Of a DNA stretch of 64,000 nucleotides, positions 1-64,000 are shown one piece after another. The notes under the pieces are model-generated. The model had not been told where the DNA came from. It saw nothing but the letters and a program-made list of their open reading frames with translations, and did no database searches. The translations under genes and the position numbers were made by a program. This DNA comes from a virus: positions 44,592 through 108,591 of IMG/VR virus record IMGVR_UViG_3300042923_001459. One strand, written 5' to 3'. The number at the start of each line of letters is the position of its first letter. The stretch's first letter is position 1.

Positions 1-589
1 TATTGATAGCTTCATCATCTATCTTGCCAGTTGCTACAACAAATATATTGTTAGGTTGGTAAAATTTATTCTTGAAATCAATTAAATCTTGTCTTGATAT
101 CTCAGCAACTTGTTTTGGTGTTCCACCAACTAATTGTCTGCTTGGAAAACTCTTATGCATTGCTGTAAAAAGCATGTCTGTAACATGTGAAGAAGTATCA
201 TCTGAGTACATCTTGAGTTCTTCTTGAATCACCGTTCGTTCCAATTCGACTTCTTCTTCAGGAATAGTAGAATGAAATATGATGTCAGATATTACATCTG
301 CTGCTGTTTTCCAATTTTCCGCTGGCACTGTAGCAAAGTACCTAGTGTGTTGAAAACTTGTCTCAGCATTAATGTAACCGCCTATTGATTCAATTTCTTC
401 CATAATTTGCTGTGAATTGCGTGAATCCGTTCCTTTAAATACCATGTGTTCAATGAAATGAGCGATACCAAATCTATCTGTTTCATCGTATGAACCAACT
501 TTTACATAAATACTAAATGTCATTGTTTTTGCAGACTCGATTTTTTCTGTATAAACATCGAGACCATTTGGAAGTGTTTTCTTTTGCAA
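1..589 (-). CDS. M16 family zinc metallopeptidase (partial, C-terminus outside window)
   Basis: About 196 N-terminal residues are visible and the gene runs off the left edge. The inverted zinc motif HFIEH (HxxEH) is at residues 44-48, and the third zinc ligand fits the ERTVIQEE segment about 76 residues later, which is the signature of insulinase/processing-peptidase M16 enzymes. The start is taken as TTG at 587-589 because AAAGGAGG lies 7 bases upstream; there is no earlier in-frame ATG with a site. It follows the HAD nucleotidase gene by 13 bases, so the two are probably co-transcribed. Its substrate in a phage is unknown. The family call is firm, the role is not. Confidence 0.85.
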   Translation of the reverse strand, partial: MQKKTLPNGLDVYTEKIESAKTMTFSIYVKVGSYDETDRFGIAHFIEHMVFKGTDSRNSQQIMEEIESIGGYINAETSFQHTRYFATVPAENWKTAADVISDIIFHSTIPEEEVELERTVIQEELKMYSDDTSSHVTDMLFTAMHKSFPSRQLVGGTPKQVAEISRQDLIDFKNKFYQPNNIFVVATGKIDDEAIN

Positions 590-602
590 CGTCGTACCTC
601 CT

Positions 603-1160
603 TTATTTTAATAATCCTTCAATAGTAGATTCAACTTCATTCCAATCCTTAACCCTAATGATTCCTTCTGAAGTAGAATTTTTTCTATTTTTTGGGAGGT
701 CCATGAAGATAGTGGTAATTCCTACTTTATGCATCGATTCAACAACTTTTGGATAATCATCAACAAATGCGTTTAAGTTTAGGTCTTTAGCTAAGTTAGA
801 TTTTTCTTCATCAAAATACAATTCATGATATTTAATTCCATTCTGCTTCAACCAGATTTTTGTTCTCTCTACAGCTGTTAGAGGTCTGGCTGTAATAATG
901 ATAATTTCATGACCTTCATCATACCACTTATTAATTGTTTCTACTGATTTTGGAAATGGACTTAAGTCTTCAAATATTTCATTTCCAAAGTTTTTAAAAA
1001 ATTCATCCATTAGTGATTTTGGTATATCGTATACGTCACTGAGTCTTCCATTAACATCGTTTACTGTAATGTTCTTATTAAATTTTTCGTTTAATAATGG
1101 AAGGTAGTAACTAAAGCTATCGGCTATTGTATCGTCAATGTCAAAACCTAACTTTGCCAA
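603..1160 (-). CDS. HAD-superfamily 5'(3')-deoxyribonucleotidase-like phosphatase (NT5C type)
   Basis: The 185-residue protein has the HAD motif I DIDDTIADS at residues 7-15 with both catalytic aspartates, motif II ITAR near residue 90, and motif III VDDYP near 132. The order and spacing match the NT5C/YorS-like nucleotidases common in Bacillus and its phages, which dephosphorylate (deoxy)nucleoside monophosphates. It sits 12 bases after speD and 13 before the M16 gene. A role in trimming nucleotide pools fits with the thymidylate kinase further along, but this is inference. Confidence 0.85.
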   Translation of the reverse strand: MAKLGFDIDDTIADSFSYYLPLLNEKFNKNITVNDVNGRLSDVYDIPKSLMDEFFKNFGNEIFEDLSPFPKSVETINKWYDEGHEIIIITARPLTAVERTKIWLKQNGIKYHELYFDEEKSNLAKDLNLNAFVDDYPKVVESMHKVGITTIFMDLPKNRKNSTSEGIIRVKDWNEVESTIEGLLK

Positions 1161-1172
1161 CTTGAAAACCCC

Positions 1173-1586
1173 TTACTCGTTTTGTTTTATATAATCTTCT
1201 AGAATTTTGAATGCTTCTGGGCTTTTATCCTTGTCCTGGATATCGGTGCCTCTGGGAATGTAGATAATGTTTCTACGTTCTGGCTTAAGAGTTTCAATTA
1301 AAACTTCCATTGCTTTGAATGGGTCTCCTTCATCACCACAAGTAAATACATCTGCTGCAGCATAACCAAGCTCTGGATAGGTGTGAATGCTCATATGACT
1401 TTCACTCAATAAAGCTAAGGCTGTTACTCCAAATGGTTTGAATTGATGTGAGGACAAATTCAGCAATGTCATTTTAGCTTCTTCAACCGCTTTCTTGAAT
1501 GTTTCAAGAAAAAGTTCCTCATTATCTAATACTTTAAAATCACAACCGTACATTTCCAATATAACGTGTTTTCCCAGTGACTGCAA
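1173..1586 (-). CDS. speD: S-adenosylmethionine decarboxylase proenzyme
   Basis: The 137-residue length and sequence match the prokaryotic class 1B enzyme, which makes decarboxylated SAM for spermidine synthesis. The self-cleavage site is LSESHMSIHTYPE: Glu62-Ser63 is the expected cleavage bond giving the pyruvoyl cofactor, and His68 and Cys83 (in DVFTCG) fall at the same numbers as the catalytic residues of the Thermotoga enzyme. The start is TTG at 1584-1586, preceded by AAAGGAGGGGG. It leads the operon that continues with the nucleotidase and M16 genes. No spermidine synthase is seen in the window. Confidence 0.95.
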   Translation of the reverse strand: MQSLGKHVILEMYGCDFKVLDNEELFLETFKKAVEEAKMTLLNLSSHQFKPFGVTALALLSESHMSIHTYPELGYAAADVFTCGDEGDPFKAMEVLIETLKPERRNIIYIPRGTDIQDKDKSPEAFKILEDYIKQNE

Positions 1587-1824
1587 TTCCAGCCCCCTCC
1601 TTTATAATATGCATTTTTAATTTTTTTTTAAATACCTCACTAACAAAGTGGAATATTTGATCTTTGTTAACGTATTAGAATCTTCTTACTTGAATGATTA
1701 TCAACGCAACATTCTAAGAATAATCAACTGACTAAATATAATAACCAAAGTATGTATTTTTTTTAAATAATTTTTTTTCTAATAGCCAAGTCTGGGTTGC
1801 ATTTTAGAGACGCTAACAAAACAA
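1587..1824. other. AT-rich intergenic gap between the subtilisin terminator and speD
   Basis: About 240 bases with several T and A runs. It must hold the speD promoter (minus strand) but I do not see a TTTACA/TATAAT pair like those of the cassette region, nor a convincing small ORF. Confidence 0.5.
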
Positions 1825-1849
1825 AAAGGTGAGATAAATTCTCACCTTT
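1825..1849 (-). terminator. Terminator after the subtilisin gene
   Basis: A 10-base-pair hairpin, AAAGGTGAGA pairing with TCTCACCTTT, followed on the minus strand by a T-rich run. Confidence 0.85.
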
Positions 1850-1860
1850 CATTTTACAAA

Positions 1861-2787
1861 TTATTTTATGTTATTGAAAGAGAATAATCCATATCCAAAT
1901 TCATTATCTCTACCACTTATTCCTTCATCTTTACTGTTAGCTGCAAGGAATGATAGAACATCATGCGGTTTCATCATTTTACCTGTTTTTTGTAGAGAAT
2001 CAGCTTGAATTAATGCAACAGCACCGGCAATATGAGGACAAGCCATAGAGGTTCCAGATAGACGAGCATATTTTCCATTAGGAAAAGTACTAACCACGTC
2101 AACCCCGGCAGCAGAAACGTCAACCTCTACACTAGTACTAGAAAAAGAACCCTTGTGTTCTATTGAGTCAACGGCTGCAACTGAAATAACTTCATCAAAA
2201 CTTGCAGGATAACCAACTGTATCTTGACCAGCACCTTCATTACCAGCAGCAGCTACCAATACAATTCCAGCATCATATGCTTTTTTAATTGCATTATACA
2301 ATGACGGGATAAAACCTGGAGCTCCGAGACTCATAGAGACAACATGAATTCCATTTTCAATACACCATTCAAGACCTTGAATAATCCATTCTAATGTACC
2401 TTGACCACTGTCACTAAGTACCTTTACAGCATATAACTCAACTTCAGGTGCAACTCCTACAATACCAAGATAGTTTATTGAAGCGCCAATTACTCCAGCA
2501 CAGTGAGTACCATGACCTTGACGATCCATGTAATCATTGATGTCTGAAGTGGTAAAATTAACTCCACCCTTGAATCTGTCTTTTAGATCTTGATGATTGT
2601 AATCAATGCCAGTATCAAGTACAGCAACTTTAATTCCAGCGCCCTTTGTTTTTTCCCATTCTTTTTGAGCGCCAATTAGACGTACACCATATTCAACATT
2701 ATCAATTGCATTAGTTGATGCAGTCTTTAAAAATCCTTCAGCTTCAATAATTTCTAAAACCTTAAAACCAGAAACTTTAAATTCCAT
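1861..2787 (-). CDS. Subtilisin-like serine protease (S8), probably intracellular
   Basis: The 308-residue protein has the full catalytic set: Asp58 in AVLDTGID, His92 in GHGTHCAG, the oxyanion Asn183 in AAAGNEG and Ser247 in GTSMACPH. There is no signal peptide and only a short N-terminal extension of about 45 residues, which is the arrangement of Bacillus intracellular subtilisins rather than secreted ones. ATG is preceded by CTGGAGG. It lies alone between two terminators, so it is its own unit. A cytosolic protease could process phage or host proteins; the target cannot be read from the sequence. Confidence 0.93.
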   Translation of the reverse strand: MEFKVSGFKVLEIIEAEGFLKTASTNAIDNVEYGVRLIGAQKEWEKTKGAGIKVAVLDTGIDYNHQDLKDRFKGGVNFTTSDINDYMDRQGHGTHCAGVIGASINYLGIVGVAPEVELYAVKVLSDSGQGTLEWIIQGLEWCIENGIHVVSMSLGAPGFIPSLYNAIKKAYDAGIVLVAAAGNEGAGQDTVGYPASFDEVISVAAVDSIEHKGSFSSTSVEVDVSAAGVDVVSTFPNGKYARLSGTSMACPHIAGAVALIQADSLQKTGKMMKPHDVLSFLAANSKDEGISGRDNEFGYGLFSFNNIK

Positions 2788-2874
2788 TTAAAGCACCTCC
2801 AGTGATTTAAAATACTTAATTCAATGATTAGAATTAAGTATAATAAATATATAAGATGATGTTTAAAAAATAAT

Positions 2875-2907
2875 AAAAGCTTACTCTATTTGAGAGAGTA
2901 AGCTTTT
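2875..2907 (-). terminator. Strong terminator after the terminase gene
   Basis: A 13-base-pair hairpin (AAAAGCTTACTCT with AGAGTAAGCTTTT) immediately downstream of the terminase stop codon. Confidence 0.85.
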
Positions 2908-2920
2908 ATACTTGAGGTTA

Positions 2921-4588
2921 TTAAACTCTATACATTCTTCCAGTTGTAGGTCTTGGCATTCTACTTTTTCCACCAAATTCAGCTGCAAAATTAGCTAACG
3001 CATCAGAACAACAAGCATCATCATGTCCACCATTTGGAGCTTCAATTCTTTTATTAACTGTTTGACGAACTTCCATCTCTAAATCTTTCCATTCACCAAT
3101 CATTTTATGATAAAAACCACCTAAATCTCTATTGCCAGTTTTATTAATTACATCTTTAGAAGGATATTTGAACCTTCCAACTTCTATATCATGCTTTATT
3201 TTTGCGAACATAATATTTTTCATATTCATACCAGAACGAGTATAGGAATCAGAAGCATTAAATGTGATACCTTCTAATTGTCTTAACCCATCTTGATCTC
3301 TAAGAATATCAACAATTGGTCTACCTACACCAGTAAAATCAGCAAAAATTGACTCTACTGGAAATTTAGGTCTTGGTCCGCCAAACAATTTTAAAATTTC
3401 TAATCTTTGAGTATTAAAGCTCTCACCATGCATCTCCATAGCAAATACCTTTTCTCTTAATCCATTTGGTTGAACTCTCAATACTGAAATATGAGTATAA
3501 TCGGCACCTGATGCGGCAGAACCTGCAAAGTCAATACCTGCAACGTATTTTTCTCCATAGTTGCCACTTTCTTGCCATTCGTGTTCTCCAGAGATCAATG
3601 TATCCCATTCCGATGTACTTAGGAATTGGCCAGCTCCATCAACAAATTCAAGCATATATTGTGTCTTAAAATCCTCTACTGACATTTCTCCTTCAGTCCA
3701 AACTTCTGGATTTTTAGGGAAATATTGTTGCTTTAAAGGCTTAGGCATCAAACGAAGAACGTAAGCAGAGTATGGTCTCATTTCTTCTGGATTTTTGTAA
3801 TCTGGAAGATAAGTAGCATCCAAAGCCCATAATTGAGGACACTCTGTCCAGTCTTTTCTGATTTGAACAAATCCTTTTGGATTTTTAATTGAATCATATG
3901 CAATACCAGGTTGAAATGATTCCCAGAAATGATTACGAAATTTAGGTGTACCAATTTTAATAATTTTAGCATTTGTTGCACCACCCATCGGAACAATACG
4001 CTCAGATACGGTGTAATTGGAAATTTTTTGTGCTTCATCTAATACAATTATATCAAATGTCAAACCCTCAATATTTGATTGGTCGGAACCAGAAACTGCC
4101 ATTACATAAGAGCCATTGCTAAGTTCAATTTTACCTTTTGTACATTTTACAAGTTTATTGTTGAGTTTTTCTTCATTCATTTGAAAGAAGATAGCTGTAC
4201 GTCCAACATTAAGTTCTGCTTGCTGAATACGAGGGGTAAAGATACCAATTCTCATGTTTGGATAATTATCTAATAGGTAACCGGTAAATGATGCAATTGA
4301 TTCTGTTTTACCAGCTTGTCGAGCCATGAGGGCTGCAACAGAACGAATTTTAGGATTACATACAGCTCTAATTAACTCTACTTGATTAGCATGTAATTTC
4401 TGTTTATTTGGTGGCAAATGAGCTCTAAGAACTCTATGACAATATTCAACTGGATCCATTTTTGTAAGCATTTTTTTAAATATATAGCCACCTAAATCTT
4501 CACCATGAATTTTATTTTGTTTCATAGCATTAAGTTGACCTTGAATAGCATTTGTATCACTTTTAAGTTTCGATATGTCGAAGAACAA
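2921..4588 (-). CDS. terL: Terminase large subunit (packaging ATPase-nuclease)
   Basis: The 555-residue protein has an ATPase half and a nuclease half. The Walker A-like loop is ARQAGKT (Lys94, Thr95), the Walker B is IVLDEAQ (Asp184, Glu185), and the coupling motif is IKIGTP near residue 212, as in T4 gp17. The RNase H-like nuclease carries Asp353 in AGIDFAG, Asp417 in FADFTG and Asp523/Asp524 in GHDDAC, three acidic positions expected for the metal site. It drives DNA into the prohead and cuts it. No small-terminase gene is recognised next to it. Start ATG follows GGGAGTG. Confidence 0.95.
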   Translation of the reverse strand: MFFDISKLKSDTNAIQGQLNAMKQNKIHGEDLGGYIFKKMLTKMDPVEYCHRVLRAHLPPNKQKLHANQVELIRAVCNPKIRSVAALMARQAGKTESIASFTGYLLDNYPNMRIGIFTPRIQQAELNVGRTAIFFQMNEEKLNNKLVKCTKGKIELSNGSYVMAVSGSDQSNIEGLTFDIIVLDEAQKISNYTVSERIVPMGGATNAKIIKIGTPKFRNHFWESFQPGIAYDSIKNPKGFVQIRKDWTECPQLWALDATYLPDYKNPEEMRPYSAYVLRLMPKPLKQQYFPKNPEVWTEGEMSVEDFKTQYMLEFVDGAGQFLSTSEWDTLISGEHEWQESGNYGEKYVAGIDFAGSAASGADYTHISVLRVQPNGLREKVFAMEMHGESFNTQRLEILKLFGGPRPKFPVESIFADFTGVGRPIVDILRDQDGLRQLEGITFNASDSYTRSGMNMKNIMFAKIKHDIEVGRFKYPSKDVINKTGNRDLGGFYHKMIGEWKDLEMEVRQTVNKRIEAPNGGHDDACCSDALANFAAEFGGKSRMPRPTTGRMYRV

Positions 4589-4656
4589 AACAATACACTC
4601 CCTTGTGAATATTTATTAATAAATATAAACACAAGGTACTTTATAATAACAAGAAA

Positions 4657-4682
4657 AAAGAGAACTCAAACGAGTTCTCTTT
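4657..4682 (-). terminator. Terminator overlapping the end of tmk
   Basis: AAAGAGAACTC and GAGTTCTCTTT form an 11-base-pair stem followed by a minus-strand T run; the last tmk codons lie in the stem. Confidence 0.8.
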
Positions 4683-5400
4683 CAGTAATTATTTTATCAA
4701 TTTCTCTTTTAATCATAGCAAATACTTCGTCAACTGATTTTTGTTTGCCATTTTTCATTTGATCAATAACGATCCAGTTATCTCTAGTTTTTGCAAAGTC
4801 GAGATAAGTTTCTGATACATTAATTAGAAGTTGATTGTTATTTTCATGAATATCTTCTTTACCTTCTTGATACTCTCGTTTACCACGAGATTCAATTCGC
4901 TCGATAGAAATTGAAGGGTCAACATAAAGATAAAAATTGTAATCAGGCTTCACAACTTTAAGTTCATTGAACTCCATGTCTTCAATCCATCCAATGAATT
5001 CTTGTCTCTCTTCTTTTGATATTTTTTTACCAGCTGTAAAAAGATTAGAGTAAGTATATCTATCAGCCAATACAATATGACCATTTTCAATACTATTTTT
5101 TATTTCATCTCTTAATCTTGCTCTATCTGCAGCATAAGCAATACATATGAGTTCATCAGGGACGCTGTCAATACCACCATATTCGCCCTTGAGGTATGAT
5201 GCAATTACTTTTCCAATTGGACGTTCATATTCAGGAAAAGAAACAATGTGCACTGTATGACCAAGATTTTCAAGATACTTAGCTGTACTTTTAACATGTG
5301 TACCTTTACCCGCTCCATCAATTCCCTCGAATGTAAGAAGTAAGCCTTGTTCTAGACGTTTTTTGTTTTTAAAGAGATTGTAAATTTGTAGCTTACTCAT
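4666..5400 (-). CDS. tmk: Thymidylate kinase (dTMP kinase)
   Basis: The P-loop FEGIDGAGKGT is near the N-terminus, DRYTYSN marks the TMP-binding DR(Y/H) motif, and the SFPEYERP segment is typical of the family. It phosphorylates dTMP to dTDP, feeding DNA synthesis. I chose the ATG at 5398-5400 because GAAGGG is 9 bases upstream; the ATG nine bases earlier has its ribosome site jammed against it. The length of about 244 residues is slightly above the usual 205-215, the extra being in the C-terminal half. It follows the gene at 5414 almost directly. Confidence 0.93.
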   Translation of the reverse strand: MSKLQIYNLFKNKKRLEQGLLLTFEGIDGAGKGTHVKSTAKYLENLGHTVHIVSFPEYERPIGKVIASYLKGEYGGIDSVPDELICIAYAADRARLRDEIKNSIENGHIVLADRYTYSNLFTAGKKISKEERQEFIGWIEDMEFNELKVVKPDYNFYLYVDPSISIERIESRGKREYQEGKEDIHENNNQLLINVSETYLDFAKTRDNWIVIDQMKNGKQKSVDEVFAMIKREIDKIITERELV

Positions 5401-5413
5401 TGCTGCCATCCCT

Positions 5414-5713
5414 TCAAACGTTTAATTTTTGTTTGTATTTATTTTTAAGAACAGTATTAAGAGTATCGAAATAGAAACAAGGTTCACCTTTATCGTTTAA
5501 ACCTCTACCCATATAGACAAATTCTTCAACAGTGTTATCTTCAAATTCAATTTTAAATCCTTCTTTGTATAAATAGTCTTCTAATTGATGGAAAACATAA
5601 GTATCTACCGTTTCTGTATCTACTAACACATCACCATTTGGCATAGTGATTTTAGCAATTGAACCAATGCTATCTTGTTCGTTAACAATGAATTCTAAGA
5701 ACTCCATAAACAT
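5414..5713 (-). CDS. Hypothetical protein in the tmk operon
   Basis: A 99-residue mixed protein with a likely beta-rich middle (residues 15-35 and 55-85) and basic C-terminus. I do not recognise a family. AAGAGGAATG precedes the start, and its stop lies 13 bases before the tmk start, so the pair is one operon. Confidence 0.8.
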   Translation of the reverse strand: MFMEFLEFIVNEQDSIGSIAKITMPNGDVLVDTETVDTYVFHQLEDYLYKEGFKIEFEDNTVEEFVYMGRGLNDKGEPCFYFDTLNTVLKNKYKQKLNV

Positions 5714-5739
5714 TCCTCTTTTCTTATTCTTATTTAATT

Positions 5740-5745
5740 ATTATA
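5740..5745 (-). promoter_or_regulatory. Possible promoter -10 (CATATAATAATTAAA class)
   Basis: Minus strand CATATAATAATTAAA, 27 bases before the start of the 5414 gene. The same 15 bases recur at 9577 before NAD kinase. No -35 box is present, unlike the cassette promoters, so this may be a different temporal class. Confidence 0.45.
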
Positions 5746-5784
5746 TGAATTATGTATACTCATTTTAAAGGATAATTAAATAAA

Positions 5785-5811
5785 AAAGACACCTTATTCA
5801 TCGGTGCCTTT
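5785..5811 (-). terminator. Terminator at the end of the MmcB-like gene
   Basis: AAAGGCACC / GGTGTCTTT hairpin on the minus strand running into T6. Confidence 0.8.
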
Positions 5812-6495
5812 CAATTTGTTTATTTTGTTAATAAAAGCATTGTTGAAACCAGTCACTTCACGTATCTTGGCTTTACTTAAATCTATTTCACCAATACAAC
5901 TTTTTTGAGCACATTTAATTGTTCCCGTGAAATCCTTATTGATAAGTTCTTTTGTAGCTTTTCTACAGGTTGGGCATCTTACTGATATGAGTTTCACAAT
6001 TGCGTTCCTAGAGAACTTGCCAGCAGTTTCATCTTTATTCTCTTTATTTTCTTCATGATAGAGAAAAGTATTAGTTAAAGACCTTGCTGTTCTCTTTAAA
6101 GTGGTATCAAACAAAGTTTTCAATCTACCTGTATTTTTTACTGGATTTTTTACAACCTCAACTTGATCGTGTTCGTCAACCCACAATAAACCATATCCTT
6201 GTGGTAGTTCTTCTGGTTGAATTAAGTTAGTTGGACACATGATGTATGCATAGTGAGCATGATGAAAATAGGATGTTTTATCTCCAAATAGTTTAGTGTC
6301 TCTCTTATAATCACCTTTTGAAGCTTTTACCTCAATAACCCTAACTTCTCTTCTTTTCAGATTCAAACCAACTGCATCCGCTATACTCCAAGCGTTATTG
6401 AATTCGACCTCGTTAGCTACTAAATCAGTCACTTTACTTTTTAGCCAATGCAATGCTACATATTTAAGGTGCTTGTGTGTTTCTCCCTCAGCCAT
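5794..6495 (-). CDS. MmcB-like PD-(D/E)XK nuclease with C-terminal zinc ribbon
   Basis: Residues 35-75 show IADAVG followed by VIEVKASKGDYKRDTK, matching the D...ExK core of MmcB-type DNA repair nucleases, and HHAHYAYIMCP continues the conserved fold. A second module near residues 170-200 has CPTC...C....C, a four-cysteine zinc ribbon not typical of MmcB, so this may be a fusion. It is likely a DNA-binding or DNA-cleaving repair protein. Start ATG follows AAGGAGGCG. Confidence 0.75.
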   Translation of the reverse strand: MAEGETHKHLKYVALHWLKSKVTDLVANEVEFNNAWSIADAVGLNLKRREVRVIEVKASKGDYKRDTKLFGDKTSYFHHAHYAYIMCPTNLIQPEELPQGYGLLWVDEHDQVEVVKNPVKNTGRLKTLFDTTLKRTARSLTNTFLYHEENKENKDETAGKFSRNAIVKLISVRCPTCRKATKELINKDFTGTIKCAQKSCIGEIDLSKAKIREVTGFNNAFINKINKLKGTDE

Positions 6496-6556
6496 GAAAT
6501 CGCCTCCTTATATATTCTATTCAAAATTTGCAAACTTTATTACAAAATAAATAAAA

Positions 6557-6574
6557 AAGGAGCCGAAGCTCCTT
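6557..6574 (-). terminator. Terminator with TTCG tetraloop
   Basis: Minus strand AAGGAGC TTCG GCTCCTT then a T run; overlaps the stop of the 6573 gene. Confidence 0.9.
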
Positions 6575-6947
6575 ATTCAAAACCATCTTTTAATTTAGCA
6601 ATTCTTGCTATTTCTACAAAAAGCTTTTTAAATTCATCAAAATCATAGAAAGTATATCTAGCACTGTGTGTTGAAGAATCATGATTGAAATGCGAAGTTT
6701 TAAAATTGGATTTATCTAAATACGATATTAAAGTTCTGTGATCATGTGCATGTTTCATTAAGTAAATAGAAAAGACCAATTTATCTTCATAACAAAACAA
6801 TTCAAACTCAAATATTTTATTTACATTAATTCGTAGATAGGTTAGTGTTTCATCACTGTGAAGTGTCTTCATCGTTACTGGAGCTCCACCAGTTAATTCT
6901 GCCATTACAAGAAATGCGCTTAGAAAATCCTCAAATTCATCCAACAT
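6573..6947 (-). CDS. Alpha/beta protein with N-terminal DAYIVMxEL-type helix (distant member of the 22-26 kb array)
   Basis: About 124 residues from the ATG at 6945-6947, which lies 8 bases after the upstream stop; a TTG start 39 bases earlier is also open. The N-terminus EFEDFLSAFLVMAELTGG aligns with MESFIVMKELTG of the gene at 23856, and the C-terminal helix (DEFKKLFVEIARIAK) matches the family end. It is thus a paralog of the array 15 kb away, sitting downstream of replication genes. Function unknown. Confidence 0.75.
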   Translation of the reverse strand: MLDEFEDFLSAFLVMAELTGGAPVTMKTLHSDETLTYLRINVNKIFEFELFCYEDKLVFSIYLMKHAHDHRTLISYLDKSNFKTSHFNHDSSTHSARYTFYDFDEFKKLFVEIARIAKLKDGFE

Positions 6948-6954
6948 TACAATA

Positions 6955-7689
6955 CTACTCTTTATATGCACCAACGAGTTTTTCAATTGCTTTTTTCCTC
7001 GCTTTCATAGATTCCAAATTATCTCTAAGCGTATCAAGCTTTCTTTGAGCCAAATTTACTTTATCTGGTTCAATTTCGTTATCAACGATAATTTTTTGAA
7101 TTTCAATTTCAACTTCTAACTTTGGAATACTTTTGGTTACGTCTTCTAATAAACCTTTTAAAATATAAATCTTTAATTCGTCCATGTTACTCACTTTTTC
7201 TTCGCCACCTTTTGGTAAATTACTTATTCTTTCAATAGTGCTGTTTTCAGAGTTGCGTTGAAACACATAGTGAGGTATTTTTTTAGCCTCATCTTTTTTT
7301 GGTTCAACTTTTTTCTTTTTTAACTCTTTTACAGGAACAACAATATCTTTTGTTTCTTCTTCTAAATCTAATTTTAGATTTATTTTTTCAATATCTAGAC
7401 TTTGTTCTTTAGCTATCACTCTTTCTAACCATTCATCATTGATTGGAGGAAGATCAAGCTCTGCAATAGGGGCATAAACTGTGTCTAGTGTTTTCAATTC
7501 TTCTTCGACGTTAAGTTCAACTTCCTTTTCAACAAATACTTCATCAACTGCAGATTCTTTTTCTGGCTGACTTTCTTCAATCGGAGCTTGTTGTATTGGC
7601 TGTGAGTCATTTATTAACTCAGATTCGCTCTGTTTCCTTGAAGAATTATTATTTAAACGTGGATTATAAGAATTTTTACCCTTGGCCAT
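6955..7689 (-). CDS. Acidic disordered protein with C-terminal coiled coil
   Basis: 244 residues. The first 130 are rich in Glu, Lys, Ser and Gln with no predicted fold; KELKKKKVEPKK is a basic patch near 130; residues 175-240 are a long heptad-like helix ending in a basic stretch. The start overlaps the end of the exonuclease gene by 14 bases, indicating translational coupling. It could be a scaffold or linker protein for the replication genes beside it, which is inference. Confidence 0.8.
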   Translation of the reverse strand: MAKGKNSYNPRLNNNSSRKQSESELINDSQPIQQAPIEESQPEKESAVDEVFVEKEVELNVEEELKTLDTVYAPIAELDLPPINDEWLERVIAKEQSLDIEKINLKLDLEEETKDIVVPVKELKKKKVEPKKDEAKKIPHYVFQRNSENSTIERISNLPKGGEEKVSNMDELKIYILKGLLEDVTKSIPKLEVEIEIQKIIVDNEIEPDKVNLAQRKLDTLRDNLESMKARKKAIEKLVGAYKE

Positions 7690-8554
7690 TATAAAAACCG
7701 TCCTTCATTAGCTTTTTAATAAAGCTATAAAACTCGAGGTCAGTAAATATTTCTCTTGCAGCCTTCCAATTGAGTTGAATTTCACAGTCATCGAAGGTAT
7801 AAGGAACCGGAACATCCCGTCGAATAGTTACAAGTTCTAATGTTTTGCTTGCATTTGGTGCCCAAGCTCTAACATTTTCACCAATTTTACCTTTAATAGC
7901 TCCAGCATTTTCAACAACACCATCAAGAGAACCATATTCTTTAAGAAGTTTGATTCCTGTTTTTTGGCCGCATTTTTCAATACCCTTAACATTATCTCCA
8001 CCATCACCCATTAAAGCTTTAAGTTCTGCAAATTGTTCAACTTTAATATCATACTCAGTTTCAAATGCTTCACGAGTATAAAATTTCATATTAGAAGTAC
8101 CTGTTAATGGAAACATTACTGTTGTGTTATCATCAATCAATTGAAAACTATCTTTATCACCAGTAAAAATATAAGTCTTATCAGCTTCAGTGATATTAGC
8201 ATAAGTACCAAGAACATCATCTGCTTCATAGCCAGGAATGCCAACATGTTTAATGCCAATTAAAGTTAAGATAGATTTAATGTCTTCAAATTGACTATAT
8301 AATCCTTCTGATTTAGAAGAATCACGATTAGCTTTATATGTTTCATCAATACCTGTTCTAAAGTTAGCTTTTCCTACATCCCATCCAATAACAACGTGAG
8401 TAGCTCTTACCATTTTCATAGCACTATCAAGCATTGTGAAAAACCTGTAAGTTCCTCCAGTTTCTCTACCGCCAGAAGTTGTCATTACTGGTGGTACAAA
8501 AGCTCCCCTACAAGCAATTGAGTTACCGTCTACGATTAAAAGTACTTTTTCCAT
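7676..8554 (-). CDS. 5'-3' exonuclease / flap endonuclease (PIN-FEN family)
   Basis: The 292-residue protein has the FEN acidic sites in order: VDGNS (residues 8-12), GYEADDVLG, FTGDKDSFQL, and the helix-hairpin-helix region ALMGDGGDNVKGIEKCGQ. Length and order match T5 D15 and the Pol I N-terminal exonuclease. It would remove Okazaki primers or degrade DNA 5'-3'. ATG is preceded by GGAGG. The small gene at 8570 ends 15 bases upstream. Confidence 0.93.
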   Translation of the reverse strand: MEKVLLIVDGNSIACRGAFVPPVMTTSGGRETGGTYRFFTMLDSAMKMVRATHVVIGWDVGKANFRTGIDETYKANRDSSKSEGLYSQFEDIKSILTLIGIKHVGIPGYEADDVLGTYANITEADKTYIFTGDKDSFQLIDDNTTVMFPLTGTSNMKFYTREAFETEYDIKVEQFAELKALMGDGGDNVKGIEKCGQKTGIKLLKEYGSLDGVVENAGAIKGKIGENVRAWAPNASKTLELVTIRRDVPVPYTFDDCEIQLNWKAAREIFTDLEFYSFIKKLMKDGFYNGQG

Positions 8555-8569
8555 TTTTGTATCCTCCAG

Positions 8570-8764
8570 TTAGCTACTTACGATTTCTATATTTTCTTTC
8601 ATCCAAGCAAATACTTTTTCTCTAAATTCCGTATCATTGGGTCCCCATTGAATTGCGAGATTCATAATATCTAACGGAATAGAATCAATAATGTCGTCAA
8701 TTTGATTTTGACTTGGTTTTTCTCCAATAATATCGACAAAACAATCATTAATTGTATTTTTCAT
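8570..8764 (-). CDS. Small hypothetical protein between NAD kinase and exonuclease
   Basis: 64 acidic residues, mostly helical, with no recognised motif. The start at 8762-8764 has AAAGGAG 8 bases upstream and overlaps the nadK stop by 4 bases (ATGA), so translation is coupled. A longer reading from 8809 lacks a ribosome site. Confidence 0.85.
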   Translation of the reverse strand: MKNTINDCFVDIIGEKPSQNQIDDIIDSIPLDIMNLAIQWGPNDTEFREKVFAWMKENIEIVSS

Positions 8765-9546
8765 ACAAATGACTCCTTTACGCGATTCCAAAAAGTATGT
8801 CTTTTGCATCTAGCAAATCTAATCTTCTTATTTGAAACTCTTAATTTCAATTTTGAAAAATTATCAGCTATCACAGTATGGTCTGCACCAAGAACCAACT
8901 CATCGCTATCTCCTTCAATGTGAATTTCTAGAGTGTGATGCTTTGGTAAAATGATAGAAGAACCAATAGTTCTAAACACGTTGTTGTTTACTGACGCCAT
9001 CTCTGATAATTGTATAGCTTCCAATGAAGGATGAACAATTGATCCATTTAGAGCTTTATTGTAAGCAGTACTTCCAGATGGAGTTGATATACATAAACCA
9101 TCACCTCTGAAATTTTCGAAATGATCACCATTGATGTATACACTGCATATTAAAGATTTTTTAGGACTTTTCAAATAAATTTCATTTACAGCCAAGTACT
9201 CAAGTTCTTCTTCACCATCATTAAATGTCAACTCAACAAGTGGATATTCAACAATGGTTGGTTCATCATTGATTAAATGGTTAAGTAGTTCTTCAAAATC
9301 AGCTTGTTTCCAATCAGTATAGAAACCCAAGTGACCAGTATGTAAACCAACAAAAGCTACTTTGTCAAGAGAATCACTATATTTGTGGAATGCATGTAGC
9401 ATAGTTCCATCCCCGCCAATACTCAACACAATATCAGGTGTACCATAAGTTTGCCACCCAGCATATTTTAATCTATCTCTTATGGCATTTGCTAATCCGT
9501 CAGAAAGAATGTCACCACGACTAACAATATCGAATTTTTTAATCAT
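8761..9546 (-). CDS. nadK: NAD kinase
   Basis: 261 residues, the usual bacterial length. GGDGT at residues 44-48 is the diagnostic NAD/diacylglycerol kinase motif; NEIYLKSP and the DGLCISTPSGSTAYNKA block are the substrate-binding NE/D and GDG..STPTGSTAY motifs. It makes NADP from NAD. NADPH supply would help ribonucleotide reduction during phage replication; it could also alter NAD available to defence systems, which is speculation. Confidence 0.93.
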   Translation of the reverse strand: MIKKFDIVSRGDILSDGLANAIRDRLKYAGWQTYGTPDIVLSIGGDGTMLHAFHKYSDSLDKVAFVGLHTGHLGFYTDWKQADFEELLNHLINDEPTIVEYPLVELTFNDGEEELEYLAVNEIYLKSPKKSLICSVYINGDHFENFRGDGLCISTPSGSTAYNKALNGSIVHPSLEAIQLSEMASVNNNVFRTIGSSIILPKHHTLEIHIEGDSDELVLGADHTVIADNFSKLKLRVSNKKIRFARCKRHTFWNRVKESFV

Positions 9547-9576
9547 TTATCTTTACCTTCCCATCTTTTTTTAATT

Positions 9577-9582
9577 ATTATA
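9577..9582 (-). promoter_or_regulatory. Possible promoter -10 before nadK
   Basis: Minus strand CATATAATAATTAAA, about 30 bases before the nadK start; shares 15 bases with the site at 5740. No -35 seen. Confidence 0.45.
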
Positions 9583-9618
9583 TGATAAAAAGGGACTGAG
9601 TTTTACTCAATAAAAAAA

Positions 9619-9638
9619 TAGTAGGTTTTATCCTACTA
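9619..9638 (-). terminator. Terminator after the 9640 gene
   Basis: TAGTAGG / CCTACTA stem with a TTTTAT loop and a T7 run on the minus strand. Confidence 0.85.
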
Positions 9639-9639
9639 C

Positions 9640-10329
9640 TTAATTGGTGTAATCATAAGTTTCAAAATCAAGTAAGACACCTTTTTTATTTGAAATTGAT
9701 TTTTTACAAGTATCTATTAGTCTTTCTAATGCAGCTTTCATTAATGGTTCTCTACCATATGTACCAAGTTTTGTTTCAATAGCACATAGTACAGTTTCGT
9801 GTATGCCGGATTCCATATAGTTACCGCTTGAATCGAGTATACCTGAATTATTATTGTGTTTGTAACCCATTTTAATTGGGCTTTCACCGAGATTTGGATC
9901 ATATATAACTACTGGAGAAGGGTTGCTTTTTCCTGCATTCCATCCCTCTTGAGATTTAGTAAATAACATAACAAACGTCCATTCATTTGACCACTTACTC
10001 AAAATATCTTCCAATTCATCTAGAAGAGATTTAGTTTTATCGAAATCAACGTAGACGTCATTGTTGGCGGTGTACATAAAGGTTGGATACTTACTACCCA
10101 TTAACCTCAAATTATCAAGACCTTTAGCATTACCGCCACCAATGATGTGTTCTAAATTATACCAAATGGTATCCATTAGATTATAGAGAAGTGGTGGTGA
10201 AATCGTAATTTTTTCCCATAGCTGATTGTCAATTTCATCAGCAATTCTAGCCATGTTAGCGCGAATATCACGATCTTGAATTCCTTCATCTCTTAGCATT
10301 TTTAAAATCTTACTCGTAAAATCTTCCAT
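9640..10329 (-). CDS. Hypothetical protein
   Basis: 229 residues. The N-terminal 30 are charged and helical; residues 80-200 alternate beta and helix, with WTFVMLFTKSQEGWNAGK and a Gly/Asn-rich stretch (residues 160-180). No family recognised. It lies between the nadK operon terminator and the 10373 gene, 43 bases away. Confidence 0.8.
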   Translation of the reverse strand: MEDFTSKILKMLRDEGIQDRDIRANMARIADEIDNQLWEKITISPPLLYNLMDTIWYNLEHIIGGGNAKGLDNLRLMGSKYPTFMYTANNDVYVDFDKTKSLLDELEDILSKWSNEWTFVMLFTKSQEGWNAGKSNPSPVVIYDPNLGESPIKMGYKHNNNSGILDSSGNYMESGIHETVLCAIETKLGTYGREPLMKAALERLIDTCKKSISNKKGVLLDFETYDYTN

Positions 10330-10372
10330 ACTAAGGACACAAAAATCGTATCCTCACACCTTCCTTTCTCTT

Positions 10373-10690
10373 TTAGAGTAGGGGATTCTTGCTGTCTTTC
10401 TTGATACCAAATACTTCATTCACTACTTCAGAAGCAGCAGATAGAGCAGCACCAGCAATAATTGTAAAGAATACTTCGCTTGCATAGAAAGTTTCAGGTA
10501 GATCACCATTGATAGATTCAACTATTTTCTCCAAAGAATCAATCTTCTTCTCAATTTCAATTAAGCGAGCCTTGATTTCTTTTTCCTCGTCAGTCAATTC
10601 TATTTGCACATCTGGTTGTTGTTTCGACTTTGAAGCTCCTGGAAGGAGAACCAATTTCGATTTTAAGTCCTTGTCATCTTTATTGCTCAT
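10373..10690 (-). CDS. Small coiled-coil protein with C-terminal hydrophobic segment
   Basis: 105 residues. Residues 1-30 are charged and probably disordered, 35-65 form a coiled coil (KARLIEIEKKIDSLEKIV), and 68-90 (ASEVFFTIIAGAALSAASEVV) are hydrophobic enough for one weak membrane helix. Starts at ATG after GAGGGGGTC. Function unknown. Confidence 0.75.
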   Translation of the reverse strand: MSNKDDKDLKSKLVLLPGASKSKQQPDVQIELTDEEKEIKARLIEIEKKIDSLEKIVESINGDLPETFYASEVFFTIIAGAALSAASEVVNEVFGIKKDSKNPLL

Positions 10691-10836
10691 ATAATGACCC
10701 CCTCGAGAGAAGCTAGTAAAGCCCTCTCAAGGAATAAATATCGTTATATTTGATAATTATTACTTAGCACCCTGTGAACGGTTTTAATGCTTTTTTAAAC
10801 TTTTTTCTTCATAAGAAGAACTCAATAAACCCAATA

Positions 10837-11598
10837 TCAATTATCTTGTAATACCCAAAACTTAAGTTGCTTGTTACCAAGTTTTAAGGCTTCTTGCGTA
10901 GTTGAGACGCATATGTCGACTCTGTATTTTCCTTTAATAGCTCCTCCGGTGTCTTGGGCAATTACCACACCGAATCCTTCTACATAGAACTTTGTACCGA
11001 GTTCCCAATAACGAGTATCTACCGCTATCGTCACTCCTGGTTGCGCTTTTGCACCAGAGGCAGTTTTGCCTGTGCATCCAACACATTTCGGAGTATAGAA
11101 TGAAGCATTAAAAACACCAGTGGGTTGGGTGTTTTCTATTTCATTGATGTTGTTGGTCTGGATAGGTTTCACTTTAGCCACATTTGAAGAATCAACAGAA
11201 AGATTCTTAAGTGTATTAGCTTGTTTCTCACTACCCAAGGCTATTGTTAGCCGTTTTTTTTCCAGGGCGTCACGGCGTTCCCTGTATTTTTTTGTTAAAT
11301 CCTCATTATCTACTGTTAATTGTTGTATACTTTGTTCTTGTAATGCGACCTTACTTTTTAAATCTTCAATTATCTGTTTATTAGCCGTAGATTCTTGCTT
11401 GATGATTTCAAACTGACCAACTACTTCATTCAACTGTCTCGATCTCTCTGTTAAGTCTTTGCCCATTACCCACATACTAAGTGAGGAAAACAGAATCAAC
11501 GCTGCACTGCCAATCGCAACGATATAAAATTTCTTTCGTGAAACTGGTAATGCATTTGGGTTTAATTGAGTTCTCCTATTGGCTGCCGGGTTTTTCAT
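10837..11598 (-). CDS. Membrane-anchored 3D-domain protein (double-psi barrel, peptidoglycan hydrolase-like)
   Basis: 253 residues: a basic N-terminus, one membrane helix at about 25-45, a coiled coil (50-110), a linker, then a 3D domain at about 165-250. The three aspartates that name the domain are in AVDTRYW, AQDTGGAIKG and YRVDICV. Such domains occur in lytic transglycosylase-like proteins (RlpA/YuiC/MltA folds). The topology puts the enzyme outside the membrane, so it may act on the cell wall in lysis or as a tail-associated wall hydrolase. Confidence 0.85.
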   Translation of the reverse strand: MKNPAANRRTQLNPNALPVSRKKFYIVAIGSAALILFSSLSMWVMGKDLTERSRQLNEVVGQFEIIKQESTANKQIIEDLKSKVALQEQSIQQLTVDNEDLTKKYRERRDALEKKRLTIALGSEKQANTLKNLSVDSSNVAKVKPIQTNNINEIENTQPTGVFNASFYTPKCVGCTGKTASGAKAQPGVTIAVDTRYWELGTKFYVEGFGVVIAQDTGGAIKGKYRVDICVSTTQEALKLGNKQLKFWVLQDN

Positions 11599-11950
11599 AC
11601 AGCACCTCCATAGGATGTTTGTGAATCATTTTTTATTTTATGATTATAAATGTCAAATATTAACTGCTAATGTCGAGACGTAAGTGTCTCTAGGATGTCC
11701 TCTAATTCACGTAGTGCATTGATATCAGTGATATCTATGAATCAATGGTTATTCACAGGGTGCATCTATAAATATAAGATCTATTATATAAGAATATAAA
11801 TAAAGAAATATAGAGAAAGATAAGAGAGAGAGGGAAGCAAGTTCCCTGTGCAATTAATGTTTTTACGTCTCGAATTCAGTCGTGTTACTATTTGATATTT
11901 GAACTTTAATAGGTTTAACCATGACTTATATTCTAGTTTTATCCTTGCAT
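11599..11950. repeat. 350-base gap with nested inverted repeats and a polypurine tract
   Basis: TCGAGACGTAA at 11673-11683 pairs with TTACGTCTCGA at 11863-11873, and inside this CACAGGG at 11754-11760 pairs with CCCTGTG at 11844-11850. Between them is a purine-rich run of about 35 bases near 11800-11837. A 12-base complement of 11752-11763 also occurs at 10766-10777. No gene with a ribosome site is visible. Confidence 0.6.
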
Positions 11951-12451
11951 CTACTTACCCTTAACTGCTCTCAACAAGTTTACGTAATCAAGAAAAGCTT
12001 TCAACTCTTTACCTTCAATTCTACTAACATTTAACTTGTTGTTCTTAAGAGGACCGCTATTTTGTATTTTGTGTATCAGATAAGAGTTTGGAAAAAAGCG
12101 ATACTCATAAATCCCAAACTTTTTAAAATCAACAAGAAATGCAACCCAAACTTTCTTACCTGTGTTTGCTTCTTTTTTTGCATAAGCTTCAACGTGACTC
12201 TTGTTTATAAGTAAACAATTTTCAGGTTCAATACCTGTATGCTGCATTGACCACATAAACTCAGATTCTAGATACTTACTGTCTACGTACATTTCATCGT
12301 ACACAAGTTCAATATCAATATCCTTCACATCTTCTTCGTTGTTGAGTTTTGATGGAACACCATTAAGATTTAATAACTCAACTAATAAATCTTCTTTGTC
12401 ATTGCCAATCTTTAATTTTTCTTCAAAGCTTCTACTATCTGATTGATACAA
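11951..12451 (-). CDS. Hypothetical protein, possibly nuclease-like
   Basis: 166 residues from a TTG start (AAAGGGATG upstream). Residues 45-60 read DIDIELVYDEMYVDSKY, which faintly resembles the acidic core of PD-(D/E)XK folds but with Ser in place of the second acid, so I do not claim activity. The C-terminal third is basic. Large intergenic regions flank it on both sides. Confidence 0.7.
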   Translation of the reverse strand: MYQSDSRSFEEKLKIGNDKEDLLVELLNLNGVPSKLNNEEDVKDIDIELVYDEMYVDSKYLESEFMWSMQHTGIEPENCLLINKSHVEAYAKKEANTGKKVWVAFLVDFKKFGIYEYRFFPNSYLIHKIQNSGPLKNNKLNVSRIEGKELKAFLDYVNLLRAVKGK

Positions 12452-12744
12452 GTTTATTCACATCCCTTTAAAAAGTTAATATTATTAAGCGTTAAAATAT
12501 GAATCGAGTATATTGTATGAAATTTAGCAGCTATGTTTAAATTTTATGTAAATAAGTTACGTGATTAAAAATGTTCAATTTTTGATTCTGTGGCGATATT
12601 TACATCAATATGAATGAAATAACACAGTATGTATATTTTCAAACCTCAGTTGAAATCATGTACCTAAATAATAATCATTTCCATCAGTAAAAGATGCGGA
12701 ATATGTTCACCGTCTGGTATAATCTGGTTTTTGACAAAAAAATA
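12452..12744. other. Intergenic region, AT-rich
   Basis: Nearly 300 bases between two minus-strand units. It should contain the promoter of the 11951 gene. I see no ORF with a ribosome site and no consensus promoter. Confidence 0.5.
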
Positions 12745-12765
12745 CCCATCTTTTAATGAGATGGG
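12745..12765 (-). terminator. Terminator of the 12776-14183 operon
   Basis: CCCATCT / AGATGGG stem followed on the minus strand by TATTTTTTT. Confidence 0.85.
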
Positions 12766-12775
12766 ATATCAGGAC

Positions 12776-13141
12776 TTATTTTTTTATATCCATAATTTTA
12801 TCAATCATTTCTTCAGAAACTGCATCAGTTATGTCAAGCTCAATCTCAACACCATTTTGCACAAATAGTTGTACAGCAATTGTTACGCAATTAGAACAAA
12901 TAAGGGGTTCATTTTTTTCACTTAAAGAAACTACTGGTTTTTCGTTAGTTCCAATAGTTCCACAAAATGAACACGAATGAAATGAACTTTGCAAACCTTC
13001 AAGTCCAGCAGTTCCTCCATATAGTGGTAAAATTTGTCCATCTTCAAATTCAACAAAAGTCATTTGTCCATCTTGTTTGATGTCCTTTACTGGTTGTTTC
13101 ATTAATATTGTAAGTTCTTTTATTCTTTCCTCATCTAACAT
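12776..13141 (-). CDS. ClpX-type C4 zinc-finger protein
   Basis: 121 residues from the ATG at 13139-13141 (GGAAG 7-8 bases upstream; overlaps nothing but abuts the previous stop). CSFCG at about 57 and ICSNC at about 82 form a four-cysteine zinc site spaced like the ClpX N-terminal domain, but there is no ATPase. The first 45 residues look like a small beta unit with FVEFEDGQILPLYG. It may bind a protease or chaperone partner, by analogy only. Confidence 0.8.
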   Translation of the reverse strand: MLDEERIKELTILMKQPVKDIKQDGQMTFVEFEDGQILPLYGGTAGLEGLQSSFHSCSFCGTIGTNEKPVVSLSEKNEPLICSNCVTIAVQLFVQNGVEIELDITDAVSEEMIDKIMDIKK

Positions 13142-13142
13142 A

Positions 13143-13412
13143 TCACATCTTCCTTCCAAGTATAGAATTTAACATTGAATCAACTTGGTTAGAACCATTT
13201 GAGTTCTTTAAAATGGTCTGTGTTACTGTTAATTCATTAAGCACTCTAGAAAGTTGAAGCATAATTGAACTAGCTTCTATTAGATTTTCAAACTTATAGT
13301 TCTTGTCATTTCTATTATCTTCCATAGAACACTTACGAGACAACAATTCTATTTGTTTTACTATGGCATTTATAGCTAAATCAATTTGATCTTGCTGCGA
13401 CTCCAAACTCAT
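13143..13412 (-). CDS. Small helical hypothetical protein
   Basis: 89 residues, almost wholly helical, including QIELLSRKC and MLQLSRVLNELTVTQTIL. It is the middle gene of a three-gene unit flanked by zinc-knuckle proteins. No family recognised. Confidence 0.8.
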   Translation of the reverse strand: MSLESQQDQIDLAINAIVKQIELLSRKCSMEDNRNDKNYKFENLIEASSIMLQLSRVLNELTVTQTILKNSNGSNQVDSMLNSILGRKM

Positions 13413-13427
13413 TTTTAACTTCCCTTC

Positions 13428-14183
13428 TTACTTGTTGTTAAAAGTTTTAATAAAACATCCAGTATATTCATTGACGCTACTATCATTGCGTGTTATTTTA
13501 GCAGAAATAACGTCATAATCCAAAACATCACTAGTGTTTAAAATAATATTAACTAAATCAGTAGAAATTACATATGAAATTATCTTTGAAAGTTTAACAT
13601 CAGTATTATCATCAAAAACAACAATTAATTTGTTCGTAATTAAATCAAATCTAATGTTGCCAAAATGAGTTCCGTCCTTAACAATATCTGCTTCTACTAT
13701 AGATGTTTTTAATATATCATATTCAAAGACTTCATCATTGTAAACAAGGAATTTACCAATAATATCTGAAGCATTACCCTGAATATTTAATTTAAAATTC
13801 TTAAAAAGAGATAAATCAATACTTTTTAAAGAACTTTCATCCTGTAGCACTGAAAATCCAATATTTATTTTGTTATTTTCAATCACTGAAGCAAAAATTC
13901 TTGAAAAAGCTAAACTAGCACAATTAAAACACCAGTAAGTATTTCTAACTTCATCAATTAAAAGCTTATCTAAAAATCCATCAACATTGTTTTTGTAGTA
14001 GAAATCTTGCGCTCCTAAATTTTGATGTTGTGCAAATCCCCATCCATTATGAAGAGATAAAGGTGATAATATTCCTTGTTTCATTTGACTTTCTACACCT
14101 TCACAAAAAATGCAAACAATTGCATCTTCACCATTTGCGTTAGCTGCGATCAAGTTTCTACTTTGTATAGGTTTTGAAATCAT
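13428..14183 (-). CDS. Zinc-knuckle hypothetical protein
   Basis: 251 residues. CIFC (about 24-27) and CFNC (about 86-89) could form one zinc site, as in the gene at 12776 in the same unit. The C-terminal half is beta-rich with repeated Asp/Asn turns (VKDGTHFGNIRFDL, VFDDNTDVKLSK). Function unknown. Confidence 0.8.
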   Translation of the reverse strand: MISKPIQSRNLIAANANGEDAIVCIFCEGVESQMKQGILSPLSLHNGWGFAQHQNLGAQDFYYKNNVDGFLDKLLIDEVRNTYWCFNCASLAFSRIFASVIENNKINIGFSVLQDESSLKSIDLSLFKNFKLNIQGNASDIIGKFLVYNDEVFEYDILKTSIVEADIVKDGTHFGNIRFDLITNKLIVVFDDNTDVKLSKIISYVISTDLVNIILNTSDVLDYDVISAKITRNDSSVNEYTGCFIKTFNNK

Positions 14184-14200
14184 AACAATTCAACTCCAAA

Positions 14201-14497
14201 TTACTTCTTTTTCTTTTGTTTTTCTAATTCTTTAATTTGATCATCTGTCAGAGTCTTAAGTTGTTTCGTATCATCACCATCTATATCGGACTGATGTTTA
14301 ATGATTACTTTGTAACCTGCAGCGCCAAGCAATTGCTTTGCTAATTGTAGTGAAATTTCTGCGTCTTCATTTTTCAAACGAGAAATCCAAGACTTAGAAA
14401 CATCAGCTTTTTTGGCAAATTGAGTAACAGTAATACCGTTTTGATAGCAATAAGTTCTTACGATTCTTATAATATCTTTTGTGGTAGGTTGAATCAT
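14201..14497 (-). CDS. XRE-family helix-turn-helix regulator
   Basis: 98 residues. Residues 18-58 fit the Cro/C1 fold: ITVTQFAKKADVSKSWISRL is the turn and recognition helix. The C-terminus is lysine-rich. It lies just upstream (in the transcription sense) of the 13428 unit and downstream of the GNAT array's terminator, so it is a candidate regulator of one or the other. Confidence 0.88.
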   Translation of the reverse strand: MIQPTTKDIIRIVRTYCYQNGITVTQFAKKADVSKSWISRLKNEDAEISLQLAKQLLGAAGYKVIIKHQSDIDGDDTKQLKTLTDDQIKELEKQKKKK

Positions 14498-14565
14498 GAA
14501 CTACAACTCCTTTTTTTATATAGATAAAATAATTGATTTGCTTAATAATAACAAAAAAAATCAAA

Positions 14566-14586
14566 AACCCTACACAACGTAGGGTT
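14566..14586 (-). terminator. Terminator of the GNAT array
   Basis: AACCCTAC / GTAGGGTT stem followed by T-rich minus strand. Confidence 0.85.
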
Positions 14587-14596
14587 ATACATATTG

Positions 14597-17152
14597 TTAT
14601 ACAACTGATTTGTTCTTCTGCCTAAAGTCTGTTAACTTCGGTAAGAGCTCGTTATACCATTTTTCCTCATCTTGATGATTATAATCTCTCTTAGTATTGT
14701 TGAGCGTAATTTCGGGGAACCAACCCATAGCAACAGCCTTGTTAAATGTATATTCTGCTACTGGGTTTATGAATGTTCTACCAAGTCTCCAATTTTGATA
14801 TTGAGAATTGTATTCTTCTGAAAATGTTTTATATAAGAGCATAGCAACTCCATTTTTTCTATATTGCTCTTGTACTTCAACATAATTAATGTAGATGTAT
14901 TCATGTTCAGGATAGATTTCATACTTCATATCTCCAAGCATTTCTCCATCTCTAAAGATCTCAATTTTACGTCCTCTATTATTAATTTCTTTTTTCTGAA
15001 CATCAATTGGACCAACTGCAACTTCGGATGCAAATTTACGCAATCTGTAATCATTACCTTTAGCCCAATATTCAGGACCTTTATACTGTTCTGGCAACTT
15101 ATTACGTAAGTCATTCCAAACTTCGTCTGGGTTTGTTTTAAGGCTTTTATTATATCGATCTCTCTTCACATACTTATCATCTATTGAAGTTTCATTTATC
15201 CAACCTAAACTTACAGCTTTTCTAAATGCATATTCAGCTATTGGATTAATATAGTATCTAGAAACCGGCCAATCACTAAAGTTAGAATTGTAGATTTCAC
15301 CAAACTTTTTGTAAAGTAGTTGTCCAACACCATAACTTCTATATTCTTCCTTTACTTGGACTTCATCTACGTGAATAATATTGCTGCCAGGTGGTAAATC
15401 CCTAAGACTTCTATTGTTTTCGTGAATATATTTAGGGTTTTCAACATTGTAAAAAGCTGAAAAATACATATTTCCAATATTAATACCATTAGATAATTTA
15501 GCGTTTATTGAATAGTCAACTTGTTTTTCGGCACCAACATAATCTCCATCTTCTTCTGACTCAGTATAAGATAGTACAATGTTTCTCATATCAATTTCTG
15601 ACAAATCAGCTAATTTAAATAGTTTTTTCAATCTAGAACTACCTCTATACATTGGAGGAAGTTTCTTTCTCAAATCCTTCCAAAGCGTTTTATCTTTTTT
15701 ATCATAATTGCGCTTTAATTTATCATCATTTAAAGCCCATCCAGAAATCCACCCTAATGAAATAGCTTTACGATAAGAATATTCAGCTATAGGGTTATGA
15801 AAATCTACAGAAACTGGGAGACGATCAAATTGTTGTTGATAAATTTCACCAAATTTCTGAAGAAGTAATTGACCAATACCAAGGCTTTGATATTGTTCAG
15901 TAACTTTAATTAAATCGATATGAACTTTATCTCTTCCTGCATAGGCACTATTTGTATCATAAACGTAAGCTGTAAATCTTATGCTTCCCACTTCTTCACC
16001 ATTAAGTTGTGCATAAACCATGTGGGTGTCCATTGTTAAGCCATTGTCATAAGTTGAACTACCAATAGAACCTCCATCTTCAAGTATTATGCCAGACCTA
16101 ATATCGGTCACGCTTAGATCTGAAGCTAGTTTACGTAAATCTTTTTTCATACTAGCCTCCGGCCCTCTAACATGTTCTGGAAGTTTTTGTCTTAAATCAT
16201 TCCAAAGCGCTTTATTTTTTGTACTATAGTCACGAATTATCTTTTCTTCAGAAAGAGCCATATCTGGAACCCAGCCAAGAGATACTGCTTTTCTAAAGGA
16301 ATATTCAGCAACAGGATTTACAAATTGTCTACCAACTGCCCAACCATTAAATTGTTCAGTGTACATCTCACCAAATTTTTTGTAAAGCATTTGGCCTACG
16401 CCAGCTCCTTCAAAATATTGTTGCACATACAAAAACGAAACATATAATTCTGGTTCAGTATAATCTTTAGCTTCTTCTTTTGGAACATACTTTGAAAAAT
16501 CCAAATAACCAATTTGACTTCCAGCGTACATAGCGGAAATTTCATAACTAGATCTAAGTGTTTGTCCCCAGTCTTTTTCTTCACTAGGACCAGAAACTTC
16601 AAATTGAATACCTTGTCGTAAGTCAATTTTTTCATCATCACTTATGGCAATTTTTTTCAATCTTGAAAATCTACTAGCATGTAAATTTTCTGGTAATTTT
16701 TGTTTTAAGTCATTCCATTGTTGCTCTTTTTTATCATCATAACTTCTAGTTGTTCTCTCTGGAGTATAAGCTTGATTTGGTACCCAACCTTGATCTACTG
16801 CTTTTTTAAAAGAATATTCAGCAATGGGACTCTCAAAGTGTCTTTCAACTTCCCAGTCCATAAAGTTTTGGCTATACACTTCACCAAATTTTTTGTAAAG
16901 CATACCACTAATTCCAGTTCCACGATACTCAGATTCAACTTTGATATAAGCAAGGTATAGAATATCTTCCTCGTTGCCATTTTCATCTAGTTGCGAAACT
17001 TGATTGAAATCTAAAGCGCCAATTTCGCCTCCATTGTACATAGCTTCAATTCTATGCATAGTCATGTAGTATCCATCTTCAGGATCACTATCACTACCAA
17101 CATTAGGTGAGTAATCAATTCTAACTTTTCTAATGTCAAACTGATCAGACAT
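14597..17152 (-). CDS. Tandem GNAT acetyltransferase-like protein, five modules
   Basis: 851 residues made of five modules of about 170 residues. The acetyl-CoA loop (R/Q)xxGxG/A recurs at about 77 (YRGTGIS), 246 (YFEGAGVG), 421 (YQSLGIG), 604 (YRSYGVG) and 764 (YRKNGVA). Each is followed by a YKKFGEIY-like helix, NP(I/V)AEYSFRKAV, a GW segment and a linker WNDLRxKLPE..RGPE. Module 1 and 2 loops deviate from the strict motif. GNATs transfer acetyl groups to amines; whether these modules are active or serve as a repetitive scaffold is not decidable here. It follows the 17172 gene by 19 bases. Confidence 0.85.
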   Translation of the reverse strand: MSDQFDIRKVRIDYSPNVGSDSDPEDGYYMTMHRIEAMYNGGEIGALDFNQVSQLDENGNEEDILYLAYIKVESEYRGTGISGMLYKKFGEVYSQNFMDWEVERHFESPIAEYSFKKAVDQGWVPNQAYTPERTTRSYDDKKEQQWNDLKQKLPENLHASRFSRLKKIAISDDEKIDLRQGIQFEVSGPSEEKDWGQTLRSSYEISAMYAGSQIGYLDFSKYVPKEEAKDYTEPELYVSFLYVQQYFEGAGVGQMLYKKFGEMYTEQFNGWAVGRQFVNPVAEYSFRKAVSLGWVPDMALSEEKIIRDYSTKNKALWNDLRQKLPEHVRGPEASMKKDLRKLASDLSVTDIRSGIILEDGGSIGSSTYDNGLTMDTHMVYAQLNGEEVGSIRFTAYVYDTNSAYAGRDKVHIDLIKVTEQYQSLGIGQLLLQKFGEIYQQQFDRLPVSVDFHNPIAEYSYRKAISLGWISGWALNDDKLKRNYDKKDKTLWKDLRKKLPPMYRGSSRLKKLFKLADLSEIDMRNIVLSYTESEEDGDYVGAEKQVDYSINAKLSNGINIGNMYFSAFYNVENPKYIHENNRSLRDLPPGSNIIHVDEVQVKEEYRSYGVGQLLYKKFGEIYNSNFSDWPVSRYYINPIAEYAFRKAVSLGWINETSIDDKYVKRDRYNKSLKTNPDEVWNDLRNKLPEQYKGPEYWAKGNDYRLRKFASEVAVGPIDVQKKEINNRGRKIEIFRDGEMLGDMKYEIYPEHEYIYINYVEVQEQYRKNGVAMLLYKTFSEEYNSQYQNWRLGRTFINPVAEYTFNKAVAMGWFPEITLNNTKRDYNHQDEEKWYNELLPKLTDFRQKNKSVV

Positions 17153-17171
17153 TTATTACACCCTCTTTTGA

Positions 17172-17660
17172 TTAAGAATATTTAAGTTTTCTTTTTAGTC
17201 TTTTAGCACCTCTATATTGTTCAGGCACCTTTTCTCTTAAATCTTGCCATTGTTGTTTTTGTTGATCGTCGTAATTTCTATTTACGTTGTTTTCATCTAA
17301 GGCTGAAGATGGTATCAATCCACCAGAAATTAAATTTCTAAATGCTAATTCAAATTCTGGATCGTGAAAGTTTAAAATTACCTTCCAACCCGTGTAATTA
17401 GCTTCAAATTCCTTACCAAATTCATCCATTAACATTTCTTCTAAATCATAATCTCTGTATTTTTCACTAATAAGACATTCATCTACGGATAAAACACCTT
17501 TAGATGCTTCTGTAAATTCAACGTGACCAACTTCTTTGCCGTTATAGATAGACGAAATTCTATGATCTTTTGAACCAAAAGTACCTTGATGATCAAAATA
17601 AATTTGAGCTTGAAACTGTTCTATGTTTGACGGTGCTGCAACCTTTCTAAGTTTACTCAT
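17172..17660 (-). CDS. Single degenerate GNAT module
   Basis: 162 residues from the ATG at 17658-17660 (AGGGTGA upstream); a longer in-frame opening to 17777 overlaps the previous gene and lacks a site. The usual loop is YRDYDLEE, where both loop glycines are replaced by acidic residues, so acetyl-CoA binding is doubtful. The flanking HDPEFELAFRNLI and WQDLREKVPEQYRGAK segments show it is the same repeat type. It is sandwiched between two intact arrays. Confidence 0.85.
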   Translation of the reverse strand: MSKLRKVAAPSNIEQFQAQIYFDHQGTFGSKDHRISSIYNGKEVGHVEFTEASKGVLSVDECLISEKYRDYDLEEMLMDEFGKEFEANYTGWKVILNFHDPEFELAFRNLISGGLIPSSALDENNVNRNYDDQQKQQWQDLREKVPEQYRGAKRLKRKLKYS

Positions 17661-19815
17661 TTTTATCACCCTTATCCCTATAATCTTTTCTTTCAATACT
17701 TTTCTTAAACTTCTTTTTCTCTTTTGCTGGTAACCAATCAAATAAATCTTTAGCAATTTGTTTTTCATGTTCATCATATTGACGCGCTATTAAATCATCA
17801 TTATATGCAGTTTCAGGGATATTTCCCTTATCGACTTCTTCTTTAAATACATATTCTGCTATAGGGTTTGCAAAAACTTGAGCAACTGGCCAATCCATAA
17901 AATCTTGCTTGTAAATTTCTCCAAACTTCTCATATAATTTCTTGCCAATTCCATAACCTCTGTACTCACTATTCACAAGAACGTTGTTTACATATAACAT
18001 TTCATCATAATGCTTGTTTTCAAGAGAAGTATGAACATCTTTAGCTGTTACATTATGAAATTCTGAAAAGTGCATGTAACCAATTTGAGAACCATAATAA
18101 TCACAATAAATTTCGTGATCAACTACATGATCTGCTCCATTCTTGTTTTCTTCTCTTGGGATATTTTGAACATCAATTTCTATGTGATTCCATTCAATGT
18201 CTGGTTTATCATCTTTTTTTTCTTCACCATCATATGAGTCAGAAACATAATTAACTGCATTTTCTTTTTTGAGCAATCTTTTTGTCAATTTAGCCCAAGT
18301 CTCAGGGCCCTTTAAATTGTCTGGAAGTTTATTTCTTAAATCGGTTATTGTTTGTGAATCATAATTTTTATAATCCCTAGTGATCATTGGTTCAGTTAAT
18401 GCTGATTCTGGCACAAAACCTTTTGAAACTGAATTTCTAAAAGCGTATTCAGCTACTGGATTCATAAAATGCCTTTCAACAGGCCAACCATTAAACTTTT
18501 CACTATAAATTTCTCCAAATTTTTTGTAAATTTCATACGCTAGACCTTGATTTTGATATTTTGGATCAACCTCAAGTTGAATAATTTCAATATATTTTCC
18601 ATTAGTATCAGCAGTGAAGGCTAAGAATCCAGCGTGATCACCATTTACAAGCAAAGTAATGTCATTTGTTGAACTAGTTCCCCAATCTTCAAAGAAATAG
18701 GTTGTTTCAATATTTTGTTCCTCTGATTTTCTAATCATACGAAGTCTTTTAATTTTTGACCATGTTTCAGGACCTTGAACATGTTCTGGTAACTTATTGC
18801 GTAAATCTTTTGCTAGATTTCTTTCAGTATCGGTATATACTCTTGCAATGTCATCTTCTTGTAATGCTTCTTGGGGAACCCAACCTAATCCAACAGCTTT
18901 TCTAAATGAATATTCTGCTATAGGGTTAATAAAAAAACGTTTAACTTTTGTGCCCATATATTTTTGTGAGTAAATATTTCCAAATTCTTTATACAATAAT
19001 TGCCCAATTCCTAAATTTCGATATTTATCATCAACGTCTACTGAATCAATTTCAATATGATTATCGCTTCCGACTATTTTAAAGTCCATTTCTCCAACTT
19101 TTTGTCCATTCAATTTAGCGGTAATGTAATTATGATAATTCCAATTGGAGAATTCAAATTGTATATTTCTTAAATCAACTTTTTCTTCTTCAGCTGTTTT
19201 TAGAAGTTTAATTTTTTTCAGTCTTGATTGAATTTCTGGACCACGATATTGTTCTGGCAATTTTTGTCTTAAATCTTGCCAAAGTTGTGTTCTATTATCG
19301 TTTTCATCTAGTGGTTTATTGTATCCTCTATTGATATATTGTTCAGTTAACGCATTTTCACTAATTAATCCATTTGCAACCGCTTTTCTAAATGAATATT
19401 CTGCGACTGGATTTACAAAGTATCTAGCAACAGGCCAACCGTTGAATTGTTCATTGTAGATTTTTCCAAACTCTTCATATATCTTATAGCCAATTCCAGC
19501 CTGTCTATATTCTTCGTTTACTTCAACATTGTTTACATATAAAGCACGATCAACAATATTGTAGTCATCTGGACCTGGCTCTCTTTCCATCAATATCTCA
19601 TATGGAACGTTCTCAACATCTATGAAATCCATGTATCCAACTTGTGTTCCGCTTATTGTAGTAATTGTAATTTTATGTTGATTCATTGAGGTGACACCAA
19701 ATTCTGATTGAGCATCTGCGAATTCATCAGAAACTCTCACCATATGATTCACTGCTAGATTACGTAAATCATCACCTGTATCTGATGCTTTTTTTTCCAT
19801 CATCCTATAGTCCAT
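17653..19815 (-). CDS. Tandem GNAT acetyltransferase-like protein, four modules
   Basis: 720 residues with acetyl-CoA loops at about 103 (YRQAGIG), 265 (YRNLGIG), 420 (YQNQGLA) and 618 (YRGYGIG). All four fit (R/Q)xxGxG/A better than several modules of the 851-residue neighbour. Linkers end in KLPEQYRGPE, KLPEHVQGPE and KLPDNLKGPE. An acidic spacer of about 35 residues precedes module 4. The start follows GGCGGAGGAACA; it opens the three-gene GNAT operon. Its stop overlaps the next gene by 8 bases. Confidence 0.85.
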   Translation of the reverse strand: MDYRMMEKKASDTGDDLRNLAVNHMVRVSDEFADAQSEFGVTSMNQHKITITTISGTQVGYMDFIDVENVPYEILMEREPGPDDYNIVDRALYVNNVEVNEEYRQAGIGYKIYEEFGKIYNEQFNGWPVARYFVNPVAEYSFRKAVANGLISENALTEQYINRGYNKPLDENDNRTQLWQDLRQKLPEQYRGPEIQSRLKKIKLLKTAEEEKVDLRNIQFEFSNWNYHNYITAKLNGQKVGEMDFKIVGSDNHIEIDSVDVDDKYRNLGIGQLLYKEFGNIYSQKYMGTKVKRFFINPIAEYSFRKAVGLGWVPQEALQEDDIARVYTDTERNLAKDLRNKLPEHVQGPETWSKIKRLRMIRKSEEQNIETTYFFEDWGTSSTNDITLLVNGDHAGFLAFTADTNGKYIEIIQLEVDPKYQNQGLAYEIYKKFGEIYSEKFNGWPVERHFMNPVAEYAFRNSVSKGFVPESALTEPMITRDYKNYDSQTITDLRNKLPDNLKGPETWAKLTKRLLKKENAVNYVSDSYDGEEKKDDKPDIEWNHIEIDVQNIPREENKNGADHVVDHEIYCDYYGSQIGYMHFSEFHNVTAKDVHTSLENKHYDEMLYVNNVLVNSEYRGYGIGKKLYEKFGEIYKQDFMDWPVAQVFANPIAEYVFKEEVDKGNIPETAYNDDLIARQYDEHEKQIAKDLFDWLPAKEKKKFKKSIERKDYRDKGDKNE

Positions 19816-20127
19816 TGTTCCTCCGCCTTTTTAAAGTTTTGGCCCCGCGAGTTTGAGACCCTGAAGTCTGAGCCCACATCCATTAGTCTTATTCTATATA
19901 CTTTTTCTTTATTTCTAAATTCTATTTATTTTAGCTTTTTTCCACAATTCACCCTTTTAGCCTTGATGCACTCCACGCGAGCGAGCTGAAAGCGAAGCGA
20001 GAGGCCGGAGGCCTGGGGTATTTTGAGTCTCGGGACTCGCGATAGAAGAAAGAGTAGAAAGACAGCTTTATTGTCTCCCTTAAGGTTACATGTTTATTAT
20101 ACAAAGTTCTGATCGAGACAGTAAAAA
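19816..20127 (-). promoter_or_regulatory. GC-rich leader of the GNAT operon
   Basis: About 310 bases with a patch at 19960-20045 that is far more GC-rich than the rest, containing GCGAGCGAG, GCGAAGCGAG, GGCCGGAGGCC and TCTCGGGACTCGCG. These can form several small stems in the transcript that starts near 20090. A 93-codon opening across it (19949-20230) has no ribosome site and poor composition, so I treat it as non-coding. Confidence 0.55.
20096..20101 (-). promoter_or_regulatory. Promoter-like -10 (GTATAATAAACATGTAAC) of the GNAT operon
   Basis: Minus strand AACTTTGTATAATAAACATG then TAAC. A near-identical copy lies at 25244, in both cases followed by a GC-rich leader. No -35 box is apparent. 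Confidence 0.5.
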
Positions 20128-20145
20128 TGGCCGCTTTCGCGGCCA
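20128..20145 (-). terminator. Terminator, GGCCGC GAAA GCGGCC
   Basis: Minus strand TGGCCGC GAAA GCGGCCA followed by TTTTTAC, right after the small membrane gene; it separates that gene from the GNAT leader. Confidence 0.9.
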
Positions 20146-20150
20146 AAAGT

Positions 20151-20324
20151 TTATTTTTTCTTGTTGTAAAAAAATTGTGTCGTTGAAATAATTCCACCAA
20201 AGCAAAAAGATAAAACAAGCAATGGCTCAATTTGTAAAACGCTGCCTAGAACACAAACAGTAGCTACGGCGCTAAAAGCGCTAAATGAATCAAATCCTTG
20301 CAGCAAACCGGATAATTTGAGCAT
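20151..20324 (-). CDS. 57-residue two-helix membrane protein (holin- or toxin-like)
   Basis: A gene too short for usual cut-offs. GAAGGGG lies 9 bases before ATG 20322-20324, and a perfect terminator follows the stop. Two hydrophobic stretches, residues about 15-32 (AFSAVATVCVLGSVL) and 34-48 (PLLVLSFCFGGIIS), are separated by a polar turn; the C-terminus is YNKKK. The endolysin is 0.9 kb away on the same strand, so a holin is possible, but a regulatory or toxic microprotein is equally possible. Confidence 0.75.
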   Translation of the reverse strand: MLKLSGLLQGFDSFSAFSAVATVCVLGSVLQIEPLLVLSFCFGGIISTTQFFYNKKK

Positions 20325-20399
20325 TTTCAATATCCCCTTCTAAGGTTCTTTATAAATTCTATACAGAAAAGCATATTTTTTTATTACATATTTTAAAAA

Positions 20400-20670
20400 A
20401 AGACCAATAGAACTTAACAGGCATAATCGGGTCTATAGATAAAACTGAAAACTTTACTTCAGCTATCTATAGAAAAACTAATTGATCTATCTATAGATAA
20501 AATGAAAAGTATTCTATAGACATAATAGTTAAAGCCTGAATAGTTCTATCGGTCTTTTTGTTCTTTCTATCTATAGGTTAAAACGAGCTATCTATAGATA
20601 AAGGAGCATAGTCTATTCTATAGATAAAATTGTTTGATCTATCTATAGAATCTATCTATAGTAGAAAATT
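20400..20670. repeat. Cluster of CTATAGA palindromes (origin or operator candidate)
   Basis: About nine copies of TCTATAGA-type sites, several extended to the perfect palindrome TATCTATAGATA, at roughly 20431, 20464, 20487, 20512, 20574, 20588, 20615, 20638 and 20651. The sequence is otherwise AT-rich and non-coding. One more copy is at 21222 and one inside the gene at 22447. Confidence 0.75.
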
Positions 20671-20673
20671 TAT

Positions 20674-21033
20674 CTATTCTGATTTACTATCTAATAATTC
20701 CTTAAGTTGTGTAGGAAGTATCTTATGGCTCCATAGTTCTATAGCTCGTCTAACCGCCTTTGTCTTTAATTTATTCTCGGTTAAATGTATTTGTGTTTCC
20801 CATGAATTACCTAACATTGCTATTACTACTGGTGGTTTCTTTACTACAGTGCTGTACGTATGGATTAGTTCTCTTGTTGCGGGGAGGGCTTCTTCTCCCC
20901 CGGCCATTGTCTCATAGAGTCTTACTTCTACCAGTGCTATCTTGCCAAAAATCCATTCTGGATCCTGCTCTATTCTAACATCCATTTCATATTCATAGAA
21001 ATCGTTTATCTTCTCTAAGATGTTCTTTACCAT
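20674..21033 (-). CDS. Hypothetical protein next to the palindrome cluster
   Basis: 119 residues from the ATG at 21031-21033 (GAGGTGGAA upstream; a GTG two codons earlier is possible). Mostly helical, with DPEWIFGKIALVEVRLYE early and ELWSHKILPTQLKELLDS at the end. The stop lies a few bases from the CTATAGA cluster, so it could encode a protein acting on those sites, but no DNA-binding motif is evident. Confidence 0.75.
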   Translation of the reverse strand: MVKNILEKINDFYEYEMDVRIEQDPEWIFGKIALVEVRLYETMAGGEEALPATRELIHTYSTVVKKPPVVIAMLGNSWETQIHLTENKLKTKAVRRAIELWSHKILPTQLKELLDSKSE

Positions 21034-21039
21034 TTCCAC

Positions 21040-21178
21040 CTCATCTCCTATCTAGATTGATTATTATTTAGTTTTCTGGGTCTATCTGATGAAGGTTTTA
21101 TTATGTCTTCAGATATTTTATATGTTTTCTATTTAATTTGATTTCTATTTGGTTCTTTAGTTGCGGGAGAAAGGAAAA
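21040..21178. other. AT-rich gap between endolysin terminator and the 20674 gene
   Basis: Should carry the promoter for 20674. I see no consensus promoter. A CTATCTATAGATAG palindrome lies just beyond, at 21219-21232. Confidence 0.4.
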
Positions 21179-21200
21179 GAGGACTCCTATTGGAGCCCTC
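21179..21200 (-). terminator. Terminator after the endolysin gene
   Basis: GAGGGCTCC AATA GGAGTCCTC on the minus strand, one mismatch in the stem, then TTTTCC. Confidence 0.75.
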
Positions 21201-21247
21201 GCCTGTTGATTCCATTCTGCTATCTATAGATAGTTCTATAGGAATTC

Positions 21248-21880
21248 TTATTGGATTACCCTGCGAGCGTTTACAAATTTATTTCTCCAGTACGAACCTG
21301 AAGCGAAAGTAATGTAATTGATTTTGGCTGTAGGATTATTTGTATGAAGCATTATATCCTTGTCAATATACATTCCTACGTGGTTGATTACTCCATCACC
21401 ATTTGTGTCAAAAAATAGTAAATCTCCCGTACGTAATTCATCAAGCTCTACTACTTGACCATAAACTGCTTGACGACGACTATCCCATGGGAGTTGTATT
21501 CCGATAGCTTTATCAAAACACCATTGCATTAGATCAGAACAATCGAAATCATTGTCGTTTGTTCTGCTTGAGCCATAAACATAAGGAGTGTTGATAATAT
21601 TTCCATCAGCATCTCTTCTATTCATGTAAAACTCAATTTTAGCTATTACTAATTTTGCTTTTTCTAACCATTCCGGAATAAATTCCTCCACGTATTGTGA
21701 TAATGAAGTAATGTAACCAACCGTTCCGTCCATCAATTTAGCATAATAGAAAGTTTTTCCTTCTACGTTGCTTAAAACTTGTAATTCTGTGCCTGCAGGG
21801 AGTGTTTTAATAACATTATTCGCAACTACTGGGTCTTTTCTAAAGTTGACTGAAGTTTTTGTGCGTATAAATTTTTCCAT
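21248..21880 (-). CDS. Endolysin-like NlpC/P60 peptidase with N-terminal SH3b domain
   Basis: 210 residues. Residues 5-65 are an SH3b wall-binding domain (VNFRKDP...GTELQVLSNVEGKTFYYAKLMDGTVGYI). Residues 85-205 are NlpC/P60: catalytic Cys in FDCSDLMQWC, His in INHVGMYID, and a further His in MLHTN. It would cut peptide cross-links of the Bacillus-type wall. No signal peptide, as expected of a holin-dependent endolysin. ATG follows ACGGGGGAATTCTT. Flanked by terminators, so a single-gene unit. Confidence 0.93.
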   Translation of the reverse strand: MEKFIRTKTSVNFRKDPVVANNVIKTLPAGTELQVLSNVEGKTFYYAKLMDGTVGYITSLSQYVEEFIPEWLEKAKLVIAKIEFYMNRRDADGNIINTPYVYGSSRTNDNDFDCSDLMQWCFDKAIGIQLPWDSRRQAVYGQVVELDELRTGDLLFFDTNGDGVINHVGMYIDKDIMLHTNNPTAKINYITFASGSYWRNKFVNARRVIQ

Positions 21881-21931
21881 AAGAATTCCCCCGTACTATC
21901 ATATTAAGGACATTATTAGTATCCTCATAAT

Positions 21932-21953
21932 AAAAGTACAACTAGTACTTTTT
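21932..21953 (-). terminator. Terminator of the 21981-23348 unit
   Basis: AAAAAGTAC / GTACTTTTA stem followed by TTATTAT on the minus strand. Confidence 0.75.
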
Positions 21954-21980
21954 ATGATAATAAGAGGGAATTGTTAAATA

Positions 21981-22439
21981 TTACCAATTTATTTTTTTTA
22001 ATTGTTTAAGTTTATCAAAATGTTTTTCTATGTCTGAAAGTTTTACATCCTTCTTTACGATAATTCCATTTATCTTTAAAAAGGCTGTTCTTTCTCCATA
22101 GAGCGGAAATTCTTCATAAGCTTCAAATTCTATAGCAAACGACTGATCAAATATTACAATTACTGTTTCGCGAAATTCACTTTCATTATTATTAAATAAA
22201 AATTCCACTAAACCGGGAACCATTTTATCCAACTCATCCTTAACGCTGTATTCACACCATGTTGTTTCATAAGCTAATTGAAAGTTCATTTTATTAAGAG
22301 CTATCAGTATTTCTTTGATATTCTCTGGGTGCGGTTCTGATTTTGTTCTAAAGTACGAAACACGTCCATATAACGGGTAATATTTGAAATCATAGCTTTT
22401 TATGAATTCTTCTCCGCTAGTTCTTATTAACTTTAACAT
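21981..22439 (-). CDS. Hypothetical protein at the end of the alpha/beta paralog array
   Basis: 152 residues from the ATG at 22437-22439 (AGGATAAAG upstream, 8 bases after the previous stop). It contains two similar halves, each with SYDFKYYPLYGRVSYFRT or EAYEEFPLYGERTAFLKI, suggesting an internal repeat. It lacks the DAYIVM-type helix of its neighbours. Function unknown. Confidence 0.8.
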   Translation of the reverse strand: MLKLIRTSGEEFIKSYDFKYYPLYGRVSYFRTKSEPHPENIKEILIALNKMNFQLAYETTWCEYSVKDELDKMVPGLVEFLFNNNESEFRETVIVIFDQSFAIEFEAYEEFPLYGERTAFLKINGIIVKKDVKLSDIEKHFDKLKQLKKINW

Positions 22440-22446
22440 CTTTATC

Positions 22447-22878
22447 CTACCTTTCATGGTCATAGATAGCTGGTTGCATATCTATAAGGAATTGTTGTAG
22501 ATGATCTGGACTATCTATAGATACTTCTATAAATCTTTCTCCCTGCTTACCGTCAAATGTGACCTTTCTTTTGTAATTCTTTAGTGGCGCGTATCTACTT
22601 GTGTTTAATTTAAAAGCTTTTTCATCTATTTCTGCAACTATTTCCTTTGTGAGCATATTATGTTTAAATCTGATGATTGTTTTCATTTGAAAACTAAATC
22701 GATTTTCCCTTATGTATTTTCTTATGCAGTATGTGTGCTTAAAGGAATTTACCGATGCTCTTTCAACTTTTGGTTTGTAATGGAATTTATCTGCCAGTCC
22801 TGCTAATTCATTAAGTATGAAAAATGCATCTATGGTTTCTTCCACCATTGTTCTTTTGGGATGTGTTTCTGTTATCAT
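22447..22878 (-). CDS. Alpha/beta paralog with N-terminal DAYIVM-type helix (family M)
   Basis: 143 residues. EETIDAFFILNELAGLADKF near the N-terminus is the shared helix. The middle is basic and beta-rich, the end is the usual helix (DHLQQFLIDMQPAIYDH). The start at 22876-22878 overlaps the upstream stop by 4 bases (ATGA); AGGTGG is the likely ribosome site. A CTATCTATAGATA palindrome lies inside the gene at 22511. Confidence 0.8.
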   Translation of the reverse strand: MITETHPKRTMVEETIDAFFILNELAGLADKFHYKPKVERASVNSFKHTYCIRKYIRENRFSFQMKTIIRFKHNMLTKEIVAEIDEKAFKLNTSRYAPLKNYKRKVTFDGKQGERFIEVSIDSPDHLQQFLIDMQPAIYDHER

Positions 22879-23348
22879 TCCTTTAGCCACCTACTTATAA
22901 TTGGTAAAATTTTCTGCAGATCTTCTATGCTTCTTAGTGTGCACACCATGATTCTTTTTCCCGGTTCCTTATTCTCATTATAAGATACGTCTGGCATAGT
23001 GAATCCAAATTGGGCCAAATCTGGTTCATTTTCAACAACTATACCTAATGGTTCCTCATTTATTAAGCAATCTATCATTGTAATGTACTCTCTGACACTA
23101 AAACCAGCCTGTAGAAAATTACTAAATCCCTCTCCACGTCTGATGCACCAAGAATGAGTATTATCATGTATCAATTGCCCACCGGTAATTTTTATATCTC
23201 TTGTCATAAGTTCAAGTACTCTATATGATTCCATAGTTTCATTGAAGTCTTTAATTAATTTATGATAGCAATTTACGTGAAACTCCCATGCTTCTTTCGA
23301 GCTTATAAAGTCGTTCAATAATGGTTGATCTATATTGTTTTCCATCAT
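22875..23348 (-). CDS. Alpha/beta paralog with N-terminal DAYIVM-type helix (family M)
   Basis: 157 residues, first gene of a unit driven from 23379. FNETMESYRVLELMTRDI (about 34-51) is the family helix; the start is extended by about 25 residues compared with others. C-terminal helix IEDLQKILPIISRWLKE is conserved. GAGGAGGATAA precedes ATGATG. Confidence 0.82.
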   Translation of the reverse strand: MMENNIDQPLLNDFISSKEAWEFHVNCYHKLIKDFNETMESYRVLELMTRDIKITGGQLIHDNTHSWCIRRGEGFSNFLQAGFSVREYITMIDCLINEEPLGIVVENEPDLAQFGFTMPDVSYNENKEPGKRIMVCTLRSIEDLQKILPIISRWLKE

Positions 23349-23378
23349 TTATCCTCCTCATTATATCCTTATATATAT

Positions 23379-23407
23379 ATTATATCACATTCTTTTCATT
23401 TTGTAAA
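23379..23407 (-). promoter_or_regulatory. Sigma-A type promoter, TTTACA-17-TATAAT
   Basis: Serves 22875-23348 and the two genes after it. The leftmost copy of the promoter type that fills the right half of the window; TGTGA precedes the -10 and TATATATAAGG follows. Confidence 0.95.
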
Positions 23408-23412
23408 CAAAA

Positions 23413-23433
23413 AAAGAAGGTTTACCCTTCTTT
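23413..23433 (-). terminator. Terminator after the 23452 gene
   Basis: AGAAGG / CCTTCT stem with GTAAAC-like loop then T7 on the minus strand, directly abutting the promoter at 23379. Confidence 0.8.
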
Positions 23434-23451
23434 ATCTAGGAATTGTTGATA

Positions 23452-23859
23452 TTAAATAATTTTGTCTATCACGCTTAAAAATATTTCAAATGATTTTGCA
23501 TCATACAACGTCCATATAACTGTGTTTCCAGCTACAGATATTTCGCTTTTACTATGTACATCGTAAATAGTTCGCGGAGTTATGTCATATTGTGTGTGCA
23601 TTTTTAGATCTTGATATTCTCTACTTGTCAGTAACTCATGCTCCATATAAATTCCATTTCTACTAACTACAATTTTTTGATCTTCCTCATATACAGAAAT
23701 GTCGTAAACTGTTCCACCTTTTTTTCTATGCAATGTGAATTTACCAATTTTTTTATCTGAAAGTACCTTTACCTCAACTGGGAATGGTTTGGTATCAGTA
23801 AGACATTTCATCACTATATAATTATCAAGTATTTCGTTAATTTCTTCAATTAATGTCAT
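23452..23859 (-). CDS. Alpha/beta paralog with N-terminal DAYIVM-type helix (family M)
   Basis: 135 residues. EEINEILDNYIVMKCLTDTK at residues 5-24 is a near-perfect copy of the helix. The beta region includes DKKIGKFTLHRKKGGTVYDI; the end is AKSFEIFLSVIDKII. The start overlaps the upstream stop by 4 bases. Confidence 0.85.
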   Translation of the reverse strand: MTLIEEINEILDNYIVMKCLTDTKPFPVEVKVLSDKKIGKFTLHRKKGGTVYDISVYEEDQKIVVSRNGIYMEHELLTSREYQDLKMHTQYDITPRTIYDVHSKSEISVAGNTVIWTLYDAKSFEIFLSVIDKII

Positions 23860-24248
23860 CTAAAGACCACCCATTCCTTCATAATCTGATTTAAGAATAT
23901 TGGAAGATGTTTTTCAGAAATATGAATTCTTATTGTCCTGCGTCCAACGCTGTAAGTATCATATTCCATTTTTCCAAAATGTTCATAATCACTTTCTATA
24001 ATCATCCCAACTTCGTTTTCATTAAATTGTGCGATATAACCCAACGTATCATATCTATAAAATACTCTTAAGGTGTATTCAAACGATTTTCTACCTTTTA
24101 CATAATACGAAATCATGCAGCCTTGCGCATCACGCCACACATCTAATGCAAAAATACATCTACCTGTTAATTCCTTCATAACTATGAAACTTTCCATAGT
24201 ATCGTGTAATTCTTGCATTATTAGGTTATCATTTAACAATACACTCAT
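23856..24248 (-). CDS. Alpha/beta paralog with N-terminal DAYIVM-type helix (family M)
   Basis: 130 residues and probably the most typical member: MQELHDTMESFIVMKELTGR at the N-terminus, a beta-rich middle with paired aromatic residues, and the C-terminal helix HLPIFLNQIMKEW. Start overlaps the upstream stop (ATGA), so this run of genes is translationally coupled. Confidence 0.85.
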   Translation of the reverse strand: MSVLLNDNLIMQELHDTMESFIVMKELTGRCIFALDVWRDAQGCMISYYVKGRKSFEYTLRVFYRYDTLGYIAQFNENEVGMIIESDYEHFGKMEYDTYSVGRRTIRIHISEKHLPIFLNQIMKEWVVFR

Positions 24249-24676
24249 GACATTTCCTCAATTGAAAAAGAATCAATTTTTGACAATACATCATGAAACA
24301 TTTCAAACATTCTATCTATATCTTTAGGTGTTACAGCTTCTTCGAACAGACCATACTTATCGCCTATATATTTTCTGAAATCTTGATTTTGACCGCAAGA
24401 CCAAATCCTTGTAATTTTGTCAAATGACCAATCATCATTGTAAAGTACTAACATATTAATTTGTAAAAGATTTTCAAATTCTCTACAATAAAATGATATG
24501 CAATCCCTAAAAAAACTATCTGAATGAGAAACCGCTACTTCCCAATCTGCCATTTGTGCAGTAACCAACAAGATTTCCAACTTATCAACGAAATCATTAA
24601 GTGGTATTTTACTAGTGCTTAAATGATCATATTTTATAGGAGTCCATGTTCTATCAACTTCATATTCATAACTCAT
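24245..24676 (-). CDS. Alpha/beta paralog, divergent family M member
   Basis: 143 residues. FVDKLEILLVTAQMADWEVA holds the helix position, but the central YIVM is replaced by LLVT. The C-terminal KDIDRMFEMFHDVLSKI is retained. Cysteines are scattered and do not form a zinc pattern. Confidence 0.8.
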   Translation of the reverse strand: MSYEYEVDRTWTPIKYDHLSTSKIPLNDFVDKLEILLVTAQMADWEVAVSHSDSFFRDCISFYCREFENLLQINMLVLYNDDWSFDKITRIWSCGQNQDFRKYIGDKYGLFEEAVTPKDIDRMFEMFHDVLSKIDSFSIEEMS

Positions 24677-24688
24677 AACTAAACCCCT

Positions 24689-25138
24689 TCACCGAATGTA
24701 TTTCATGATTTTTGAAATTAATTCCATTAGTTGATCAAAATTCTCAAAGCTTACCGATAATCTCTTTAGACCCTTAACATTAGTAAATGTATGATTTTCT
24801 CTAGTAATATTTATCCAGTTGTATTCACTGAATTTATTTTCAATACTAACGCCAATTTTTCTTTCATCTATTGAAAAATTAAGAATCCCTGCATGTACCT
24901 CTATCATTATAAAGTAAGAACTTAACATTGGTGTCATTGATCCATTATTATAAATCATCCATCTTTTCATCATTGCACTCTTATCCTTGCGTATATAAAG
25001 TAGCTTCTGAGTTGATAGCGCTCGGTTTACGTTGAGGGCATCCAAAAGTTCATCAATTTGTTCTTCCAATGTGACCCTCTCATTTCTGCTTATTTTTAAT
25101 TTGAATGAAGGTACTTTGCCATTTTTCCATTGTCCCAT
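24689..25138 (-). CDS. Alpha/beta paralog, divergent family M member
   Basis: About 149 residues from the ATG at 25136-25138 (GGGAGAG upstream). An alternative GTG at 25177 would start inside a GC-rich hairpin and is unlikely. TLEEQIDELLDALNVNRAL fills the helix position with a weaker match. Ends DQLMELISKIMKYIR as in the family. Confidence 0.75.
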   Translation of the reverse strand: MGQWKNGKVPSFKLKISRNERVTLEEQIDELLDALNVNRALSTQKLLYIRKDKSAMMKRWMIYNNGSMTPMLSSYFIMIEVHAGILNFSIDERKIGVSIENKFSEYNWINITRENHTFTNVKGLKRLSVSFENFDQLMELISKIMKYIR

Positions 25139-25140
25139 TT

Positions 25141-25175
25141 TCCCCACTCTCCCAGCCGAAGGCTCGGGGCTCGGC
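25141..25175 (-). promoter_or_regulatory. GC-rich hairpin in the leader of the 24689 unit
   Basis: GCCGAGCCCCGAGCC / AGCCGAAGGCT-type pairing just before the start codon; far more GC-rich than its surroundings and reminiscent of the GNAT leader patch at 19960. Confidence 0.5.
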
Positions 25176-25243
25176 ACTCACGAATCTATCTTCAAGCTCT
25201 CTGTAGAATTCCCTATAGTATTAAAACATTATGTTACATATTT

Positions 25244-25249
25244 ATTATA
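25244..25249 (-). promoter_or_regulatory. Promoter-like -10, second copy of the GNAT-leader type
   Basis: Minus strand AACTTAGTATAATAAATATG then TAAC, matching the site at 20096 at all but two of 24 positions. It would drive 24689 and the coupled genes after it. Confidence 0.5.
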
Positions 25250-25258
25250 CTAAGTTTC

Positions 25259-25675
25259 TTACAACAAATAGAGAGGTTGAACTTTGACTAGAATGTCGTA
25301 CACATCGCTAGGCTTATTTAGTTCGAAGAGGAATTCCCGTTCAAATCTCTCTAAAATCTCACCGATAGAACCAGCATAGTGAGCGTGCTTCCTCCCGCCT
25401 TCAACAAATTTATATCTTTGCTTCAGCCATTCTATATTCTCTTCTCCAACGCTAAACTGGCTTACTTTCGTGTATATGCTACCATTAGGCCGTATGAAAT
25501 CAAAAGACAATGAGTCTCTTTGCCGTGATTTTGTCAATCTAATTGAAAAACTATATTTTGAGCTTTTTGGATCTGGGTACTCCGTAATTCTAACTGGTCT
25601 ATTGTCAGTTAGGTTCCATCCTACAATGTAGGTTTCCATTTCCTCTCTAATTTGTGCAATCATGCTTTTAGCCAT
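25259..25675 (-). CDS. Alpha/beta paralog with N-terminal DAYIVM-type helix (family M)
   Basis: 138 residues. IREEMETYIVGWNLTDNRPV is the helix; the following region has alternating Ser/Arg strands (SSKYSFSIRLTKSRQRDSL) and the end is SDVYDILVKVQPLYLL. The ATG shares bases with the upstream TAA (TAATG). Confidence 0.83.
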   Translation of the reverse strand: MAKSMIAQIREEMETYIVGWNLTDNRPVRITEYPDPKSSKYSFSIRLTKSRQRDSLSFDFIRPNGSIYTKVSQFSVGEENIEWLKQRYKFVEGGRKHAHYAGSIGEILERFEREFLFELNKPSDVYDILVKVQPLYLL

Positions 25676-26151
25676 TACAACTTCTCCACCCTTAGGAAAA
25701 TTTTAAAGAATTCTCTTATTTCATTAGGATCTTCAATCTTCATGAAGAAATCTCTATAGCCAGGTTTTTGTGATTGTCTATTGACTCTAAGATTAGCTTT
25801 ATTCATGATTGCTCTACATTTAGTTTTTAGGTTGATGCCAAAATGATCTTCTATTAGCCATAATTCTGATTCTACTCCATAGCGGTATCTATTCACCCTA
25901 ATTTTCATGCAAGCTTGCCAATTTTGATAATATGATGGATGAGAACCTATGTAGTATGTTGAATCCTTCTGGTCTCCATGAATGTCACTTTTTGTCCAAC
26001 AAACTTTCCCTTTCAAACCAGAAAGTTCTCTCAAAACATTTATTGAATCTACTTCTTCTTGTATGACTAATTCTAAGTTTGCACGCAATTCTCGTGTTTG
26101 TAGAATGTACTTATCTAGCTCTTCTGGTGTCACCTTATTCACCTCATACAT
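25675..26151 (-). CDS. Alpha/beta paralog with DAYIVM-type helix after an N-terminal extension (family M)
   Basis: 158 residues. LELVIQEEVDSINVLRELSG at about 26-45 is the helix, preceded by a polar 25-residue extension. Ends in NEIREFFKIFLRVEKL. It follows the terminator at 26186; transcription is by read-through or a weak local promoter. Confidence 0.82.
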   Translation of the reverse strand: MYEVNKVTPEELDKYILQTRELRANLELVIQEEVDSINVLRELSGLKGKVCWTKSDIHGDQKDSTYYIGSHPSYYQNWQACMKIRVNRYRYGVESELWLIEDHFGINLKTKCRAIMNKANLRVNRQSQKPGYRDFFMKIEDPNEIREFFKIFLRVEKL

Positions 26152-26185
26152 ATTTTATCCTTTTATCTATTTTATGCAATAAAAA

Positions 26186-26205
26186 AACCAGTTTTTACAC
26201 TGGTT
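26186..26205 (-). terminator. Terminator between the zinc-finger array and the alpha/beta array
   Basis: AACCAG / CTGGTT stem, then T7 on the minus strand. Confidence 0.85.
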
Positions 26206-26220
26206 GATTAATATTTAACA

Positions 26221-26652
26221 TTACTTTCTCAACTTAGGTTCATCTCCAGCATCACAATATGTGCAATTGGATTTATCGCGGTCATATTTCAATGTATAAC
26301 TTTCAGTTATCCCGAAAGCAAGTGGTCCTTTATTTTTCTTTATTGTAAGATTAATTTTGTATCCCGGTAATTCGTTGTCTTCTGATAATTCCTTTGCTAC
26401 AATCAATCCATCAATGTAATCATCAATATGAATCCCTAAATCCATAGCTTCTCCTAAAGCCTTATCCCTACATTTCTCACAAGTTATACCATCATGCGAC
26501 GTTTTATTATGCCATTTACATAGCTTACACATATTAGCCTCATCCCATAGCTTTATATTTGTAAAATCTATTGGTTTTGAACCCAAAATACACCGTATAT
26601 ATTCCTCTTCCCTTGAAAAACTTTCACATGGGTCATTTAATTTCATTTGCAC
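26221..26652 (-). CDS. Zinc-finger paralog with internal DAYIVM-type helix (family Z, last and longest)
   Basis: 143 residues. Zinc site CKLC and CEKC (about 41-63), helix motif DDYIDGLIVAKELSED (about 77-92), then an extra 50 residues of beta-like sequence ending with CTYC, so this member bridges the architecture of both arrays. GTG start with AGGAG 10 bases upstream; overlaps the previous gene by 20 bases. Confidence 0.8.
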   Translation of the reverse strand: MQMKLNDPCESFSREEEYIRCILGSKPIDFTNIKLWDEANMCKLCKWHNKTSHDGITCEKCRDKALGEAMDLGIHIDDYIDGLIVAKELSEDNELPGYKINLTIKKNKGPLAFGITESYTLKYDRDKSNCTYCDAGDEPKLRK

Positions 26653-26857
26653 TTTTCTTCAGCTCCTCAGCTACAACATATGCATCCGTAAAATCCTTCA
26701 GACTTATGTTTGTTACCTTTTCCCATTCCTTAAATATTTCCTCTAGACATTCAGAACATACTGTTGTCGTTGTGTGATCACCAGCCAAACTCGATATAAA
26801 TGCTGTCGTGCAACATTGACAACTATACGCATACCATTTGCCATCGGATTCATTCAT
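26633..26857 (-). CDS. C4 zinc-finger paralog with C-terminal DAYIVM-type helix (family Z)
   Basis: 74 residues. CQCC and CSEC zinc pairs at about 14-37, then a helix and SLKDFTDAYVVAEELKK at 53-69. The start overlaps the upstream stop. Confidence 0.85.
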   Translation of the reverse strand: MNESDGKWYAYSCQCCTTAFISSLAGDHTTTTVCSECLEEIFKEWEKVTNISLKDFTDAYVVAEELKKSANEIK

Positions 26858-27050
26858 TTGAAATCTCCCTCATTACGATGTATGCATCTATAAATTCAAA
26901 AATGTTAGTCCTATCGTCAATATCATTTTTATACCATGCTGCTCTTATTTCTGCAAAACATGGCTCGCATAAACTCATTGCCAATTGGCTTTTACAACGC
27001 AATCCCCATACAAATCTTATATTGCAATTTCTACATGTACAAGCATACAT
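26850..27050 (-). CDS. C4 zinc-finger paralog with C-terminal DAYIVM-type helix (family Z)
   Basis: 66 residues. CRNC and CEPC zinc pairs, then NIFEFIDAYIVMREISNE at the very end: the best match to the shared motif. Start and stop overlap both neighbours. Confidence 0.85.
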   Translation of the reverse strand: MYACTCRNCNIRFVWGLRCKSQLAMSLCEPCFAEIRAAWYKNDIDDRTNIFEFIDAYIVMREISNE

Positions 27051-27292
27051 TATGATTCACCCAATTCCTCAGTTGCAATATAAGCATCCATGAATTCATC
27101 GTAATCCAACAATTCTCTATTCTCTGCACATGCTTCATACCAAGCTGCTAAAGCATTTTCTTGACATGTTATGCAGATTTTCTTTTCTCGTATTCCCCAA
27201 TCGTATTTTGAAAATTTTTTGCATATCTTACAATCAAACGCTTTTTCCATAATTTTATTTAATTCTTCTATATTTTTCTTTTTATCAATCAT
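27050..27292 (-). CDS. C4 zinc-finger paralog with C-terminal DAYIVM-type helix (family Z)
   Basis: 80 residues. CKIC and CITC pairs with a lysine-rich first 15 residues; ends YDEFMDAYIATEELGES. Coupled to neighbours by one- and four-base overlaps. Confidence 0.85.
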   Translation of the reverse strand: MIDKKKNIEELNKIMEKAFDCKICKKFSKYDWGIREKKICITCQENALAAWYEACAENRELLDYDEFMDAYIATEELGES

Positions 27293-27639
27293 TTTGCTTC
27301 TATCGACCTACCTTCCGCACCAGACATTTCATTCATAACTTCAATGGCGTCCACCAAATCCTGTATCGTGCTATCACTATACCGCGGATTTGTCGCTATT
27401 ACATTCTCCAGCTCTGCGTAGCAGTCGCGACAAATTTTATTGAGCTTATAGCTTTTCTTATCGCGGAATCCAACTAAGCACCTGCACGTTTTGCATTCTG
27501 GTGGAACTGCACTTTGCAGATGCTCTATCATTTTATCCGTTAAGATTCTTTCAATTTTCTTATGAACTTCCTTTTCGACTCGTCGTTTTTCCTTCCAATC
27601 CACTATCGCATTTCTAATGCGTTTTAACATTTTCCTCAC
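27289..27639 (-). CDS. C4 zinc-finger paralog with C-terminal DAYIVM-type helix (family Z)
   Basis: 116 residues with a 40-residue basic N-terminal extension. CKTC and CRDC pairs, then IQDLVDAIEVMNEMSG near the end, followed by a short tail. Confidence 0.85.
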   Translation of the reverse strand: MRKMLKRIRNAIVDWKEKRRVEKEVHKKIERILTDKMIEHLQSAVPPECKTCRCLVGFRDKKSYKLNKICRDCYAELENVIATNPRYSDSTIQDLVDAIEVMNEMSGAEGRSIEAK

Positions 27640-27652
27640 CCGCCAATTGTAT

Positions 27653-27898
27653 TTATTCTGCTAATTCATTCATTGTATCTATTGCATCTACTACATCTAA
27701 AACCGTCATATCAACTTGTGCTTTTTCCAATTCAAATTTGATATTTTTATAACAACTCGTACATGTTTTACACTCCATGTACGCCTTTGCATTTGAATTT
27801 GCCAATCCACCGCATGTCTTACAATTTCCAAGTAGTTGGCGTTTCTTATTTCTTATCTTTTTAGCCTTTAGTTTTTGAAAGAAATTGTCTAATTCCAT
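27653..27898 (-). CDS. C4 zinc-finger paralog with C-terminal DAYIVM-type helix (family Z)
   Basis: 81 residues. CKTCGG and CKTCTSC, an extra CxxC; ends VLDVVDAIDTMNELAE. Basic N-terminus. Confidence 0.85.
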   Translation of the reverse strand: MELDNFFQKLKAKKIRNKKRQLLGNCKTCGGLANSNAKAYMECKTCTSCYKNIKFELEKAQVDMTVLDVVDAIDTMNELAE

Positions 27899-27899
27899 T

Positions 27900-28115
27900 T
27901 TACGACCTCGCCAATTGTCTTATTAGTTTTTTACCTTCAACATATTCTTCTAGACCATACCCATCGCCGGCGATCGAATTTCTAAATTCTTCTTCACACT
28001 TTTTCTTACATTTTTTGCATAACTCTAAATCTAAATCATCTACCAACATGTACCCACATAATTGACAACAACCGTCAATTGTTTTTATCGTATAGCCAGT
28101 CAGATCTATTTTCAT
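27900..28115 (-). CDS. C4 zinc-finger paralog with C-terminal helix motif (family Z)
   Basis: 71 residues. CQLC and CKKC pairs; ends GLEEYVEGKKLIRQLARS, the divergent KKL form of the motif. GGGAGTTGCTAGT precedes ATG, the same ribosome site as the next gene upstream. Confidence 0.85.
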   Translation of the reverse strand: MKIDLTGYTIKTIDGCCQLCGYMLVDDLDLELCKKCKKKCEEEFRNSIAGDGYGLEEYVEGKKLIRQLARS

Positions 28116-28116
28116 A

Positions 28117-28332
28117 CTAGCAACTCCCTAACATATTAGCTAATTTTTTATTTTCAATATATTCTTCAAAATCAACCTCCGCACCTTCAGCTCTTAAACT
28201 TTTACATTCTATTTGACATTTAGTTGTACAAACCAAACATAAATCAAGGTTTATTACCACAATTGCTCTTTTTTCGCAAAATACACACATATTATGAACC
28301 ATTTCTACTTTTCCGCTAAATGTTATTTTCAT
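28117..28332 (-). CDS. C4 zinc-finger paralog with C-terminal helix motif (family Z)
   Basis: 71 residues from the ATG at 28330-28332 (GGGAGTTGTTAGT upstream). CVFC and CLVC pairs; ends DFEEYIENKKLANMLGSC. Confidence 0.85.
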   Translation of the reverse strand: MKITFSGKVEMVHNMCVFCEKRAIVVINLDLCLVCTTKCQIECKSLRAEGAEVDFEEYIENKKLANMLGSC

Positions 28333-28333
28333 A

Positions 28334-28582
28334 CTAACAACTCCCAAGTGCGTTTGCTAATTTTTTATATTCTATGTACTCCCTAATCCCCAGTGCTTCC
28401 CCTTGCCACACTAACTCCTCTATGTCGAATGTCGCTTTTATGTAACAGCTCGTACACAGTTTATGTCCATTTCTCTCATCATACTCCTTACTGCATAACT
28501 CACATCTTATCTTATAATAATGTGCGTTCATTGCTACAAATTCCCACCACGTTTTATTCCCTAACCCTCCGCGAACTGTCAC
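28334..28582 (-). CDS. C4 zinc-finger paralog with C-terminal helix motif (family Z)
   Basis: Up to 82 residues from a GTG with GAGGG 8 bases upstream; an ATG at codon 18 would give a length closer to its siblings. CELC and CTSC pairs, then YIKATFDIEELVWQGEALGI shared almost exactly with the next gene, and REYIEYKKLANALGSC. Confidence 0.8.
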   Translation of the reverse strand: MTVRGGLGNKTWWEFVAMNAHYYKIRCELCSKEYDERNGHKLCTSCYIKATFDIEELVWQGEALGIREYIEYKKLANALGSC

Positions 28583-28828
28583 CTACCATTCCCTCCCTAA
28601 TTCGTTAGCTATTTTCTTATATTCGATATACTCGCTAATCTCCACAACCTCCCCTTGCCATATTAACTTCTCTATGTCGAATGTTGCTTTTATGTAACAA
28701 TTTTCGCATAGTTTGTATATGTTAGTTGGCATCAAATGCTTCTTTCCACATATTTCACACTTGTACTTTTTGTTCAAATAGTCTAATACTTCTTGTTGTA
28801 ACTCCTGTATTTCCTTCGTGGTTGCCAT
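28583..28828 (-). CDS. C4 zinc-finger paralog with C-terminal helix motif (family Z)
   Basis: 81 residues from the ATG at 28826-28828, chosen for TTGGGGGGATAAG upstream. CEIC and CENC pairs; shares YIKATFDIEKLIWQGE with its neighbour, the clearest sign of recent tandem duplication; ends SEYIEYKKIANELGREW. Confidence 0.85.
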   Translation of the reverse strand: MATTKEIQELQQEVLDYLNKKYKCEICGKKHLMPTNIYKLCENCYIKATFDIEKLIWQGEVVEISEYIEYKKIANELGREW

Positions 28829-28951
28829 CTTATCCCCCCAAGTGTCAGCGTATTTTACTGTCAACTTTTTGCCTTCAATTTTTTTCCAGAAATTTTTTAA
28901 CAACCCTTATGTCCAATCCTATTTTTGCTTAATTTTTTCTCTAGAAATTTT

Positions 28952-29059
28952 TTACTGCCCTAATGCCTTACTCATAAACATTACAAATCCTACAAATATG
29001 CCCATTATGCCTGCCAACATTGCCAACCAAAACAGCCCAATAGCCCATAATCGCTTCAT
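28952..29059 (-). CDS. 35-residue single-pass membrane microprotein
   Basis: Below usual length cut-offs. ATG 29057-29059 has GAGGG 8 bases upstream. After MKR the sequence is a single hydrophobic helix (LWAIGLFWLAMLAGIMGIF) with Gly and Met spacing, then a short polar tail. It is the first gene of the zinc-finger operon. Confidence 0.7.
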   Translation of the reverse strand: MKRLWAIGLFWLAMLAGIMGIFVGFVMFMSKALGQ

Positions 29060-29253
29060 ATCCATTGCCCTCACTGCCCTCTCCCGTTACTCTACTAATA
29101 CTTTGTTTAGTACCAACAACTCCAGAAAAACACCTTAAATTTTACCCGTGATTTAGCGGGTATCTGCCCACCCTCTAGAGGCCCTCTGGGACCTTTCTAG
29201 GCACTTTTACAGCTGATAGGTATACCGCTGCCGCCGTATTACCTTATATATAT
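29060..29253 (-). promoter_or_regulatory. Long structured leader of the zinc-finger operon
   Basis: About 185 bases between promoter 29254 and the first gene, much longer than other leaders here. It can form ACCCG...CGGGT, a CCTCTAGAGG palindrome and CCCAGAGGG/CCCTCT-type stems. No ribosome site with an ORF inside. May be an attenuator. Confidence 0.5.
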
Positions 29254-29282
29254 ATTATATCACATTAACGTTCTTTTGTAAA
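29254..29282 (-). promoter_or_regulatory. Promoter of the zinc-finger operon
   Basis: TTTACA-17-TATAAT with TGTGA; the transcript would cover 28952 down to 26221. Confidence 0.95.
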
Positions 29283-29332
29283 CGGTTTGTTTAAAATTTG
29301 TTTAGACTGCTAGACGGTTCAATCGGTTGTCA

Positions 29333-29400
29333 AGACTTCTGGTTCTGTCCTCAGGTTTTCTATCGCGAGGCCAAAGCTTTTGAGAAGTCTGGGGAAAACC
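29333..29400 (-). ncRNA. Candidate pseudoknot RNA in the 3' region of the 29422 gene
   Basis: Two interleaved perfect complements: AGACTTCT (29333) with AGAAGTCT (29383), 8 pairs, and GGTTTTC (29354) with GAAAACC (29394), 7 pairs. The order b-a-b'-a' gives an H-type pseudoknot on either strand. A competing GGGG...CCCC hairpin lies at 29391-29414. Confidence 0.45.
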
Positions 29401-29421
29401 CTAAGATTCTCCCCAATTCTC

Positions 29422-29637
29422 TTACATCATATCGATTCCGACGAGTTCTACGATAGATTCAATACAACCTGAGTCAATGAATGCATCGAAGTCTCTGTCG
29501 TTCAGGTCTGCTACATCATAGTCATTCAGAATTCGTTTAACTACTTCATCTACCATTTCGTCAGTAAAGTTATCCCATTGTCTGTCAGCTTCTGCTCTTA
29601 TTTCATTTCGGAAATACTTAAGTCTGTTATCATCCAT
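29422..29637 (-). CDS. Small acidic helical protein
   Basis: 71 residues, strongly acidic (Asp-rich), all helical by composition, with DRQWDNFTDEMVDEVVKRIL. AAAGGAGGAAACAAA precedes ATG. Own promoter at 29671. Confidence 0.85.
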   Translation of the reverse strand: MDDNRLKYFRNEIRAEADRQWDNFTDEMVDEVVKRILNDYDVADLNDRDFDAFIDSGCIESIVELVGIDMM

Positions 29638-29670
29638 TTTGTTTCCTCCTTTGTACTACCTTATAGAATA

Positions 29671-29699
29671 ATTATATCACAAAGGAGTTGAGTTGTAAA
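29671..29699 (-). promoter_or_regulatory. Promoter of 29422-29637
   Basis: TTTACA-17-TATAAT, TGTGA extension. Confidence 0.95.
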
Positions 29700-29725
29700 C
29701 TGTTTTTAAATAAAAAAGAGAGAGC

Positions 29726-30010
29726 CTATGCTCCCTCCTCCTTAAAGAGAAATTCAATGAATGGTTCTGCTTCATTTCCAATAGCATCTCGAAAGTAATC
29801 CTTTACATTTTCAACTTCATTCTTTAGCGTTTCAATTGGAAAGTTATTGATTACGTGTGATACATATTGCCAGCCTCTAGGATAGAGATTTTGTTCCGGG
29901 TCGAATAGTTTGTCCGGATTCTGTTGTATGTAGTTTACTACCTTTTGATTTACTGCGCCAGTCTTTCCATACTCTATCCAGTCCTTTACATCGACACTAA
30001 ACATTGCCAT
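29726..30010 (-). CDS. Hypothetical protein
   Basis: 94 residues, mixed, with WIEYGKTGAVNQKVVNYIQ and a C-terminal acidic helix. No family recognised. Terminator hairpin GAGGGAGCATAGGCTCTCTC overlaps the stop. Confidence 0.85.
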   Translation of the reverse strand: MAMFSVDVKDWIEYGKTGAVNQKVVNYIQQNPDKLFDPEQNLYPRGWQYVSHVINNFPIETLKNEVENVKDYFRDAIGNEAEPFIEFLFKEEGA

Positions 30011-30045
30011 TTTGTTTCCCCCTTCATTATTACCTTATAGATTTA

Positions 30046-30074
30046 TTATATCACAATTGTTTGCTTGTGTAAAC
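30046..30074 (-). promoter_or_regulatory. Promoter of 29726-30010
   Basis: TTTACA-17-TATAAT, TGTGA extension; -10 context GATTTATTATA on the plus strand. Confidence 0.95.
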
Positions 30075-30114
30075 TGTTTTTTAAATGAAGAAAGGAGAGC
30101 AATTAAGCTCTCCT

Positions 30115-30522
30115 CTAGAATTGGAAGCACCATGAACCACCACGAACGCCGAACACTAGGTCTTCGCTTTTACAAAGCTCATCGACTCTTTCAACTCTAC
30201 TTTCAATTAAGTCGGAGTCTTTATCGTACCCAACATAGAACCGACACATTTCATGAAACTCTTCTTTATACTCGTATTGTGGAATGATTTCAAGGAACTC
30301 ACCTGGAGCAAAGATAGTTTTGAACTTGTTCTCATCTCTTAAATCCAATGAGATAGTATCGAAGTCTCCGCCTTCTTGTCCGCTACGGAATTCAGTAATG
30401 TCGATGTTACCAAACTTAGCTGGTTTGATTATCATTGAAGTGCCGTTAGCATTGTGTTTGATATAATCAATCTTGTTGCAGTCCTTCGTACGTTTGAAGT
30501 TAATCCCGTTACATGATTTCAT
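30115..30522 (-). CDS. Hypothetical beta-rich protein
   Basis: 135 residues. Short strands separated by Gly/Asp turns (MIIKPAKFGNIDI, GGDFDTISLDLRDENKF) suggest a small beta domain; the last 30 residues have DELCKSEDLVFGVRGG. Unknown. Confidence 0.85.
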   Translation of the reverse strand: MKSCNGINFKRTKDCNKIDYIKHNANGTSMIIKPAKFGNIDITEFRSGQEGGDFDTISLDLRDENKFKTIFAPGEFLEIIPQYEYKEEFHEMCRFYVGYDKDSDLIESRVERVDELCKSEDLVFGVRGGSWCFQF

Positions 30523-30554
30523 TGTGTTGCCTCCTTTGATTACCTTATAGATTA

Positions 30555-30583
30555 ATTATATCACAATTGTTAAGAGTTGTAAA
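30555..30583 (-). promoter_or_regulatory. Promoter of 30115-30522
   Basis: TTTACA-17-TATAAT, TGTGA extension. Confidence 0.95.
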
Positions 30584-30610
30584 CTGTTTTTTAAAAGAAG
30601 AGAGGAGGGA

Positions 30611-30952
30611 TTACCCCCTCCATAATAATGCGTGGTATCTTTCCAAATCCAATAGCTTTGCCTTAGCATCATGAGGTTTTAGTTTCTCCTCTATGATTTC
30701 AGAGAAAACTTCATTGGCATTTAATCCAATTGCATAAGGGATTCCCATTAGGCGATTGAAGTCTTCTCTGTTGTCAACAGATTTTGCCAATAGGTTTTCA
30801 ATTTTCAATTGTGTGTTGTAATCTTTTCTTTCTTCCTTGTTCATCTTTGGTAAGTCCGTATCTCTATCTGGGTTGATGATGATTTCTAATCCCGTTGAAC
30901 CTACATGGAATATTCTCCGTTTGCTTTTTAATTCCTTGAAATAGTTATTCAT
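30611..30952 (-). CDS. Hypothetical helical protein
   Basis: 113 residues, basic N-terminus then helices; EDFNRLMGIPYAIGLNANEV is a distinctive middle segment. Unknown. Confidence 0.85.
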   Translation of the reverse strand: MNNYFKELKSKRRIFHVGSTGLEIIINPDRDTDLPKMNKEERKDYNTQLKIENLLAKSVDNREDFNRLMGIPYAIGLNANEVFSEIIEEKLKPHDAKAKLLDLERYHALLWRG

Positions 30953-30984
30953 TTGATTCCCTCCTTTGATTACCTTATAGATTA

Positions 30985-31013
30985 ATTATATCATAATTGT
31001 TTGATTGTGTAAA
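30985..31013 (-). promoter_or_regulatory. Promoter of 30611-30952
   Basis: TTTACA-17-TATAAT; the -10 extension is TATGA instead of TGTGA. Confidence 0.93.
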
Positions 31014-31040
31014 CTGTTTTTTAAACAGCAAAAAAGAGAG

Positions 31041-31253
31041 TCAGTTGACTCCCTTCAGTCTTTTGCGTCTCATCATGTCTTGATATGATGTGCGGTCCGG
31101 TTGAATGAAGAGGTTGTACTCTTCTTCAGTAAAGCCAAGGAATTCTTGCAGAGTTCTTTCTTCATCTGCATCGTCATGCCAGTTATCAACGTAATCATCT
31201 ACGTCTTTAAGTTCTGCGTTGCCGTCAATATAGTCTTGAACAAATGTACTCAT
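31041..31253 (-). CDS. Small phage protein with LQEFLGFTEEEY motif (paralog of 38918)
   Basis: 70 residues from the ATG at 31251-31253, overlapping the previous stop by 4 bases. STFVQDYIDGNAELKDVDDY and LQEFLGFTEEEYNLF align over the whole length with the gene at 38918. Proteins with this FLG(F/M)T..EY signature are widespread small phage proteins of unknown role. Confidence 0.88.
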   Translation of the reverse strand: MSTFVQDYIDGNAELKDVDDYVDNWHDDADEERTLQEFLGFTEEEYNLFIQPDRTSYQDMMRRKRLKGVN

Positions 31254-31465
31254 ACTAGTTTCTCCTCCGTCCATACAGTTCTACGTAAAAATTGATTCCG
31301 CATTTCTTGCAGTTCTCCAAGTCCCTTTGCTAACTCGATTGTATCTTCTCCTGCTAGAGCAGCGCGTCCAATCATATCAGAAGTTTGTTCAATTTGTTTC
31401 TGAATGCTGTCATACATACGAAGTACTTCGCCAACCTTACATGGCTTCATGTCTGAATGATTCAT
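31250..31465 (-). CDS. Small helical protein
   Basis: 71 residues, two or three helices (VLRMYDSIQKQIEQTSDMIG, LAKGLGELQEMRNQFLRR) like a small four-helix or coiled-coil protein. Third gene of a four-gene unit; GAAGAG upstream. Confidence 0.85.
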   Translation of the reverse strand: MNHSDMKPCKVGEVLRMYDSIQKQIEQTSDMIGRAALAGEDTIELAKGLGELQEMRNQFLRRTVWTEEKLV

Positions 31466-31474
31466 CGTATCTCT

Positions 31475-31546
31475 TCACCGCTTCTTTCTAAAGTAGAATA
31501 CTAAATAGATTATTAATCCAATACCGAACCATTTAATAATGTCCAT
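31475..31546 (-). CDS. 23-residue membrane microprotein
   Basis: ATG 31544-31546 with AAAGGAGGAACGGTC upstream. MDIIKW, then a hydrophobic helix (FGIGLIIYLVFYF), then RKKR. The positive C-terminus predicts the N-terminus outside. Part of the 31801 operon. Confidence 0.75.
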   Translation of the reverse strand: MDIIKWFGIGLIIYLVFYFRKKR

Positions 31547-31576
31547 GACCGTTCCTCCTTTGAGGAGAGGGGAGGA

Positions 31577-31756
31577 TTACTCCTCTCCCTCATAGAATGT
31601 TTCACCAGTCTCTTCTCCCCATTGGGAGCGTGGTGCAAGTGCTTGCCCAGCTCCGTTGTATTCAACTCCGCATGCGCATTTGTTTGCCCAGGCTGATGTA
31701 AGTTTTACTTCGTTCTCGTCGCAGTAACGACATTGAATTGTTCTGATTTGTCTCAT
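31577..31756 (-). CDS. 59-residue zinc-ribbon protein
   Basis: First gene of the four-gene unit. CRYC (9-12) and CAC (27-29) can bind zinc; the C-terminal half GQALAPRSQWGEETGE is a signature I associate with small zinc-ribbon proteins of phages and plasmids whose function is not known. GGAGGAATTCAA precedes ATG. Confidence 0.85.
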   Translation of the reverse strand: MRQIRTIQCRYCDENEVKLTSAWANKCACGVEYNGAGQALAPRSQWGEETGETFYEGEE

Positions 31757-31800
31757 TTGAATTCCTCCAGTGTTTTTGTATTGGATTACCTTATAGATTA

Positions 31801-31829
31801 ATTATATCACAGACTTTTGATTATGTAAA
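31801..31829 (-). promoter_or_regulatory. Promoter of the 31756-31041 operon
   Basis: TTTACA-17-TATAAT, TGTGA; one of few in the region driving four genes. Confidence 0.95.
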
Positions 31830-31859
31830 CTGTTTTTTAAAAGAGGAAAGGGAGCTAAA

Positions 31860-32084
31860 TTACAGCTCCCACATGTCGTTCTTATGAATGTCTATCTTAC
31901 CTGTGACTGGGTCCATGCACGCTGAGTTCCAGTTACCTTCCTCGTCTGTAATCTTGAGGAAGGGTTCATCACAATAGACATCGGCTTCTAGGATAACTCC
32001 GAATTTAGCACATAGAGTTTCCAATTGTCCTTGGAATTCTAGTCTCTCCTCAGGAGAGAGTTTTAGTCCGTCTGTTCTGCTCAT
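31860..32084 (-). CDS. Hypothetical protein
   Basis: 74 residues with a helix then a strand-rich end (EADVYCDEPFLKITDEEGNW). Overlaps the upstream gene by 4 bases. Confidence 0.85.
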   Translation of the reverse strand: MSRTDGLKLSPEERLEFQGQLETLCAKFGVILEADVYCDEPFLKITDEEGNWNSACMDPVTGKIDIHKNDMWEL

Positions 32085-32323
32085 ATTGTTGCAATCCTCC
32101 GTTTCATTTCCAATGCTTCTTCCATTTCATGTAAATCCATTTCAATCATTGTAATCTCTTCGTTGAGAGCTTGGCGATGATTCTCAATGTGCAATGGGGT
32201 CCAGCTTTGTCCGACATCTTCGCGTTCCGCTTTCTTCCGTTCAATGTTTTCCTTGCGTTCCTTAATCATCTTCTCTAATCCATTGATTGAGTAGTATAAT
32301 GCATAATCACCTTGGCTCTTCAT
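32081..32323 (-). CDS. Coiled-coil protein
   Basis: 80 residues. Residues 15-80 are charged helices with heptads (KERKENIERKKAERED, NEEITMIEMDLHEMEEALEM). May dimerise. First of two genes from promoter 32356. Confidence 0.85.
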   Translation of the reverse strand: MKSQGDYALYYSINGLEKMIKERKENIERKKAEREDVGQSWTPLHIENHRQALNEEITMIEMDLHEMEEALEMKRRIATI

Positions 32324-32355
32324 TGTTGTTCCTCCTTTGATTACCTTATAAGATA

Positions 32356-32384
32356 ATTATATCATGGTTAATCAATCATGTAAA
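32356..32384 (-). promoter_or_regulatory. Promoter of 32081 and 31860
   Basis: TTTACA-17-TATAAT; extension CATGA. Confidence 0.93.
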
Positions 32385-32395
32385 CTGTTTTTTAA

Positions 32396-32480
32396 GAATA
32401 CTCTGTCATATCTCGTGAATCATAAAAGGAAGGATAAGGATATATATTATCCTGATTTCTGATTCAATCTGGTGACAAAT
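32396..32480. repeat. Intergenic element copy 1 (GGTAA-type palindrome)
   Basis: Core GGATAAGGATATATATTATC then C at 32432-32452 between ATATCTCGTGAATCATAAAA and GATTTCTGATTCAATCTGG. Lies just beyond the -35 side of promoter 32356. Confidence 0.65.
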
Positions 32481-32502
32481 AAAAAAGAGAGCGTTAGCTC
32501 TC

Positions 32503-32859
32503 TTAGTAAAGCCCACTTCCTGTTCCGAATCCGCAGCGTCCGCAAACAACTCCCATATATCCACGGCTTGGTCCGTTAACATCTTCTGCTTCGAAATTGT
32601 GTCCTTTCTCTTCACATTCTTTGAAGCGAGATATTTGTTCTTTAACTCCAGTTATTGCTAGTTCCATCTCATTGTCTGTCGCCTCGTTTGCTTCCTTTGC
32701 CTTGATTTCAGCTTCTTCAATTGTCATGCCTTCTTCTTTCATGTAGTAGAACACGTGGTCTCCAATAGATTCAACACGCATAAAGAAGTTCAGTTCTTCT
32801 TGTGTTGCGCTATCAAGACTGGTAACCAACAATACATACTGTTCGTATGTCATTTTCAT
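32503..32859 (-). CDS. Hypothetical protein with C-terminal zinc knuckle
   Basis: 118 residues. Helical first 85; the end has a possible zinc site from HNFE and VCGRCGFGTG. The shadow frame at 32406 overlaps it and is not a gene. Confidence 0.85.
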   Translation of the reverse strand: MKMTYEQYVLLVTSLDSATQEELNFFMRVESIGDHVFYYMKEEGMTIEEAEIKAKEANEATDNEMELAITGVKEQISRFKECEEKGHNFEAEDVNGPSRGYMGVVCGRCGFGTGSGLY

Positions 32860-32891
32860 TTGTATTCCTCCTTTGATTACCTTATAGATTA

Positions 32892-32920
32892 ATTATATCA
32901 CAGTTGTTGAGAGTTGTAAA
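32892..32920 (-). promoter_or_regulatory. Promoter of 32503-32859
   Basis: TTTACA-17-TATAAT, TGTGA. Confidence 0.95.
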
Positions 32921-32950
32921 CTGTTTTTTAAAAAGAAGAGAGGAGTATTT

Positions 32951-33259
32951 TTAGTCCTCCTCGTCTTCCTCTATTTCGTCCAAGTGACAATCACAACAAC
33001 ATGGATGACATCCGCAAGATAACAATCTATCATCTTCATGCAAGTCATCATACGTTGCTTCTAGTTCTTCTTCGTTGTTTTCCCAATCACTGGGTTCATC
33101 ATGCATGAAGTCATCTTCTTCTTCAAACTTGTCATCCTCAACGAGGAGCTTGGCGCCTTCCCATTCAGCTCCGCACATACAAATTAAATCGCCATCTACT
33201 TTGTGAGGTCCGCAATATGGAGATGGTCTATCGCAGAATCTGCATTCATAATGTGCCAT
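32951..33259 (-). CDS. Acidic cysteine-rich zinc protein
   Basis: 102 residues in three parts: zinc ribbon (CRFC, CMCG, residues 6-31), an acidic spacer, and a Cys/His cluster CGCHPCCCDCH (about 83-93) followed by acidic residues. Likely binds several zinc ions. Confidence 0.85.
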   Translation of the reverse strand: MAHYECRFCDRPSPYCGPHKVDGDLICMCGAEWEGAKLLVEDDKFEEEDDFMHDEPSDWENNEEELEATYDDLHEDDRLLSCGCHPCCCDCHLDEIEEDEED

Positions 33260-33291
33260 TGTTCTTCCTCCTTTGATTACCTTATAAGATA

Positions 33292-33320
33292 ATTATATCA
33301 CAGATTATAGAACTTGTAAA
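33292..33320 (-). promoter_or_regulatory. Promoter of 32951-33259
   Basis: TTTACA-17-TATAAT, TGTGA. Confidence 0.95.
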
Positions 33321-33349
33321 CTGTTTTTTAACAACAAAAAAGGAGAGGG

Positions 33350-33817
33350 TTAGCTCTCCTCCCCTAAACAACTATCACATCGACAACCATCATCACAATC
33401 ATCGTCATCGTCATCTTCTTCCTCTTCATCCGCTATGACAATTTTGACCACTCGTTCTACTTCTTCTCTAAGATTATCCTCAAGTGTGTCTTCACCTTCT
33501 AACCAGCTTCCACTTGACCACGGGTAACTTCTCTGCACTTCATAAGTTACATCTTCCTCTTCCTCTTCTTCTACTTCGCAATCACAATCATCTCCATCTT
33601 CGCAATCATCATCCTCGTCGTTCTCTTCTTTCTCTTCGGCTTGATAAGTGAGTTGGCAATCATGGAATGCGTCCATCTCTTCTTCAGTAAAGAGATGTTC
33701 TAAACCATTATCTTCTATTGCAGCGCCGAAATAAGCAAGACTATGATGTCTATCAGGTATTGCATTATATATCGCATCTACTACCTCTTTAAGTTGCTCA
33801 TCAGTTAATTGACTCAT
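33350..33817 (-). CDS. Extremely acidic protein (possible nucleic-acid mimic)
   Basis: 155 residues. Residues 1-50 are a normal helical part; after that come long runs of Asp and Glu (ENDEDDDCEDGDDCDCEVEE, EEEEDDDDDDC) with CxC/CxxC pairs at the end. Such composition is known for DNA-mimic inhibitors, but low-complexity acidic tails also occur for other reasons. Confidence 0.85.
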   Translation of the reverse strand: MSQLTDEQLKEVVDAIYNAIPDRHHSLAYFGAAIEDNGLEHLFTEEEMDAFHDCQLTYQAEEKEENDEDDDCEDGDDCDCEVEEEEEEDVTYEVQRSYPWSSGSWLEGEDTLEDNLREEVERVVKIVIADEEEEDDDDDDCDDGCRCDSCLGEES

Positions 33818-33849
33818 TTTGTTTCCTCCTTTGATTACCTTATAGATTA

Positions 33850-33878
33850 ATTATAACACAATTGTTAGGGTTTGTAAA
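33850..33878 (-). promoter_or_regulatory. Promoter of 33350-33817
   Basis: TTTACA-17-TATAAT; extension TGTGT. Confidence 0.93.
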
Positions 33879-33907
33879 CAGCTTTTTAAAACAAAAAAAG
33901 GAGAGCG

Positions 33908-34105
33908 TTAGCTCTCCTCAATTGGTGCAAACATACGTTGGAAGTTCCTGAACATCTTGGCTCCATCTTGCCATAGTTCATTTGGTGATGGTTTGATCAT
34001 GAAGTTACCTTGTTGTCCCATCTTCACCACATGTCCTAATGCTTCGAGCAAATCATCGAATTCAAGTATGTCTAAGCAATTTGGGTAAACGATTTGAATT
34101 TTCAT
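33908..34105 (-). CDS. Hypothetical small protein
   Basis: 65 residues, with DILEFDDLLEALGHVVKMG as a central helix. A GGAGAGCTAACGCTCTCC terminator overlaps its end. Confidence 0.83.
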   Translation of the reverse strand: MKIQIVYPNCLDILEFDDLLEALGHVVKMGQQGNFMIKPSPNELWQDGAKMFRNFQRMFAPIEES

Positions 34106-34139
34106 TTTGTTCCTCCTTTGTGATTACCTTATAGAATAA

Positions 34140-34168
34140 TTATATCACAAACTTTTGAATTTGTAAAC
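34140..34168 (-). promoter_or_regulatory. Promoter of 33908-34105
   Basis: TTTACA-17-TATAAT, TGTGA. Confidence 0.95.
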
Positions 34169-34215
34169 TGTTTTTTAAGACAAAAAAAGGAGAGGGATTT
34201 CTCCCTCTCGTACTT

Positions 34216-34446
34216 TCATCTTGCTAATTCTTTGAGCCTTTCTATAAAACGTACTTCATCTTTCGGATAGTGCTTTTCAAAGTACTCAATTGCCATTTCA
34301 ACTGGCAATCCGTCAAGCATTTTGCTACACCACTGGTATCTGTCGGTTTCTACACCAAACATATCGTCGTCAACTTCATAGTGGTACATCCATTTCAACT
34401 CTATTTTGTAGCACCTTATTACAAAATCTCGAAGTTCTTGGTTCAT
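34216..34446 (-). CDS. Hypothetical helical protein
   Basis: 76 residues; aromatic-rich first half (YKIELKWMYHYEVDDDMFG) and helical end. Unknown. Confidence 0.83.
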   Translation of the reverse strand: MNQELRDFVIRCYKIELKWMYHYEVDDDMFGVETDRYQWCSKMLDGLPVEMAIEYFEKHYPKDEVRFIERLKELAR

Positions 34447-34481
34447 TGTTATTTCCTCCTTCGTTATTACCTTATAGATTA

Positions 34482-34510
34482 ATTATATCACAATCGTTTG
34501 GGTTTGTAAA
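34482..34510 (-). promoter_or_regulatory. Promoter of 34216-34446
   Basis: TTTACA-17-TATAAT, TGTGA. Confidence 0.95.
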
Positions 34511-34537
34511 TTGTTTTTTAAAAGAAAAGAGAGGGTG

Positions 34538-34801
34538 TTACCCCTCTACCTTTAATTCATACCAAGTATCTGAATAGCCATTTGCTGCTGCGTTTGTTAC
34601 AGCATTATTGAGATTTGATACCAATGATTTAATTGTTTTAGGTTCTAAGTTAATTTTCTTATTACCTTTTTCATGTTGCCATGATTTCCCGACTTCAAGA
34701 GTGTAACCAAAATATTTAATAAATTCTTCTAAAGTTCTAGCAATCTCCGTTGTTTGTCCTCTACGATGTTTGATGATTGTGAAAATCTTTGGTTCTTTCA
34801 T
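34538..34801 (-). CDS. Hypothetical basic protein
   Basis: 87 residues, basic, with EFIKYFGYTLEVGKSW and KSLVSNLNNAVTNAA; possibly nucleic-acid binding by charge alone. Unknown. Confidence 0.83.
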   Translation of the reverse strand: MKEPKIFTIIKHRRGQTTEIARTLEEFIKYFGYTLEVGKSWQHEKGNKKINLEPKTIKSLVSNLNNAVTNAAANGYSDTWYELKVEG

Positions 34802-34841
34802 TGTTTATTCCTCCTTTGTTTTTGTATTACCTTATAAGATA

Positions 34842-34870
34842 ATTATATCACAAACTTTTGATTATGTAAA
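34842..34870 (-). promoter_or_regulatory. Promoter of 34538-34801
   Basis: TTTACA-17-TATAAT, TGTGA. Confidence 0.95.
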
Positions 34871-34901
34871 CTGTTTTTTAAAAAAGAGGGTGTTACCCCT
34901 C

Positions 34902-35105
34902 TCATTTGGTATTTAACTTGATGAGTTTAACTATCTTATCAAGTAGTTCAATTGCTTCCATTGCAAGTTCATATCCTTGTTCGGAATTGATTTTTCCAAA
35001 AATTCGGAGATCGTTTGGAGTACCGGATAAATCGTCTAATACACCTATTGCCTGTTCAAGATGCGCTATTACTTCTTTGTTCTCTACATTTTGGTCAAAT
35101 ATCAT
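34902..35105 (-). CDS. Small helical hypothetical protein
   Basis: 67 residues from the ATG at 35103-35105 (TTGGAGGAAAACAAA upstream; the in-frame TTG at 35120 is part of that site). Two helices flank a short loop with LSGTPNDLRIFGK. Confidence 0.83.
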   Translation of the reverse strand: MIFDQNVENKEVIAHLEQAIGVLDDLSGTPNDLRIFGKINSEQGYELAMEAIELLDKIVKLIKLNTK

Positions 35106-35151
35106 TTTGTTTTCCTCCAATGTTTTTTAATTTGTATTACCTTATAGAATA

Positions 35152-35180
35152 ATTATATCACAATTGTTGGGTCTTGTAAA
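35152..35180 (-). promoter_or_regulatory. Promoter of 34902-35105
   Basis: TTTACA-17-TATAAT, TGTGA. Confidence 0.95.
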
Positions 35181-35208
35181 CTGTTTTTTAACATAAAAAA
35201 AACCAGGC

Positions 35209-35604
35209 TTAGATAGCCTGGTCAATAACTGCTGGGTATTGTGGTGTGTAGAGTTCGATATCGATTTCATCTACGCCAACCAGAGTGTCCTGTGTTTCAC
35301 CAGTTTTTGGATTGAATAGTTTACCTTTAAAGGCGTTTCGTTTAGCTGAGGGCTTAACGATTTGGACCTGACGTCCTGTAGCCCAACCGCTTACCACATT
35401 TACGATATCGCCTTCCTTGAATGCTGGTGTTTCAACTTCATACCATTTGCCAGCTTTTGGAGCTTGGGTGGCAGCCATTTTATCAATTGCTTCATTGATT
35501 TGAGTAATAAGAGTTTCTGCTTTAACTCCAACCACCTTGAGGTCAAAGAGTTTACCAATTTCTTGAGCTACCTTGTAGTTTGTTTCGTTTGTAAGTTTTT
35601 TCAT
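35209..35604 (-). CDS. SAP-like plus SH3/KOW-like protein (family K, member 1)
   Basis: 131 residues. Residues 1-40 form two helices with VVGVKAETLITQINEAIDKM, like SAP/HeH nucleic-acid-binding units; 55-125 form a compact barrel with FKEGDIVNVVSGWATGRQVQ and IVKPSAKRNAFKG, resembling KOW/SH3 folds. Four paralogs lie at 41289, 51890, 54769 and 56522. Likely binds DNA or RNA; partner unknown. Confidence 0.85.
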   Translation of the reverse strand: MKKLTNETNYKVAQEIGKLFDLKVVGVKAETLITQINEAIDKMAATQAPKAGKWYEVETPAFKEGDIVNVVSGWATGRQVQIVKPSAKRNAFKGKLFNPKTGETQDTLVGVDEIDIELYTPQYPAVIDQAI

Positions 35605-35649
35605 TTTAATTCCTCCAATGTTTTTTAATTTGTATTACCTTATAGAATA

Positions 35650-35678
35650 ATTATATCACAAGTCTTAGTACTTGTAAA
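35650..35678 (-). promoter_or_regulatory. Promoter of 35209-35604
   Basis: TTTACA-17-TATAAT, TGTGA. Confidence 0.95.
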
Positions 35679-35696
35679 CTGTTTTTTTAAAAGTTT

Positions 35697-35909
35697 TTAT
35701 GCTGTTCTTCGTATGTATACTTGGTGCACCAGTTTTGAAAGTCTTTTCATGTCAAGAAATGATATGAAGTTCTTACCGCGATATGCTGCCGGGAATGGTT
35801 GACCTTTGAACTGGTAAGGGCGTCCAAGTTTTTCTGTTAATCTTATTCTCTTTGCCGGTCTTTCTTTCATCATTAACTTTAGTTCTGTGAGTTTTTCTGT
35901 GTTTAGCAT
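35697..35909 (-). CDS. Small basic protein
   Basis: 70 residues, strongly basic, with MMKERPAKRIRLTEKLGRPY and YRGKNFISFLDMKRLSKL. Could bind nucleic acid. Terminates without an obvious hairpin. Confidence 0.83.
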   Translation of the reverse strand: MLNTEKLTELKLMMKERPAKRIRLTEKLGRPYQFKGQPFPAAYRGKNFISFLDMKRLSKLVHQVYIRRTA

Positions 35910-35948
35910 TTTGTTTCCTCCTTTGTTTTTGTATTACCTTATAGAATA

Positions 35949-35977
35949 ATTATATCACAAACTTTTGAATGTGTAAA
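35949..35977 (-). promoter_or_regulatory. Promoter of 35697-35909
   Basis: TTTACA-17-TATAAT, TGTGA. Confidence 0.95.
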
Positions 35978-35989
35978 CTGTTTTTTAAA

Positions 35990-36055
35990 ATTCTCTAGTG
36001 ATTTCTCGTGAATGAAAGATTTTAGGGTAAAGGATATATATTACCGATTAAACTG
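35990..36055. repeat. Intergenic element copy 2
   Basis: Core GGTAAAGGATATATATTACC at 36026-36045, flanked by GTGATTTCTCGTGAATGAAA. Sits beyond the -35 of promoter 35949. Confidence 0.7.
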
Positions 36056-36079
36056 ATGAACACAGAAAAAAACGATGGG

Positions 36080-36454
36080 CTAGTCAATCAACTCCACCGT
36101 GATTCGTACTCGTCTTCCTTTGTAAGCGCTTCCTATCTCATTCTCAATCAACTTACTGTATCCCGGACCTTGCTCGTCAATCAAAATCAAAGCATAGTCC
36201 TCGTAATCACACCCGTTGTCTCCAACCAAACCTTCCATCACTAGGGTGTCGTCTTGCTCACCTTCAATTACCTTACCATAATAAACTTCATACTGCTTGG
36301 AGATACTTGCTACGTCTTTATCAAGAACAGCTTGCGCTTCCTCACGTGTTGCATACTTCCGTGTACTTGTCCATACATCGTTGCGGTCAATCACTTTTCC
36401 AGGACCAATTGGTTGGATATAACGGTACGATATTTCTGCTTGGTATGTTTTCAT
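36080..36454 (-). CDS. Hypothetical protein
   Basis: 124 residues: a strand-rich N-terminus (YQAEISYRYIQPIGPGK), an acidic middle, and a basic end (YKGRRVRITVELID). Second gene of a two-gene unit; TTGGAGGAATTAAA upstream. Confidence 0.83.
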   Translation of the reverse strand: MKTYQAEISYRYIQPIGPGKVIDRNDVWTSTRKYATREEAQAVLDKDVASISKQYEVYYGKVIEGEQDDTLVMEGLVGDNGCDYEDYALILIDEQGPGYSKLIENEIGSAYKGRRVRITVELID

Positions 36455-36475
36455 TTTAATTCCTCCAATGTGTTT

Positions 36476-36640
36476 TTAGTTTTGATCCTTTACAATTTTA
36501 CAATCATCCTTATCAACCAAAAGAGATGGACCTTCGCCAACATAGTAATCTCCGTCTATTTCACCAAGAACAACGAACTTCTCGCCAATACAATCGGAGT
36601 ACCAGAATTCGCCACTTGCTTTGGTTATTTCAATCTTCAT
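36476..36640 (-). CDS. 54-residue hypothetical protein
   Basis: A short gene between promoter 36674 and 36080, with GGAGGAAACAAA before ATG. Beta-type composition (FWYSDCIGEKFVVLGEIDGD, YYVGEG). Unknown. Confidence 0.82.
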   Translation of the reverse strand: MKIEITKASGEFWYSDCIGEKFVVLGEIDGDYYVGEGPSLLVDKDDCKIVKDQN

Positions 36641-36673
36641 TTTGTTTCCTCCTTTGTTCTTCCTTATAGATTT

Positions 36674-36702
36674 ATTATATCACAAACTTATGATTTTGTA
36701 AA
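36674..36702 (-). promoter_or_regulatory. Promoter of 36476 and 36080
   Basis: TTTACA-17-TATAAT, TGTGA. Confidence 0.95.
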
Positions 36703-36739
36703 CTGTTTTTTAACATAAAAAAAGGGAGAATCATCTCCC

Positions 36740-37498
36740 TTACTTTTCAATATGTGCAATAGCATCTTTAATGTGGGAGATATCAAGAACAATTGCTGTC
36801 CATTCTTTAGTAGAAGCATTAGCTATTGCTACTATTTCATTATTTTCATTTAATACTGGACTACCAGAACTTCCTTTTTCTACCTTGTTTGTCAAGCGGT
36901 GAGAATATCTTACAATATCCTCTTTACCCGCAAAATAAGAACCTCTATACATTTCTGTAACTTCGCCTTCACTTATGCCAAATACACCACTTGGAAAGCC
37001 CTTGATTGTAACCTTATCACAAACAGATAGATTTTTATCAGCTATTGGTAATATTTTGATTCTATCTTTAAAATCAAGGTCGTACTGAAAAAATTTGAAT
37101 TGTGTATCAAATTTAAGAACAGATAAATCATGTTCTTCATCATCATACGCGTTTGTCAAAGCAATCTTTTCCTTGTAAGTGAAATCACCTTTTTTCCACG
37201 GCGTTTCCACCAGCAAGTCAAAAGTTAATGTTATGTTAGTAGCGTTTTTCTTCAAGCCGTGAGCAACATGATAATTTGTTATCAAATGATTATCATCAAC
37301 AATTACTCCGGTACCATAAGCACAAAAACGATCTTTTTCAATCTGATAGCATCTATTGATTTTTACTACTGAAACTGATTGAACATCATCCGTTTTATCT
37401 GTTTCTTTAGTATATTCAGCTGCAAGAGTATTTGTAGAAAAGCATAGAGTTGTAATTGCGACAATAAATATTTTGGATAACAATAATTTTTTAAACAT
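36740..37498 (-). CDS. Exported trypsin-like serine protease (S1/V8-like)
   Basis: 252 residues from the ATG at 37496-37498 (GGAGAG 10 bases upstream; GTG at 37507 is too close to it). A Sec signal peptide spans about residues 1-26 with an ALAA end. The triad is His in NYHVAH, Asp in EEHDLSVL and Ser in KGSSGSPV, as in V8/DegP-type enzymes. It would be secreted by the infected cell. A phage gene for an exported protease is unusual and suggests an effect on the cell surface or surroundings. Confidence 0.88.
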   Translation of the reverse strand: MFKKLLLSKIFIVAITTLCFSTNTLAAEYTKETDKTDDVQSVSVVKINRCYQIEKDRFCAYGTGVIVDDNHLITNYHVAHGLKKNATNITLTFDLLVETPWKKGDFTYKEKIALTNAYDDEEHDLSVLKFDTQFKFFQYDLDFKDRIKILPIADKNLSVCDKVTIKGFPSGVFGISEGEVTEMYRGSYFAGKEDIVRYSHRLTNKVEKGSSGSPVLNENNEIVAIANASTKEWTAIVLDISHIKDAIAHIEK

Positions 37499-37539
37499 AT
37501 CGAACACTCTCCTTTGTTTTTGTATTACCTTATAGAATT

Positions 37540-37568
37540 ATTATATCACATGCTTTTGAATTTGTAAA
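37540..37568 (-). promoter_or_regulatory. Promoter of the protease gene
   Basis: TTTACA-17-TATAAT, TGTGA. Confidence 0.95.
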
Positions 37569-37606
37569 CTGTTTTTTAAAAATAAAAAAGGGAGGGTGAG
37601 CTCCCT

Positions 37607-37894
37607 TTACCGGTAATTTGAAGAATCTCCACCAATTGAATTTTGGAATTGGTGTCGAATTCCGCCATTCCTTCTTTGAATAATGGAATTTGAAATAGTA
37701 CCTGGAATTACATATGTTGGCCGGCCAAAGAGTTTAATTTGCTCCAAAGGTTTAGCGATTATCTCATCATAAAATACGTCCTTCAATTTTCCGCAAACTT
37801 CAATTTGAAGCCACCCATCTCCATATACCTGTTTGATGATTCCTTTTTTGCCTGCATAATCAACTTCCTGATTGATTTGATAATCCATACCCAT
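37607..37894 (-). CDS. Small SH3-like hypothetical protein
   Basis: 95 residues. EVDYAGKKGIIKQVYGDGWL resembles the turn of a KOW/SH3 unit; the C-terminal 35 residues are Asn/Ser/Arg-rich and likely flexible. Confidence 0.8.
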   Translation of the reverse strand: MGMDYQINQEVDYAGKKGIIKQVYGDGWLQIEVCGKLKDVFYDEIIAKPLEQIKLFGRPTYVIPGTISNSIIQRRNGGIRHQFQNSIGGDSSNYR

Positions 37895-37928
37895 TTGTAT
37901 TTCCTCCTTTGTTCTTCCTTATAGATTA

Positions 37929-37957
37929 ATTATATCACATGCTTTTGAATTTGTAAA
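37929..37957 (-). promoter_or_regulatory. Promoter of 37607-37894
   Basis: TTTACA-17-TATAAT, TGTGA. Confidence 0.95.
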
Positions 37958-37969
37958 CTGTTTTTTAAT

Positions 37970-38037
37970 TGATCTCAGGTGATTTCTAGTGAATCAAGTT
38001 CTGATAGGTAAAGGATATATATTACCTCATTAATCTG
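37970..38037. repeat. Intergenic element copy 3
   Basis: Core GGTAAAGGATATATATTACC at 38007-38026. An outer TCTCAG/CTGAGA pair encloses it, and TGATTTCTAGTGAATCAAG flanks. Best-formed copy. Confidence 0.7.
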
Positions 38038-38053
38038 AGATTAACATAAAAAA

Positions 38054-38078
38054 ACTGGGTGTCTAAATGACATCCAGT
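38054..38078 (-). terminator. Terminator of 38063-38839
   Basis: ACTGGATGTC...GACACCCAGT stem then T7 on the minus strand; overlaps the last codons. Confidence 0.9.
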
Positions 38079-38839
38079 TGTCGATTATTATATGCTCTTA
38101 TTTGTTTCCTTTTAAGTATGTCGTAGATGACCTGCTCATCACTTAGTTTCATTACAGTGAACTTTAAATTGATATCCATTAGTGTTCTGAATTGATCTAA
38201 ATCCTTTTCTATGATAAATCCTTGTTCAATATACAAATCAATCTTTTCTGAGGAAGTTTTGGCATTTTGGATGATGTAATCAATCCCAAATTCTTCTGCG
38301 ATTGCTTGTATATTGTAGGATACCCTATTCTTTGCTAGTGAAAGAGAACCATTAGAGAACTTGAGTTTCATTTCTTTTTTGAGTTTTGAACATTTTGCTA
38401 TTTTCTTCTTCGCCTTGCTTACGATGTAATCTAGTGCTTTGTATTCATCGTGTGCTTTGTTCCATTCTTTTGTCAATTCGCTTTCATCCAAATTTGAGAA
38501 ATCATATTCATAGGATGGAAGTTTTGCATTAATTCGAAGGTGGTATGTTTGTTCATTTTTGAACTTATCGAGTTTTTCATTTGTTTCAAATTTAGCTGTA
38601 TTAACAAGTAAACCATAATCATTTAGGAATTGATTAAGACCAATTTGATTAACTTGGAATACTCTGTTTCTTATGTATTTTGCTACTATTCCTTGGGAGT
38701 GAAAAACTCGTCTTACTTCATCCTCTAGCATTCTGCTTTTGAATTCATTTCTAAGTTGAATCAACTTGTCTTCCAGGAGTTTGTATGTTTGATATTGGTT
38801 AGTTGAGAAGAGATTATCAATGATTTCTACTGCGTCCAT
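38063..38839 (-). CDS. Long helical hypothetical protein
   Basis: 258 residues, one of the largest in the cassette zone. Almost all helical and rich in Lys/Glu, with KALDYIVSKAKKKIAKC in the middle. FHSQGIVAKYIRNRVF may be a small DNA- or protein-binding turn. No family recognised. Confidence 0.83.
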   Translation of the reverse strand: MDAVEIIDNLFSTNQYQTYKLLEDKLIQLRNEFKSRMLEDEVRRVFHSQGIVAKYIRNRVFQVNQIGLNQFLNDYGLLVNTAKFETNEKLDKFKNEQTYHLRINAKLPSYEYDFSNLDESELTKEWNKAHDEYKALDYIVSKAKKKIAKCSKLKKEMKLKFSNGSLSLAKNRVSYNIQAIAEEFGIDYIIQNAKTSSEKIDLYIEQGFIIEKDLDQFRTLMDINLKFTVMKLSDEQVIYDILKRKQIRAYNNRQLDVI

Positions 38840-38875
38840 TTGTTTGTTCCTCCTTTGTTATTACCTTATAAGATA

Positions 38876-38904
38876 ATTATACCACAAAGGATAGCATTTG
38901 TAAA
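38876..38904 (-). promoter_or_regulatory. Promoter of 38063-38839
   Basis: TTTACA-17-TATAAT; extension TGTGG. Confidence 0.93.
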
Positions 38905-38917
38905 CTGTTTTTTTAAA

Positions 38918-39115
38918 CTATCTTAACTTTTGAACTAGCATTGCGTTAATCATTCCTCTATTTTCAGAGAGGTATGTTTGAAATTCTGCCCATGTAAATC
39001 CAAGGAAATCTTGAAGTGAAAGTGGTGAACACCCACATCTCCATGCATTAACGTAAACTTCAAGGTCCACCAAACCAGCTCTACCATTCAATAGGTCTTG
39101 CACAAAAGTTGTCAT
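38918..39115 (-). CDS. Small phage protein with LQDFLGFTWAEF motif (paralog of 31041)
   Basis: 65 residues. TTFVQDLLNGRAGL and LQDFLGFTWAEFQTYL align with the 31041 gene over the whole length. It lacks a consensus promoter; it sits after the terminator of 39171-39344, so expression needs read-through. Confidence 0.85.
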   Translation of the reverse strand: MTTFVQDLLNGRAGLVDLEVYVNAWRCGCSPLSLQDFLGFTWAEFQTYLSENRGMINAMLVQKLR

Positions 39116-39161
39116 TTTAATCTTCTCCCTTCATAATTACCATATTAGTTTATAAAAAAAG

Positions 39162-39181
39162 GACCAGCCATTAGGCTGGTC
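39162..39181 (-). terminator. Terminator carrying the stop codon of 39171
   Basis: GACCAGCC TAAT GGCTGGTC then C and T7 on the minus strand. The TAA stop is in the loop. Confidence 0.9.
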
Positions 39182-39344
39182 TTGTACTTGCTGTAATTGA
39201 AAGCAATTTTCGATACTCCGCTTGCATTTTTGTTCTTTCCTCGGTGGAAAGGCGTGGTGATGAAAGCTCGTGGAATAATGAATTCCTACGGGACATCATT
39301 TGTGAGTGCGTAAGACCTGTTTCTGGGTGAATTTGATTTTTCAT
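39171..39344 (-). CDS. 57-residue helical protein
   Basis: Short gene with GGAGGAACTAA upstream. HPETGLTHSQMMSRRNSLFH then LSTEERTKMQAEYRKLL: two charged helices. Unknown. Confidence 0.8.
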   Translation of the reverse strand: MKNQIHPETGLTHSQMMSRRNSLFHELSSPRLSTEERTKMQAEYRKLLSITASTRPA

Positions 39345-39388
39345 TTAGTTCCTCCAATGCGTTTTTGTTTGTATTACCTTATAGATTT

Positions 39389-39417
39389 ATTATATCACAG
39401 ACTTTTGATTATGTAAA
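39389..39417 (-). promoter_or_regulatory. Promoter of 39171-39344
   Basis: TTTACA-17-TATAAT, TGTGA. Confidence 0.95.
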
Positions 39418-39464
39418 CTGTTTTTTAAAAAAAGAAAGAAGAGATTTTACTCTCTCCTTTGCAA

Positions 39465-39674
39465 CTATTTTCTACTCGTAATGTACGTAGGAACTTTTTT
39501 CTTATACTTTACACGAGATTGTGTACCTGTTTTTAAATTAACAGTTACCTTGTATTGACTACCTTCAATTGGAAAATTTTCACGATATATCATCTTACTT
39601 CCTCTTACCAAGTACTCAATGATTCCATACTTCTCAGCGTAAAATAAGGCTTGTTGTTCATAATTTGTTTCCAT
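39465..39674 (-). CDS. Small basic hypothetical protein
   Basis: 69 residues with a helical first 25 and a beta, basic end (QYKVTVNLKTGTQSRVKYKK). GATAGG upstream. Confidence 0.8.
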   Translation of the reverse strand: METNYEQQALFYAEKYGIIEYLVRGSKMIYRENFPIEGSQYKVTVNLKTGTQSRVKYKKKVPTYITSRK

Positions 39675-39705
39675 CCTATCTCCTCCTCGTTTACCTTATA
39701 GATTA

Positions 39706-39734
39706 ATTATATCACAGACTTTTGATTTTGTAAA
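39706..39734 (-). promoter_or_regulatory. Promoter of 39465-39674
   Basis: TTTACA-17-TATAAT, TGTGA. Confidence 0.95.
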
Positions 39735-39775
39735 CTGTTTTTTTAAAAAGAGAGAGGGTTTCCCCTCCCTGTTGG

Positions 39776-39970
39776 TTAGGCTTTGATTAATCCTGAAACG
39801 ATAAAGTCACTTCTTGATTGCCCGGTTAATTCCATTTGCTCTCTGATAGCTTTGTTTTCGCTATCAACATTATTCCAACCTTTGATGTACGGGCATTGTT
39901 CCTCTTTGCCAGTTACTAAGTTCATAAGTTTGAAGCCCGTGTATCCGTTCACTCCATTATTCTTTGCCAT
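39776..39970 (-). CDS. Small hypothetical protein
   Basis: 64 residues. GYTGFKLMNLVTGKEEQCPY is strand-like; the second half, EMKAIREQMELTGQSRSDF-like, ends in a helix reminiscent of ribbon-helix-helix ends but too short to call. Confidence 0.8.
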   Translation of the reverse strand: MAKNNGVNGYTGFKLMNLVTGKEEQCPYIKGWNNVDSENKAIREQMELTGQSRSDFIVSGLIKA

Positions 39971-40003
39971 TTTGTTTCCTCCTTTGTATTACCTTATAGA
40001 TTA

Positions 40004-40032
40004 ATTATATCACAAGCTTAGCGCTTTGTAAA
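40004..40032 (-). promoter_or_regulatory. Promoter of 39776-39970
   Basis: TTTACA-17-TATAAT, TGTGA. Confidence 0.95.
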
Positions 40033-40071
40033 CTATTTTTTAACATAAAAAAAGAGAGGGTTTCCCCTCTC

Positions 40072-40281
40072 TTAAAATGCTGTTGCTTCGATATCTTTAC
40101 GGTGACTATCATAAACTCCCATATCTTTTAATGCTGTCTCCTTGATGTCCTTGCCTTGTTCTTCGCAACGAGTAATGAATTGCTCATAATCTTCGTTGTC
40201 CCAACATTCTACCATACCGTCTCCACCGTTATTGTAATTATCCAGTGCTAGTTGCTTAAGCATTTTGATTTTTTCTTCCAT
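40072..40281 (-). CDS. Small acidic hypothetical protein
   Basis: 69 residues, helical and acidic, with GGDGMVECWDNEDYEQFITR. Unknown. Confidence 0.82.
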   Translation of the reverse strand: MEEKIKMLKQLALDNYNNGGDGMVECWDNEDYEQFITRCEEQGKDIKETALKDMGVYDSHRKDIEATAF

Positions 40282-40326
40282 TTGAATTCCTCCAGTGTTT
40301 GTGTGTTTGTATTACCTTATAGATTA

Positions 40327-40355
40327 ATTATATCACAAACACTGGAGTATGTAAA
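40327..40355 (-). promoter_or_regulatory. Promoter of 40072-40281
   Basis: TTTACA-17-TATAAT, TGTGA. Confidence 0.95.
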
Positions 40356-40363
40356 CTGTTTTT

Positions 40364-40834
40364 TTAAACTACTTGTTGTAATTCTTCCTGCGTCTCTTCT
40401 TTTGGAAGAGCAAAAGCGTTTCTGTTCTCATCGAACTCAAGTGAATCAAGTCTTCTGATGTTGTTTCCACTGTCGTCAAGTAATCCAATGCAGCGTTCCA
40501 ATGCATGTGAGTAACACCAAGTCTGAGCAATTTTATGTTCTTCCTCAGAGAGAGGATAGAGACTACTCAACCTACAAAAGCGGTTTTCCTCTAAAACCTC
40601 ACCAGAGATGTCGTAATAACGATCATCAATTTTCGTTACCACGTGGGCGCCGAAGAGAGGCGTTGAAAGAATCTCTCCTTCTGGGAAGACAAATTGAAGA
40701 GTCCTTGCAAACATGTAACAATTACCACGAGAGTAGACTTGCTCTAAGACCTGGTGAGCATCATGACCATTTCCATTTTTGTGTCCTTTGATAAGACCGA
40801 TAAAGAACATTACTCGTTGGTGTGTAGTTTGCAT
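40364..40834 (-). CDS. Possible cysteine peptidase / transglutaminase-like protein
   Basis: 156 residues. GNCYMFARTL (Cys about 39), GAHVVTKID (His about 64) and YYDISGEV (Asp about 74) occur in the Cys-His-Asp order of papain-like and transglutaminase-like folds. This is pattern recognition only and the spacing between Cys and His is short. GTAGAGGAG upstream. Confidence 0.6.
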   Translation of the reverse strand: MQTTHQRVMFFIGLIKGHKNGNGHDAHQVLEQVYSRGNCYMFARTLQFVFPEGEILSTPLFGAHVVTKIDDRYYDISGEVLEENRFCRLSSLYPLSEEEHKIAQTWCYSHALERCIGLLDDSGNNIRRLDSLEFDENRNAFALPKEETQEELQQVV

Positions 40835-40875
40835 TGAATCCAGCTCCTCTACGTTTTGTATTACCTTATAGATTA

Positions 40876-40904
40876 ATTATATCACAGCTTGTACAATTTG
40901 TAAA
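40876..40904 (-). promoter_or_regulatory. Promoter of 40364-40834
   Basis: TTTACA-17-TATAAT, TGTGA. Confidence 0.95.
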
Positions 40905-40937
40905 CTGTTTTTTTAAAAAGAGAGGATTTCCTCTCCT

Positions 40938-41174
40938 TTAATGTTTGTCCCAAAGTAACAATACCGTCTTGGCAATGGTTACCGCATCTGGGTTACGAGT
41001 TACCTCGTGTGGTTCATTCTCATCAGACCATTCATAATATACCACATCATCTTTTACCGTTAACCAGAGGGGCACATGGAAAATGTTCTTTCTTTCTTCC
41101 GGAGTTAGGATGCTTTCAATCATGAATTTCATAAGTGACTTAGCCATGGATTTGTTATCTACTTCAATTTGCAT
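40938..41174 (-). CDS. Hypothetical protein
   Basis: 78 residues: helical start (NKSMAKSLMKFMIESILTPE), a strand pair (LWLTVKDDVVYYEWSDE), helical end. Unknown. Confidence 0.83.
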   Translation of the reverse strand: MQIEVDNKSMAKSLMKFMIESILTPEERKNIFHVPLWLTVKDDVVYYEWSDENEPHEVTRNPDAVTIAKTVLLLWDKH

Positions 41175-41208
41175 TTTGTTTCCTCCTTCGTTATTACCTT
41201 ATAAGATA

Positions 41209-41237
41209 ATTATACCACGTTCTTACGTATTTGTAAA
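41209..41237 (-). promoter_or_regulatory. Promoter of 40938-41174
   Basis: TTTACA-17-TATAAT; extension CGTGG. Confidence 0.93.
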
Positions 41238-41255
41238 CTGTTTTTTAACATCAAA

Positions 41256-41282
41256 AAAGGAGAACCTTTTGGGTTCTCCTTT
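41256..41282 (-). terminator. Terminator of 41289-41690
   Basis: AAAGGAGAACC CAAAA GGTTCTCCTTT then T run on the minus strand. Confidence 0.9.
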
Positions 41283-41288
41283 TAAAGA

Positions 41289-41690
41289 TTAGATTACTTC
41301 TGGTGTTTGTGCAAGGACTGGAAATTGTGGAACATATAATTCAATATCCACTTCATCCAAACCAACCAGTGTGCCTTGTGGTGTCCCCGACTTAGGATTA
41401 AAGAGTTGAGCCTTGAAAGCATTTTTCTTTGCCGAAGGCTTAACAATTAATGCCTGGCGTCCAGTTGCCCATCCGGATTTTACAATTACCAAATCATTTT
41501 CATTGAAAGCCGGAGTTTCATTTTCAAACCATTTTCCACCTTTTGCTTTTGGTTGGGAATTCATTTCATCAATCCTTTCATTGATTTGATCTATCAGGAT
41601 TGCTGCCTTAATTCCATTAACCTTGAGTTCAAATAACTTACCAATTTCTTTAAGAACATTGTAATTAGTTTCGATGGATACGTTTTTCAT
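41289..41690 (-). CDS. SAP-like plus SH3/KOW-like protein (family K, member 2)
   Basis: 133 residues, closest to the 35209 paralog. KVNGIKAAILIDQINERIDE is the helical unit; FNENDLVIVKSGWATGRQAL and KPSAKKNAFKAQLFNPKSG the barrel; the DEVDIELYVPQFPV end is shared. Confidence 0.85.
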   Translation of the reverse strand: MKNVSIETNYNVLKEIGKLFELKVNGIKAAILIDQINERIDEMNSQPKAKGGKWFENETPAFNENDLVIVKSGWATGRQALIVKPSAKKNAFKAQLFNPKSGTPQGTLVGLDEVDIELYVPQFPVLAQTPEVI

Positions 41691-41741
41691 TTGAATTCCT
41701 CCAATGTTTTTTTAAATTTGTTTTCCTTACCTTATAGATTA

Positions 41742-41770
41742 ATTATATCACATTTCTTAGTACTTGTAAA
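41742..41770 (-). promoter_or_regulatory. Promoter of 41289-41690
   Basis: TTTACA-17-TATAAT, TGTGA. Confidence 0.95.
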
Positions 41771-41790
41771 CTGTTTTTTTAAAATCTTTT

Positions 41791-41868
41791 TTAACGACTT
41801 ATTATTAAGTAGATAATGAATGCTACGAATTCAGGAGTAAAATTAATACTCATTTGATATTTTTTCAT
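41791..41868 (-). CDS. 25-residue membrane-tail microprotein
   Basis: Has its own promoter (41892) and GGAGGAATGCTAA before ATG, so it is a full cassette. Polar first 10 residues, then FVAFIIYLII, ending SR. A tiny tail-anchored peptide. Confidence 0.75.
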   Translation of the reverse strand: MKKYQMSINFTPEFVAFIIYLIISR

Positions 41869-41891
41869 TTAGCATTCCTCCTTATAGATTA

Positions 41892-41920
41892 ATTATATCA
41901 CAATCTTATGAGTATGTAAA
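41892..41920 (-). promoter_or_regulatory. Promoter of 41791-41868
   Basis: TTTACA-17-TATAAT, TGTGA; leader only about 15 bases. Confidence 0.95.
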
Positions 41921-41943
41921 CTGTTTTTTAAAGAGGAGAGGAG

Positions 41944-42147
41944 TTAATCCTCCTCCTCTATCCTGACCTCCATGGTGTCAATTACTTGCATTCCTTTATA
42001 TACTATAATCGTTCCTTTTGTGTTACACGTCGTGCAATTCTCGCGATACGTACCACACCATTCATCCGGAACTTCTCTTTCTCCATCGCCATGACAATCA
42101 TCACAAACTATTTCTTTCAATTTCTTCTTAACTTTTAAACTATTCAT
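41944..42147 (-). CDS. DnaJ-type zinc-finger protein
   Basis: 67 residues. CDDCHGDGE (CxxCxGxG) and CTTCNTKG match half of a DnaJ cysteine-rich domain. Ends with an acidic strand. Possibly a chaperone-like or RNA-binding zinc protein. Confidence 0.85.
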   Translation of the reverse strand: MNSLKVKKKLKEIVCDDCHGDGEREVPDEWCGTYRENCTTCNTKGTIIVYKGMQVIDTMEVRIEEED

Positions 42148-42181
42148 TTCATTCTCCCCTTCCGTATTACCTTATAGATTA

Positions 42182-42210
42182 ATTATATCACAGACTATTA
42201 TGTTTGTAAA
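42182..42210 (-). promoter_or_regulatory. Promoter of 41944-42147
   Basis: TTTACA-17-TATAAT, TGTGA. Confidence 0.95.
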
Positions 42211-42247
42211 CTGTTTTTTAACAAAAAAATAGAGACCCAAAGGTCTC

Positions 42248-42478
42248 TTAACTGCGAAGATAAGCTACATCATCCTTGAAAAATTTCTCTCTTGCCTGAC
42301 CGACTGTCATCCCAACAAACTGAGATTGATTGTGGTGGTAACTCTTTTCATCTGTGTAGAATGAGAACAGTTTTTCCTTGCCACTTGCAGTGATAGCATG
42401 TACCGCGTATTGAGCAACATTTCCTGCCCATTTGAATGTGGGTTCAAACTCAACCGATTGAATAATTTCATTTTCCAA
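42248..42478 (-). CDS. Hypothetical protein
   Basis: 76 residues from a TTG start with GGAGGG 7 bases upstream. EFEPTFKWAGNVAQYAVHAI, then VGMTVGQAREKFFKDDVAYL. An ATG-started opening in another frame (42495) is a shadow. Confidence 0.78.
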   Translation of the reverse strand: MENEIIQSVEFEPTFKWAGNVAQYAVHAITASGKEKLFSFYTDEKSYHHNQSQFVGMTVGQAREKFFKDDVAYLRS

Positions 42479-42523
42479 GTGAATCCCTCCAGCATTTTTT
42501 AATTTGTATTACCTTATAGATAT

Positions 42524-42552
42524 ATTATATCACATGGAATAGTATTTGTAAA
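42524..42552 (-). promoter_or_regulatory. Promoter of 42248-42478
   Basis: TTTACA-17-TATAAT, TGTGA. Confidence 0.95.
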
Positions 42553-42582
42553 CTGTTTTTTTAACATGAAAAAACCCCTCCG

Positions 42583-42843
42583 TTAGGAGAGGTTCTCTAC
42601 TACAACTATGGTTTTGCCTTCCTTCTTAGCAAGATCAACCCCGCGCCAAATAAAGAAGTCTTCCTTGACATCAGCGTAATATGCTGCATCGTTAGCGGTT
42701 AACCATTCTCTCAACTTAGCTCCTTCCTCCTTGTATGTTGGGTTGTTCCAAGAACGTACCGGAAACAATACTTCAATGAGTCTACAAATGTTAACTACTT
42801 TAACACCATCAATTTCTTCCATAACCGGAACATTTCCAATCAT
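42583..42843 (-). CDS. Hypothetical protein
   Basis: 86 residues from the ATG at 42841-42843 (CTGGAGG 7 bases upstream). VNICRLIEVLFPVRSW and TANDAAYYADVKEDFFIWRG. Unknown. Confidence 0.82.
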   Translation of the reverse strand: MIGNVPVMEEIDGVKVVNICRLIEVLFPVRSWNNPTYKEEGAKLREWLTANDAAYYADVKEDFFIWRGVDLAKKEGKTIVVVENLS

Positions 42844-42887
42844 TTTCATTCCTCCAGTGTTTTTAATTTGTATTACCTTATAGATTA

Positions 42888-42916
42888 ATTATATCACATG
42901 GAGTAGTATTTGTAAA
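42888..42916 (-). promoter_or_regulatory. Promoter of 42583-42843
   Basis: TTTACA-17-TATAAT, TGTGA. Confidence 0.95.
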
Positions 42917-42949
42917 CTGTTTTTAAATAAAAAAGAGAGATTTCTCTCT

Positions 42950-43333
42950 CTATCGAGCGGATATTTCAAATACCGGTTGTTTGGAACAAGCATTAAATAC
43001 TGCTTCAAACGGTCCGTCGTCTTCATTATTCAAATTCTCAGGAGTTATCTTGGTCCAAATACGAACGTTGTAAATCGTTTCCATTTCTCCAGCTGCATGG
43101 CCTAATCTTGGTTGTTCTGAAGAACTAAACTCAACACGATTGATAGATACTGTTTTTGGGAAATACAGCTTATTGTTTGACATAAAGTCAACCGGATGAA
43201 GTGTTAAAAAACCAATAATGGAAGCATCAGCTCTACCGAATTTCTTAATTAGTTCTTCGTTGTTAATGAGCTTGATTTGCTTTTCAATTCGTTGAAATTC
43301 TTCTACAGTTGTAGCTGTAATCTTAATTGCCAT
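42950..43333 (-). CDS. Hypothetical protein
   Basis: 127 residues. Helical N-terminus (TTVEEFQRIEKQIKLIN) followed by a beta-rich part with LYFPKTVSINRVEFSSSEQP and YNVRIWTKITPENL. Unknown. Confidence 0.83.
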   Translation of the reverse strand: MAIKITATTVEEFQRIEKQIKLINNEELIKKFGRADASIIGFLTLHPVDFMSNNKLYFPKTVSINRVEFSSSEQPRLGHAAGEMETIYNVRIWTKITPENLNNEDDGPFEAVFNACSKQPVFEISAR

Positions 43334-43373
43334 CGTATCTCCTCCAAAGTTTTTTGTATTACCTTATAGATTA

Positions 43374-43402
43374 ATTATATCGTGTATAATGGCCTTTGTA
43401 AA
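43374..43402 (-). promoter_or_regulatory. Promoter of 42950-43333
   Basis: TTTACA-17-TATAAT; extension CACGA. Confidence 0.93.
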
Positions 43403-43409
43403 CTGTTTT

Positions 43410-44162
43410 TTAAGCTCCTCTTACAAGAGCTTTCTTTACTAAACTTGCTTCAATGTATTGTTCAACATAGAATTCATATCCAATCTCTTTGAGCGCACCC
43501 AAACAACGCTTGTTAATTACAATATCTGCGTTTACATCATTAGGATTGATCTCTACAATTGTCCCAACATGCGGACCTTCCGTTACTGTGATGTAAATCA
43601 TTTCACCTTCGCGTGACTCAAACTTCTCAAGTACATATTTTTGATAATCACCTTGGAAATGCATAATTTCTTTCTGAATTACCAGAGATTGCTTGTTAAG
43701 CTCTTCAATCGGTTGTTCTAACCTAACTGTGTCGTTGCTTTTTTTGTTGTACTTACGAAACATTTCGAAATCCGCAAGGTATGGTACAAAACTTACGCGT
43801 CCATAAAATGTTGTGATGATGATTGTATCTTTCTTGCCTTTTGTTTCGAACGTAAATAGAATGTCATCATCAATAACACCAATGCATTGCTTGTAATATA
43901 ACTTGACACGACGTTGTGCGTGAGCAACACTGATAGTTTCTGCCAATCTGCTTATGTCATTGATGACAGGGCCGACCCTGGTGTTCCAACGAGGGAATGC
44001 ATGATTAACGATTTGAAATTTTAGTGTTGGCTCCATGCTAGATAATTGTAAGTCTCTCATGTTGCGATTGCGCATGTAATCCCTGATGTCCTCTATGTTG
44101 CTTGAAGTATGATTGCGTAAACTGAAGTACTGCGTGATTTCGATAGGTTTAGTGTGTCCCAT
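43410..44162 (-). CDS. Large hypothetical protein with a likely SH3-like C-terminal part
   Basis: 250 residues. The first 80 are basic and helical, 80-140 beta-rich (KQCIGVIDDDILFTFETKGK), and ITVTEGPHVGTIVEINPNDV near 200 looks like a KOW/SH3 turn. No family recognised. ATG after GGGAGAG. Confidence 0.82.
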   Translation of the reverse strand: MGHTKPIEITQYFSLRNHTSSNIEDIRDYMRNRNMRDLQLSSMEPTLKFQIVNHAFPRWNTRVGPVINDISRLAETISVAHAQRRVKLYYKQCIGVIDDDILFTFETKGKKDTIIITTFYGRVSFVPYLADFEMFRKYNKKSNDTVRLEQPIEELNKQSLVIQKEIMHFQGDYQKYVLEKFESREGEMIYITVTEGPHVGTIVEINPNDVNADIVINKRCLGALKEIGYEFYVEQYIEASLVKKALVRGA

Positions 44163-44205
44163 GTCATCCGGTACTCTCCCTTCGTCATTTTATTGTTATA
44201 ACATT

Positions 44206-44234
44206 ATTATATCAAGTTTGTCTCATTATGTAAA
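44206..44234 (-). promoter_or_regulatory. Promoter of 43410-44162
   Basis: TTTACA-17-TATAAT; extension CTTGA, and the leader lacks the usual CTATAAGGTAAT. Confidence 0.9.
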
Positions 44235-44250
44235 CATTTTTTAAAAATTA

Positions 44251-44454
44251 TTATGAAGCCTTCCGTGTTAAGACAACCACAACTTGTACACTGGAGCAAC
44301 CTCTTGCTTCATACTTGGTTTTAAGTTGTTCCTTTGCTTGACGGTTTGCATCGAATTCGTCTGTTGCAGCTTCTACATATTCAGTTGGTTTTGATTTGAG
44401 ATTTGAGACCCCGTCAAATGCTTCTAAATTACAATGGCAAACGTATGAATCCAT
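44251..44454 (-). CDS. Small hypothetical protein
   Basis: 67 residues; helical middle (TDEFDANRQAKEQLKTKYEA) between short strands. Unknown. Confidence 0.82.
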   Translation of the reverse strand: MDSYVCHCNLEAFDGVSNLKSKPTEYVEAATDEFDANRQAKEQLKTKYEARGCSSVQVVVVLTRKAS

Positions 44455-44502
44455 ATAATTCCCTCCAATGAGTTAGTTTAACTTGTATTACCTTATATAT
44501 TT

Positions 44503-44531
44503 ATTATATCATGATTTCTTCCTCTTGTAAA
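44503..44531 (-). promoter_or_regulatory. Promoter of 44251-44454
   Basis: TTTACA-17-TATAAT; extension CATGA. Confidence 0.93.
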
Positions 44532-44559
44532 CTGTTTTTAAAAACAAAAAAAGGGGAGC

Positions 44560-44715
44560 CTATTGGCTCCACCTAGTTTTGAGAATGTAAACCATAGTTT
44601 TGAAACGTTTTTTAAAAGTTGCTTTCTTTTCAGCCTTGAAAACAACTTCAACGTTTTTAGGAGCTGCCACCACATATGGTTTACCGTCTTTCATTCCAAT
44701 CACTACTTGTTTCAT
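44560..44715 (-). CDS. 51-residue basic protein
   Basis: From the ATG at 44713-44715 (TTGGAGGGATTCG upstream; the longer opening to 44769 spans the promoter). VVIGMKDGKPYVVAAPKN then a lysine-rich end, KAEKKATFKKRFKTMVYILK. Confidence 0.8.
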   Translation of the reverse strand: MKQVVIGMKDGKPYVVAAPKNVEVVFKAEKKATFKKRFKTMVYILKTRWSQ

Positions 44716-44758
44716 CGAATCCCTCCAATGAGTTGTTTTTTGTTTTCCTTTATAGTTT

Positions 44759-44788
44759 ATTATATTCACATTTTGTTAGGGTTAGAAC
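44759..44788 (-). promoter_or_regulatory. Variant promoter of 44560, GTTCTA-18-TATAAT
   Basis: No TTTACA. GTTCTA, 18 bases, TATAAT, then AAACTATAAAGGAAAAC. Shares design with the site at 45117. Confidence 0.6.
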
Positions 44789-44826
44789 TAAAACTTTTAA
44801 AGGAAGTTGACAGAAAAAAAGGGAGC

Positions 44827-45078
44827 TTACGCCCCCACCTTTTTCTTTTGCTTGTCCTTTTTCAAGAGATTCTTGGCTAATAAAATGCCAGTACCACCAA
44901 CACCAAAGGCGAGCATTGCTGGTCCTATAATACCTAAGGCTGTAACGATAATTGCTGGAGCAATGATTGCAGTGACTGCGAGTGCACCACCAGCTATTAT
45001 TGTGTATCCAGCTTTGTCACTAGCTTCAGGTCTTCCAGAAATCTCTCTAATTATTTCAAGCTTTTCATTGTTTGTCAT
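44827..45078 (-). CDS. Two-helix membrane protein
   Basis: 83 residues. After a polar 25 residues, GYTIIAGGALAVTAIIAPAI and ALGIIGPAMLAFGVGGTGIL form two Gly/Ala-rich membrane helices; the end is KKDKQKKK. Holin-like in outline. Distinct promoter type suggests different timing. Confidence 0.83.
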   Translation of the reverse strand: MTNNEKLEIIREISGRPEASDKAGYTIIAGGALAVTAIIAPAIIVTALGIIGPAMLAFGVGGTGILLAKNLLKKDKQKKKVGA

Positions 45079-45116
45079 TTATAAATCCCTCCAATTTTTG
45101 TTTTCCTTTATAGTTT

Positions 45117-45146
45117 ATTATATTCACATGCTAGTAGTAATAGAAC
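45117..45146 (-). promoter_or_regulatory. Variant promoter of 44827, GTTCTA-18-TATAAT
   Basis: ATGTGAATATAATAAACTAT is shared exactly with the 44759 site. Confidence 0.6.
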
Positions 45147-45171
45147 CAAAACTTTACAAAAAAAACCTCCC

Positions 45172-45486
45172 CTATTCAGGGAGGGTAATTTCTCCATTTG
45201 CGATTTTGCAAAGTTGTCCAGCGTATTTTTGGATTTTCTTTGCTGCAATGGTATATTGCTTTGGAGTGAGAGTTTTTCCACGGTTGATTTGTTCTGCAAA
45301 TGAAGTCATGATGCCTGCATCTGCACCATTGAATCCAACTCCATTGTGATGTCTGGTATCTCCAATGCGCTTCTCGTCTTCCGTTTGGAACTTCCAAATA
45401 GAAACTATTGCTCTTTGTACTGCATTCACGTTGTTTGCCAGTAGAGATTTGATTTCATCTTTGTCCCAAACTTTTGTTTGCTCCAT
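45172..45486 (-). CDS. Hypothetical phage protein (NGVGFNGADAGIMTSF family)
   Basis: 104 residues. The blocks FQTEDEKRIGDTRHHNGVGF, FNGADAGIMTSFAEQI and LTPKQYTIAAKKIQKYAGQL resemble a small protein common in plasmids and phages whose role I do not know. Well-bounded by promoter 45533 and hairpin GGGAGG. Confidence 0.85.
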   Translation of the reverse strand: MEQTKVWDKDEIKSLLANNVNAVQRAIVSIWKFQTEDEKRIGDTRHHNGVGFNGADAGIMTSFAEQINRGKTLTPKQYTIAAKKIQKYAGQLCKIANGEITLPE

Positions 45487-45532
45487 TTTAATTCCTCCAA
45501 TGTGTAATTAATTTGTATTACCTTATAGATTA

Positions 45533-45561
45533 ATTATATCACAATTGGTAGTGTTTGTAAA
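45533..45561 (-). promoter_or_regulatory. Promoter of 45172-45486
   Basis: TTTACA-17-TATAAT, TGTGA. Confidence 0.95.
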
Positions 45562-45583
45562 CTGTTTTTTAACAAAAGAAGGA

Positions 45584-45793
45584 TTACTCCTCCTCTTGTG
45601 GTTCGCTCCATTTTTCAGCACATTCATTTCTTTCTGCTTTGTTTTCAAATTGAGCAATTACTACAAATGTTGCTCCTTCTTCTCTAGCAACTATCCAATC
45701 CATGCCTATACCTTCAATTATCTTATCGCCGTATGAATCTCGACCAAAGTAACCTTCGCAAAATCCGTATAGTTTCATACCAGTTTTTAACAT
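45584..45793 (-). CDS. Small hypothetical protein
   Basis: 69 residues with KLYGFCEGYFGRDSYGDKII, then two strands and an acidic tail. Unknown. Confidence 0.83.
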   Translation of the reverse strand: MLKTGMKLYGFCEGYFGRDSYGDKIIEGIGMDWIVAREEGATFVVIAQFENKAERNECAEKWSEPQEEE

Positions 45794-45832
45794 TTTGTTT
45801 CCTCCTTTGTATTTGTATTACCTTATAGATTA

Positions 45833-45861
45833 ATTATATCACAATTGTTGAAGCGTGTAAA
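45833..45861 (-). promoter_or_regulatory. Promoter of 45584-45793
   Basis: TTTACA-17-TATAAT, TGTGA. Confidence 0.95.
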
Positions 45862-45906
45862 CTGTTTTTTAAAACAAAAGGGAGATTTTACTCTCCCTCT
45901 AATCAA

Positions 45907-46116
45907 TTACCAAAGCCTTTGTTTGTCTTTTGCTGCTTCCTCTGCCGAAATCTCGATTGCATCGTATCCCTCGATATTGCGAATCTTCTCGATGGTTGCC
46001 ATACCTTGGATGTAACTTGTATTGCTTTCATCATCGGCTGGAACATCGAAGCTGTAGTTGCGTTGACCATTAACCATAATGTCAAAGTACCTATATTTGC
46101 GCTTTGTTGTTTCCAT
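45907..46116 (-). CDS. Small hypothetical protein
   Basis: 69 residues; KYRYFDIMVNGQRNYSFDVP strand pair, then ATIEKIRNIEGYDAIEISAE. Unknown. Confidence 0.83.
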   Translation of the reverse strand: METTKRKYRYFDIMVNGQRNYSFDVPADDESNTSYIQGMATIEKIRNIEGYDAIEISAEEAAKDKQRLW

Positions 46117-46155
46117 TTTGTTGCCTCCTTTGTATTTGTATTACCTTATAGAATA

Positions 46156-46184
46156 ATTATATCACAGACTACTATTTTTGTAAA
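46156..46184 (-). promoter_or_regulatory. Promoter of 45907-46116
   Basis: TTTACA-17-TATAAT, TGTGA. Confidence 0.95.
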
Positions 46185-46193
46185 CTGTTTTTT

Positions 46194-46285
46194 AATTGAT
46201 CTCTAGTGTCGCTGAGTGAATCAAGTTCTACGCGGTAATATATATCCTTTACTCTGTTTCTCTGAAAGGATAAAGGATATATCCA
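46194..46285. repeat. Intergenic element copy 4, partly doubled
   Basis: Core GGTAATATATATCCTTTAC at 46234-46252 in the opposite orientation to copies 2 and 3, followed by a second AAAGGATATATCC at 46271. Flank CTAGTGTCGCTGAGTGAATC then AAG. Confidence 0.65.
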
Positions 46286-46372
46286 TCCTTAGGATTCCTG
46301 TATATCTCTGGGTTCACCGTGTCATCTCTGTGAACATCGTGATATAATAATGATATAACCTATTATCCCGAG
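46286..46372. other. Non-coding tail of element 4
   Basis: Contains the stem GTTCAC...GTGAAC (46314-46337) and a plus-strand GTGATATAAT without a fitting -35. No gene seen. Confidence 0.4.
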
Positions 46373-46390
46373 ACATAAAAAAAGATGGGA

Positions 46391-46711
46391 TTATGCTCCC
46401 ATCTGTACCTCAGTCCAACCAGAGCCTGCGCATAGATACTTAATACCATCGATTTCTACAATATCTCCAACCGACATTGATGTGTGATCTGCTCCATTGC
46501 GATTAAATCCAAGCTCCGGGTCATTTGGTTGAAATCCTTCATGCACCCAATTGAAGAGTTCAAAGTAAGCTTCAAGCATGCTTTCATTGGAATGATTAGG
46601 TGGCTTGCTAACCGAAGTTTCAAAGACCAATGCATAATCATTCATAGTTAATGCTTTTTTAAACATTTGCTTTTTGTAATAAATCTTTACTTGTTTCTTT
46701 TGAAATTCCAT
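46391..46711 (-). CDS. Hypothetical protein
   Basis: 106 residues: basic start, helical middle (NESMLEAYFELFNWVHEGFQ), and a beta end with SVGDIVEIDGIKYLCAGSGW. The latter looks like a small SH3-type closing. Unknown. Confidence 0.83.
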   Translation of the reverse strand: MEFQKKQVKIYYKKQMFKKALTMNDYALVFETSVSKPPNHSNESMLEAYFELFNWVHEGFQPNDPELGFNRNGADHTSMSVGDIVEIDGIKYLCAGSGWTEVQMGA

Positions 46712-46757
46712 TTGAATTCCTCCAGTGTGTTTTTAATTTGTATTACCTTATAGATTA

Positions 46758-46786
46758 ATTATATCACAACTGTTAGAGTATGTAAA
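46758..46786 (-). promoter_or_regulatory. Promoter of 46391-46711
   Basis: TTTACA-17-TATAAT, TGTGA. Confidence 0.95.
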
Positions 46787-46812
46787 CTGTTTTTTAACAA
46801 AAAAGGAGGGGG

Positions 46813-47064
46813 TTAACCCTCCATGACCTCCACGAAAATTCGTTTCTCTTCTACTGCTTCATCCAAAAACCATAATCCACGGTGAGCGCTTTTACCAAAC
46901 TCCAATAACTCATGTTCATCTGGATTGTCAATATAAACCTTATATTCAGGGCCGATTGGAGTATTTGTAATACCAAGTATTTTCAATGTCTGGATTTGAT
47001 TTATTGGTTTACCAGTATTGTCTGTCACTTTAAGTCTTTGACCCGGTTTAAACATAGTTTCCAT
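46813..47064 (-). CDS. Small beta-barrel-like protein
   Basis: 83 residues: FKPGQRLKVTDNTGKPIN and GPEYKVYIDNPDEHELLEFG give a strand-turn pattern typical of small barrels. Unknown. Confidence 0.82.
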   Translation of the reverse strand: METMFKPGQRLKVTDNTGKPINQIQTLKILGITNTPIGPEYKVYIDNPDEHELLEFGKSAHRGLWFLDEAVEEKRIFVEVMEG

Positions 47065-47099
47065 TTTTGTTTCCTCCTTTGTGATTACCTTATAGATAT

Positions 47100-47128
47100 A
47101 TTATAACACACAAAGAAGCCGTTGTAAA
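47100..47128 (-). promoter_or_regulatory. Promoter of 46813-47064
   Basis: TTTACA-17-TATAAT; extension TGTGT. Confidence 0.93.
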
Positions 47129-47146
47129 CGGCTTTTTAAAAACATA

Positions 47147-47536
47147 TTACCACTTTTCTACATACCATCCATGATGAATCTCAGCAGTCGTATCGTCAAT
47201 TACTTTAATGCGGATTTCTGGAGCTCCATACCCGTAACTGTCTTCCCATTCTTGGGCCCAACTGTTACCTCTGTACAACTGCTTCACTCGACCCTTCTTA
47301 AAGGTATCATCCTTCTTCCGCTCAAGTGTTGCCATAATAGCCTTCCAGTCATCGTCAGGGCTTAAACAAGCCGCTAACCCAACCATGTCTTCAAAGATTG
47401 AATCGTCTGTAGCATTTTCACTGCGTTCTTCCTTGATTAATTCTTGTACCCAAGGCTCCATAGCCTCGAGGTCACCTACGATTTTCAGTTCTACACCTTT
47501 TGAATTTAGTTCTGAATGAAGTACGATAATTGCCAT
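47147..47536 (-). CDS. Hypothetical protein
   Basis: 129 residues; helical middle with DDDWKAIMATLERKKDDTFK and a Trp/Tyr-rich end. Last gene of a four-gene unit; AGGAGGAAGTAATT upstream. Confidence 0.83.
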   Translation of the reverse strand: MAIIVLHSELNSKGVELKIVGDLEAMEPWVQELIKEERSENATDDSIFEDMVGLAACLSPDDDWKAIMATLERKKDDTFKKGRVKQLYRGNSWAQEWEDSYGYGAPEIRIKVIDDTTAEIHHGWYVEKW

Positions 47537-47548
47537 AATTACTTCCTC

Positions 47549-47704
47549 CTATACTTTGATATCAATGTGTTTACCCTTTTGATTGTTCTTGTTTGCATTA
47601 TTGACCAAACGTTCTACTTGCTCGACAGGTTTGATAAGAGGTGTTTTCTTTTGTTGCTCGTACAATTCTCTAGCAGAGTCATTTCTATACACCGGTTGTA
47701 TCAT
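47549..47704 (-). CDS. 51-residue hypothetical protein
   Basis: Short gene with GGGAG 8 bases before ATG. YRNDSARELYEQQKKTPLIK then a helix VEQVERLVNNANKNN. Ends 12 bases before the next start. Confidence 0.75.
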   Translation of the reverse strand: MIQPVYRNDSARELYEQQKKTPLIKPVEQVERLVNNANKNNQKGKHIDIKV

Positions 47705-47783
47705 TTCATCAGCTCCCTGAGATTGTTATTTAAGCACTAGTTTTATCCACTGAGCACACTTAATATGCTTTATGTAAATTTAC

Positions 47784-47870
47784 TTATTTGGAACCACGAA
47801 GCATCGCAGAGATGAGGAAGGTACCCATCAATAAGACGGGTATCCCTATCCAAAGTATGGTGCTAATCAT
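47784..47870 (-). CDS. 28-residue membrane microprotein
   Basis: ATG overlaps the stop of the 47863 gene (AATGATTAG), with GAGGT upstream. A single hydrophobic helix STILWIGIPVLLMGTFLISA followed by MLRGSK. Translationally coupled to an exported protein gene. Confidence 0.7.
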   Translation of the reverse strand: MISTILWIGIPVLLMGTFLISAMLRGSK

Positions 47871-48177
47871 TGTCTACCTCGAGAATTTGAGTGATTTTGA
47901 AACCATCTAATTGATCGTAGAGGATAACTGCTTCTCTACCAACCTTCAATTCTGAACCTGGAGTTATGTATCCAATGTAGTAATAATCAGACTCATCGTT
48001 TATCTTGCTCTTCAGTTTAACGTAGTCACCGGAGAACCCTTCAACCGTAAAGAAGGTATATGCATATTCTCTTCCATCTACCGGGATTGTAGCGATTTCA
48101 CAATCACAAGCTTGTGCAATGCCACTTCCAATTAATAGAGTTCCTGCAATAAGTAATGTTGAGATTATTTTTTTCAT
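47863..48177 (-). CDS. Exported hypothetical protein
   Basis: 104 residues with a clear signal peptide (MKKIISTLLIAGTLLIGSGI, cleavage likely after AQA). The mature part, about 80 residues, starts CDCE and is beta-rich. The Cys after the cleavage site is not in a lipobox. First gene of the 48218 unit. Confidence 0.85.
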   Translation of the reverse strand: MKKIISTLLIAGTLLIGSGIAQACDCEIATIPVDGREYAYTFFTVEGFSGDYVKLKSKINDESDYYYIGYITPGSELKVGREAVILYDQLDGFKITQILEVDND

Positions 48178-48217
48178 TTGATTGCCTCCAATGTATGTTT
48201 GATTACCTTATAGAATA

Positions 48218-48246
48218 ATTATATCACAACTTGTACCACTTGTAAA
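48218..48246 (-). promoter_or_regulatory. Promoter of the 48177-47147 operon
   Basis: TTTACA-17-TATAAT, TGTGA; drives four genes. Confidence 0.95.
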
Positions 48247-48278
48247 TTGTTTTTTAAAGAGAAGGTGTTACCCTTCTC

Positions 48279-48602
48279 TTACGCGAGAACTCCAACCTTA
48301 CCTTTAAGCATTTGTAGTTTTTTGGTTAGTTCAACAAACTCTTCCTTATTGTGTTCATCCAATGCAATGTCAATCAAATTCAAGATTGCACCTTCATCAA
48401 TGAGAAGGTTATCTTCTACTTTTTTCATTTGAGAAAATCTAAAACGACTAGTTAGACCAATAAGATTAGCATCGTCGGAATTTGCAATGTATATGTCCGC
48501 ACCATTTGCTTTCACACATTCCACCCAACCTTGGAACATTGCGCCTTCACTAGTTTTTCCGCTAACCCAATCTTCTTTTTCGAATGTTGTGTCAATTGTC
48601 AT
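48279..48602 (-). CDS. IDEAL-domain protein
   Basis: 107 residues. Residues 1-60 are a small barrel-like unit (DWVSGKTSEGAMFQGWVECV). Residues 70-100, AILNLIDIALDEHNKEEF then VELTKKLQML, match the IDEAL domain, a helical unit found in Bacillus proteins such as regulators and in Bacillus phages. Supports a Bacillus-type host. Confidence 0.75.
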   Translation of the reverse strand: MTIDTTFEKEDWVSGKTSEGAMFQGWVECVKANGADIYIANSDDANLIGLTSRFRFSQMKKVEDNLLIDEGAILNLIDIALDEHNKEEFVELTKKLQMLKGKVGVLA

Positions 48603-48641
48603 CGTTTTGTTCCTCCTTGTTTTGTATTACCTTATATATAT

Positions 48642-48670
48642 ATTATACCACATCCATCTGAGTTTGTAAA
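48642..48670 (-). promoter_or_regulatory. Promoter of 48279-48602
   Basis: TTTACA-17-TATAAT; extension TGTGG. Confidence 0.93.
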
Positions 48671-48707
48671 CTGTTTTTTTTAGATTGTTTTTCACAAAAA
48701 AAAGAGC

Positions 48708-49094
48708 TTACCCCATTGAAGGAGTAAACTCTTTGAAGTTAAGATTGAATACCTGGGATTGAGCTTCCTTAATCGTTCCTTGGAGGTTTCTGAATAAGTT
48801 TCTAACCCTGTAATTTTTACCAATGCGTTTGTAAATGAAACCGTGTTTTGTTTTCCAGCGGATGATTGTCCGCACCGCATCGGCACCATTATCTCTTACG
48901 TGGTTTGTTCTCATATCCAGAGAGGAGAAAATAATGATGTCCACCGATTTGTTCTTGGTTGAGATTCTGTAAATGCGTTCCCAGCTTTCATTTCCTTCCT
49001 CCAACCAAGCTTCCGTGATATCCTCCATCCAACCAAGTCCCATATTACGAAGTTCGTATTCAAATTGCTTTTTGCAAAATTGGTAATATTCCAT
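48708..49094 (-). CDS. Hypothetical protein
   Basis: 128 residues; helical start (QFCKKQFEYELRNMGLGWME), then RIYRISTKNKSVDIIIFSSL and a basic strand region. Unknown. Confidence 0.83.
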   Translation of the reverse strand: MEYYQFCKKQFEYELRNMGLGWMEDITEAWLEEGNESWERIYRISTKNKSVDIIIFSSLDMRTNHVRDNGADAVRTIIRWKTKHGFIYKRIGKNYRVRNLFRNLQGTIKEAQSQVFNLNFKEFTPSMG

Positions 49095-49141
49095 TGTTTA
49101 ATTCCTCCAATGTTTTTTAATTTGTATTACCTTATAGAATA

Positions 49142-49170
49142 ATTATATCACATACTACTATGTTTGTAAA
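49142..49170 (-). promoter_or_regulatory. Promoter of 48708-49094
   Basis: TTTACA-17-TATAAT, TGTGA. Confidence 0.95.
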
Positions 49171-49185
49171 CTGTTTTTTATAAGT

Positions 49186-49410
49186 TTATGCTTTTCTATT
49201 CACGAGGTCTACACTTTCCGGTGTAATACCAATAACGCTTGTGATTTGATCACAATTGATTGTACCGACAGAACCATCAGTGTCGATGTAATATCCATCT
49301 TCGGTTTTATCAACAATTAAACTTAACACGGGTAGCCAGCTTCTATCATAGGGTTGCCAAATGATTACATGCCCTTGTTGAAGATTTTCAATGTTCTGTT
49401 CTTTACTCAT
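49186..49410 (-). CDS. Small beta-rich hypothetical protein
   Basis: 74 residues from the ATG at 49408-49410; the upstream TTG overlaps the GGAGG. QGHVIIWQPYDRSWLPVLSL and DGYYIDTDGSVGTINCDQI are strand pairs. Confidence 0.82.
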   Translation of the reverse strand: MSKEQNIENLQQGHVIIWQPYDRSWLPVLSLIVDKTEDGYYIDTDGSVGTINCDQITSVIGITPESVDLVNRKA

Positions 49411-49454
49411 ACCTACCAACCTCCAGTGTTTAATTTGTATTACCTTATAGAATA

Positions 49455-49483
49455 ATTATATCACACATTGGAGTAGTTGTAAA
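49455..49483 (-). promoter_or_regulatory. Promoter of 49186-49410
   Basis: TTTACA-17-TATAAT, TGTGA. Confidence 0.95.
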
Positions 49484-49510
49484 CTGTTTTTTTACAAAAA
49501 AAAGCCCTCC

Positions 49511-49741
49511 TTAGTAGGAGAGCTCCATTTCCTTATTGATTGCTTGACGTAACTTGTGGTCCTCTAATCTCATCTTATTCGCAAGGTGTCTAGGGTTATT
49601 ATTGATGAAGTGGAATTGTTTCTTGAGCTTCTTAGAGGCTCTAAATTCTATCCAAAGGCTGCCATATTGATTTGCCCCAAAGATTACCCCAAATCCCATC
49701 ACCATTAGTTTAAGCAATTTGTAGTTTCCCTTTGTCTTCAT
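49511..49741 (-). CDS. Small basic protein with hydrophobic N-terminal segment
   Basis: 76 residues. LLKLMVMGFGVIFGANQYG (about 9-27) could insert in the membrane; the rest is basic and helical. GGGGAAATGGAAA upstream. Confidence 0.78.
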   Translation of the reverse strand: MKTKGNYKLLKLMVMGFGVIFGANQYGSLWIEFRASKKLKKQFHFINNNPRHLANKMRLEDHKLRQAINKEMELSY

Positions 49742-49777
49742 TTTCCATTTCCCCTTTCGTTATTACCTTATGAATTA

Positions 49778-49806
49778 ATTATATCACAAATAGAAGGGTT
49801 TGTAAA
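49778..49806 (-). promoter_or_regulatory. Promoter of 49511-49741
   Basis: TTTACA-17-TATAAT, TGTGA. Confidence 0.95.
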
Positions 49807-49840
49807 CTGTTTTTTAAAAAGAAAAGGCTAGGGTTTTCCC

Positions 49841-50305
49841 CTAGCCCATCATACTTTGTAATTGTTGTTGATATTCTTTTATCACTGTTTGAAATTTAAA
49901 TCCTGGGAACTTTTTCCATTCCAAAAGTAAAAATTTAAATGTTTCTACTTCTAGACTACCCTTAAGTACATTGCAATTTTGACATGCGCATGTTAAATTT
50001 TTAGGTGTTGATAGACCGCCTTGAGCTCTGGGTACGATATGATCGACAGTAGTACCAATTTCACCACAATATTTACAAATATTGTTATCTCTTTTAAGAA
50101 CAAATTTCTTTAAACTCATTTTGTCATAAATGAAAAAAACTACACCATCTCTATTTACAAATGCTGCCTCTTCTATTACATATTGATATGCTTTTTCAAT
50201 ATCAATTGAGTTAAACCAAATTCTGTCTTTTGTTCTTCCCATTGCTTTTACTACATTAGATTGAATCTTATCAAGTCTACTTAAAGATACTTTGATTGGC
50301 GTCAT
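49841..50305 (-). CDS. HNH endonuclease
   Basis: 154 residues from the ATG at 50303-50305 (GAGGGG 9 bases upstream). The HNH core is complete: CKYCG, DHIVPRAQGG, a PKNLTCACQNCN block with the second cysteine pair, then KGSLE. It is in a normal cassette with its own promoter; no flanking repeat suggests a mobile insertion. It may cut DNA as a homing-type or defence-related nuclease. Confidence 0.92.
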   Translation of the reverse strand: MTPIKVSLSRLDKIQSNVVKAMGRTKDRIWFNSIDIEKAYQYVIEEAAFVNRDGVVFFIYDKMSLKKFVLKRDNNICKYCGEIGTTVDHIVPRAQGGLSTPKNLTCACQNCNVLKGSLEVETFKFLLLEWKKFPGFKFQTVIKEYQQQLQSMMG

Positions 50306-50340
50306 TTTCAATTTCCCCTCTCGTATTACCTTATGAATTA

Positions 50341-50369
50341 ATTATATCACAAGTAAAAGGGTTTGTAAA
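50341..50369 (-). promoter_or_regulatory. Promoter of the HNH gene
   Basis: TTTACA-17-TATAAT, TGTGA. Confidence 0.95.
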
Positions 50370-50376
50370 CTGTTTT

Positions 50377-50475
50377 TTAATGTTTCTTAAAGCACTTTGG
50401 ACAGTATGTACCGCAAAACTTGATATTGCAAGACTTGCATAGTACTATGATTTCTTTTCTCATGATGCTTTTCAT
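50377..50475 (-). CDS. 32-residue zinc-ribbon microprotein
   Basis: ATG 50473-50475 after GGGAGGACACA. CKSC and CPKC pairs with CGTYC give a tight zinc ribbon in a very short basic protein. It has no promoter of its own and follows the terminator of 50512, so it depends on read-through. Confidence 0.75.
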   Translation of the reverse strand: MKSIMRKEIIVLCKSCNIKFCGTYCPKCFKKH

Positions 50476-50489
50476 TGTGTCCTCCCATG

Positions 50490-50520
50490 TTGTAAAATGA
50501 AAAACGCCGACTTAATAGTC
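50490..50520 (-). terminator. Terminator between 50512 and 50377
   Basis: CGCTGAC TATTAA GTCGGCG then TTTTT on the minus strand, one G-T pair. Confidence 0.8.
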
Positions 50521-50793
50521 AGCGCTTGCTACTACTTTGCTTACAAGAATCTTTGCATTTACTTTGAATTTCTTTACCTGCTTCTTATCTTCTTTGTAAA
50601 TGATGGTTGCTGCTTCAGTATTGAATGGTCCGTAGAAGAGAGTTATTTGACCATCTTCTTTGAACTTTGTGAGACCATTCTTTTCTGCTACTTTAATCAA
50701 CCGGTACAGACGTTCTCTTGCCTGTTCAGTTACCTCAGTACCATTCATTGCTACCAGTGCTTTAACCATTTTAATCATTGTTGTGAAATCCAT
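50512..50793 (-). CDS. Hypothetical basic protein
   Basis: 93 residues; helical first half (EQARERLYRLIKVAEKNG), beta and basic second half. Unknown. Confidence 0.83.
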   Translation of the reverse strand: MDFTTMIKMVKALVAMNGTEVTEQARERLYRLIKVAEKNGLTKFKEDGQITLFYGPFNTEAATIIYKEDKKQVKKFKVNAKILVSKVVASADY

Positions 50794-50842
50794 TTATCAT
50801 TTCCCCTTTTCGTTTTCCTAGTATGTATTACCTTATAGAGTA

Positions 50843-50871
50843 ATTATATCACAATTTGTATAGTTTGTAAA
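50843..50871 (-). promoter_or_regulatory. Promoter of 50512-50793
   Basis: TTTACA-17-TATAAT, TGTGA. Confidence 0.95.
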
Positions 50872-50878
50872 CTGTTTT

Positions 50879-51283
50879 TTAAAGATTGTTATCGTATCTT
50901 ACTCCAGTACCGGTAAAGTATCCAACACGTCCTTGGATAATCATCAATGGTATTTCTTTGAATTGCAATTTGCCAGTGTTGACCGCTTTTCCTTCAATTG
51001 GATGCAATGATGTAGTGATGTGCGGAGTTGAAGGATTCTTGTAGTACTTCATGAGTTCACTGTGGAACTCAACTTGAAAGCCTTGGTTAATATCATCATT
51101 GCCTTCTCCAAACACCATTACTTCAACGTATTCACCGATGATATCATCTGGGAGCAGTTCTTTGGGTTTGAATTCCAATGTAATATGCGGAAATTCAATT
51201 GTTCTATCTAGAGTTGGAGCAATTGCCTTTAGTTCATTATATGTACGTTCATCAAAGAATACACCTGTGTACACTGGTTTCAT
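50879..51283 (-). CDS. 2H phosphoesterase-like protein (possible anti-CBASS type)
   Basis: 134 residues with two HxT motifs: His33-Ile-Thr35 in FPHITLEF and His88-Ile-Thr90 in TPHITTSL, 55 residues apart. That pair is the catalytic signature of 2H phosphoesterases (RNA ligase/cyclic phosphodiesterase fold). Phage T4 Acb1, which destroys CBASS cyclic-nucleotide signals, belongs to this superfamily, but so do RNA-repair enzymes; the sequence alone does not decide. Adjacent to the upstream gene (TAG then ATG). Confidence 0.75.
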   Translation of the reverse strand: MKPVYTGVFFDERTYNELKAIAPTLDRTIEFPHITLEFKPKELLPDDIIGEYVEVMVFGEGNDDINQGFQVEFHSELMKYYKNPSTPHITTSLHPIEGKAVNTGKLQFKEIPLMIIQGRVGYFTGTGVRYDNNL

Positions 51284-51643
51284 CTAGTTGTCCTCCTCAG
51301 GGATTTCTAAGTATGTACTACTTTCATTGTAATTCCATCCTGCTTGCGCAAACAAATACCTAGCGGACTCTTTTGTAATTGGAGTTCCATTTCTTTTACA
51401 ACCACGCAACACTGTACGCGCAAATTTCCGTTCTTTTTCTTCTTCAGTTTCTTCCATTTGAGAAGCCTTTAATTCTTCCATACGTTCCATGATTTCCATT
51501 TCGAGTTGATCTGGGAATGTACGGAATTCTTGTGCTTTGCGAATGAGAATGATACGTTTTACCAAATTACCTTTTCCATTCTTACTGAATTCAATACACT
51601 CTCTAGCTATTTCATCAACGAATTTCTTCTTTTCATTTTTCAT
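51284..51643 (-). CDS. Hypothetical helical protein
   Basis: 119 residues, charged helices (QLEMEIMERMEELKASQMEE) with TPITKESARYLFAQAGWNYN near the end, a UBA-like small helical unit. First of two genes with the 2H protein. Confidence 0.8.
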   Translation of the reverse strand: MKNEKKKFVDEIARECIEFSKNGKGNLVKRIILIRKAQEFRTFPDQLEMEIMERMEELKASQMEETEEEKERKFARTVLRGCKRNGTPITKESARYLFAQAGWNYNESSTYLEIPEEDN

Positions 51644-51682
51644 AATTGAATCTCCTCTCGTTTTGGATTACCTTATAGATTA

Positions 51683-51711
51683 ATTATATCACAACATGCA
51701 CAAATTGTAAA
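51683..51711 (-). promoter_or_regulatory. Promoter of 51284 and 50879
   Basis: TTTACA-17-TATAAT, TGTGA. Confidence 0.95.
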
Positions 51712-51727
51712 CAGTTTTTTAACATGA

Positions 51728-51889
51728 AAAAACCATTCCCCTGCGAAAAGGAATGGTTTAAGGAAAACTGGAGAGAGTTGGCCAACCCTCATTAAAAGCT
51801 CCAACCTATGACCGCCGTATATGTTGCTTGCCAGTTGAAACTCTTAATGAGAGGAGGGACCGAAGTCCCTCGTAAGAGGAGAGGGTGGA
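51728..51889 (-). terminator. Structured 3' region of 51890 with terminator
   Basis: AAACCATTCC...GGAATGGTT then T6 (51729-51761) is the terminator. Between it and the stop are a CTCATTAA/TTAATGAG stem (51788/51844) and the hairpin GGGAC CGAA GTCCC (51858-51871). Longest 3' region in the cassette zone. Confidence 0.7.
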
Positions 51890-52447
51890 TTAAACCACCG
51901 CTTCCTCTTCAACTACTTCGGATTGCTCCTCGGATTCCTGAGTGTCCTCAGAAGCTGAAATTACTTCTTCCTCAACCGTTTGGGATTCACTGGACTCCTG
52001 TGCAGTTTCCTCTGTGGAGGAGGCTTCAGTAGTTGCTGTTTCCTCCTTCTTGGTCACCTTAGGAGCTTTTGCAACAAATTCGGACTTTTCGATTTTGAAG
52101 AAGTCCATGGTGATTAGAGTGCCTTGACGTTCACCAGTAGTTGGGTTAAGAAGGAATGCTTTCACTGCATCCTTTTTGGATGATGGACTAATCACTTCGC
52201 AGAACCGGCCAATCAAACCATCACCAGCAATTACCTTGACCACATCACCTTCAACATATGGGTTAGCACCTTCAACTTCAAACCATTTTGCTTTTGCACG
52301 GGAAACTTTACCGGATTTGAGGTCCTCAATTGCTGCATTTACTTTTTCAACCAATGCTTCCTTTTCAACACCTTCAACTTCGATATCGAATAAGCCAGCT
52401 ACCACGTTAAGAGCTTCATTGTTCATTTCCAAGGATACGTTTTTCAT
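51890..52447 (-). CDS. SAP-like plus SH3/KOW-like protein with acidic tail (family K, member 3)
   Basis: 185 residues. The helical unit (EVEGVEKEALVEKVNAAIED) and barrel (YVEGDVVKVIAGDGLIGRF, SSKKDAVKAFLLNPTTGERQ) match the shorter paralogs, then about 60 residues of Glu, Ser and Thr follow. The end of the barrel, ITMDFFKIEK, groups it with the 56522 paralog. Confidence 0.85.
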   Translation of the reverse strand: MKNVSLEMNNEALNVVAGLFDIEVEGVEKEALVEKVNAAIEDLKSGKVSRAKAKWFEVEGANPYVEGDVVKVIAGDGLIGRFCEVISPSSKKDAVKAFLLNPTTGERQGTLITMDFFKIEKSEFVAKAPKVTKKEETATTEASSTEETAQESSESQTVEEEVISASEDTQESEEQSEVVEEEAVV

Positions 52448-52502
52448 TTTAATTCCTCCATTTTGTTTTTAGTTTGTTTTTGTTTCCTTACCTTATAGAT
52501 TT

Positions 52503-52531
52503 ATTATATCATATCTTGATGTGTTTGTAAA
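52503..52531 (-). promoter_or_regulatory. Promoter of 51890-52447
   Basis: TTTACA-17-TATAAT; extension TATGA. Confidence 0.93.
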
Positions 52532-52539
52532 CTGTTTTT

Positions 52540-52752
52540 TTAAAGTTTTTTCAAAAAATCCAATGCCATTGATAATTCATCGCCAACCGATTCGTAATCG
52601 TGGGCGTCACCAAGACGATCCAGAGTTTCATCAGCCAATTCAGCTAATTTTTTATCATTACTACCTTTTGCATCCTCCAACGCAGTGTCAAGCGTTTGGG
52701 CTGCTGCTAGGAAATTTTCCAATGCTTGTTGCAATTGTTCCTTTTCTTCCAC
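52540..52752 (-). CDS. Small acidic helical protein
   Basis: 70 residues, two or three amphipathic helices (ALENFLAAAQTLDTALEDAK). Unknown. Confidence 0.82.
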   Translation of the reverse strand: MEEKEQLQQALENFLAAAQTLDTALEDAKGSNDKKLAELADETLDRLGDAHDYESVGDELSMALDFLKKL

Positions 52753-52792
52753 TTTGTTTTCCTCCTCTTAGTTTGTATTACCTTATAGATTT

Positions 52793-52821
52793 ATTATATC
52801 ACATTACCATGTCCTTGTAAA
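52793..52821 (-). promoter_or_regulatory. Promoter of 52540-52752
   Basis: TTTACA-17-TATAAT, TGTGA. Confidence 0.95.
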
Positions 52822-52841
52822 CTGTTTTTATTAATGTTTTT

Positions 52842-52915
52842 TCTGTTTCTCAGATGTCGCTGAGTGAATTAAAAAAGGTGAGGTAATATATAACCCCACC
52901 TTGATTCACCTGATT
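52842..52915. repeat. Intergenic element copy 5, divergent
   Basis: GGTG AGGTAATATATAACC CCACC at 52877-52900 replaces the usual core; flank TCAGATGTCGCTGAGTGAAT is nearly the same as copy 4. Confidence 0.6.
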
Positions 52916-52917
52916 TA

Positions 52918-53181
52918 TTACTGGCTCACTATGGTATTTACCCTACAGGATTGGTTACCGTTGCGATATGATACTGCTATTTCAAACTCAGCAATTCTAG
53001 TTTGGCCAAATGGTCCCTTAGCTGTAAGGATTTCGATGTAGATGAATTCATCCTTTGCTAATTTCTCGATGACTTCTGGTGCCTCATCGATTTGAACTTC
53101 AATCATATCCTTAGCAAATCTTACATCCACTGCAATATCAATTTCTTGGCCATCACGGTTTTTTGTTTTAACTTCGTACAT
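52918..53181 (-). CDS. Beta-rich hypothetical protein
   Basis: 87 residues of short strands and acidic turns (DIAVDVRFAKDMIEVQIDEA). Unknown. Its end abuts element 5, whose stem may act as its terminator. Confidence 0.82.
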   Translation of the reverse strand: MYEVKTKNRDGQEIDIAVDVRFAKDMIEVQIDEAPEVIEKLAKDEFIYIEILTAKGPFGQTRIAEFEIAVSYRNGNQSCRVNTIVSQ

Positions 53182-53218
53182 TTTGTTTCCTCCTTTGTTT
53201 GTATTACCTTATAGAATA

Positions 53219-53247
53219 ATTATATCACAAACTACTATGTTTGTAAA
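53219..53247 (-). promoter_or_regulatory. Promoter of 52918-53181
   Basis: TTTACA-17-TATAAT, TGTGA. Confidence 0.95.
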
Positions 53248-53290
53248 CTGTTTTTTAAAACAAAAAGGGAGGGATTTCTCCCTCCATGTC

Positions 53291-53602
53291 TTACCAAACT
53301 TGTGGTTTCCAACGAGTTTCAAACTCATCGCTAAGTTCGTATCCTTTTAGATTGGCGTATACGATAGGAGGAATTTCTCCTTCTCTATCACTTACGTAAA
53401 GGTAACCTTTCTTTACCAAGCTACCAACCACGCCTTTTGCTGACTTGATATCAATCTCTGTTTGATCGGCGATATCTCTAACTTCTATATCGGAAAAACT
53501 GTATTCCGCGTAATATCCATCCGTCATTAGGTAATTCATTACCTTTGCTTCCATTTCGGTCAGGATACCATCTTTTTGAGCTTGAGCAATTTTTTTCATC
53601 AT
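53291..53602 (-). CDS. Winged helix-turn-helix protein
   Basis: 103 residues. LTEMEAKVMNYLMTDGYYAE,  VRDIADQTEIDIKSAKGVVG and SLVKKGYLYVSDREGE fit helix-turn-helix plus wing of MarR/replication-initiator-like folds. Could be a transcriptional regulator of the cassette zone. Confidence 0.75.
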   Translation of the reverse strand: MMKKIAQAQKDGILTEMEAKVMNYLMTDGYYAEYSFSDIEVRDIADQTEIDIKSAKGVVGSLVKKGYLYVSDREGEIPPIVYANLKGYELSDEFETRWKPQVW

Positions 53603-53649
53603 TTTTGAATTCCTCCAGTGTTTTTTAATTTGTATTACCTTATAGAATA

Positions 53650-53678
53650 ATTATATCACAATATGTAGTGTTTGTAAA
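53650..53678 (-). promoter_or_regulatory. Promoter of 53291-53602
   Basis: TTTACA-17-TATAAT, TGTGA. Confidence 0.95.
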
Positions 53679-53712
53679 CGGATTTTTAAAAATTCCCACA
53701 AAAAAGGAGCCC

Positions 53713-53952
53713 TTAGGCTCCATTCCTCTTCATATAATCACTAATCAATTCAAATTGGTCTCTAATTGGCAGAGTGCCACCAGTGTACCCTTGGAGGTCT
53801 TGGATTTCAATAATGGCTATCCGGTCTAGGAGTAGTCCCACAGGAACCCTGTGATGTTCTACAATAACGTCCAAGAGATATTCCAAACTTTCATGTTTCA
53901 GTGCCTCACCAGTTTCAGTGATCAATACTGTGAAATTTCTAGCTACCTTCAC
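53713..53952 (-). CDS. Small hypothetical protein
   Basis: 79 residues; NFTVLITETGEALKHESLEY then VGLLLDRIAIIEIQDLQGYT. Unknown. GGAGGAGATAATG upstream. Confidence 0.82.
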   Translation of the reverse strand: MKVARNFTVLITETGEALKHESLEYLLDVIVEHHRVPVGLLLDRIAIIEIQDLQGYTGGTLPIRDQFELISDYMKRNGA

Positions 53953-53983
53953 ATTATCTCCTCCTTTATTACCTTATAGATTA

Positions 53984-54012
53984 ATTATATCACAATAGGA
54001 GGGATTTGTAAA
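53984..54012 (-). promoter_or_regulatory. Promoter of 53713-53952
   Basis: TTTACA-17-TATAAT, TGTGA. Confidence 0.95.
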
Positions 54013-54027
54013 CGGCTTTTTAAAAAT

Positions 54028-54105
54028 ACTTCTTTGATCTCAGATGACGTCTGGTGAACAAAGTTCTATGAGGTAAAGGATATATATTACTTGGTTCACA
54101 GAAAT
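54028..54105. repeat. Intergenic element copy 6
   Basis: Core GGTAAAGGATATATATTACT at 54072-54091; flank TCTCAGATGACGTCTGGTGA then ACAAAG. Confidence 0.7.
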
Positions 54106-54143
54106 CACACAATAAAAAGGCGGGTTGTTAGCCCGCCTACACT

Positions 54144-54593
54144 TTAGATTTCAACGAAATCAGGGTCCTCACCTGCGTCGCCATCCCAGCCACCGTTTAT
54201 TTGTACTTGTAAGGTGTGTTCTGCCGAGCCATCTGCGTCCTGTTCGCCACCAAATAGCGCGATATATTGGCATAAACCACTTGCGATATACTCGACAATG
54301 CTTTTAGCCTTTAATTCTGGGGTAGCACCTACTAACGAGTGTGCACCAATTTTATCGACCAACTCGGGGTCGAACTTGTCACTGAGCGCGGTAATACGTT
54401 GTTTATGTGCGGCAAGGTCTTCAGCGTCCATGGTTTGGTCAGTAGTGCAAATGTCGCCACTGTAAACCTCGTATGCATCCAGAATATAGCAGCTATACCG
54501 GTCATCGGTAAAAGTAGTGGCAATAAAATTTTCCAGCTTTTGTAGGTCAGCCTGCGAATTACTATTTACCCGTGCTAAGTAATATTTACTCAT
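54144..54593 (-). CDS. Hypothetical protein of atypical base composition
   Basis: 149 residues from the ATG at 54591-54593 (GGAGGCTGATATC upstream). It uses many GCG, GCC, GGC and CGC codons unlike its neighbours and is clearly more GC-rich, suggesting recent transfer. Contains ELVDKIGAHSLVGATPELKA and an acidic, Gly-rich end (NGGWDGDAGEDPDFVEI). Function unknown. Confidence 0.85.
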   Translation of the reverse strand: MSKYYLARVNSNSQADLQKLENFIATTFTDDRYSCYILDAYEVYSGDICTTDQTMDAEDLAAHKQRITALSDKFDPELVDKIGAHSLVGATPELKAKSIVEYIASGLCQYIALFGGEQDADGSAEHTLQVQINGGWDGDAGEDPDFVEI

Positions 54594-54635
54594 GATATCA
54601 GCCTCCGTGTTTTTATTTACTACCTTACATAAATA

Positions 54636-54664
54636 ATTATAACACAAAAAGTGGTTATTGTAAA
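54636..54664 (-). promoter_or_regulatory. Promoter of 54144-54593
   Basis: TTTACA-17-TATAAT; extension TGTGT. The promoter is of the local type although the gene's composition is not. Confidence 0.93.
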
Positions 54665-54715
54665 CGGCTTTTTAAAAAAACTTTGAATCACTTGGTGACA
54701 CCCTCTTAAAACATA

Positions 54716-54748
54716 GAAAAAGGGTAAGGTTATTATACCTTACCCCTT
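54716..54748 (-). terminator. Terminator of 54769-55173
   Basis: GGTAAGG TATAATAA CCTTACC stem then a T-rich minus strand. Confidence 0.8.
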
Positions 54749-54768
54749 GAGGGAGGGACCCTGGTGGA

Positions 54769-55173
54769 TTATACCACCATTAGGGTACCAGGTTGGGCCA
54801 GGACCGGAAGGTTAGGGATATATAATTCGATATCCTTTGCATCCACACCCACCAGAGTGTCCTGAGTGACACCAGTTTTTGGGTTATAAAGTTGACCTTT
54901 AAAAGCATCCACCTTGGCTGAGGGTTTCACGATTTTCACTTGGCGACCTTCTGCCCATCCACTCACTACATTTACGATATCACCTTCCTTGAAAGTGACT
55001 TCCTTGTTTTCGTACCATTTTCCACCTTTTTTCACCGGTGCTTTCATTTCGTCGATTTTTTCGTTGATTTGGTTAATTAAAACCTCGGCCTTTACTCCAA
55101 CAAATTTTAAATCCATTAATTTAGCGATTTCCTGTGCAACCTTGTAATTAGTGTCCATGGATAATTTTTTCAT
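54769..55173 (-). CDS. SAP-like plus SH3/KOW-like protein (family K, member 4)
   Basis: 134 residues from the ATG at 55171-55173 (the TTG at 55188 is part of TTGGAGGAATTAAAA). Very close to the 35209 paralog: VGVKAEVLINQINEKIDEM and FKEGDIVNVVSGWAEGRQVK. Confidence 0.87.
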   Translation of the reverse strand: MKKLSMDTNYKVAQEIAKLMDLKFVGVKAEVLINQINEKIDEMKAPVKKGGKWYENKEVTFKEGDIVNVVSGWAEGRQVKIVKPSAKVDAFKGQLYNPKTGVTQDTLVGVDAKDIELYIPNLPVLAQPGTLMVV

Positions 55174-55220
55174 TTTTAATTCCTCCAATGTGTTTTTAGT
55201 TTGTTTTACCTTATAAATTA

Positions 55221-55249
55221 ATTATATCACATTTATAAGGGTTTGTAAA
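55221..55249 (-). promoter_or_regulatory. Promoter of 54769-55173
   Basis: TTTACA-17-TATAAT, TGTGA. Confidence 0.95.
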
Positions 55250-55254
55250 TGGTT

Positions 55255-55314
55255 TTTTAAAAGTTTTTTTAATTTAATTTTGTGTGTGTTTTTATGTTTC
55301 CTCCTTATGAATTA
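55255..55314 (-). pseudogene. Empty cassette 1: promoter and ribosome site without a gene
   Basis: After promoter 55315 the sequence is AAGGAGGAAACATAAAAACAC and no reading frame follows; ATA stands where ATG would be. The next promoter begins within 60 bases. Remnant of a deleted gene. Confidence 0.65.
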
Positions 55315-55343
55315 ATTATATCACATACAATTGCCTTTGTAAA
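55315..55343 (-). promoter_or_regulatory. Orphan promoter of empty cassette 1
   Basis: TTTACA-17-TATAAT, TGTGA. Back-to-back with the plus-strand promoter at 55377. Confidence 0.9.
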
Positions 55344-55376
55344 CTGTTTTTTAAATAAAAAATTTTTAAAAATCCG

Positions 55377-55405
55377 TTTACAAATGGTCCCAAGTGTGAT
55401 ATAAT
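55377..55405 (+). promoter_or_regulatory. Plus-strand promoter, TTTACA-17-TATAAT
   Basis: TTTACA at 55377, 17 bases ending TGTGA, TATAAT at 55400. The only consensus promoter on the plus strand in the window. Confidence 0.85.
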
Positions 55406-55411
55406 TAAATT

Positions 55412-55540
55412 AGAGGGATTGTATCCTCAGCTGCTCGGACACCTCGTACACACTCACATCCCTGCCCTACAATAAGTGCTCGGTCACTTCCATTAATATG
55501 TAGATTTGCATGTCGGTCTGCATGAAAAAAGAGATACTAT
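55412..55540 (+). ncRNA. Candidate small RNA from the plus-strand promoter
   Basis: No good ORF follows the promoter; the best is an 18-codon TTG frame. The transcript has GAGG...CCTC near its 5' end and an imperfect repeat GCTCGGACACC/GCTCGGTCACT, and it runs toward the terminator stem of 55572. If it continues it is antisense to that gene. Confidence 0.5.
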
Positions 55541-55552
55541 CAATAGCATCTC
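55531..55552 (-). terminator. Terminator of 55572-55871
   Basis: GAGATGCTAT TG ATAGTATCTC then T6 on the minus strand. Confidence 0.88.
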
Positions 55553-55571
55553 CATATGTAACATTTATAGT

Positions 55572-55871
55572 TTATGCGGATGTGGACACCCTCTGTTCCT
55601 CGATGAAACTCCAAAGCTTAGTCGTATCTATGTGTGCATATCGATCATCACAATCAATCTCAATGAGATAATCTGCTTGATACTGCAAATACATTACAAT
55701 GCGTCCCGATAAAACAATGTTGAATCCAAGTAATTGTGCTGACATTACTATTGCTCCAAATTCTAATGATTTGAAAACATCTACCCTGTTGCCATTCATC
55801 ATTTCTGCGTTATGAAATGAGTCAAACTGTTTAGCTAAGTTCTCAAATTTCTCAAGTTGCTGAATATTCAT
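55572..55871 (-). CDS. Hypothetical protein
   Basis: 99 residues: helical N-terminus (QQLEKFENLAKQFDSFHNAE), then LEFGAIVMSAQLLGFNIVLS and a Tyr/Asp-rich end. Unknown. GGAGTCAAC upstream. Confidence 0.82.
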   Translation of the reverse strand: MNIQQLEKFENLAKQFDSFHNAEMMNGNRVDVFKSLEFGAIVMSAQLLGFNIVLSGRIVMYLQYQADYLIEIDCDDRYAHIDTTKLWSFIEEQRVSTSA

Positions 55872-55914
55872 GTTGTTGACTCCTTTTCAAATGTTTTTTT
55901 ATCCTTATATTATT

Positions 55915-55943
55915 ATTATAACACAATATGAAGCTAGTGTAAA
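55915..55943 (-). promoter_or_regulatory. Promoter of 55572-55871
   Basis: TTTACA-17-TATAAT; extension TGTGT. Confidence 0.93.
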
Positions 55944-56127
55944 TAGTTTTTTTACAAATACTTATTCACCGATCTAATAACATCGATTGATTGTACATTG
56001 TTATCTCTTAATGATATACTTCTTGAACTTCTATTTGAAATAAAATCTATCATGATAACGTAATCCAATCCATCATTTTCTTTAAATTTGAATAATTAAC
56101 TTGAATCTGCCGTGACCTGTCGTGAAT
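55944..56127. other. Non-coding gap
   Basis: About 180 bases. It contains CGTGACCTGTCGTGAATTTA (56101-56125 area), a fragment like the flanks of the six intergenic elements, but no GGTAA palindrome. No gene. Confidence 0.45.
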
Positions 56128-56313
56128 TTAAAATTTTGATTCATAATGGTATATACATCTATTCATCTCAAATTCAACTGGATAATCTAGTAATTGCAAT
56201 TCACAGAGTAGTTCTTTAACAGCTACTCTTACTTCTTTCTCTAAAAGATTTAGAAGTTTCTCTTGCGTATAATGAGGTGATACACAAAAGTATGACAAAA
56301 CTTCTTCCTTCAA
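56128..56313 (-). CDS. Possible small helical protein (weak start)
   Basis: 61 residues from TTG with only GGACAGAGA upstream. VLSYFCVSPHYTQEKLLNLL and KELLCELQLLDYPVEFEMN look protein-like, but no promoter or good ribosome site is present; the sequence upstream is the alternating purine-pyrimidine tract. May be a cassette whose control region was replaced. Confidence 0.4.
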   Translation of the reverse strand: MKEEVLSYFCVSPHYTQEKLLNLLEKEVRVAVKELLCELQLLDYPVEFEMNRCIYHYESKF

Positions 56314-56337
56314 TCTCTGTCCAATCTCAGTTGATGC

Positions 56338-56442
56338 GTATGTCTACACGTACTCAAGCACATACGCGAGGGTGTACATGCACACACATAACGTACATAA
56401 CGTGTCATACGGGTATACATGTACGCGCGCGTATATACGTGT
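56338..56442. other. Alternating purine-pyrimidine tract (Z-DNA prone)
   Basis: 56413-56442 is 30 bases of strict alternation, including ACGCGCGCGTATATACGTGT; 56375-56393 alternates for 19 more. Unlike any other part of the window except 59757. Confidence 0.6.
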
Positions 56443-56475
56443 TTACCATAGTAAACTATATAGGCTGCTGAATAC
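56441..56475. repeat. Palindrome element copy A
   Basis: GTTTACCATAGTAAAC, a near-perfect palindrome, then TATATAGGCTGC. Identical core to 59779 (copy B). Candidate operator. Confidence 0.6.
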
Positions 56476-56479
56476 AGCA

Positions 56480-56511
56480 AAAAAGGAGAGGTTGTTAGCC
56501 TCTCCTTTGTA
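56480..56511 (-). terminator. Terminator of 56522-57205
   Basis: AAAGGAGAGGC TAACAA CCTCTCCTTT then T run on the minus strand. Confidence 0.88.
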
Positions 56512-56521
56512 TTATGTTGGC

Positions 56522-57205
56522 TTATGCCATTTCTTTTTCTTGCTCTTCTTGTTCTTTAATTTCGGTTTCAGCATTGATTACTGGTTGCTCATCGACTGCA
56601 ACTACTTCTTCTTTTACTTCTTCCTCAACTGCTGCAGGTTCTTTAACTTCTTCTTTAACCGGAGCTGCTGCCACTACATTTGCTGGATTAGTTTGGTCAT
56701 CTGCTTTTTTGATTTTCCAGAAGTCCATTGTGATTTCGCAACCTTGAAGTGTTCCCTTTACCGGGTGAATCAGGATACATTTGATAGCATCTTTCTTAGC
56801 GGAATACTTGGTCATTTGAGCTCGGCGATTAATGAGAATCTCTCCACCAGTAATTTCAACGATATCACCAACTGCGTATGGAAGATTGGCTCCTTCTTCG
56901 TCAAACCATTTAGCTTGCTTAACTCTTGGTTCGCGAGGAGTTGTACTAGCTTGACGACCGCGTTTTGCTGGAGCTGCTGTAGTTGATTGTGCTGTTTGAC
57001 CAGCCGGAGCTTCAGTTCCTTCTTGAGAAGCTGCTTCACCATTTTGATCAACCGGAGCCGGAATTTCTACTGTTTCGCCAGCATCAATTTTAGCATTAAT
57101 CATTTCAATAATGATTGGTTTTTTCTTACCGATGTAAGTAAGACCCATTTGTTTAGCAATTGCTACCACGTCATTGTATTGAGCATCATGTGTAAGTTTT
57201 TCCAT
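56522..57205 (-). CDS. SAP-like plus SH3/KOW-like protein with long linker and tail (family K, member 5)
   Basis: 227 residues from the ATG at 57203-57205. Helical unit first, then about 55 residues of Ala/Pro/Gln/Thr linker ending in a basic patch (KRGRQASTTPREPRVKQAKW), the barrel (YAVGDIVEITGGEILINRRA), and a Glu/Val/Ala tail. The only family member with a split linker. Confidence 0.85.
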   Translation of the reverse strand: MEKLTHDAQYNDVVAIAKQMGLTYIGKKKPIIIEMINAKIDAGETVEIPAPVDQNGEAASQEGTEAPAGQTAQSTTAAPAKRGRQASTTPREPRVKQAKWFDEEGANLPYAVGDIVEITGGEILINRRAQMTKYSAKKDAIKCILIHPVKGTLQGCEITMDFWKIKKADDQTNPANVVAAAPVKEEVKEPAAVEEEVKEEVVAVDEQPVINAETEIKEQEEQEKEMA

Positions 57206-57256
57206 TTTTAATTCCTCCATTTTGTTTGGTTTTTTATTTCCTTACCTTATAGATTT

Positions 57257-57285
57257 ATTATATCATATATCAAGTGTTTTGTAAA
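57257..57285 (-). promoter_or_regulatory. Promoter of 56522-57205
   Basis: TTTACA-17-TATAAT; extension TATGA. Confidence 0.93.
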
Positions 57286-57289
57286 TACC

Positions 57290-57355
57290 TTTTTTAAAGT
57301 TTTTTCAATTAATTTTTCCTCCAATCCATTTGGTATGTAATTCCTTATATAATTA
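57290..57355 (-). pseudogene. Empty cassette 2: promoter and ribosome site without a gene
   Basis: After promoter 57356 comes CCAAATGGATTGGAGGAAAA then TTAATTG and a four-codon frame (TTG AAA AAA CTT TAA). Nothing else fits before the next promoter. Confidence 0.6.
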
Positions 57356-57384
57356 TTATAACCAATAACGGTGGCCTTGTAAAC
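57356..57384 (-). promoter_or_regulatory. Orphan promoter of empty cassette 2
   Basis: TTTACA-17-TATAAT; extension TTGGT; leader motif degenerate. Confidence 0.85.
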
Positions 57385-57420
57385 TAATTCTTTAAAGTTC
57401 GTACAAAAAAAGGAGCCTTA

Positions 57421-58026
57421 TCATAAAGACAAAAACTCCACGTTTTCTACATTAGAAACTGTCATAAGCAAATCTCTTAATATACCTTGAGTACGATTCT
57501 TAGCTTCTGTTGAGATGTAACTACTAGCTAAAATTTCTTCTCTAGCTTTGTCTGCAGTACTCTTATAGAACAATTGGAAATCATCTTTATTGAAGTTTTG
57601 ACGTAAAAGATCAACATCAGGTTTCTCAATTACAGCCTTGTCAAATGGAGCTTCAAACGATATTAGCATTGGTTGTGGTGTAATGATTTGGATAGTGTTT
57701 CCTTTAATTGATATCCCTTTTATTACTTCATTAATGTCAAAGCCCATTTTGACATTTCCGTGTAGCGTGAACTTAAACGTTCTACCACCAAAGAAATTTG
57801 AATCATAGTAGCTAGACTCTTTACTGAAAGGAACATTAAGACCTACTATTTCTGCTTTAGTTGAAAGCTTTTCAATTACCGTTGCCATTTGTATTTCATT
57901 AACCTTGTTGATAGTAGTTGTGACTGAAGCTGGAATACTTTCTGGCGCTTTGGTTAAGTTTATAGTAGCTAGTGAAACAACTGCTCCAAAAGCTAGTACT
58001 GTAAATAGTTTTACTATCATTTTCAT
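57421..58026 (-). CDS. Exported or membrane-anchored protein, DUF4230-like
   Basis: 201 residues. Residues 1-25 are an uncleaved signal/anchor helix (VKLFTVLAFGAVVSLATINL). The rest, with TVIEKLSTKAEIVGLNVPFS, LHGNVKMGFDINEVIKGISI and ITPQPMLISFEAPFDKAVIE, fits the DUF4230 pattern, known from Bacillus and its phages without an assigned function. AAAGGG lies 11 bases before ATG. Confidence 0.75.
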   Translation of the reverse strand: MKMIVKLFTVLAFGAVVSLATINLTKAPESIPASVTTTINKVNEIQMATVIEKLSTKAEIVGLNVPFSKESSYYDSNFFGGRTFKFTLHGNVKMGFDINEVIKGISIKGNTIQIITPQPMLISFEAPFDKAVIEKPDVDLLRQNFNKDDFQLFYKSTADKAREEILASSYISTEAKNRTQGILRDLLMTVSNVENVEFLSL

Positions 58027-58056
58027 ATTATATCATCCCTTTCGATTTTTTGACAA
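58027..58056 (-). promoter_or_regulatory. Promoter-like TTGTCA-18-TATAAT abutting the 57421 start
   Basis: The -10 ends directly at the ATG, so a transcript would begin at about the second ATG (codon 3). Either a leaderless message or a chance match with read-through supply. Confidence 0.4.
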
Positions 58057-58062
58057 ATTTAA

Positions 58063-58093
58063 AGAGAGAGGATTGGCTCCTCTCTCTCCTTGG
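58063..58093 (-). terminator. Terminator of 58104-58250
   Basis: GAGAGAGGA GCCAA TCCTCTCTC then TTTAAATTT on the minus strand. Confidence 0.85.
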
Positions 58094-58103
58094 TGCTAGT
58101 TGA

Positions 58104-58250
58104 TTACGCTTTTGCGTTTTCGGTTTCTTTAGCTGCTTGGACATCTACCTTGATACCATACTTAGCTAAAGTACTTTGAATCAACTTAGCTTCAGCGCTG
58201 CTCGCCACTTCTACATTGTTTGTACCAGTCGAGGAAAGAATTTTTGTCAT
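58104..58250 (-). CDS. 48-residue protein, paralog of 58429
   Basis: Below usual length cut-offs. Ribosome site GGGAGTGATTTTTCA before ATG. STGTNNVEVASSAEAKLIQS and LAKYGIKVDVQAAK align with the neighbour. A 115-base leader with possible stems separates it from promoter 58371. Confidence 0.8.
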   Translation of the reverse strand: MTKILSSTGTNNVEVASSAEAKLIQSTLAKYGIKVDVQAAKETENAKA

Positions 58251-58370
58251 TGAAAAATCACTCCCAATTAGGTTTTTTGGTTGGACTATTGTATGATGCC
58301 AAATACAATAATAATAGGAAGAATAAGTCCTATGTAGGGGAGCGAGCAGCTTGTATTTCCTTATATTATT

Positions 58371-58399
58371 ATTATATCACAATATATCTGTTTTGTAAA
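58371..58399 (-). promoter_or_regulatory. Promoter of 58104-58250
   Basis: TTTACA-17-TATAAT, TGTGA; unusually long leader. Confidence 0.93.
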
Positions 58400-58404
58400 T
58401 AGGA

Positions 58405-58426
58405 AAAGGGGAAATAATTCCCCTTT
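58405..58426 (-). terminator. Terminator of 58429-58563
   Basis: AAAGGGGAA / TTCCCCTTT stem, TTTT following on the minus strand. Confidence 0.88.
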
Positions 58427-58428
58427 TT

Positions 58429-58563
58429 TTAAATTGCAGTTGATAAGGCTTGTACACCAATTTTAATTCCATACTTGCCCAATGTTTCTTGGAGAAGCTT
58501 GGCTTCTGCCAGGCTAGCCACTTCCACCGAATTTGTTTGAGTAGTAGATACGATTTTAGCCAT
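58429..58563 (-). CDS. 44-residue protein, paralog of 58104
   Basis: TTQTNSVEVASLAEAKLLQE and LGKYGIKIGVQALS match the 58104 protein at most positions. One strand, one helix, one strand. GGAGTGATTTTA upstream. Both carry their own promoter, so this is a duplicated whole cassette. Confidence 0.8.
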   Translation of the reverse strand: MAKIVSTTQTNSVEVASLAEAKLLQETLGKYGIKIGVQALSTAI

Positions 58564-58638
58564 TAAAATCACTCCTAATTTTGGATTGGGTTTGTAAGGC
58601 TCGTACAATGTTTTTAATTTGTATTACCTTATAGATTT

Positions 58639-58667
58639 ATTATATCACATAATTATGTATATGTAAA
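58639..58667 (-). promoter_or_regulatory. Promoter of 58429-58563
   Basis: TTTACA-17-TATAAT, TGTGA. Confidence 0.95.
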
Positions 58668-58741
58668 CTGTTTTTTAAATGTTTTTGCAAAAAAAATACC
58701 CTACCCTGTGGGTAGAGCATTAGCTATTGCTGGTATCACTA

Positions 58742-59146
58742 TTAGCTTTTGGAGAGAATAGCGATAGTGTGGAACACCCCATCACCGAACTCAAAGTCTA
58801 TCTTTACTACTGACGCAACTGAATAGCCTAACTCTTTAGAGATACTCTCTAGTTCATCTGTCATTGTAGCAATGAACTCAGCTCGTTTAAACGTCCCCGC
58901 TACTATTTTGCATGTAGCATCATCGACAGGATACCCAACGTGTTGTTCGAATAGAGATCTATCCATTACGCAATGGATTACAATGACATCGTTTTTTTCA
59001 TCTACCGCTGCACTACGGATAGTTTCAAGTAAATTGTCTTCAAAGAATTGAAACACACTTTCATCAACACTGATGTCATCGTTATTGATAACCAATAGGT
59101 TTGTGATCTTAGTTTCTTTTACCGCTCGTTTCATTAGTCTCTTCAT
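58742..59146 (-). CDS. Alpha/beta hypothetical protein
   Basis: 134 residues; TKITNLLVINNDDISVDESV, NDVIVIHCVMDRSLFEQHVG and a strand-rich end. GGAGGTGCATC upstream. Served by a promoter of a different type (59189). Confidence 0.83.
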   Translation of the reverse strand: MKRLMKRAVKETKITNLLVINNDDISVDESVFQFFEDNLLETIRSAAVDEKNDVIVIHCVMDRSLFEQHVGYPVDDATCKIVAGTFKRAEFIATMTDELESISKELGYSVASVVKIDFEFGDGVFHTIAILSKS

Positions 59147-59188
59147 GATGCACCTCCTTCTGCAGTTTAAATAACACGTATATATTTA

Positions 59189-59194
59189 ATTATA
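59189..59194 (-). promoter_or_regulatory. Possible -10 of the 58742 gene without -35
   Basis: Minus strand TTAATATAATTAAATATATA. No TTTACA at the right distance, so a different promoter class. Confidence 0.4.
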
Positions 59195-59244
59195 TTAACA
59201 GAAGGGATGAAAAAGACATAAAGAAAGGAGGCTTTTCAGCCTCC

Positions 59245-59679
59245 CTAGCTTGTCATAGCTACCATGACGATATAAGATTCAATATTTTCTAAGAATGCTA
59301 ATCCCTTCTTGAGGTTCTCCTCATATTGTTTAATCTTCTCTTCTGGTAGCATATTATATCGATGTCCAAGCGACCATTCAATATCCATGCAACCAAGCAT
59401 ATGACAATCATCATCCATAGAAGTATTGTGAGAGCCCCAAACGTTAATACCCCAGACTGTTTTACCTGCTCCCCACTCGCGAGGTTTTCTACCATGCCAG
59501 CCGCTCATATAAACATCTGGTGAACCAGGTTTGCTATAGCTCCATGTAGCTTCAGCTGAAGCTACTCCGGAATCGAGTTTGTAACCTTTATCTCTCATAA
59601 TCTTATGAGCTTTCTTTAAGAAATCTTCCGAAAGTAATGTAACTCTTGCCATTGAAGGGTGAATGTAACCTGTTCCCAT
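59245..59679 (-). CDS. Hypothetical protein ending in a DAYIVM-type helix
   Basis: 144 residues. The body is Gly/Trp-rich beta (SGWHGRKPREWGAGKTVWGI, NVWGSHNTSMDDDCHMLGCM). The last residues, ENIESYIVMVAMTS, match the shared helix of the 22-29 kb arrays. Unknown function. Confidence 0.83.
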   Translation of the reverse strand: MGTGYIHPSMARVTLLSEDFLKKAHKIMRDKGYKLDSGVASAEATWSYSKPGSPDVYMSGWHGRKPREWGAGKTVWGINVWGSHNTSMDDDCHMLGCMDIEWSLGHRYNMLPEEKIKQYEENLKKGLAFLENIESYIVMVAMTS

Positions 59680-59714
59680 TTATAATTCCTCCTTTGTGAT
59701 TACCTTATAGAATA

Positions 59715-59743
59715 ATTATATCACATAACGTGGAATTTGTAAA
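59715..59743 (-). promoter_or_regulatory. Promoter of 59245-59679
   Basis: TTTACA-17-TATAAT, TGTGA. Confidence 0.95.
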
Positions 59744-59756
59744 CTGTTTTTTAAAC

Positions 59757-59812
59757 AACGCGCACGCGTAGGTCACGTGTTTACCATAGTAAACTATATA
59801 GGCAGCAGAAAA
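59757..59812. repeat. Palindrome element copy B with short alternating tract
   Basis: ACGCGCACGCGTA, then CACGTGTTTACCATAGTAAA then CTATATAGGC, nearly identical to copy A at 56441. In both cases it lies between a terminator and the neighbouring unit. Confidence 0.6.
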
Positions 59813-59830
59813 GAGAGGGTTATCCCTCTC

Positions 59831-60202
59831 TTATTGAATTGATCTTTGTAGTTCTTGCATGTTAATGTAAGCTTTAGCAGCCTTTTCAATTTGAATACTC
59901 ATTACATCGACTGCAGCTTTCACAATATCTTTTTTCAGCTTTTCAATATCATAATCTCCGTCTATTGGATTATCCGTCCATATGTAAATACTTGCCCATG
60001 CTCCGATACCAATAGAAGAAGAATGAGTTTTAATCTTTCCTAAGTCCCAAGTACTACAACCAACCTGCTGCAATTTACCGTTAGCATCTCTAAATTCAAC
60101 ATAATCCCCTTCACTATCCTTAATAACTCGACCGGTAAACTCTTCAACTTTCAAATGTTGTTTGGTATCGCTGATGTGAGCACTTATCTTTGTAATTTTC
60201 AT
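59831..60202 (-). CDS. Hypothetical protein ending in a DAYIVM-like helix
   Basis: 123 residues from the ATG at 60200-60202 (GAGGAGGAATAAT upstream). SDTKQHLKVEEFTGRVIKDS and DYVEFRDANGKLQQVGCSTW are strands; the end IEKAAKAYINMQELQRSIQ matches the helix loosely. Second of two genes. Confidence 0.82.
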   Translation of the reverse strand: MKITKISAHISDTKQHLKVEEFTGRVIKDSEGDYVEFRDANGKLQQVGCSTWDLGKIKTHSSSIGIGAWASIYIWTDNPIDGDYDIEKLKKDIVKAAVDVMSIQIEKAAKAYINMQELQRSIQ

Positions 60203-60203
60203 A

Positions 60204-60521
60204 TTATTCCTCCTCCTCTTCATCATCTTCTGAATCTCTTTCAATACCAAGAGCTAATTCTACTTCGTTGATAGCATCTTGAACTACTTCGCAGAAGATT
60301 TCTTCTGCCTCATAGTCTTCATCTGGTTCTCTTACATCTTTTCCAACCAGAGCTTCAAGTACTTTGTTAATGTTATCATCTGTAGCTTCAAGCTCTGTCT
60401 CAACGGAATATGAACCACCAACATATGTACCTCCTTCAAGTAGATATTTGATCTCTTCCACTGTGATAGCATATTCAAAAACGTACTTAAGTTTTTCACC
60501 ATCGCGTACAATTTTCGCCAT
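60204..60521 (-). CDS. Acidic hypothetical protein
   Basis: 105 residues from the fourth-codon ATG, 9 bases after GGAGG. VEEIKYLLEGGTYVGGSYSV, then acidic helices and a Glu-rich tail. Unknown. Confidence 0.82.
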   Translation of the reverse strand: MAKIVRDGEKLKYVFEYAITVEEIKYLLEGGTYVGGSYSVETELEATDDNINKVLEALVGKDVREPDEDYEAEEIFCEVVQDAINEVELALGIERDSEDDEEEEE

Positions 60522-60560
60522 ATCATTCATCCTCCAATGTTTTGATTACCTTATAAATAT

Positions 60561-60589
60561 ATTATATCACAGATTCTTCATTATGTAAA
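60561..60589 (-). promoter_or_regulatory. Promoter of 60204 and 59831
   Basis: TTTACA-17-TATAAT, TGTGA. Confidence 0.95.
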
Positions 60590-60605
60590 CTGTTTTTTAA
60601 ACAAA

Positions 60606-60635
60606 AAAATGATGTCAATTTTCATACATCATCCG
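60606..60635 (-). terminator. Terminator of 60718-61380
   Basis: ATGATGTATG...ACATCAT stem then T7 on the minus strand, about 80 bases after the stop. The gap between contains a GTGATTCAGTGTCAAC fragment like the intergenic-element flanks. Confidence 0.75.
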
Positions 60636-60717
60636 GATTTATGTTATATTAAATAATAATCTCTTTATCATCAGAGTTGACACTGAATCACCTACATGTA
60701 TGTTAATGTAAAATATA

Positions 60718-61380
60718 TCAATACAAGGATTCTTTAATCTCTGGTTTATCTTCTACTTTTCTAACTATAGCATTTCTTTCTCTAAAACTCTTCTCAGTGT
60801 TCTTTGCTTTCAGATCATCATACCAAATTTCAGATGGTAGTTCACGAATAGATAGGAGGTACTCTAAAATGCTCATAAACCATTCTTGCGATTTCTTTTT
60901 GTTATCTCCAAAGAAGAAAGCCTTTTGTTTCCCTTCCTCTGTCCATATTTCTACTGAATGCCCATCCTTCTCATTACAGTGTAGAATCCAAGATGTTTTG
61001 TCCTTCAACTTAACCTTATAGCAACGTGCTTCTCTACTATTTTCATGTGCTCCAAGTTTGAGATACAATCCATTTAGGTTTTCAAATTTATTAAACCAAA
61101 ACTTAAAATCAAAGGAATCAATTCCACCTGCTGTAAAGAGTGTAATATCAGGTAAGTTTGAAATATATAGAGTTCTGATATTTGTAAACTTAAACACATG
61201 ATGTAGATCCCATTTAACTTTATAGTTGTTTGAATGATTGTCATTCAGTGCAAAATTACCTTCCTTATTAAAGGAGATAGTATAAACACTCTCCCAATCT
61301 CCAACCTTTAATCTCTTACCCTTATCTAGTTGTAATGTTTTCTTGAGTTCATCTGAAAAAGCTTTCAATGTTCCATCCAT
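60718..61380 (-). CDS. Hypothetical protein
   Basis: 220 residues from the ATG at 61378-61380 (GGGGTGAGGGTA upstream). Trp-rich, alternating strands; WTEEGKQKAFFFGDNKKKSQ and a C-terminal helix give a PH-like outline, which I do not claim. It lacks a consensus promoter and follows the terminator of 61469. Confidence 0.8.
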   Translation of the reverse strand: MDGTLKAFSDELKKTLQLDKGKRLKVGDWESVYTISFNKEGNFALNDNHSNNYKVKWDLHHVFKFTNIRTLYISNLPDITLFTAGGIDSFDFKFWFNKFENLNGLYLKLGAHENSREARCYKVKLKDKTSWILHCNEKDGHSVEIWTEEGKQKAFFFGDNKKKSQEWFMSILEYLLSIRELPSEIWYDDLKAKNTEKSFRERNAIVRKVEDKPEIKESLY

Positions 61381-61468
61381 TACCCTCACCCCACTTTAGC
61401 AGTTTATCCTGCTTTGAAAACAAAATAAAGGTGGGTGTGATACATTATTACATGCAAAAAGCTCAAGA

Positions 61469-62347
61469 TTAAACTTGAGCTCTCTTCTCAAATAACTGCT
61501 TAGAGATATCTAAAATTTCTTTTTTCTTATCAATTTGATCTACCCATTCTTTAGGGATAGCATCATATCCATAATGTAATCCAGCTAGTCCACCTGCAAT
61601 TGCTGCAGTTGTATCAGCATCTTCTCCAAGATTGACTAACATCAGAACTGCATCTTTGTATGTATCTGTTGTTAATAATGTTCTCAATACCCATTTGAAC
61701 GTATTAACAACAAATCCATCTGGTAATACGTTTGGATTTCTTGTTTCACATAGTTCATAACGAGTACCCTTAATTTTTTTGATGATTATTTCCTTTAAAT
61801 CCGCTCCATTAAGAACTTCAAATGCAATTTGATTGTAGATATCGCAAGCTTCAGATGCAAGGTGATCATAATGAGTCATTTCAGATTGAGCAATCGATAT
61901 ATCTGCAACATCAGTAGAGTATTTGTAAAACAATGCTACCGGTAAACATCTCATCAAAGAACCATTACCTGCACTCTTCTTGAGAAAATCGTGAGATGCT
62001 TTTGATGCTTTAAGCCATTCAACTTCCGTTGTTGGTTTCTTACTTAAGACAAGCTGTGTTGTAACACCGATGTCTTTTGGACCCGTTGCTGCCCATTGTT
62101 TGAAGTATTTTCCGATAGCTTCAATTGGTTGCATTGGATTTTCCAAGATACCACACGCTACCGCTAATGTCATTGCAGTATCGTCGGTTGTTTCTCCTGG
62201 TGCTACGTTCATCCAGCCACCACCAATCATTTCATCCACAATACCGTGTTCTTTAATGATTTCTTCTTCTGACATGAATTCAGTTGTTGCGCCTAATGCA
62301 TCTCCAACAGCTAATCCCATCAGACCTCCTTTGATTTTGTCTTCCAT
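61469..62347 (-). CDS. ADP-ribosylglycohydrolase family protein
   Basis: 292 residues from the ATG at 62345-62347 (GGAGTGAGATTA upstream). The metal-binding blocks are all present: GDALGATTEF (N-terminal), GETTDDTAMT, and LGEDADTTAAIAGGLAG (C-terminal). These enzymes remove ADP-ribose from proteins or nucleic acids. In a phage it may reverse host ADP-ribosylating defence or regulate phage-made modifications; the target is unknown. Confidence 0.92.
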   Translation of the reverse strand: MEDKIKGGLMGLAVGDALGATTEFMSEEEIIKEHGIVDEMIGGGWMNVAPGETTDDTAMTLAVACGILENPMQPIEAIGKYFKQWAATGPKDIGVTTQLVLSKKPTTEVEWLKASKASHDFLKKSAGNGSLMRCLPVALFYKYSTDVADISIAQSEMTHYDHLASEACDIYNQIAFEVLNGADLKEIIIKKIKGTRYELCETRNPNVLPDGFVVNTFKWVLRTLLTTDTYKDAVLMLVNLGEDADTTAAIAGGLAGLHYGYDAIPKEWVDQIDKKKEILDISKQLFEKRAQV

Positions 62348-62383
62348 TAATCTCACTCCGTCCTTTTATTACTTGATATATTT

Positions 62384-62412
62384 ATTATATCACACATTAT
62401 GACCTTTGTAAA
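62384..62412 (-). promoter_or_regulatory. Promoter of the ADP-ribosylglycohydrolase gene
   Basis: TTTACA-17-TATAAT, TGTGA; leader lacks CTATAAGGTAAT. Confidence 0.93.
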
Positions 62413-62451
62413 CTGTTTTTTTACAAGAAAAAAAGAGAGCTTTCGCTCTCC

Positions 62452-62820
62452 TTATGGACGATATGCTTTTGTAACTAATACTCTTAAAGCTTCTTTCATG
62501 AGACCTGTTAATTTTGATTCGTTCATGTCGAACGAAAATGGAATTTTAACCTTACCATATTCGATACTATGATGTCCAATTGAGATATAGTCACTATCCG
62601 AATAATCTTGGCCTAGTGTAATTTCATAATTATCAATTCTGATAATACTAAAGGTGAAAAATTTGATTTTGTCCTTGGGAAAAATCTCCAACAAATCTTT
62701 TTCAAAAGATTTAGCTACACCTTGCATAAACTCCTTAACTTCCCTTTCGCGGTCTAGTTTCGATTGACGAATGTTCGAAGCTAGTTTCTTACGTTCAATA
62801 ACATCTGCAAATGGATTCAT
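62452..62820 (-). CDS. Hypothetical protein
   Basis: 122 residues; basic coiled first 40 (KKLASNIRQSKLDREREVKE), then beta strands with YSDSDYISIGHHSIEYGKVK. Unknown. GAGAGC hairpin at its end. Confidence 0.83.
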   Translation of the reverse strand: MNPFADVIERKKLASNIRQSKLDREREVKEFMQGVAKSFEKDLLEIFPKDKIKFFTFSIIRIDNYEITLGQDYSDSDYISIGHHSIEYGKVKIPFSFDMNESKLTGLMKEALRVLVTKAYRP

Positions 62821-62863
62821 TTTAATTCCTCCAATGATTTAATTTGTATTACCTTATAGAATA

Positions 62864-62892
62864 ATTATATCACAGATTACTGTTTTTGTAAA
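62864..62892 (-). promoter_or_regulatory. Promoter of 62452-62820
   Basis: TTTACA-17-TATAAT, TGTGA. Confidence 0.95.
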
Positions 62893-62900
62893 CTGTTTTT

Positions 62901-63641
62901 TTAACATTCCGTTAATTCAACCATAGTTGTGATTTGAAGTTTATCTTCAAGAAATTCCATAAGTGCTTCAATTTGGCTAGCATATTCTTCTCTCTTCTCT
63001 CTATCATTGTTCATAAAGTCTGGTGTACGAATTTGATTAAGGAAATAAGAATCTATATCACTAACCTTTACCCAACTAGCAAGAATGCCGTTAGTGTGCC
63101 AATACTTCTTTGGACCTTTTCTAACATCTGGTAGACCAGAAAGTTTTATGTAGAGATATTCGCCAATGATCTTAGCATCAATATATTTTCTTTTCCAAGA
63201 CGACTTATACTCTTGTTCTTTCTTATGCATTAATTTGATAGCGTCCTTAATAACTGGCGGGTTAAGTATTTGAATTTTCTCTAACATAGAACGACTACAT
63301 TTCGTGGAGAGAGATTCAAGCACCTGTTCTCTTTCATCTTCAGTAAACGTACCCTCAATGAATTTAACAAGCATTTCATCTTTCTCAAGCTTTTCCTTCA
63401 TTTCCATGATAGCAATTTGAATAGCATGTTCTTCAGAGCCATAACGAGCATATTCACGGTGAGCATATGGACAACCTGAATCACAAGGTTTAAACATAAC
63501 ATCACAGCCACCAATAGAACAATAATAGATGCCGATGTCGGGTTTGGAGTTCATAGAAAAACCTTCATTCACTCGTACTTTTGTTTTATCTATATGTTTA
63601 GAATCAAGCTTGCTTCGTTCCGTCATCAAATACTTGTCCAT
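62901..63641 (-). CDS. Cysteine-rich hypothetical protein
   Basis: 246 residues. Near residue 40-60, YYCSIGGCDVMFKPCDSGCP holds four cysteines plus nearby His, likely a zinc site; the rest is charged helix with EKDEMLVKFIEGTFTEDERE. No family recognised. Confidence 0.83.
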   Translation of the reverse strand: MDKYLMTERSKLDSKHIDKTKVRVNEGFSMNSKPDIGIYYCSIGGCDVMFKPCDSGCPYAHREYARYGSEEHAIQIAIMEMKEKLEKDEMLVKFIEGTFTEDEREQVLESLSTKCSRSMLEKIQILNPPVIKDAIKLMHKKEQEYKSSWKRKYIDAKIIGEYLYIKLSGLPDVRKGPKKYWHTNGILASWVKVSDIDSYFLNQIRTPDFMNNDREKREEYASQIEALMEFLEDKLQITTMVELTEC

Positions 63642-63679
63642 AAAAAAACCTCCAATGTGATTAATTACCTTATAAGATA

Positions 63680-63708
63680 ATTATATCACGTATTGGAGGT
63701 TTTGTAAA
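63680..63708 (-). promoter_or_regulatory. Promoter of 62901-63641
   Basis: TTTACA-17-TATAAT; extension CGTGA. Confidence 0.95.
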
Positions 63709-63715
63709 CTGTTTT

Positions 63716-64000
63716 TTATCTTATTTTGAAAGGTTCAATGTTTAATCCAAGTTCTGCAATAATTTCATTTCTGCGTAATTTGTTATCATCCATAATGGGC
63801 GTATCAACGTATTCACGATATTTACGTGCCCATGTAACCCAAATTGGAAGAGTAAGCAAAATTGATTTCAATGTTTGATTACCGTCACCAGGCTTACTGC
63901 GCATTGCCACAGCCATGGTAGCTATTGATTCCTCTACCTCAAGATCAAAAGTAGACTGAACAAAGGCTATACAGTTTTCTTCACTTGGTTCTTGTTCAAC
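63716..64000 (-). CDS. Hypothetical protein (partial, N-terminus outside window)
   Basis: 94 C-terminal residues; the frame is open to the right edge, so the true start is beyond the window. EENCIAFVQSTFDLEVEESI then basic TLPIWVTWARKYREYVD. Unknown. Confidence 0.8.
   Translation of the reverse strand, partial: VEQEPSEENCIAFVQSTFDLEVEESIATMAVAMRSKPGDGNQTLKSILLTLPIWVTWARKYREYVDTPIMDDNKLRRNEIIAELGLNIEPFKIR

What the first reader, a model, noticed from the sequence alone, without database searches (positions are those of the whole stretch)
21981..28828. Two adjacent paralog arrays share one short helix motif in different architectures
About nine genes (22447-26151) place a motif like MESFIVMKELTG near the N-terminus before an alpha/beta domain, and ten genes (26221-28828) place a motif like FIDAYIVMREIS at the C-terminus behind a zinc finger. 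Consensus is roughly D-A-Y-I-V-M-x-E-L. The only sensible reason for one helix at opposite ends of unrelated small proteins in adjacent operons is a shared partner or a shared assembly. I know of no described phage system like this.
Basis: partly seen in the sequence, partly recalled or inferred. Interest (0 to 1): 0.88.

Follow-up and report, generated by a model that had tools for sequence, protein, structure and literature searches.

The report
Shared end-helix across jumbo-phage early genes
In a giant virus of bacteria related to Bacillus phage G, two neighbouring clusters of small early genes encode different kinds of protein that carry the same short helix at one end, which suggests, but does not prove, that many different small proteins plug into one common partner.

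Summary
The window belongs to a relative of Bacillus phage G. Eight genes (22447-26151) carry a 15-residue helix near the N-terminus before an alpha/beta body; ten (26221-28903) carry a related helix near the C-terminus behind a four-cysteine zinc finger. A profile from the N-array alone finds the helix at the expected place in six of the ten zinc-finger proteins. Profile-profile comparison aligns only those 15 columns (E=5e-4; reversed decoy 0.8). All 18 copies share acidic positions 2 and 5 and Leu/Met/Ile-13 on one helix face. Outside the arrays the helix recurs at protein ends in phage G and this phage, but hardly in nine more distant relatives. In phage G (gp670, gp671, gp674) and a third relative the same locus, at the distal end of the early-promoter region, holds smaller versions. 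Part of the C-array signal is confounded: codons for residues 11-15 overlap the next gene's ribosome-binding site, but columns 1-10 alone still give significant, correctly placed hits in three proteins. Best reading: a portable docking helix on early host-takeover proteins. The partner is unknown and no complex could be tested. Phage G's large zinc-ribbon array is already published; I found no report of the shared end-helix.

The parts
22447..22890 (-). N-type gene, helix residues 17-31 EETIDAFFILNELAG
   Evidence: ORF; PSSM seed
22875..23348 (-). N-type gene, helix residues 36-50 NETMESYRVLELMTR; strong SD AGGAGG; first gene after promoter 23379-23407
23452..23859 (-). N-type gene, helix residues 8-22 NEILDNYIVMKCLTD
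23856..24248 (-). N-type gene, helix residues 15-29 HDTMESFIVMKELTG; AlphaFold2 model H-EEE-h-EE-H (mean pLDDT 62.6, pTM 0.52)
24245..24676 (-). N-type gene, degenerate helix residues 30-44 VDKLEILLVTAQMAD
24689..25177 (-). N-type gene, helix residues 42-56 DELLDALNVNRALST (true start may be downstream)
25259..25675 (-). N-type gene, helix residues 10-24 REEMETYIVGWNLTD
25675..26151 (-). N-type gene, helix residues 31-45 QEEVDSINVLRELSG
26186..26205 (-). terminator-like hairpin with T tail between the two arrays
   Evidence: consensus match only
26221..26652 (-). C-type gene with extended tail: zinc finger, helix residues 77-91 DDYIDGLIVAKELSE, then 52 further residues
   Evidence: the tail's likeness to the N-type body is not significant
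26633..26857 (-). C-type gene, helix residues 54-68 KDFTDAYVVAEELKK
26850..27050 (-). C-type gene, helix residues 51-65 FEFIDAYIVMREISN; AlphaFold2: hairpin + helices, motif helix H50-64 pLDDT ~88, pTM 0.64
27050..27292 (-). C-type gene, helix residues 65-79 DEFMDAYIATEELGE
27289..27639 (-). C-type gene, helix residues 93-107 QDLVDAIEVMNEMSG (best N-PSSM hit, 23.5 bits)
27653..27898 (-). C-type gene, helix residues 67-81 LDVVDAIDTMNELAE
27900..28115 (-). C-type gene, divergent helix residues 56-70 EEYVEGKKLIRQLAR
28117..28347 (-). C-type gene, divergent helix residues 61-75 EEYIENKKLANMLGS (start probably ATG 28332)
28334..28582 (-). C-type gene, divergent helix residues 67-81 REYIEYKKLANALGS
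28583..28903 (-). C-type gene, divergent helix residues 90-104 SEYIEYKKIANELGR (start probably ATG 28828)
29254..29282 (-). early promoter TTTACA-N14-TGnTATAAT upstream of the C-array; no further copy until 23407
23379..23407 (-). early promoter upstream of the last N-type genes, preceded by terminator-like hairpin 23433-23413
6573..6986 (-). isolated N-type gene, helix residues 19-33 EDFLSAFLVMAELTG
   Evidence: E 7e-5 to the N-array HMM
59245..59679 (-). unrelated 144-aa protein ending exactly with the helix (LENIESYIVMVAMTS, residues 130-144)

Best explanation
Shown: a 15-residue helix with a conserved face (acid-2, acid-5, small-6, aliphatic-9, Leu/Met/Ile-13, small-14) sits at or near one end of two otherwise unlike families of small phage proteins encoded side by side. 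It also sits at the ends of further proteins in this phage and in phage G. Inferred from promoter sequence: the arrays are early genes. Inferred: the helix is a portable docking plug. Each small protein is made early in infection, inserts its terminal helix into the same groove of one hub (a phage or host protein not yet identified), and leaves its fast-diverging body (alpha/beta domain or treble-clef-like zinc finger) free to hold a different target. Gene duplication at the distal end of the early region keeps adding bodies to the same plug.
For: The N-only PSSM finds the helix in 6/10 C proteins and hhalign aligns only those columns. The helix is better conserved than the bodies: mean BLOSUM 1.55 vs 0.37 in the N-array; 1.46 vs -0.08 in the C-array without Cys. 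The face 2-5-9-13 is kept in 18, 18, 16 and 18 of 18 copies, while positions 7, 8 and 10 change by subfamily. Outside the arrays, terminal copies are enriched in phage G plus this phage against nine more distant relatives: N-end 14/881 vs 2/2226, p 1e-6; C-end 7/881 vs 1/2226, p 9e-4. Copies in phage G are terminal in 17 of 26 cases, expected 7. The two bodies differ in predicted fold. The same locus at the end of the early-promoter region holds related genes in three phages.
Against: No partner is known and no complex was modelled. In the low-confidence N-type model the helix is alpha-1 of the domain, so it could simply be part of the fold. Four of the ten C-array helices do not match the N-PSSM on their own. 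C-array residues 11-15 overlap the next gene's ribosome-binding site, which can by itself favour Glu/Gly there. I found no homologue outside phage G relatives to test co-inheritance with a hub. Early expression is inferred from promoter sequence only.
Confidence: 0.42

Rival explanations
1. Module shuffling without a shared partner: neighbouring arrays exchanged or split a zinc-finger/helix/alpha-beta gene. The helix is now a structural element of each protein (alpha-1 of the alpha/beta domain; closing helix of the zinc finger) and marks common descent only.
For: In 26221-26652, the last C-type gene before the N-array, the helix is internal and followed by further sequence. In the N-type model the helix is the first helix of the domain. 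In phage G, gp444-474 fuse another N-terminal domain to a zinc ribbon.
Against: The tail of 26221-26652 is not significantly like N-type bodies (59 of 500 random segments score as well). The helix also ends unrelated proteins (59245-59679, phage G gp168). The conserved face includes two acids, unusual for a purely buried helix.
Confidence: 0.27
2. The arrays bind each other: the helix is a dimerisation or helix-swap element, so C-type proteins pair with N-type proteins (or among themselves) and the shared receptor is the alpha/beta domain itself.
For: The arrays are adjacent; only one consensus promoter (29254-29282) lies upstream of the C-array and the first N-type genes, with a terminator-like hairpin between. 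The same C-then-N order occurs in phage G gp670-gp671. The best PDB match of the weak N-type model is a type III secretion chaperone, a class I know to dimerise (own knowledge).
Against: Isolated N-type genes exist without a zinc-finger neighbour of this family (6573-6986; phage G gp41, gp100, gp140). No complex was modelled.
Confidence: 0.19
3. Convergence plus a coding constraint: amphipathic end helices resemble each other, and in the C-array the codons for residues 11-15 are held by the next gene's Shine-Dalgarno sequence (GAG GAG = Glu-Glu, GGG AG = Gly-Ser/Arg).
For: Ribosome-binding sequences lie inside the motif codons of several C-array genes.
Against: With columns 1-10 only, all six DAY-type proteins still hit at the right place, three with p<=0.001. 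Control phages lack the enrichment. N-array copies are not next to a start site.
Confidence: 0.08
4. Head-targeting tag like the T4 capsid-targeting sequence: the helix loads small variable proteins into the capsid for ejection.
For: A conserved end-peptide on variable small bodies is formally alike (T4 analogy, own knowledge; literature hits).
Against: The genes sit in the region of 67 early-type promoters, not with head genes. The tag occurs at both ends, whereas the T4 tag is N-terminal and cleaved (own knowledge).
Confidence: 0.04

Closest known systems
Phage G zinc-ribbon expansion (about 35 copies; Iyer et al. 2021, PMC7824862; [quoted passage not shown] 2017, PMC5646251)
   Same: Tandem array of small four-cysteine zinc-finger proteins with a C-terminal helix in the same phage clade; followed downstream by N-type genes in phage G (gp475-497). 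About 21 members lie in this record at 214-19654, outside the window (hhalign E 3e-31).
   Different: The window C-array lacks the YWKENDRYL end-helix; its profile link to that family is weak and limited to the zinc finger (E 0.004-0.01). Its clear phage G relative is the single gene gp670 (E 3.5e-6).
Type III secretion chaperone / YbjN (TY-chaperone) fold
   Same: The N-type model has helix-3 strands-short helix-2 strands-helix order; top PDB Foldseek hit is SycT (2bsh_B, prob 0.66, E 0.31). TY-chaperones were described in phage-related conflict systems (PMC9503650).
   Different: Not significant, weak model, no sequence link to Pfam or PDB families.
T4 internal proteins with capsid-targeting sequence
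   Same: Constant end-peptide on variable small bodies.
   Different: Here the peptide is at either end, lies in early-promoter operons, and there is no sign of cleavage.
F-box-type adaptor families (analogy only)
   Same: One docking module, many diverging target-binding bodies.
   Different: No sequence relation; hub unknown.

Membership tests
Phage G YWKENDRYL zinc-ribbon family (gp444-474) | Four-cysteine zinc finger | tested here: met
   All 10 C-array genes have C-x2-C...C-x2-C
Phage G YWKENDRYL zinc-ribbon family (gp444-474) | Conserved C-terminal [YF]WKENDRYLxKIL helix | tested here: not met
   C-array ends in the DAYIVMxEL/EYIEYKKLANALG helix; hhalign aligns only the zinc finger
TY-chaperone / type III secretion chaperone fold | Alpha-beta(3)-alpha-beta(2)-alpha topology | tested here: inconclusive
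   Model order agrees but pLDDT 62.6; SycT E 0.31
TY-chaperone / type III secretion chaperone fold | Sequence-profile link to CesT/YbjN families | tested here: not met
   48 members, no such Pfam hit; profile of 48 against PDB sequences finds none
T4 capsid-targeting sequence proteins | Targeting peptide at the N-terminus only | tested here: not met
   Helix occurs at or near the C-terminus in 9 of the 10 C-type genes and internally in one
T4 capsid-targeting sequence proteins | Protein found in the virion, tag removed by prohead protease | not testable with these tools
   Phage G virion proteome paper not held
ClpX C4 zinc-finger domain | Match to PF06689 | tested here: not met
   No C-array member hits it at E<=1; the separate gene 12776-13159 does weakly (E 4e-4, below the curated cut-off)

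The most novel reading that the evidence does not exclude
Phage G-like jumbo phages use one portable terminal helix as a common plug, carried at either end of dozens of structurally unrelated early proteins, so that a single hub protein in the infected cell is loaded with many interchangeable effector bodies: a phage counterpart of multi-adaptor systems, encoded in expandable arrays at a fixed early locus.
Probability: 0.33. Interest if true: 0.82.

Novelty: new variant of a known kind. Interest (0 to 1): 0.6.

Why it matters
Jumbo phages carry hundreds of small genes of unknown function. A shared end-helix links many of them in two phages into one testable group, makes their unknown partner findable by a single pull-down, and shows that very divergent early proteins that look unrelated (N-type bodies are under 25% identical) belong to recognisable families. 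If a hub exists, it would name one target through which a giant phage takes over its host.

Tried and rejected
Close-relative searches of IMG/VR for one N-type and one C-type gene and tblastn against 50,697 phages found no relatives. Pfam, PHROG, NCBIfam and PDB sequence searches gave no credible family. ClpX zinc-domain mimicry was considered and dropped. The C-type fold search in PDB was empty. The idea that 26221-26652 is a zinc finger fused to an N-type body was tested and is not significant. An iterated HMM of the C family drifted into general zinc ribbons and was not used as evidence. Searching nine distant relatives with the array profiles gave nothing at the array level, so they serve as controls. 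The end-helix of the YWKENDRYL family was compared and is not the same motif.
Full report
WHAT THE WINDOW IS. The window is bases 44592-108591 of a 108.6 kb virus record. Its large terminase is 78% identical to that of Bacillus phage G, and gene order from the thymidylate kinase to the GNAT-repeat proteins matches phage G gp678-694.

THE OBSERVATION. Eight minus-strand genes (22447-26151) share an N-terminal helix before a divergent body, and ten (26221-28903) share four cysteines and a helix at or near the C-terminus. The gene at 21981-22463 has no copy. A PSSM made from seven N-array helices finds its best match at exactly the predicted C-terminal place in six of ten C-array proteins. Four C-array proteins are among the top six of 188 non-seed genes (p 6e-5). 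The reverse test works for most N-array genes. hhalign of the two arrays aligns only the 15 helix columns, E=5e-4, reversed decoy 0.8; about 28 pairs were compared, so a corrected value is about 0.015. Full-length HMMs alone give only E~0.1-0.2. The four genes 27900-28903 carry a divergent form (EYIEYKKLANALG) that joins only by within-family alignment.

ANATOMY OF THE HELIX. In all 18 copies positions 2 and 5 are acidic and 13 is Leu/Met/Ile; 9 is aliphatic in 16 and 14 is small in 17. Positions 2, 5, 9 and 13 lie on one face, while 7, 8 and 10 vary by subfamily. The register of the four divergent copies depends on the MAFFT alignment. The helix is better conserved than the bodies. AlphaFold2 gives a C-type hairpin plus helices with a confident motif helix (pTM 0.64) and an N-type helix-3 strands-helix-2 strands-helix order at low confidence (pLDDT 62.6, pTM 0.52).

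A CONFOUNDER. In several C-array genes the codons for residues 11-15 also hold the next gene's ribosome-binding sequence, which by itself favours Glu-Glu or Gly-Ser/Arg there. With columns 1-10 only, all six DAY-type proteins still hit at the right place, three of them with shuffle p<=0.001 and ranks 2, 3 and 5 of 188. The link is therefore weaker than it first looks, but it is not produced by that constraint.

BEYOND THE ARRAYS. With the 18 array genes removed, the helix appears in the first 45 residues of 14 of 881 genes of phage G and this record, against 2 of 2226 in nine more distant relatives (p 1e-6), and in the last 21 residues of 7 against 1 (p 9e-4); shuffled ends give 0.9 and 0.5. 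Phage G hits are terminal 17 times of 26, expected 7. Bearers include isolated N-type genes (window 6573-6986; phage G gp41, gp100, gp140, gp520) and unrelated bodies that end with it (window 59245-59679; phage G gp168). In the viral structure library the three best matches of the N-type model are phage G gp278, gp485 and gp322 (prob 0.95-0.98, E 0.08-0.18); gp485 heads a phage G array of similar genes.

THE LOCUS. Phage G has gp670 (C-type, E 3.5e-6), then gp671 and gp674 (N-type-like, weak), between a gp665-type gene and gp677, which matches window 20674-21039. A third phage (G005) has a run of about five N-type-like genes at 9334-11619 in the same place; one is significant by HMM, the others are assigned by position and appearance only. 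A promoter TTTACA-N14-TGnTATAAT occurs 67 times in the window (0.12 expected), 66 of them on the minus strand, between 23379 and 63708. In all three phages the last copies of this stretch lie just upstream of these genes. In the window, one promoter (29254-29282) precedes the ten C-type and the first six N-type genes, with a terminator-like hairpin at 26186-26205 between the arrays. Early expression is inferred from this, not measured.

KNOWN WORK. The phage G zinc-ribbon expansion and its tandem array are published (PMC7824862, PMC5646251). This record holds about 21 members of that family outside the window, but the window C-array is a different family. The paper searches found nothing on the shared end-helix.

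MECHANISM. Best reading, 0.42: a portable docking helix on early proteins, one unknown hub, many bodies. Rivals: structural helix spread by module shuffling (0.27), mutual N-C assembly (0.19), convergence plus coding constraint (0.08), capsid targeting (0.04). Shown: the motif, its statistics, its locus. Inferred: early timing, docking, hub.

Noticed in passing
window 23379-63708, minus strand: 67 copies of an extended -10 promoter TTTACA-N14-TGnTATAAT, about one per small gene (0.12 expected by chance); a conserved early-promoter module also seen in phage G and relative G005.
   Followed up: partly
record G000:C1 214-19654 (outside the window; L003, L004): About 21 tandem and scattered zinc-ribbon genes ending in [YF]WKENDRYLxKIL, the same family as the published phage G gp444-474 expansion but without its N-terminal domain; N-type-like genes lie next to some of them.
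   Followed up: partly
window 14597-19815: Large proteins made of several repeated GNAT acetyltransferase domains (851 and 720 aa), beside a shorter one (17172-17777); phage G and G005 have single shorter versions at the same place.
   Followed up: no
window 12776-13159: Small protein with a ClpX-type C4 zinc finger (PF06689 E 4e-4, below cut-off), conserved in phage G (gp683) and G005.
   Followed up: partly
window 26221-28903: Ribosome-binding sequences of successive C-array genes lie inside the codons for the C-terminal helix of the gene before.
   Followed up: yes
window 35209-35604, 41289-41690, 51890-52447, 54769-55188, 56522-57220: Five paralogues of a gp665-like protein (N-terminal 'NYxVxxEIxKLFxLKxxGxKAExLI'), also repeated in G005.
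   Followed up: no
phage G gp563 (417026-417790): Repeat protein of about ten 'LSEDFIREFxxxVxW' units, a pattern I recall from giant viruses of eukaryotes (recollection, not tested).
   Followed up: no
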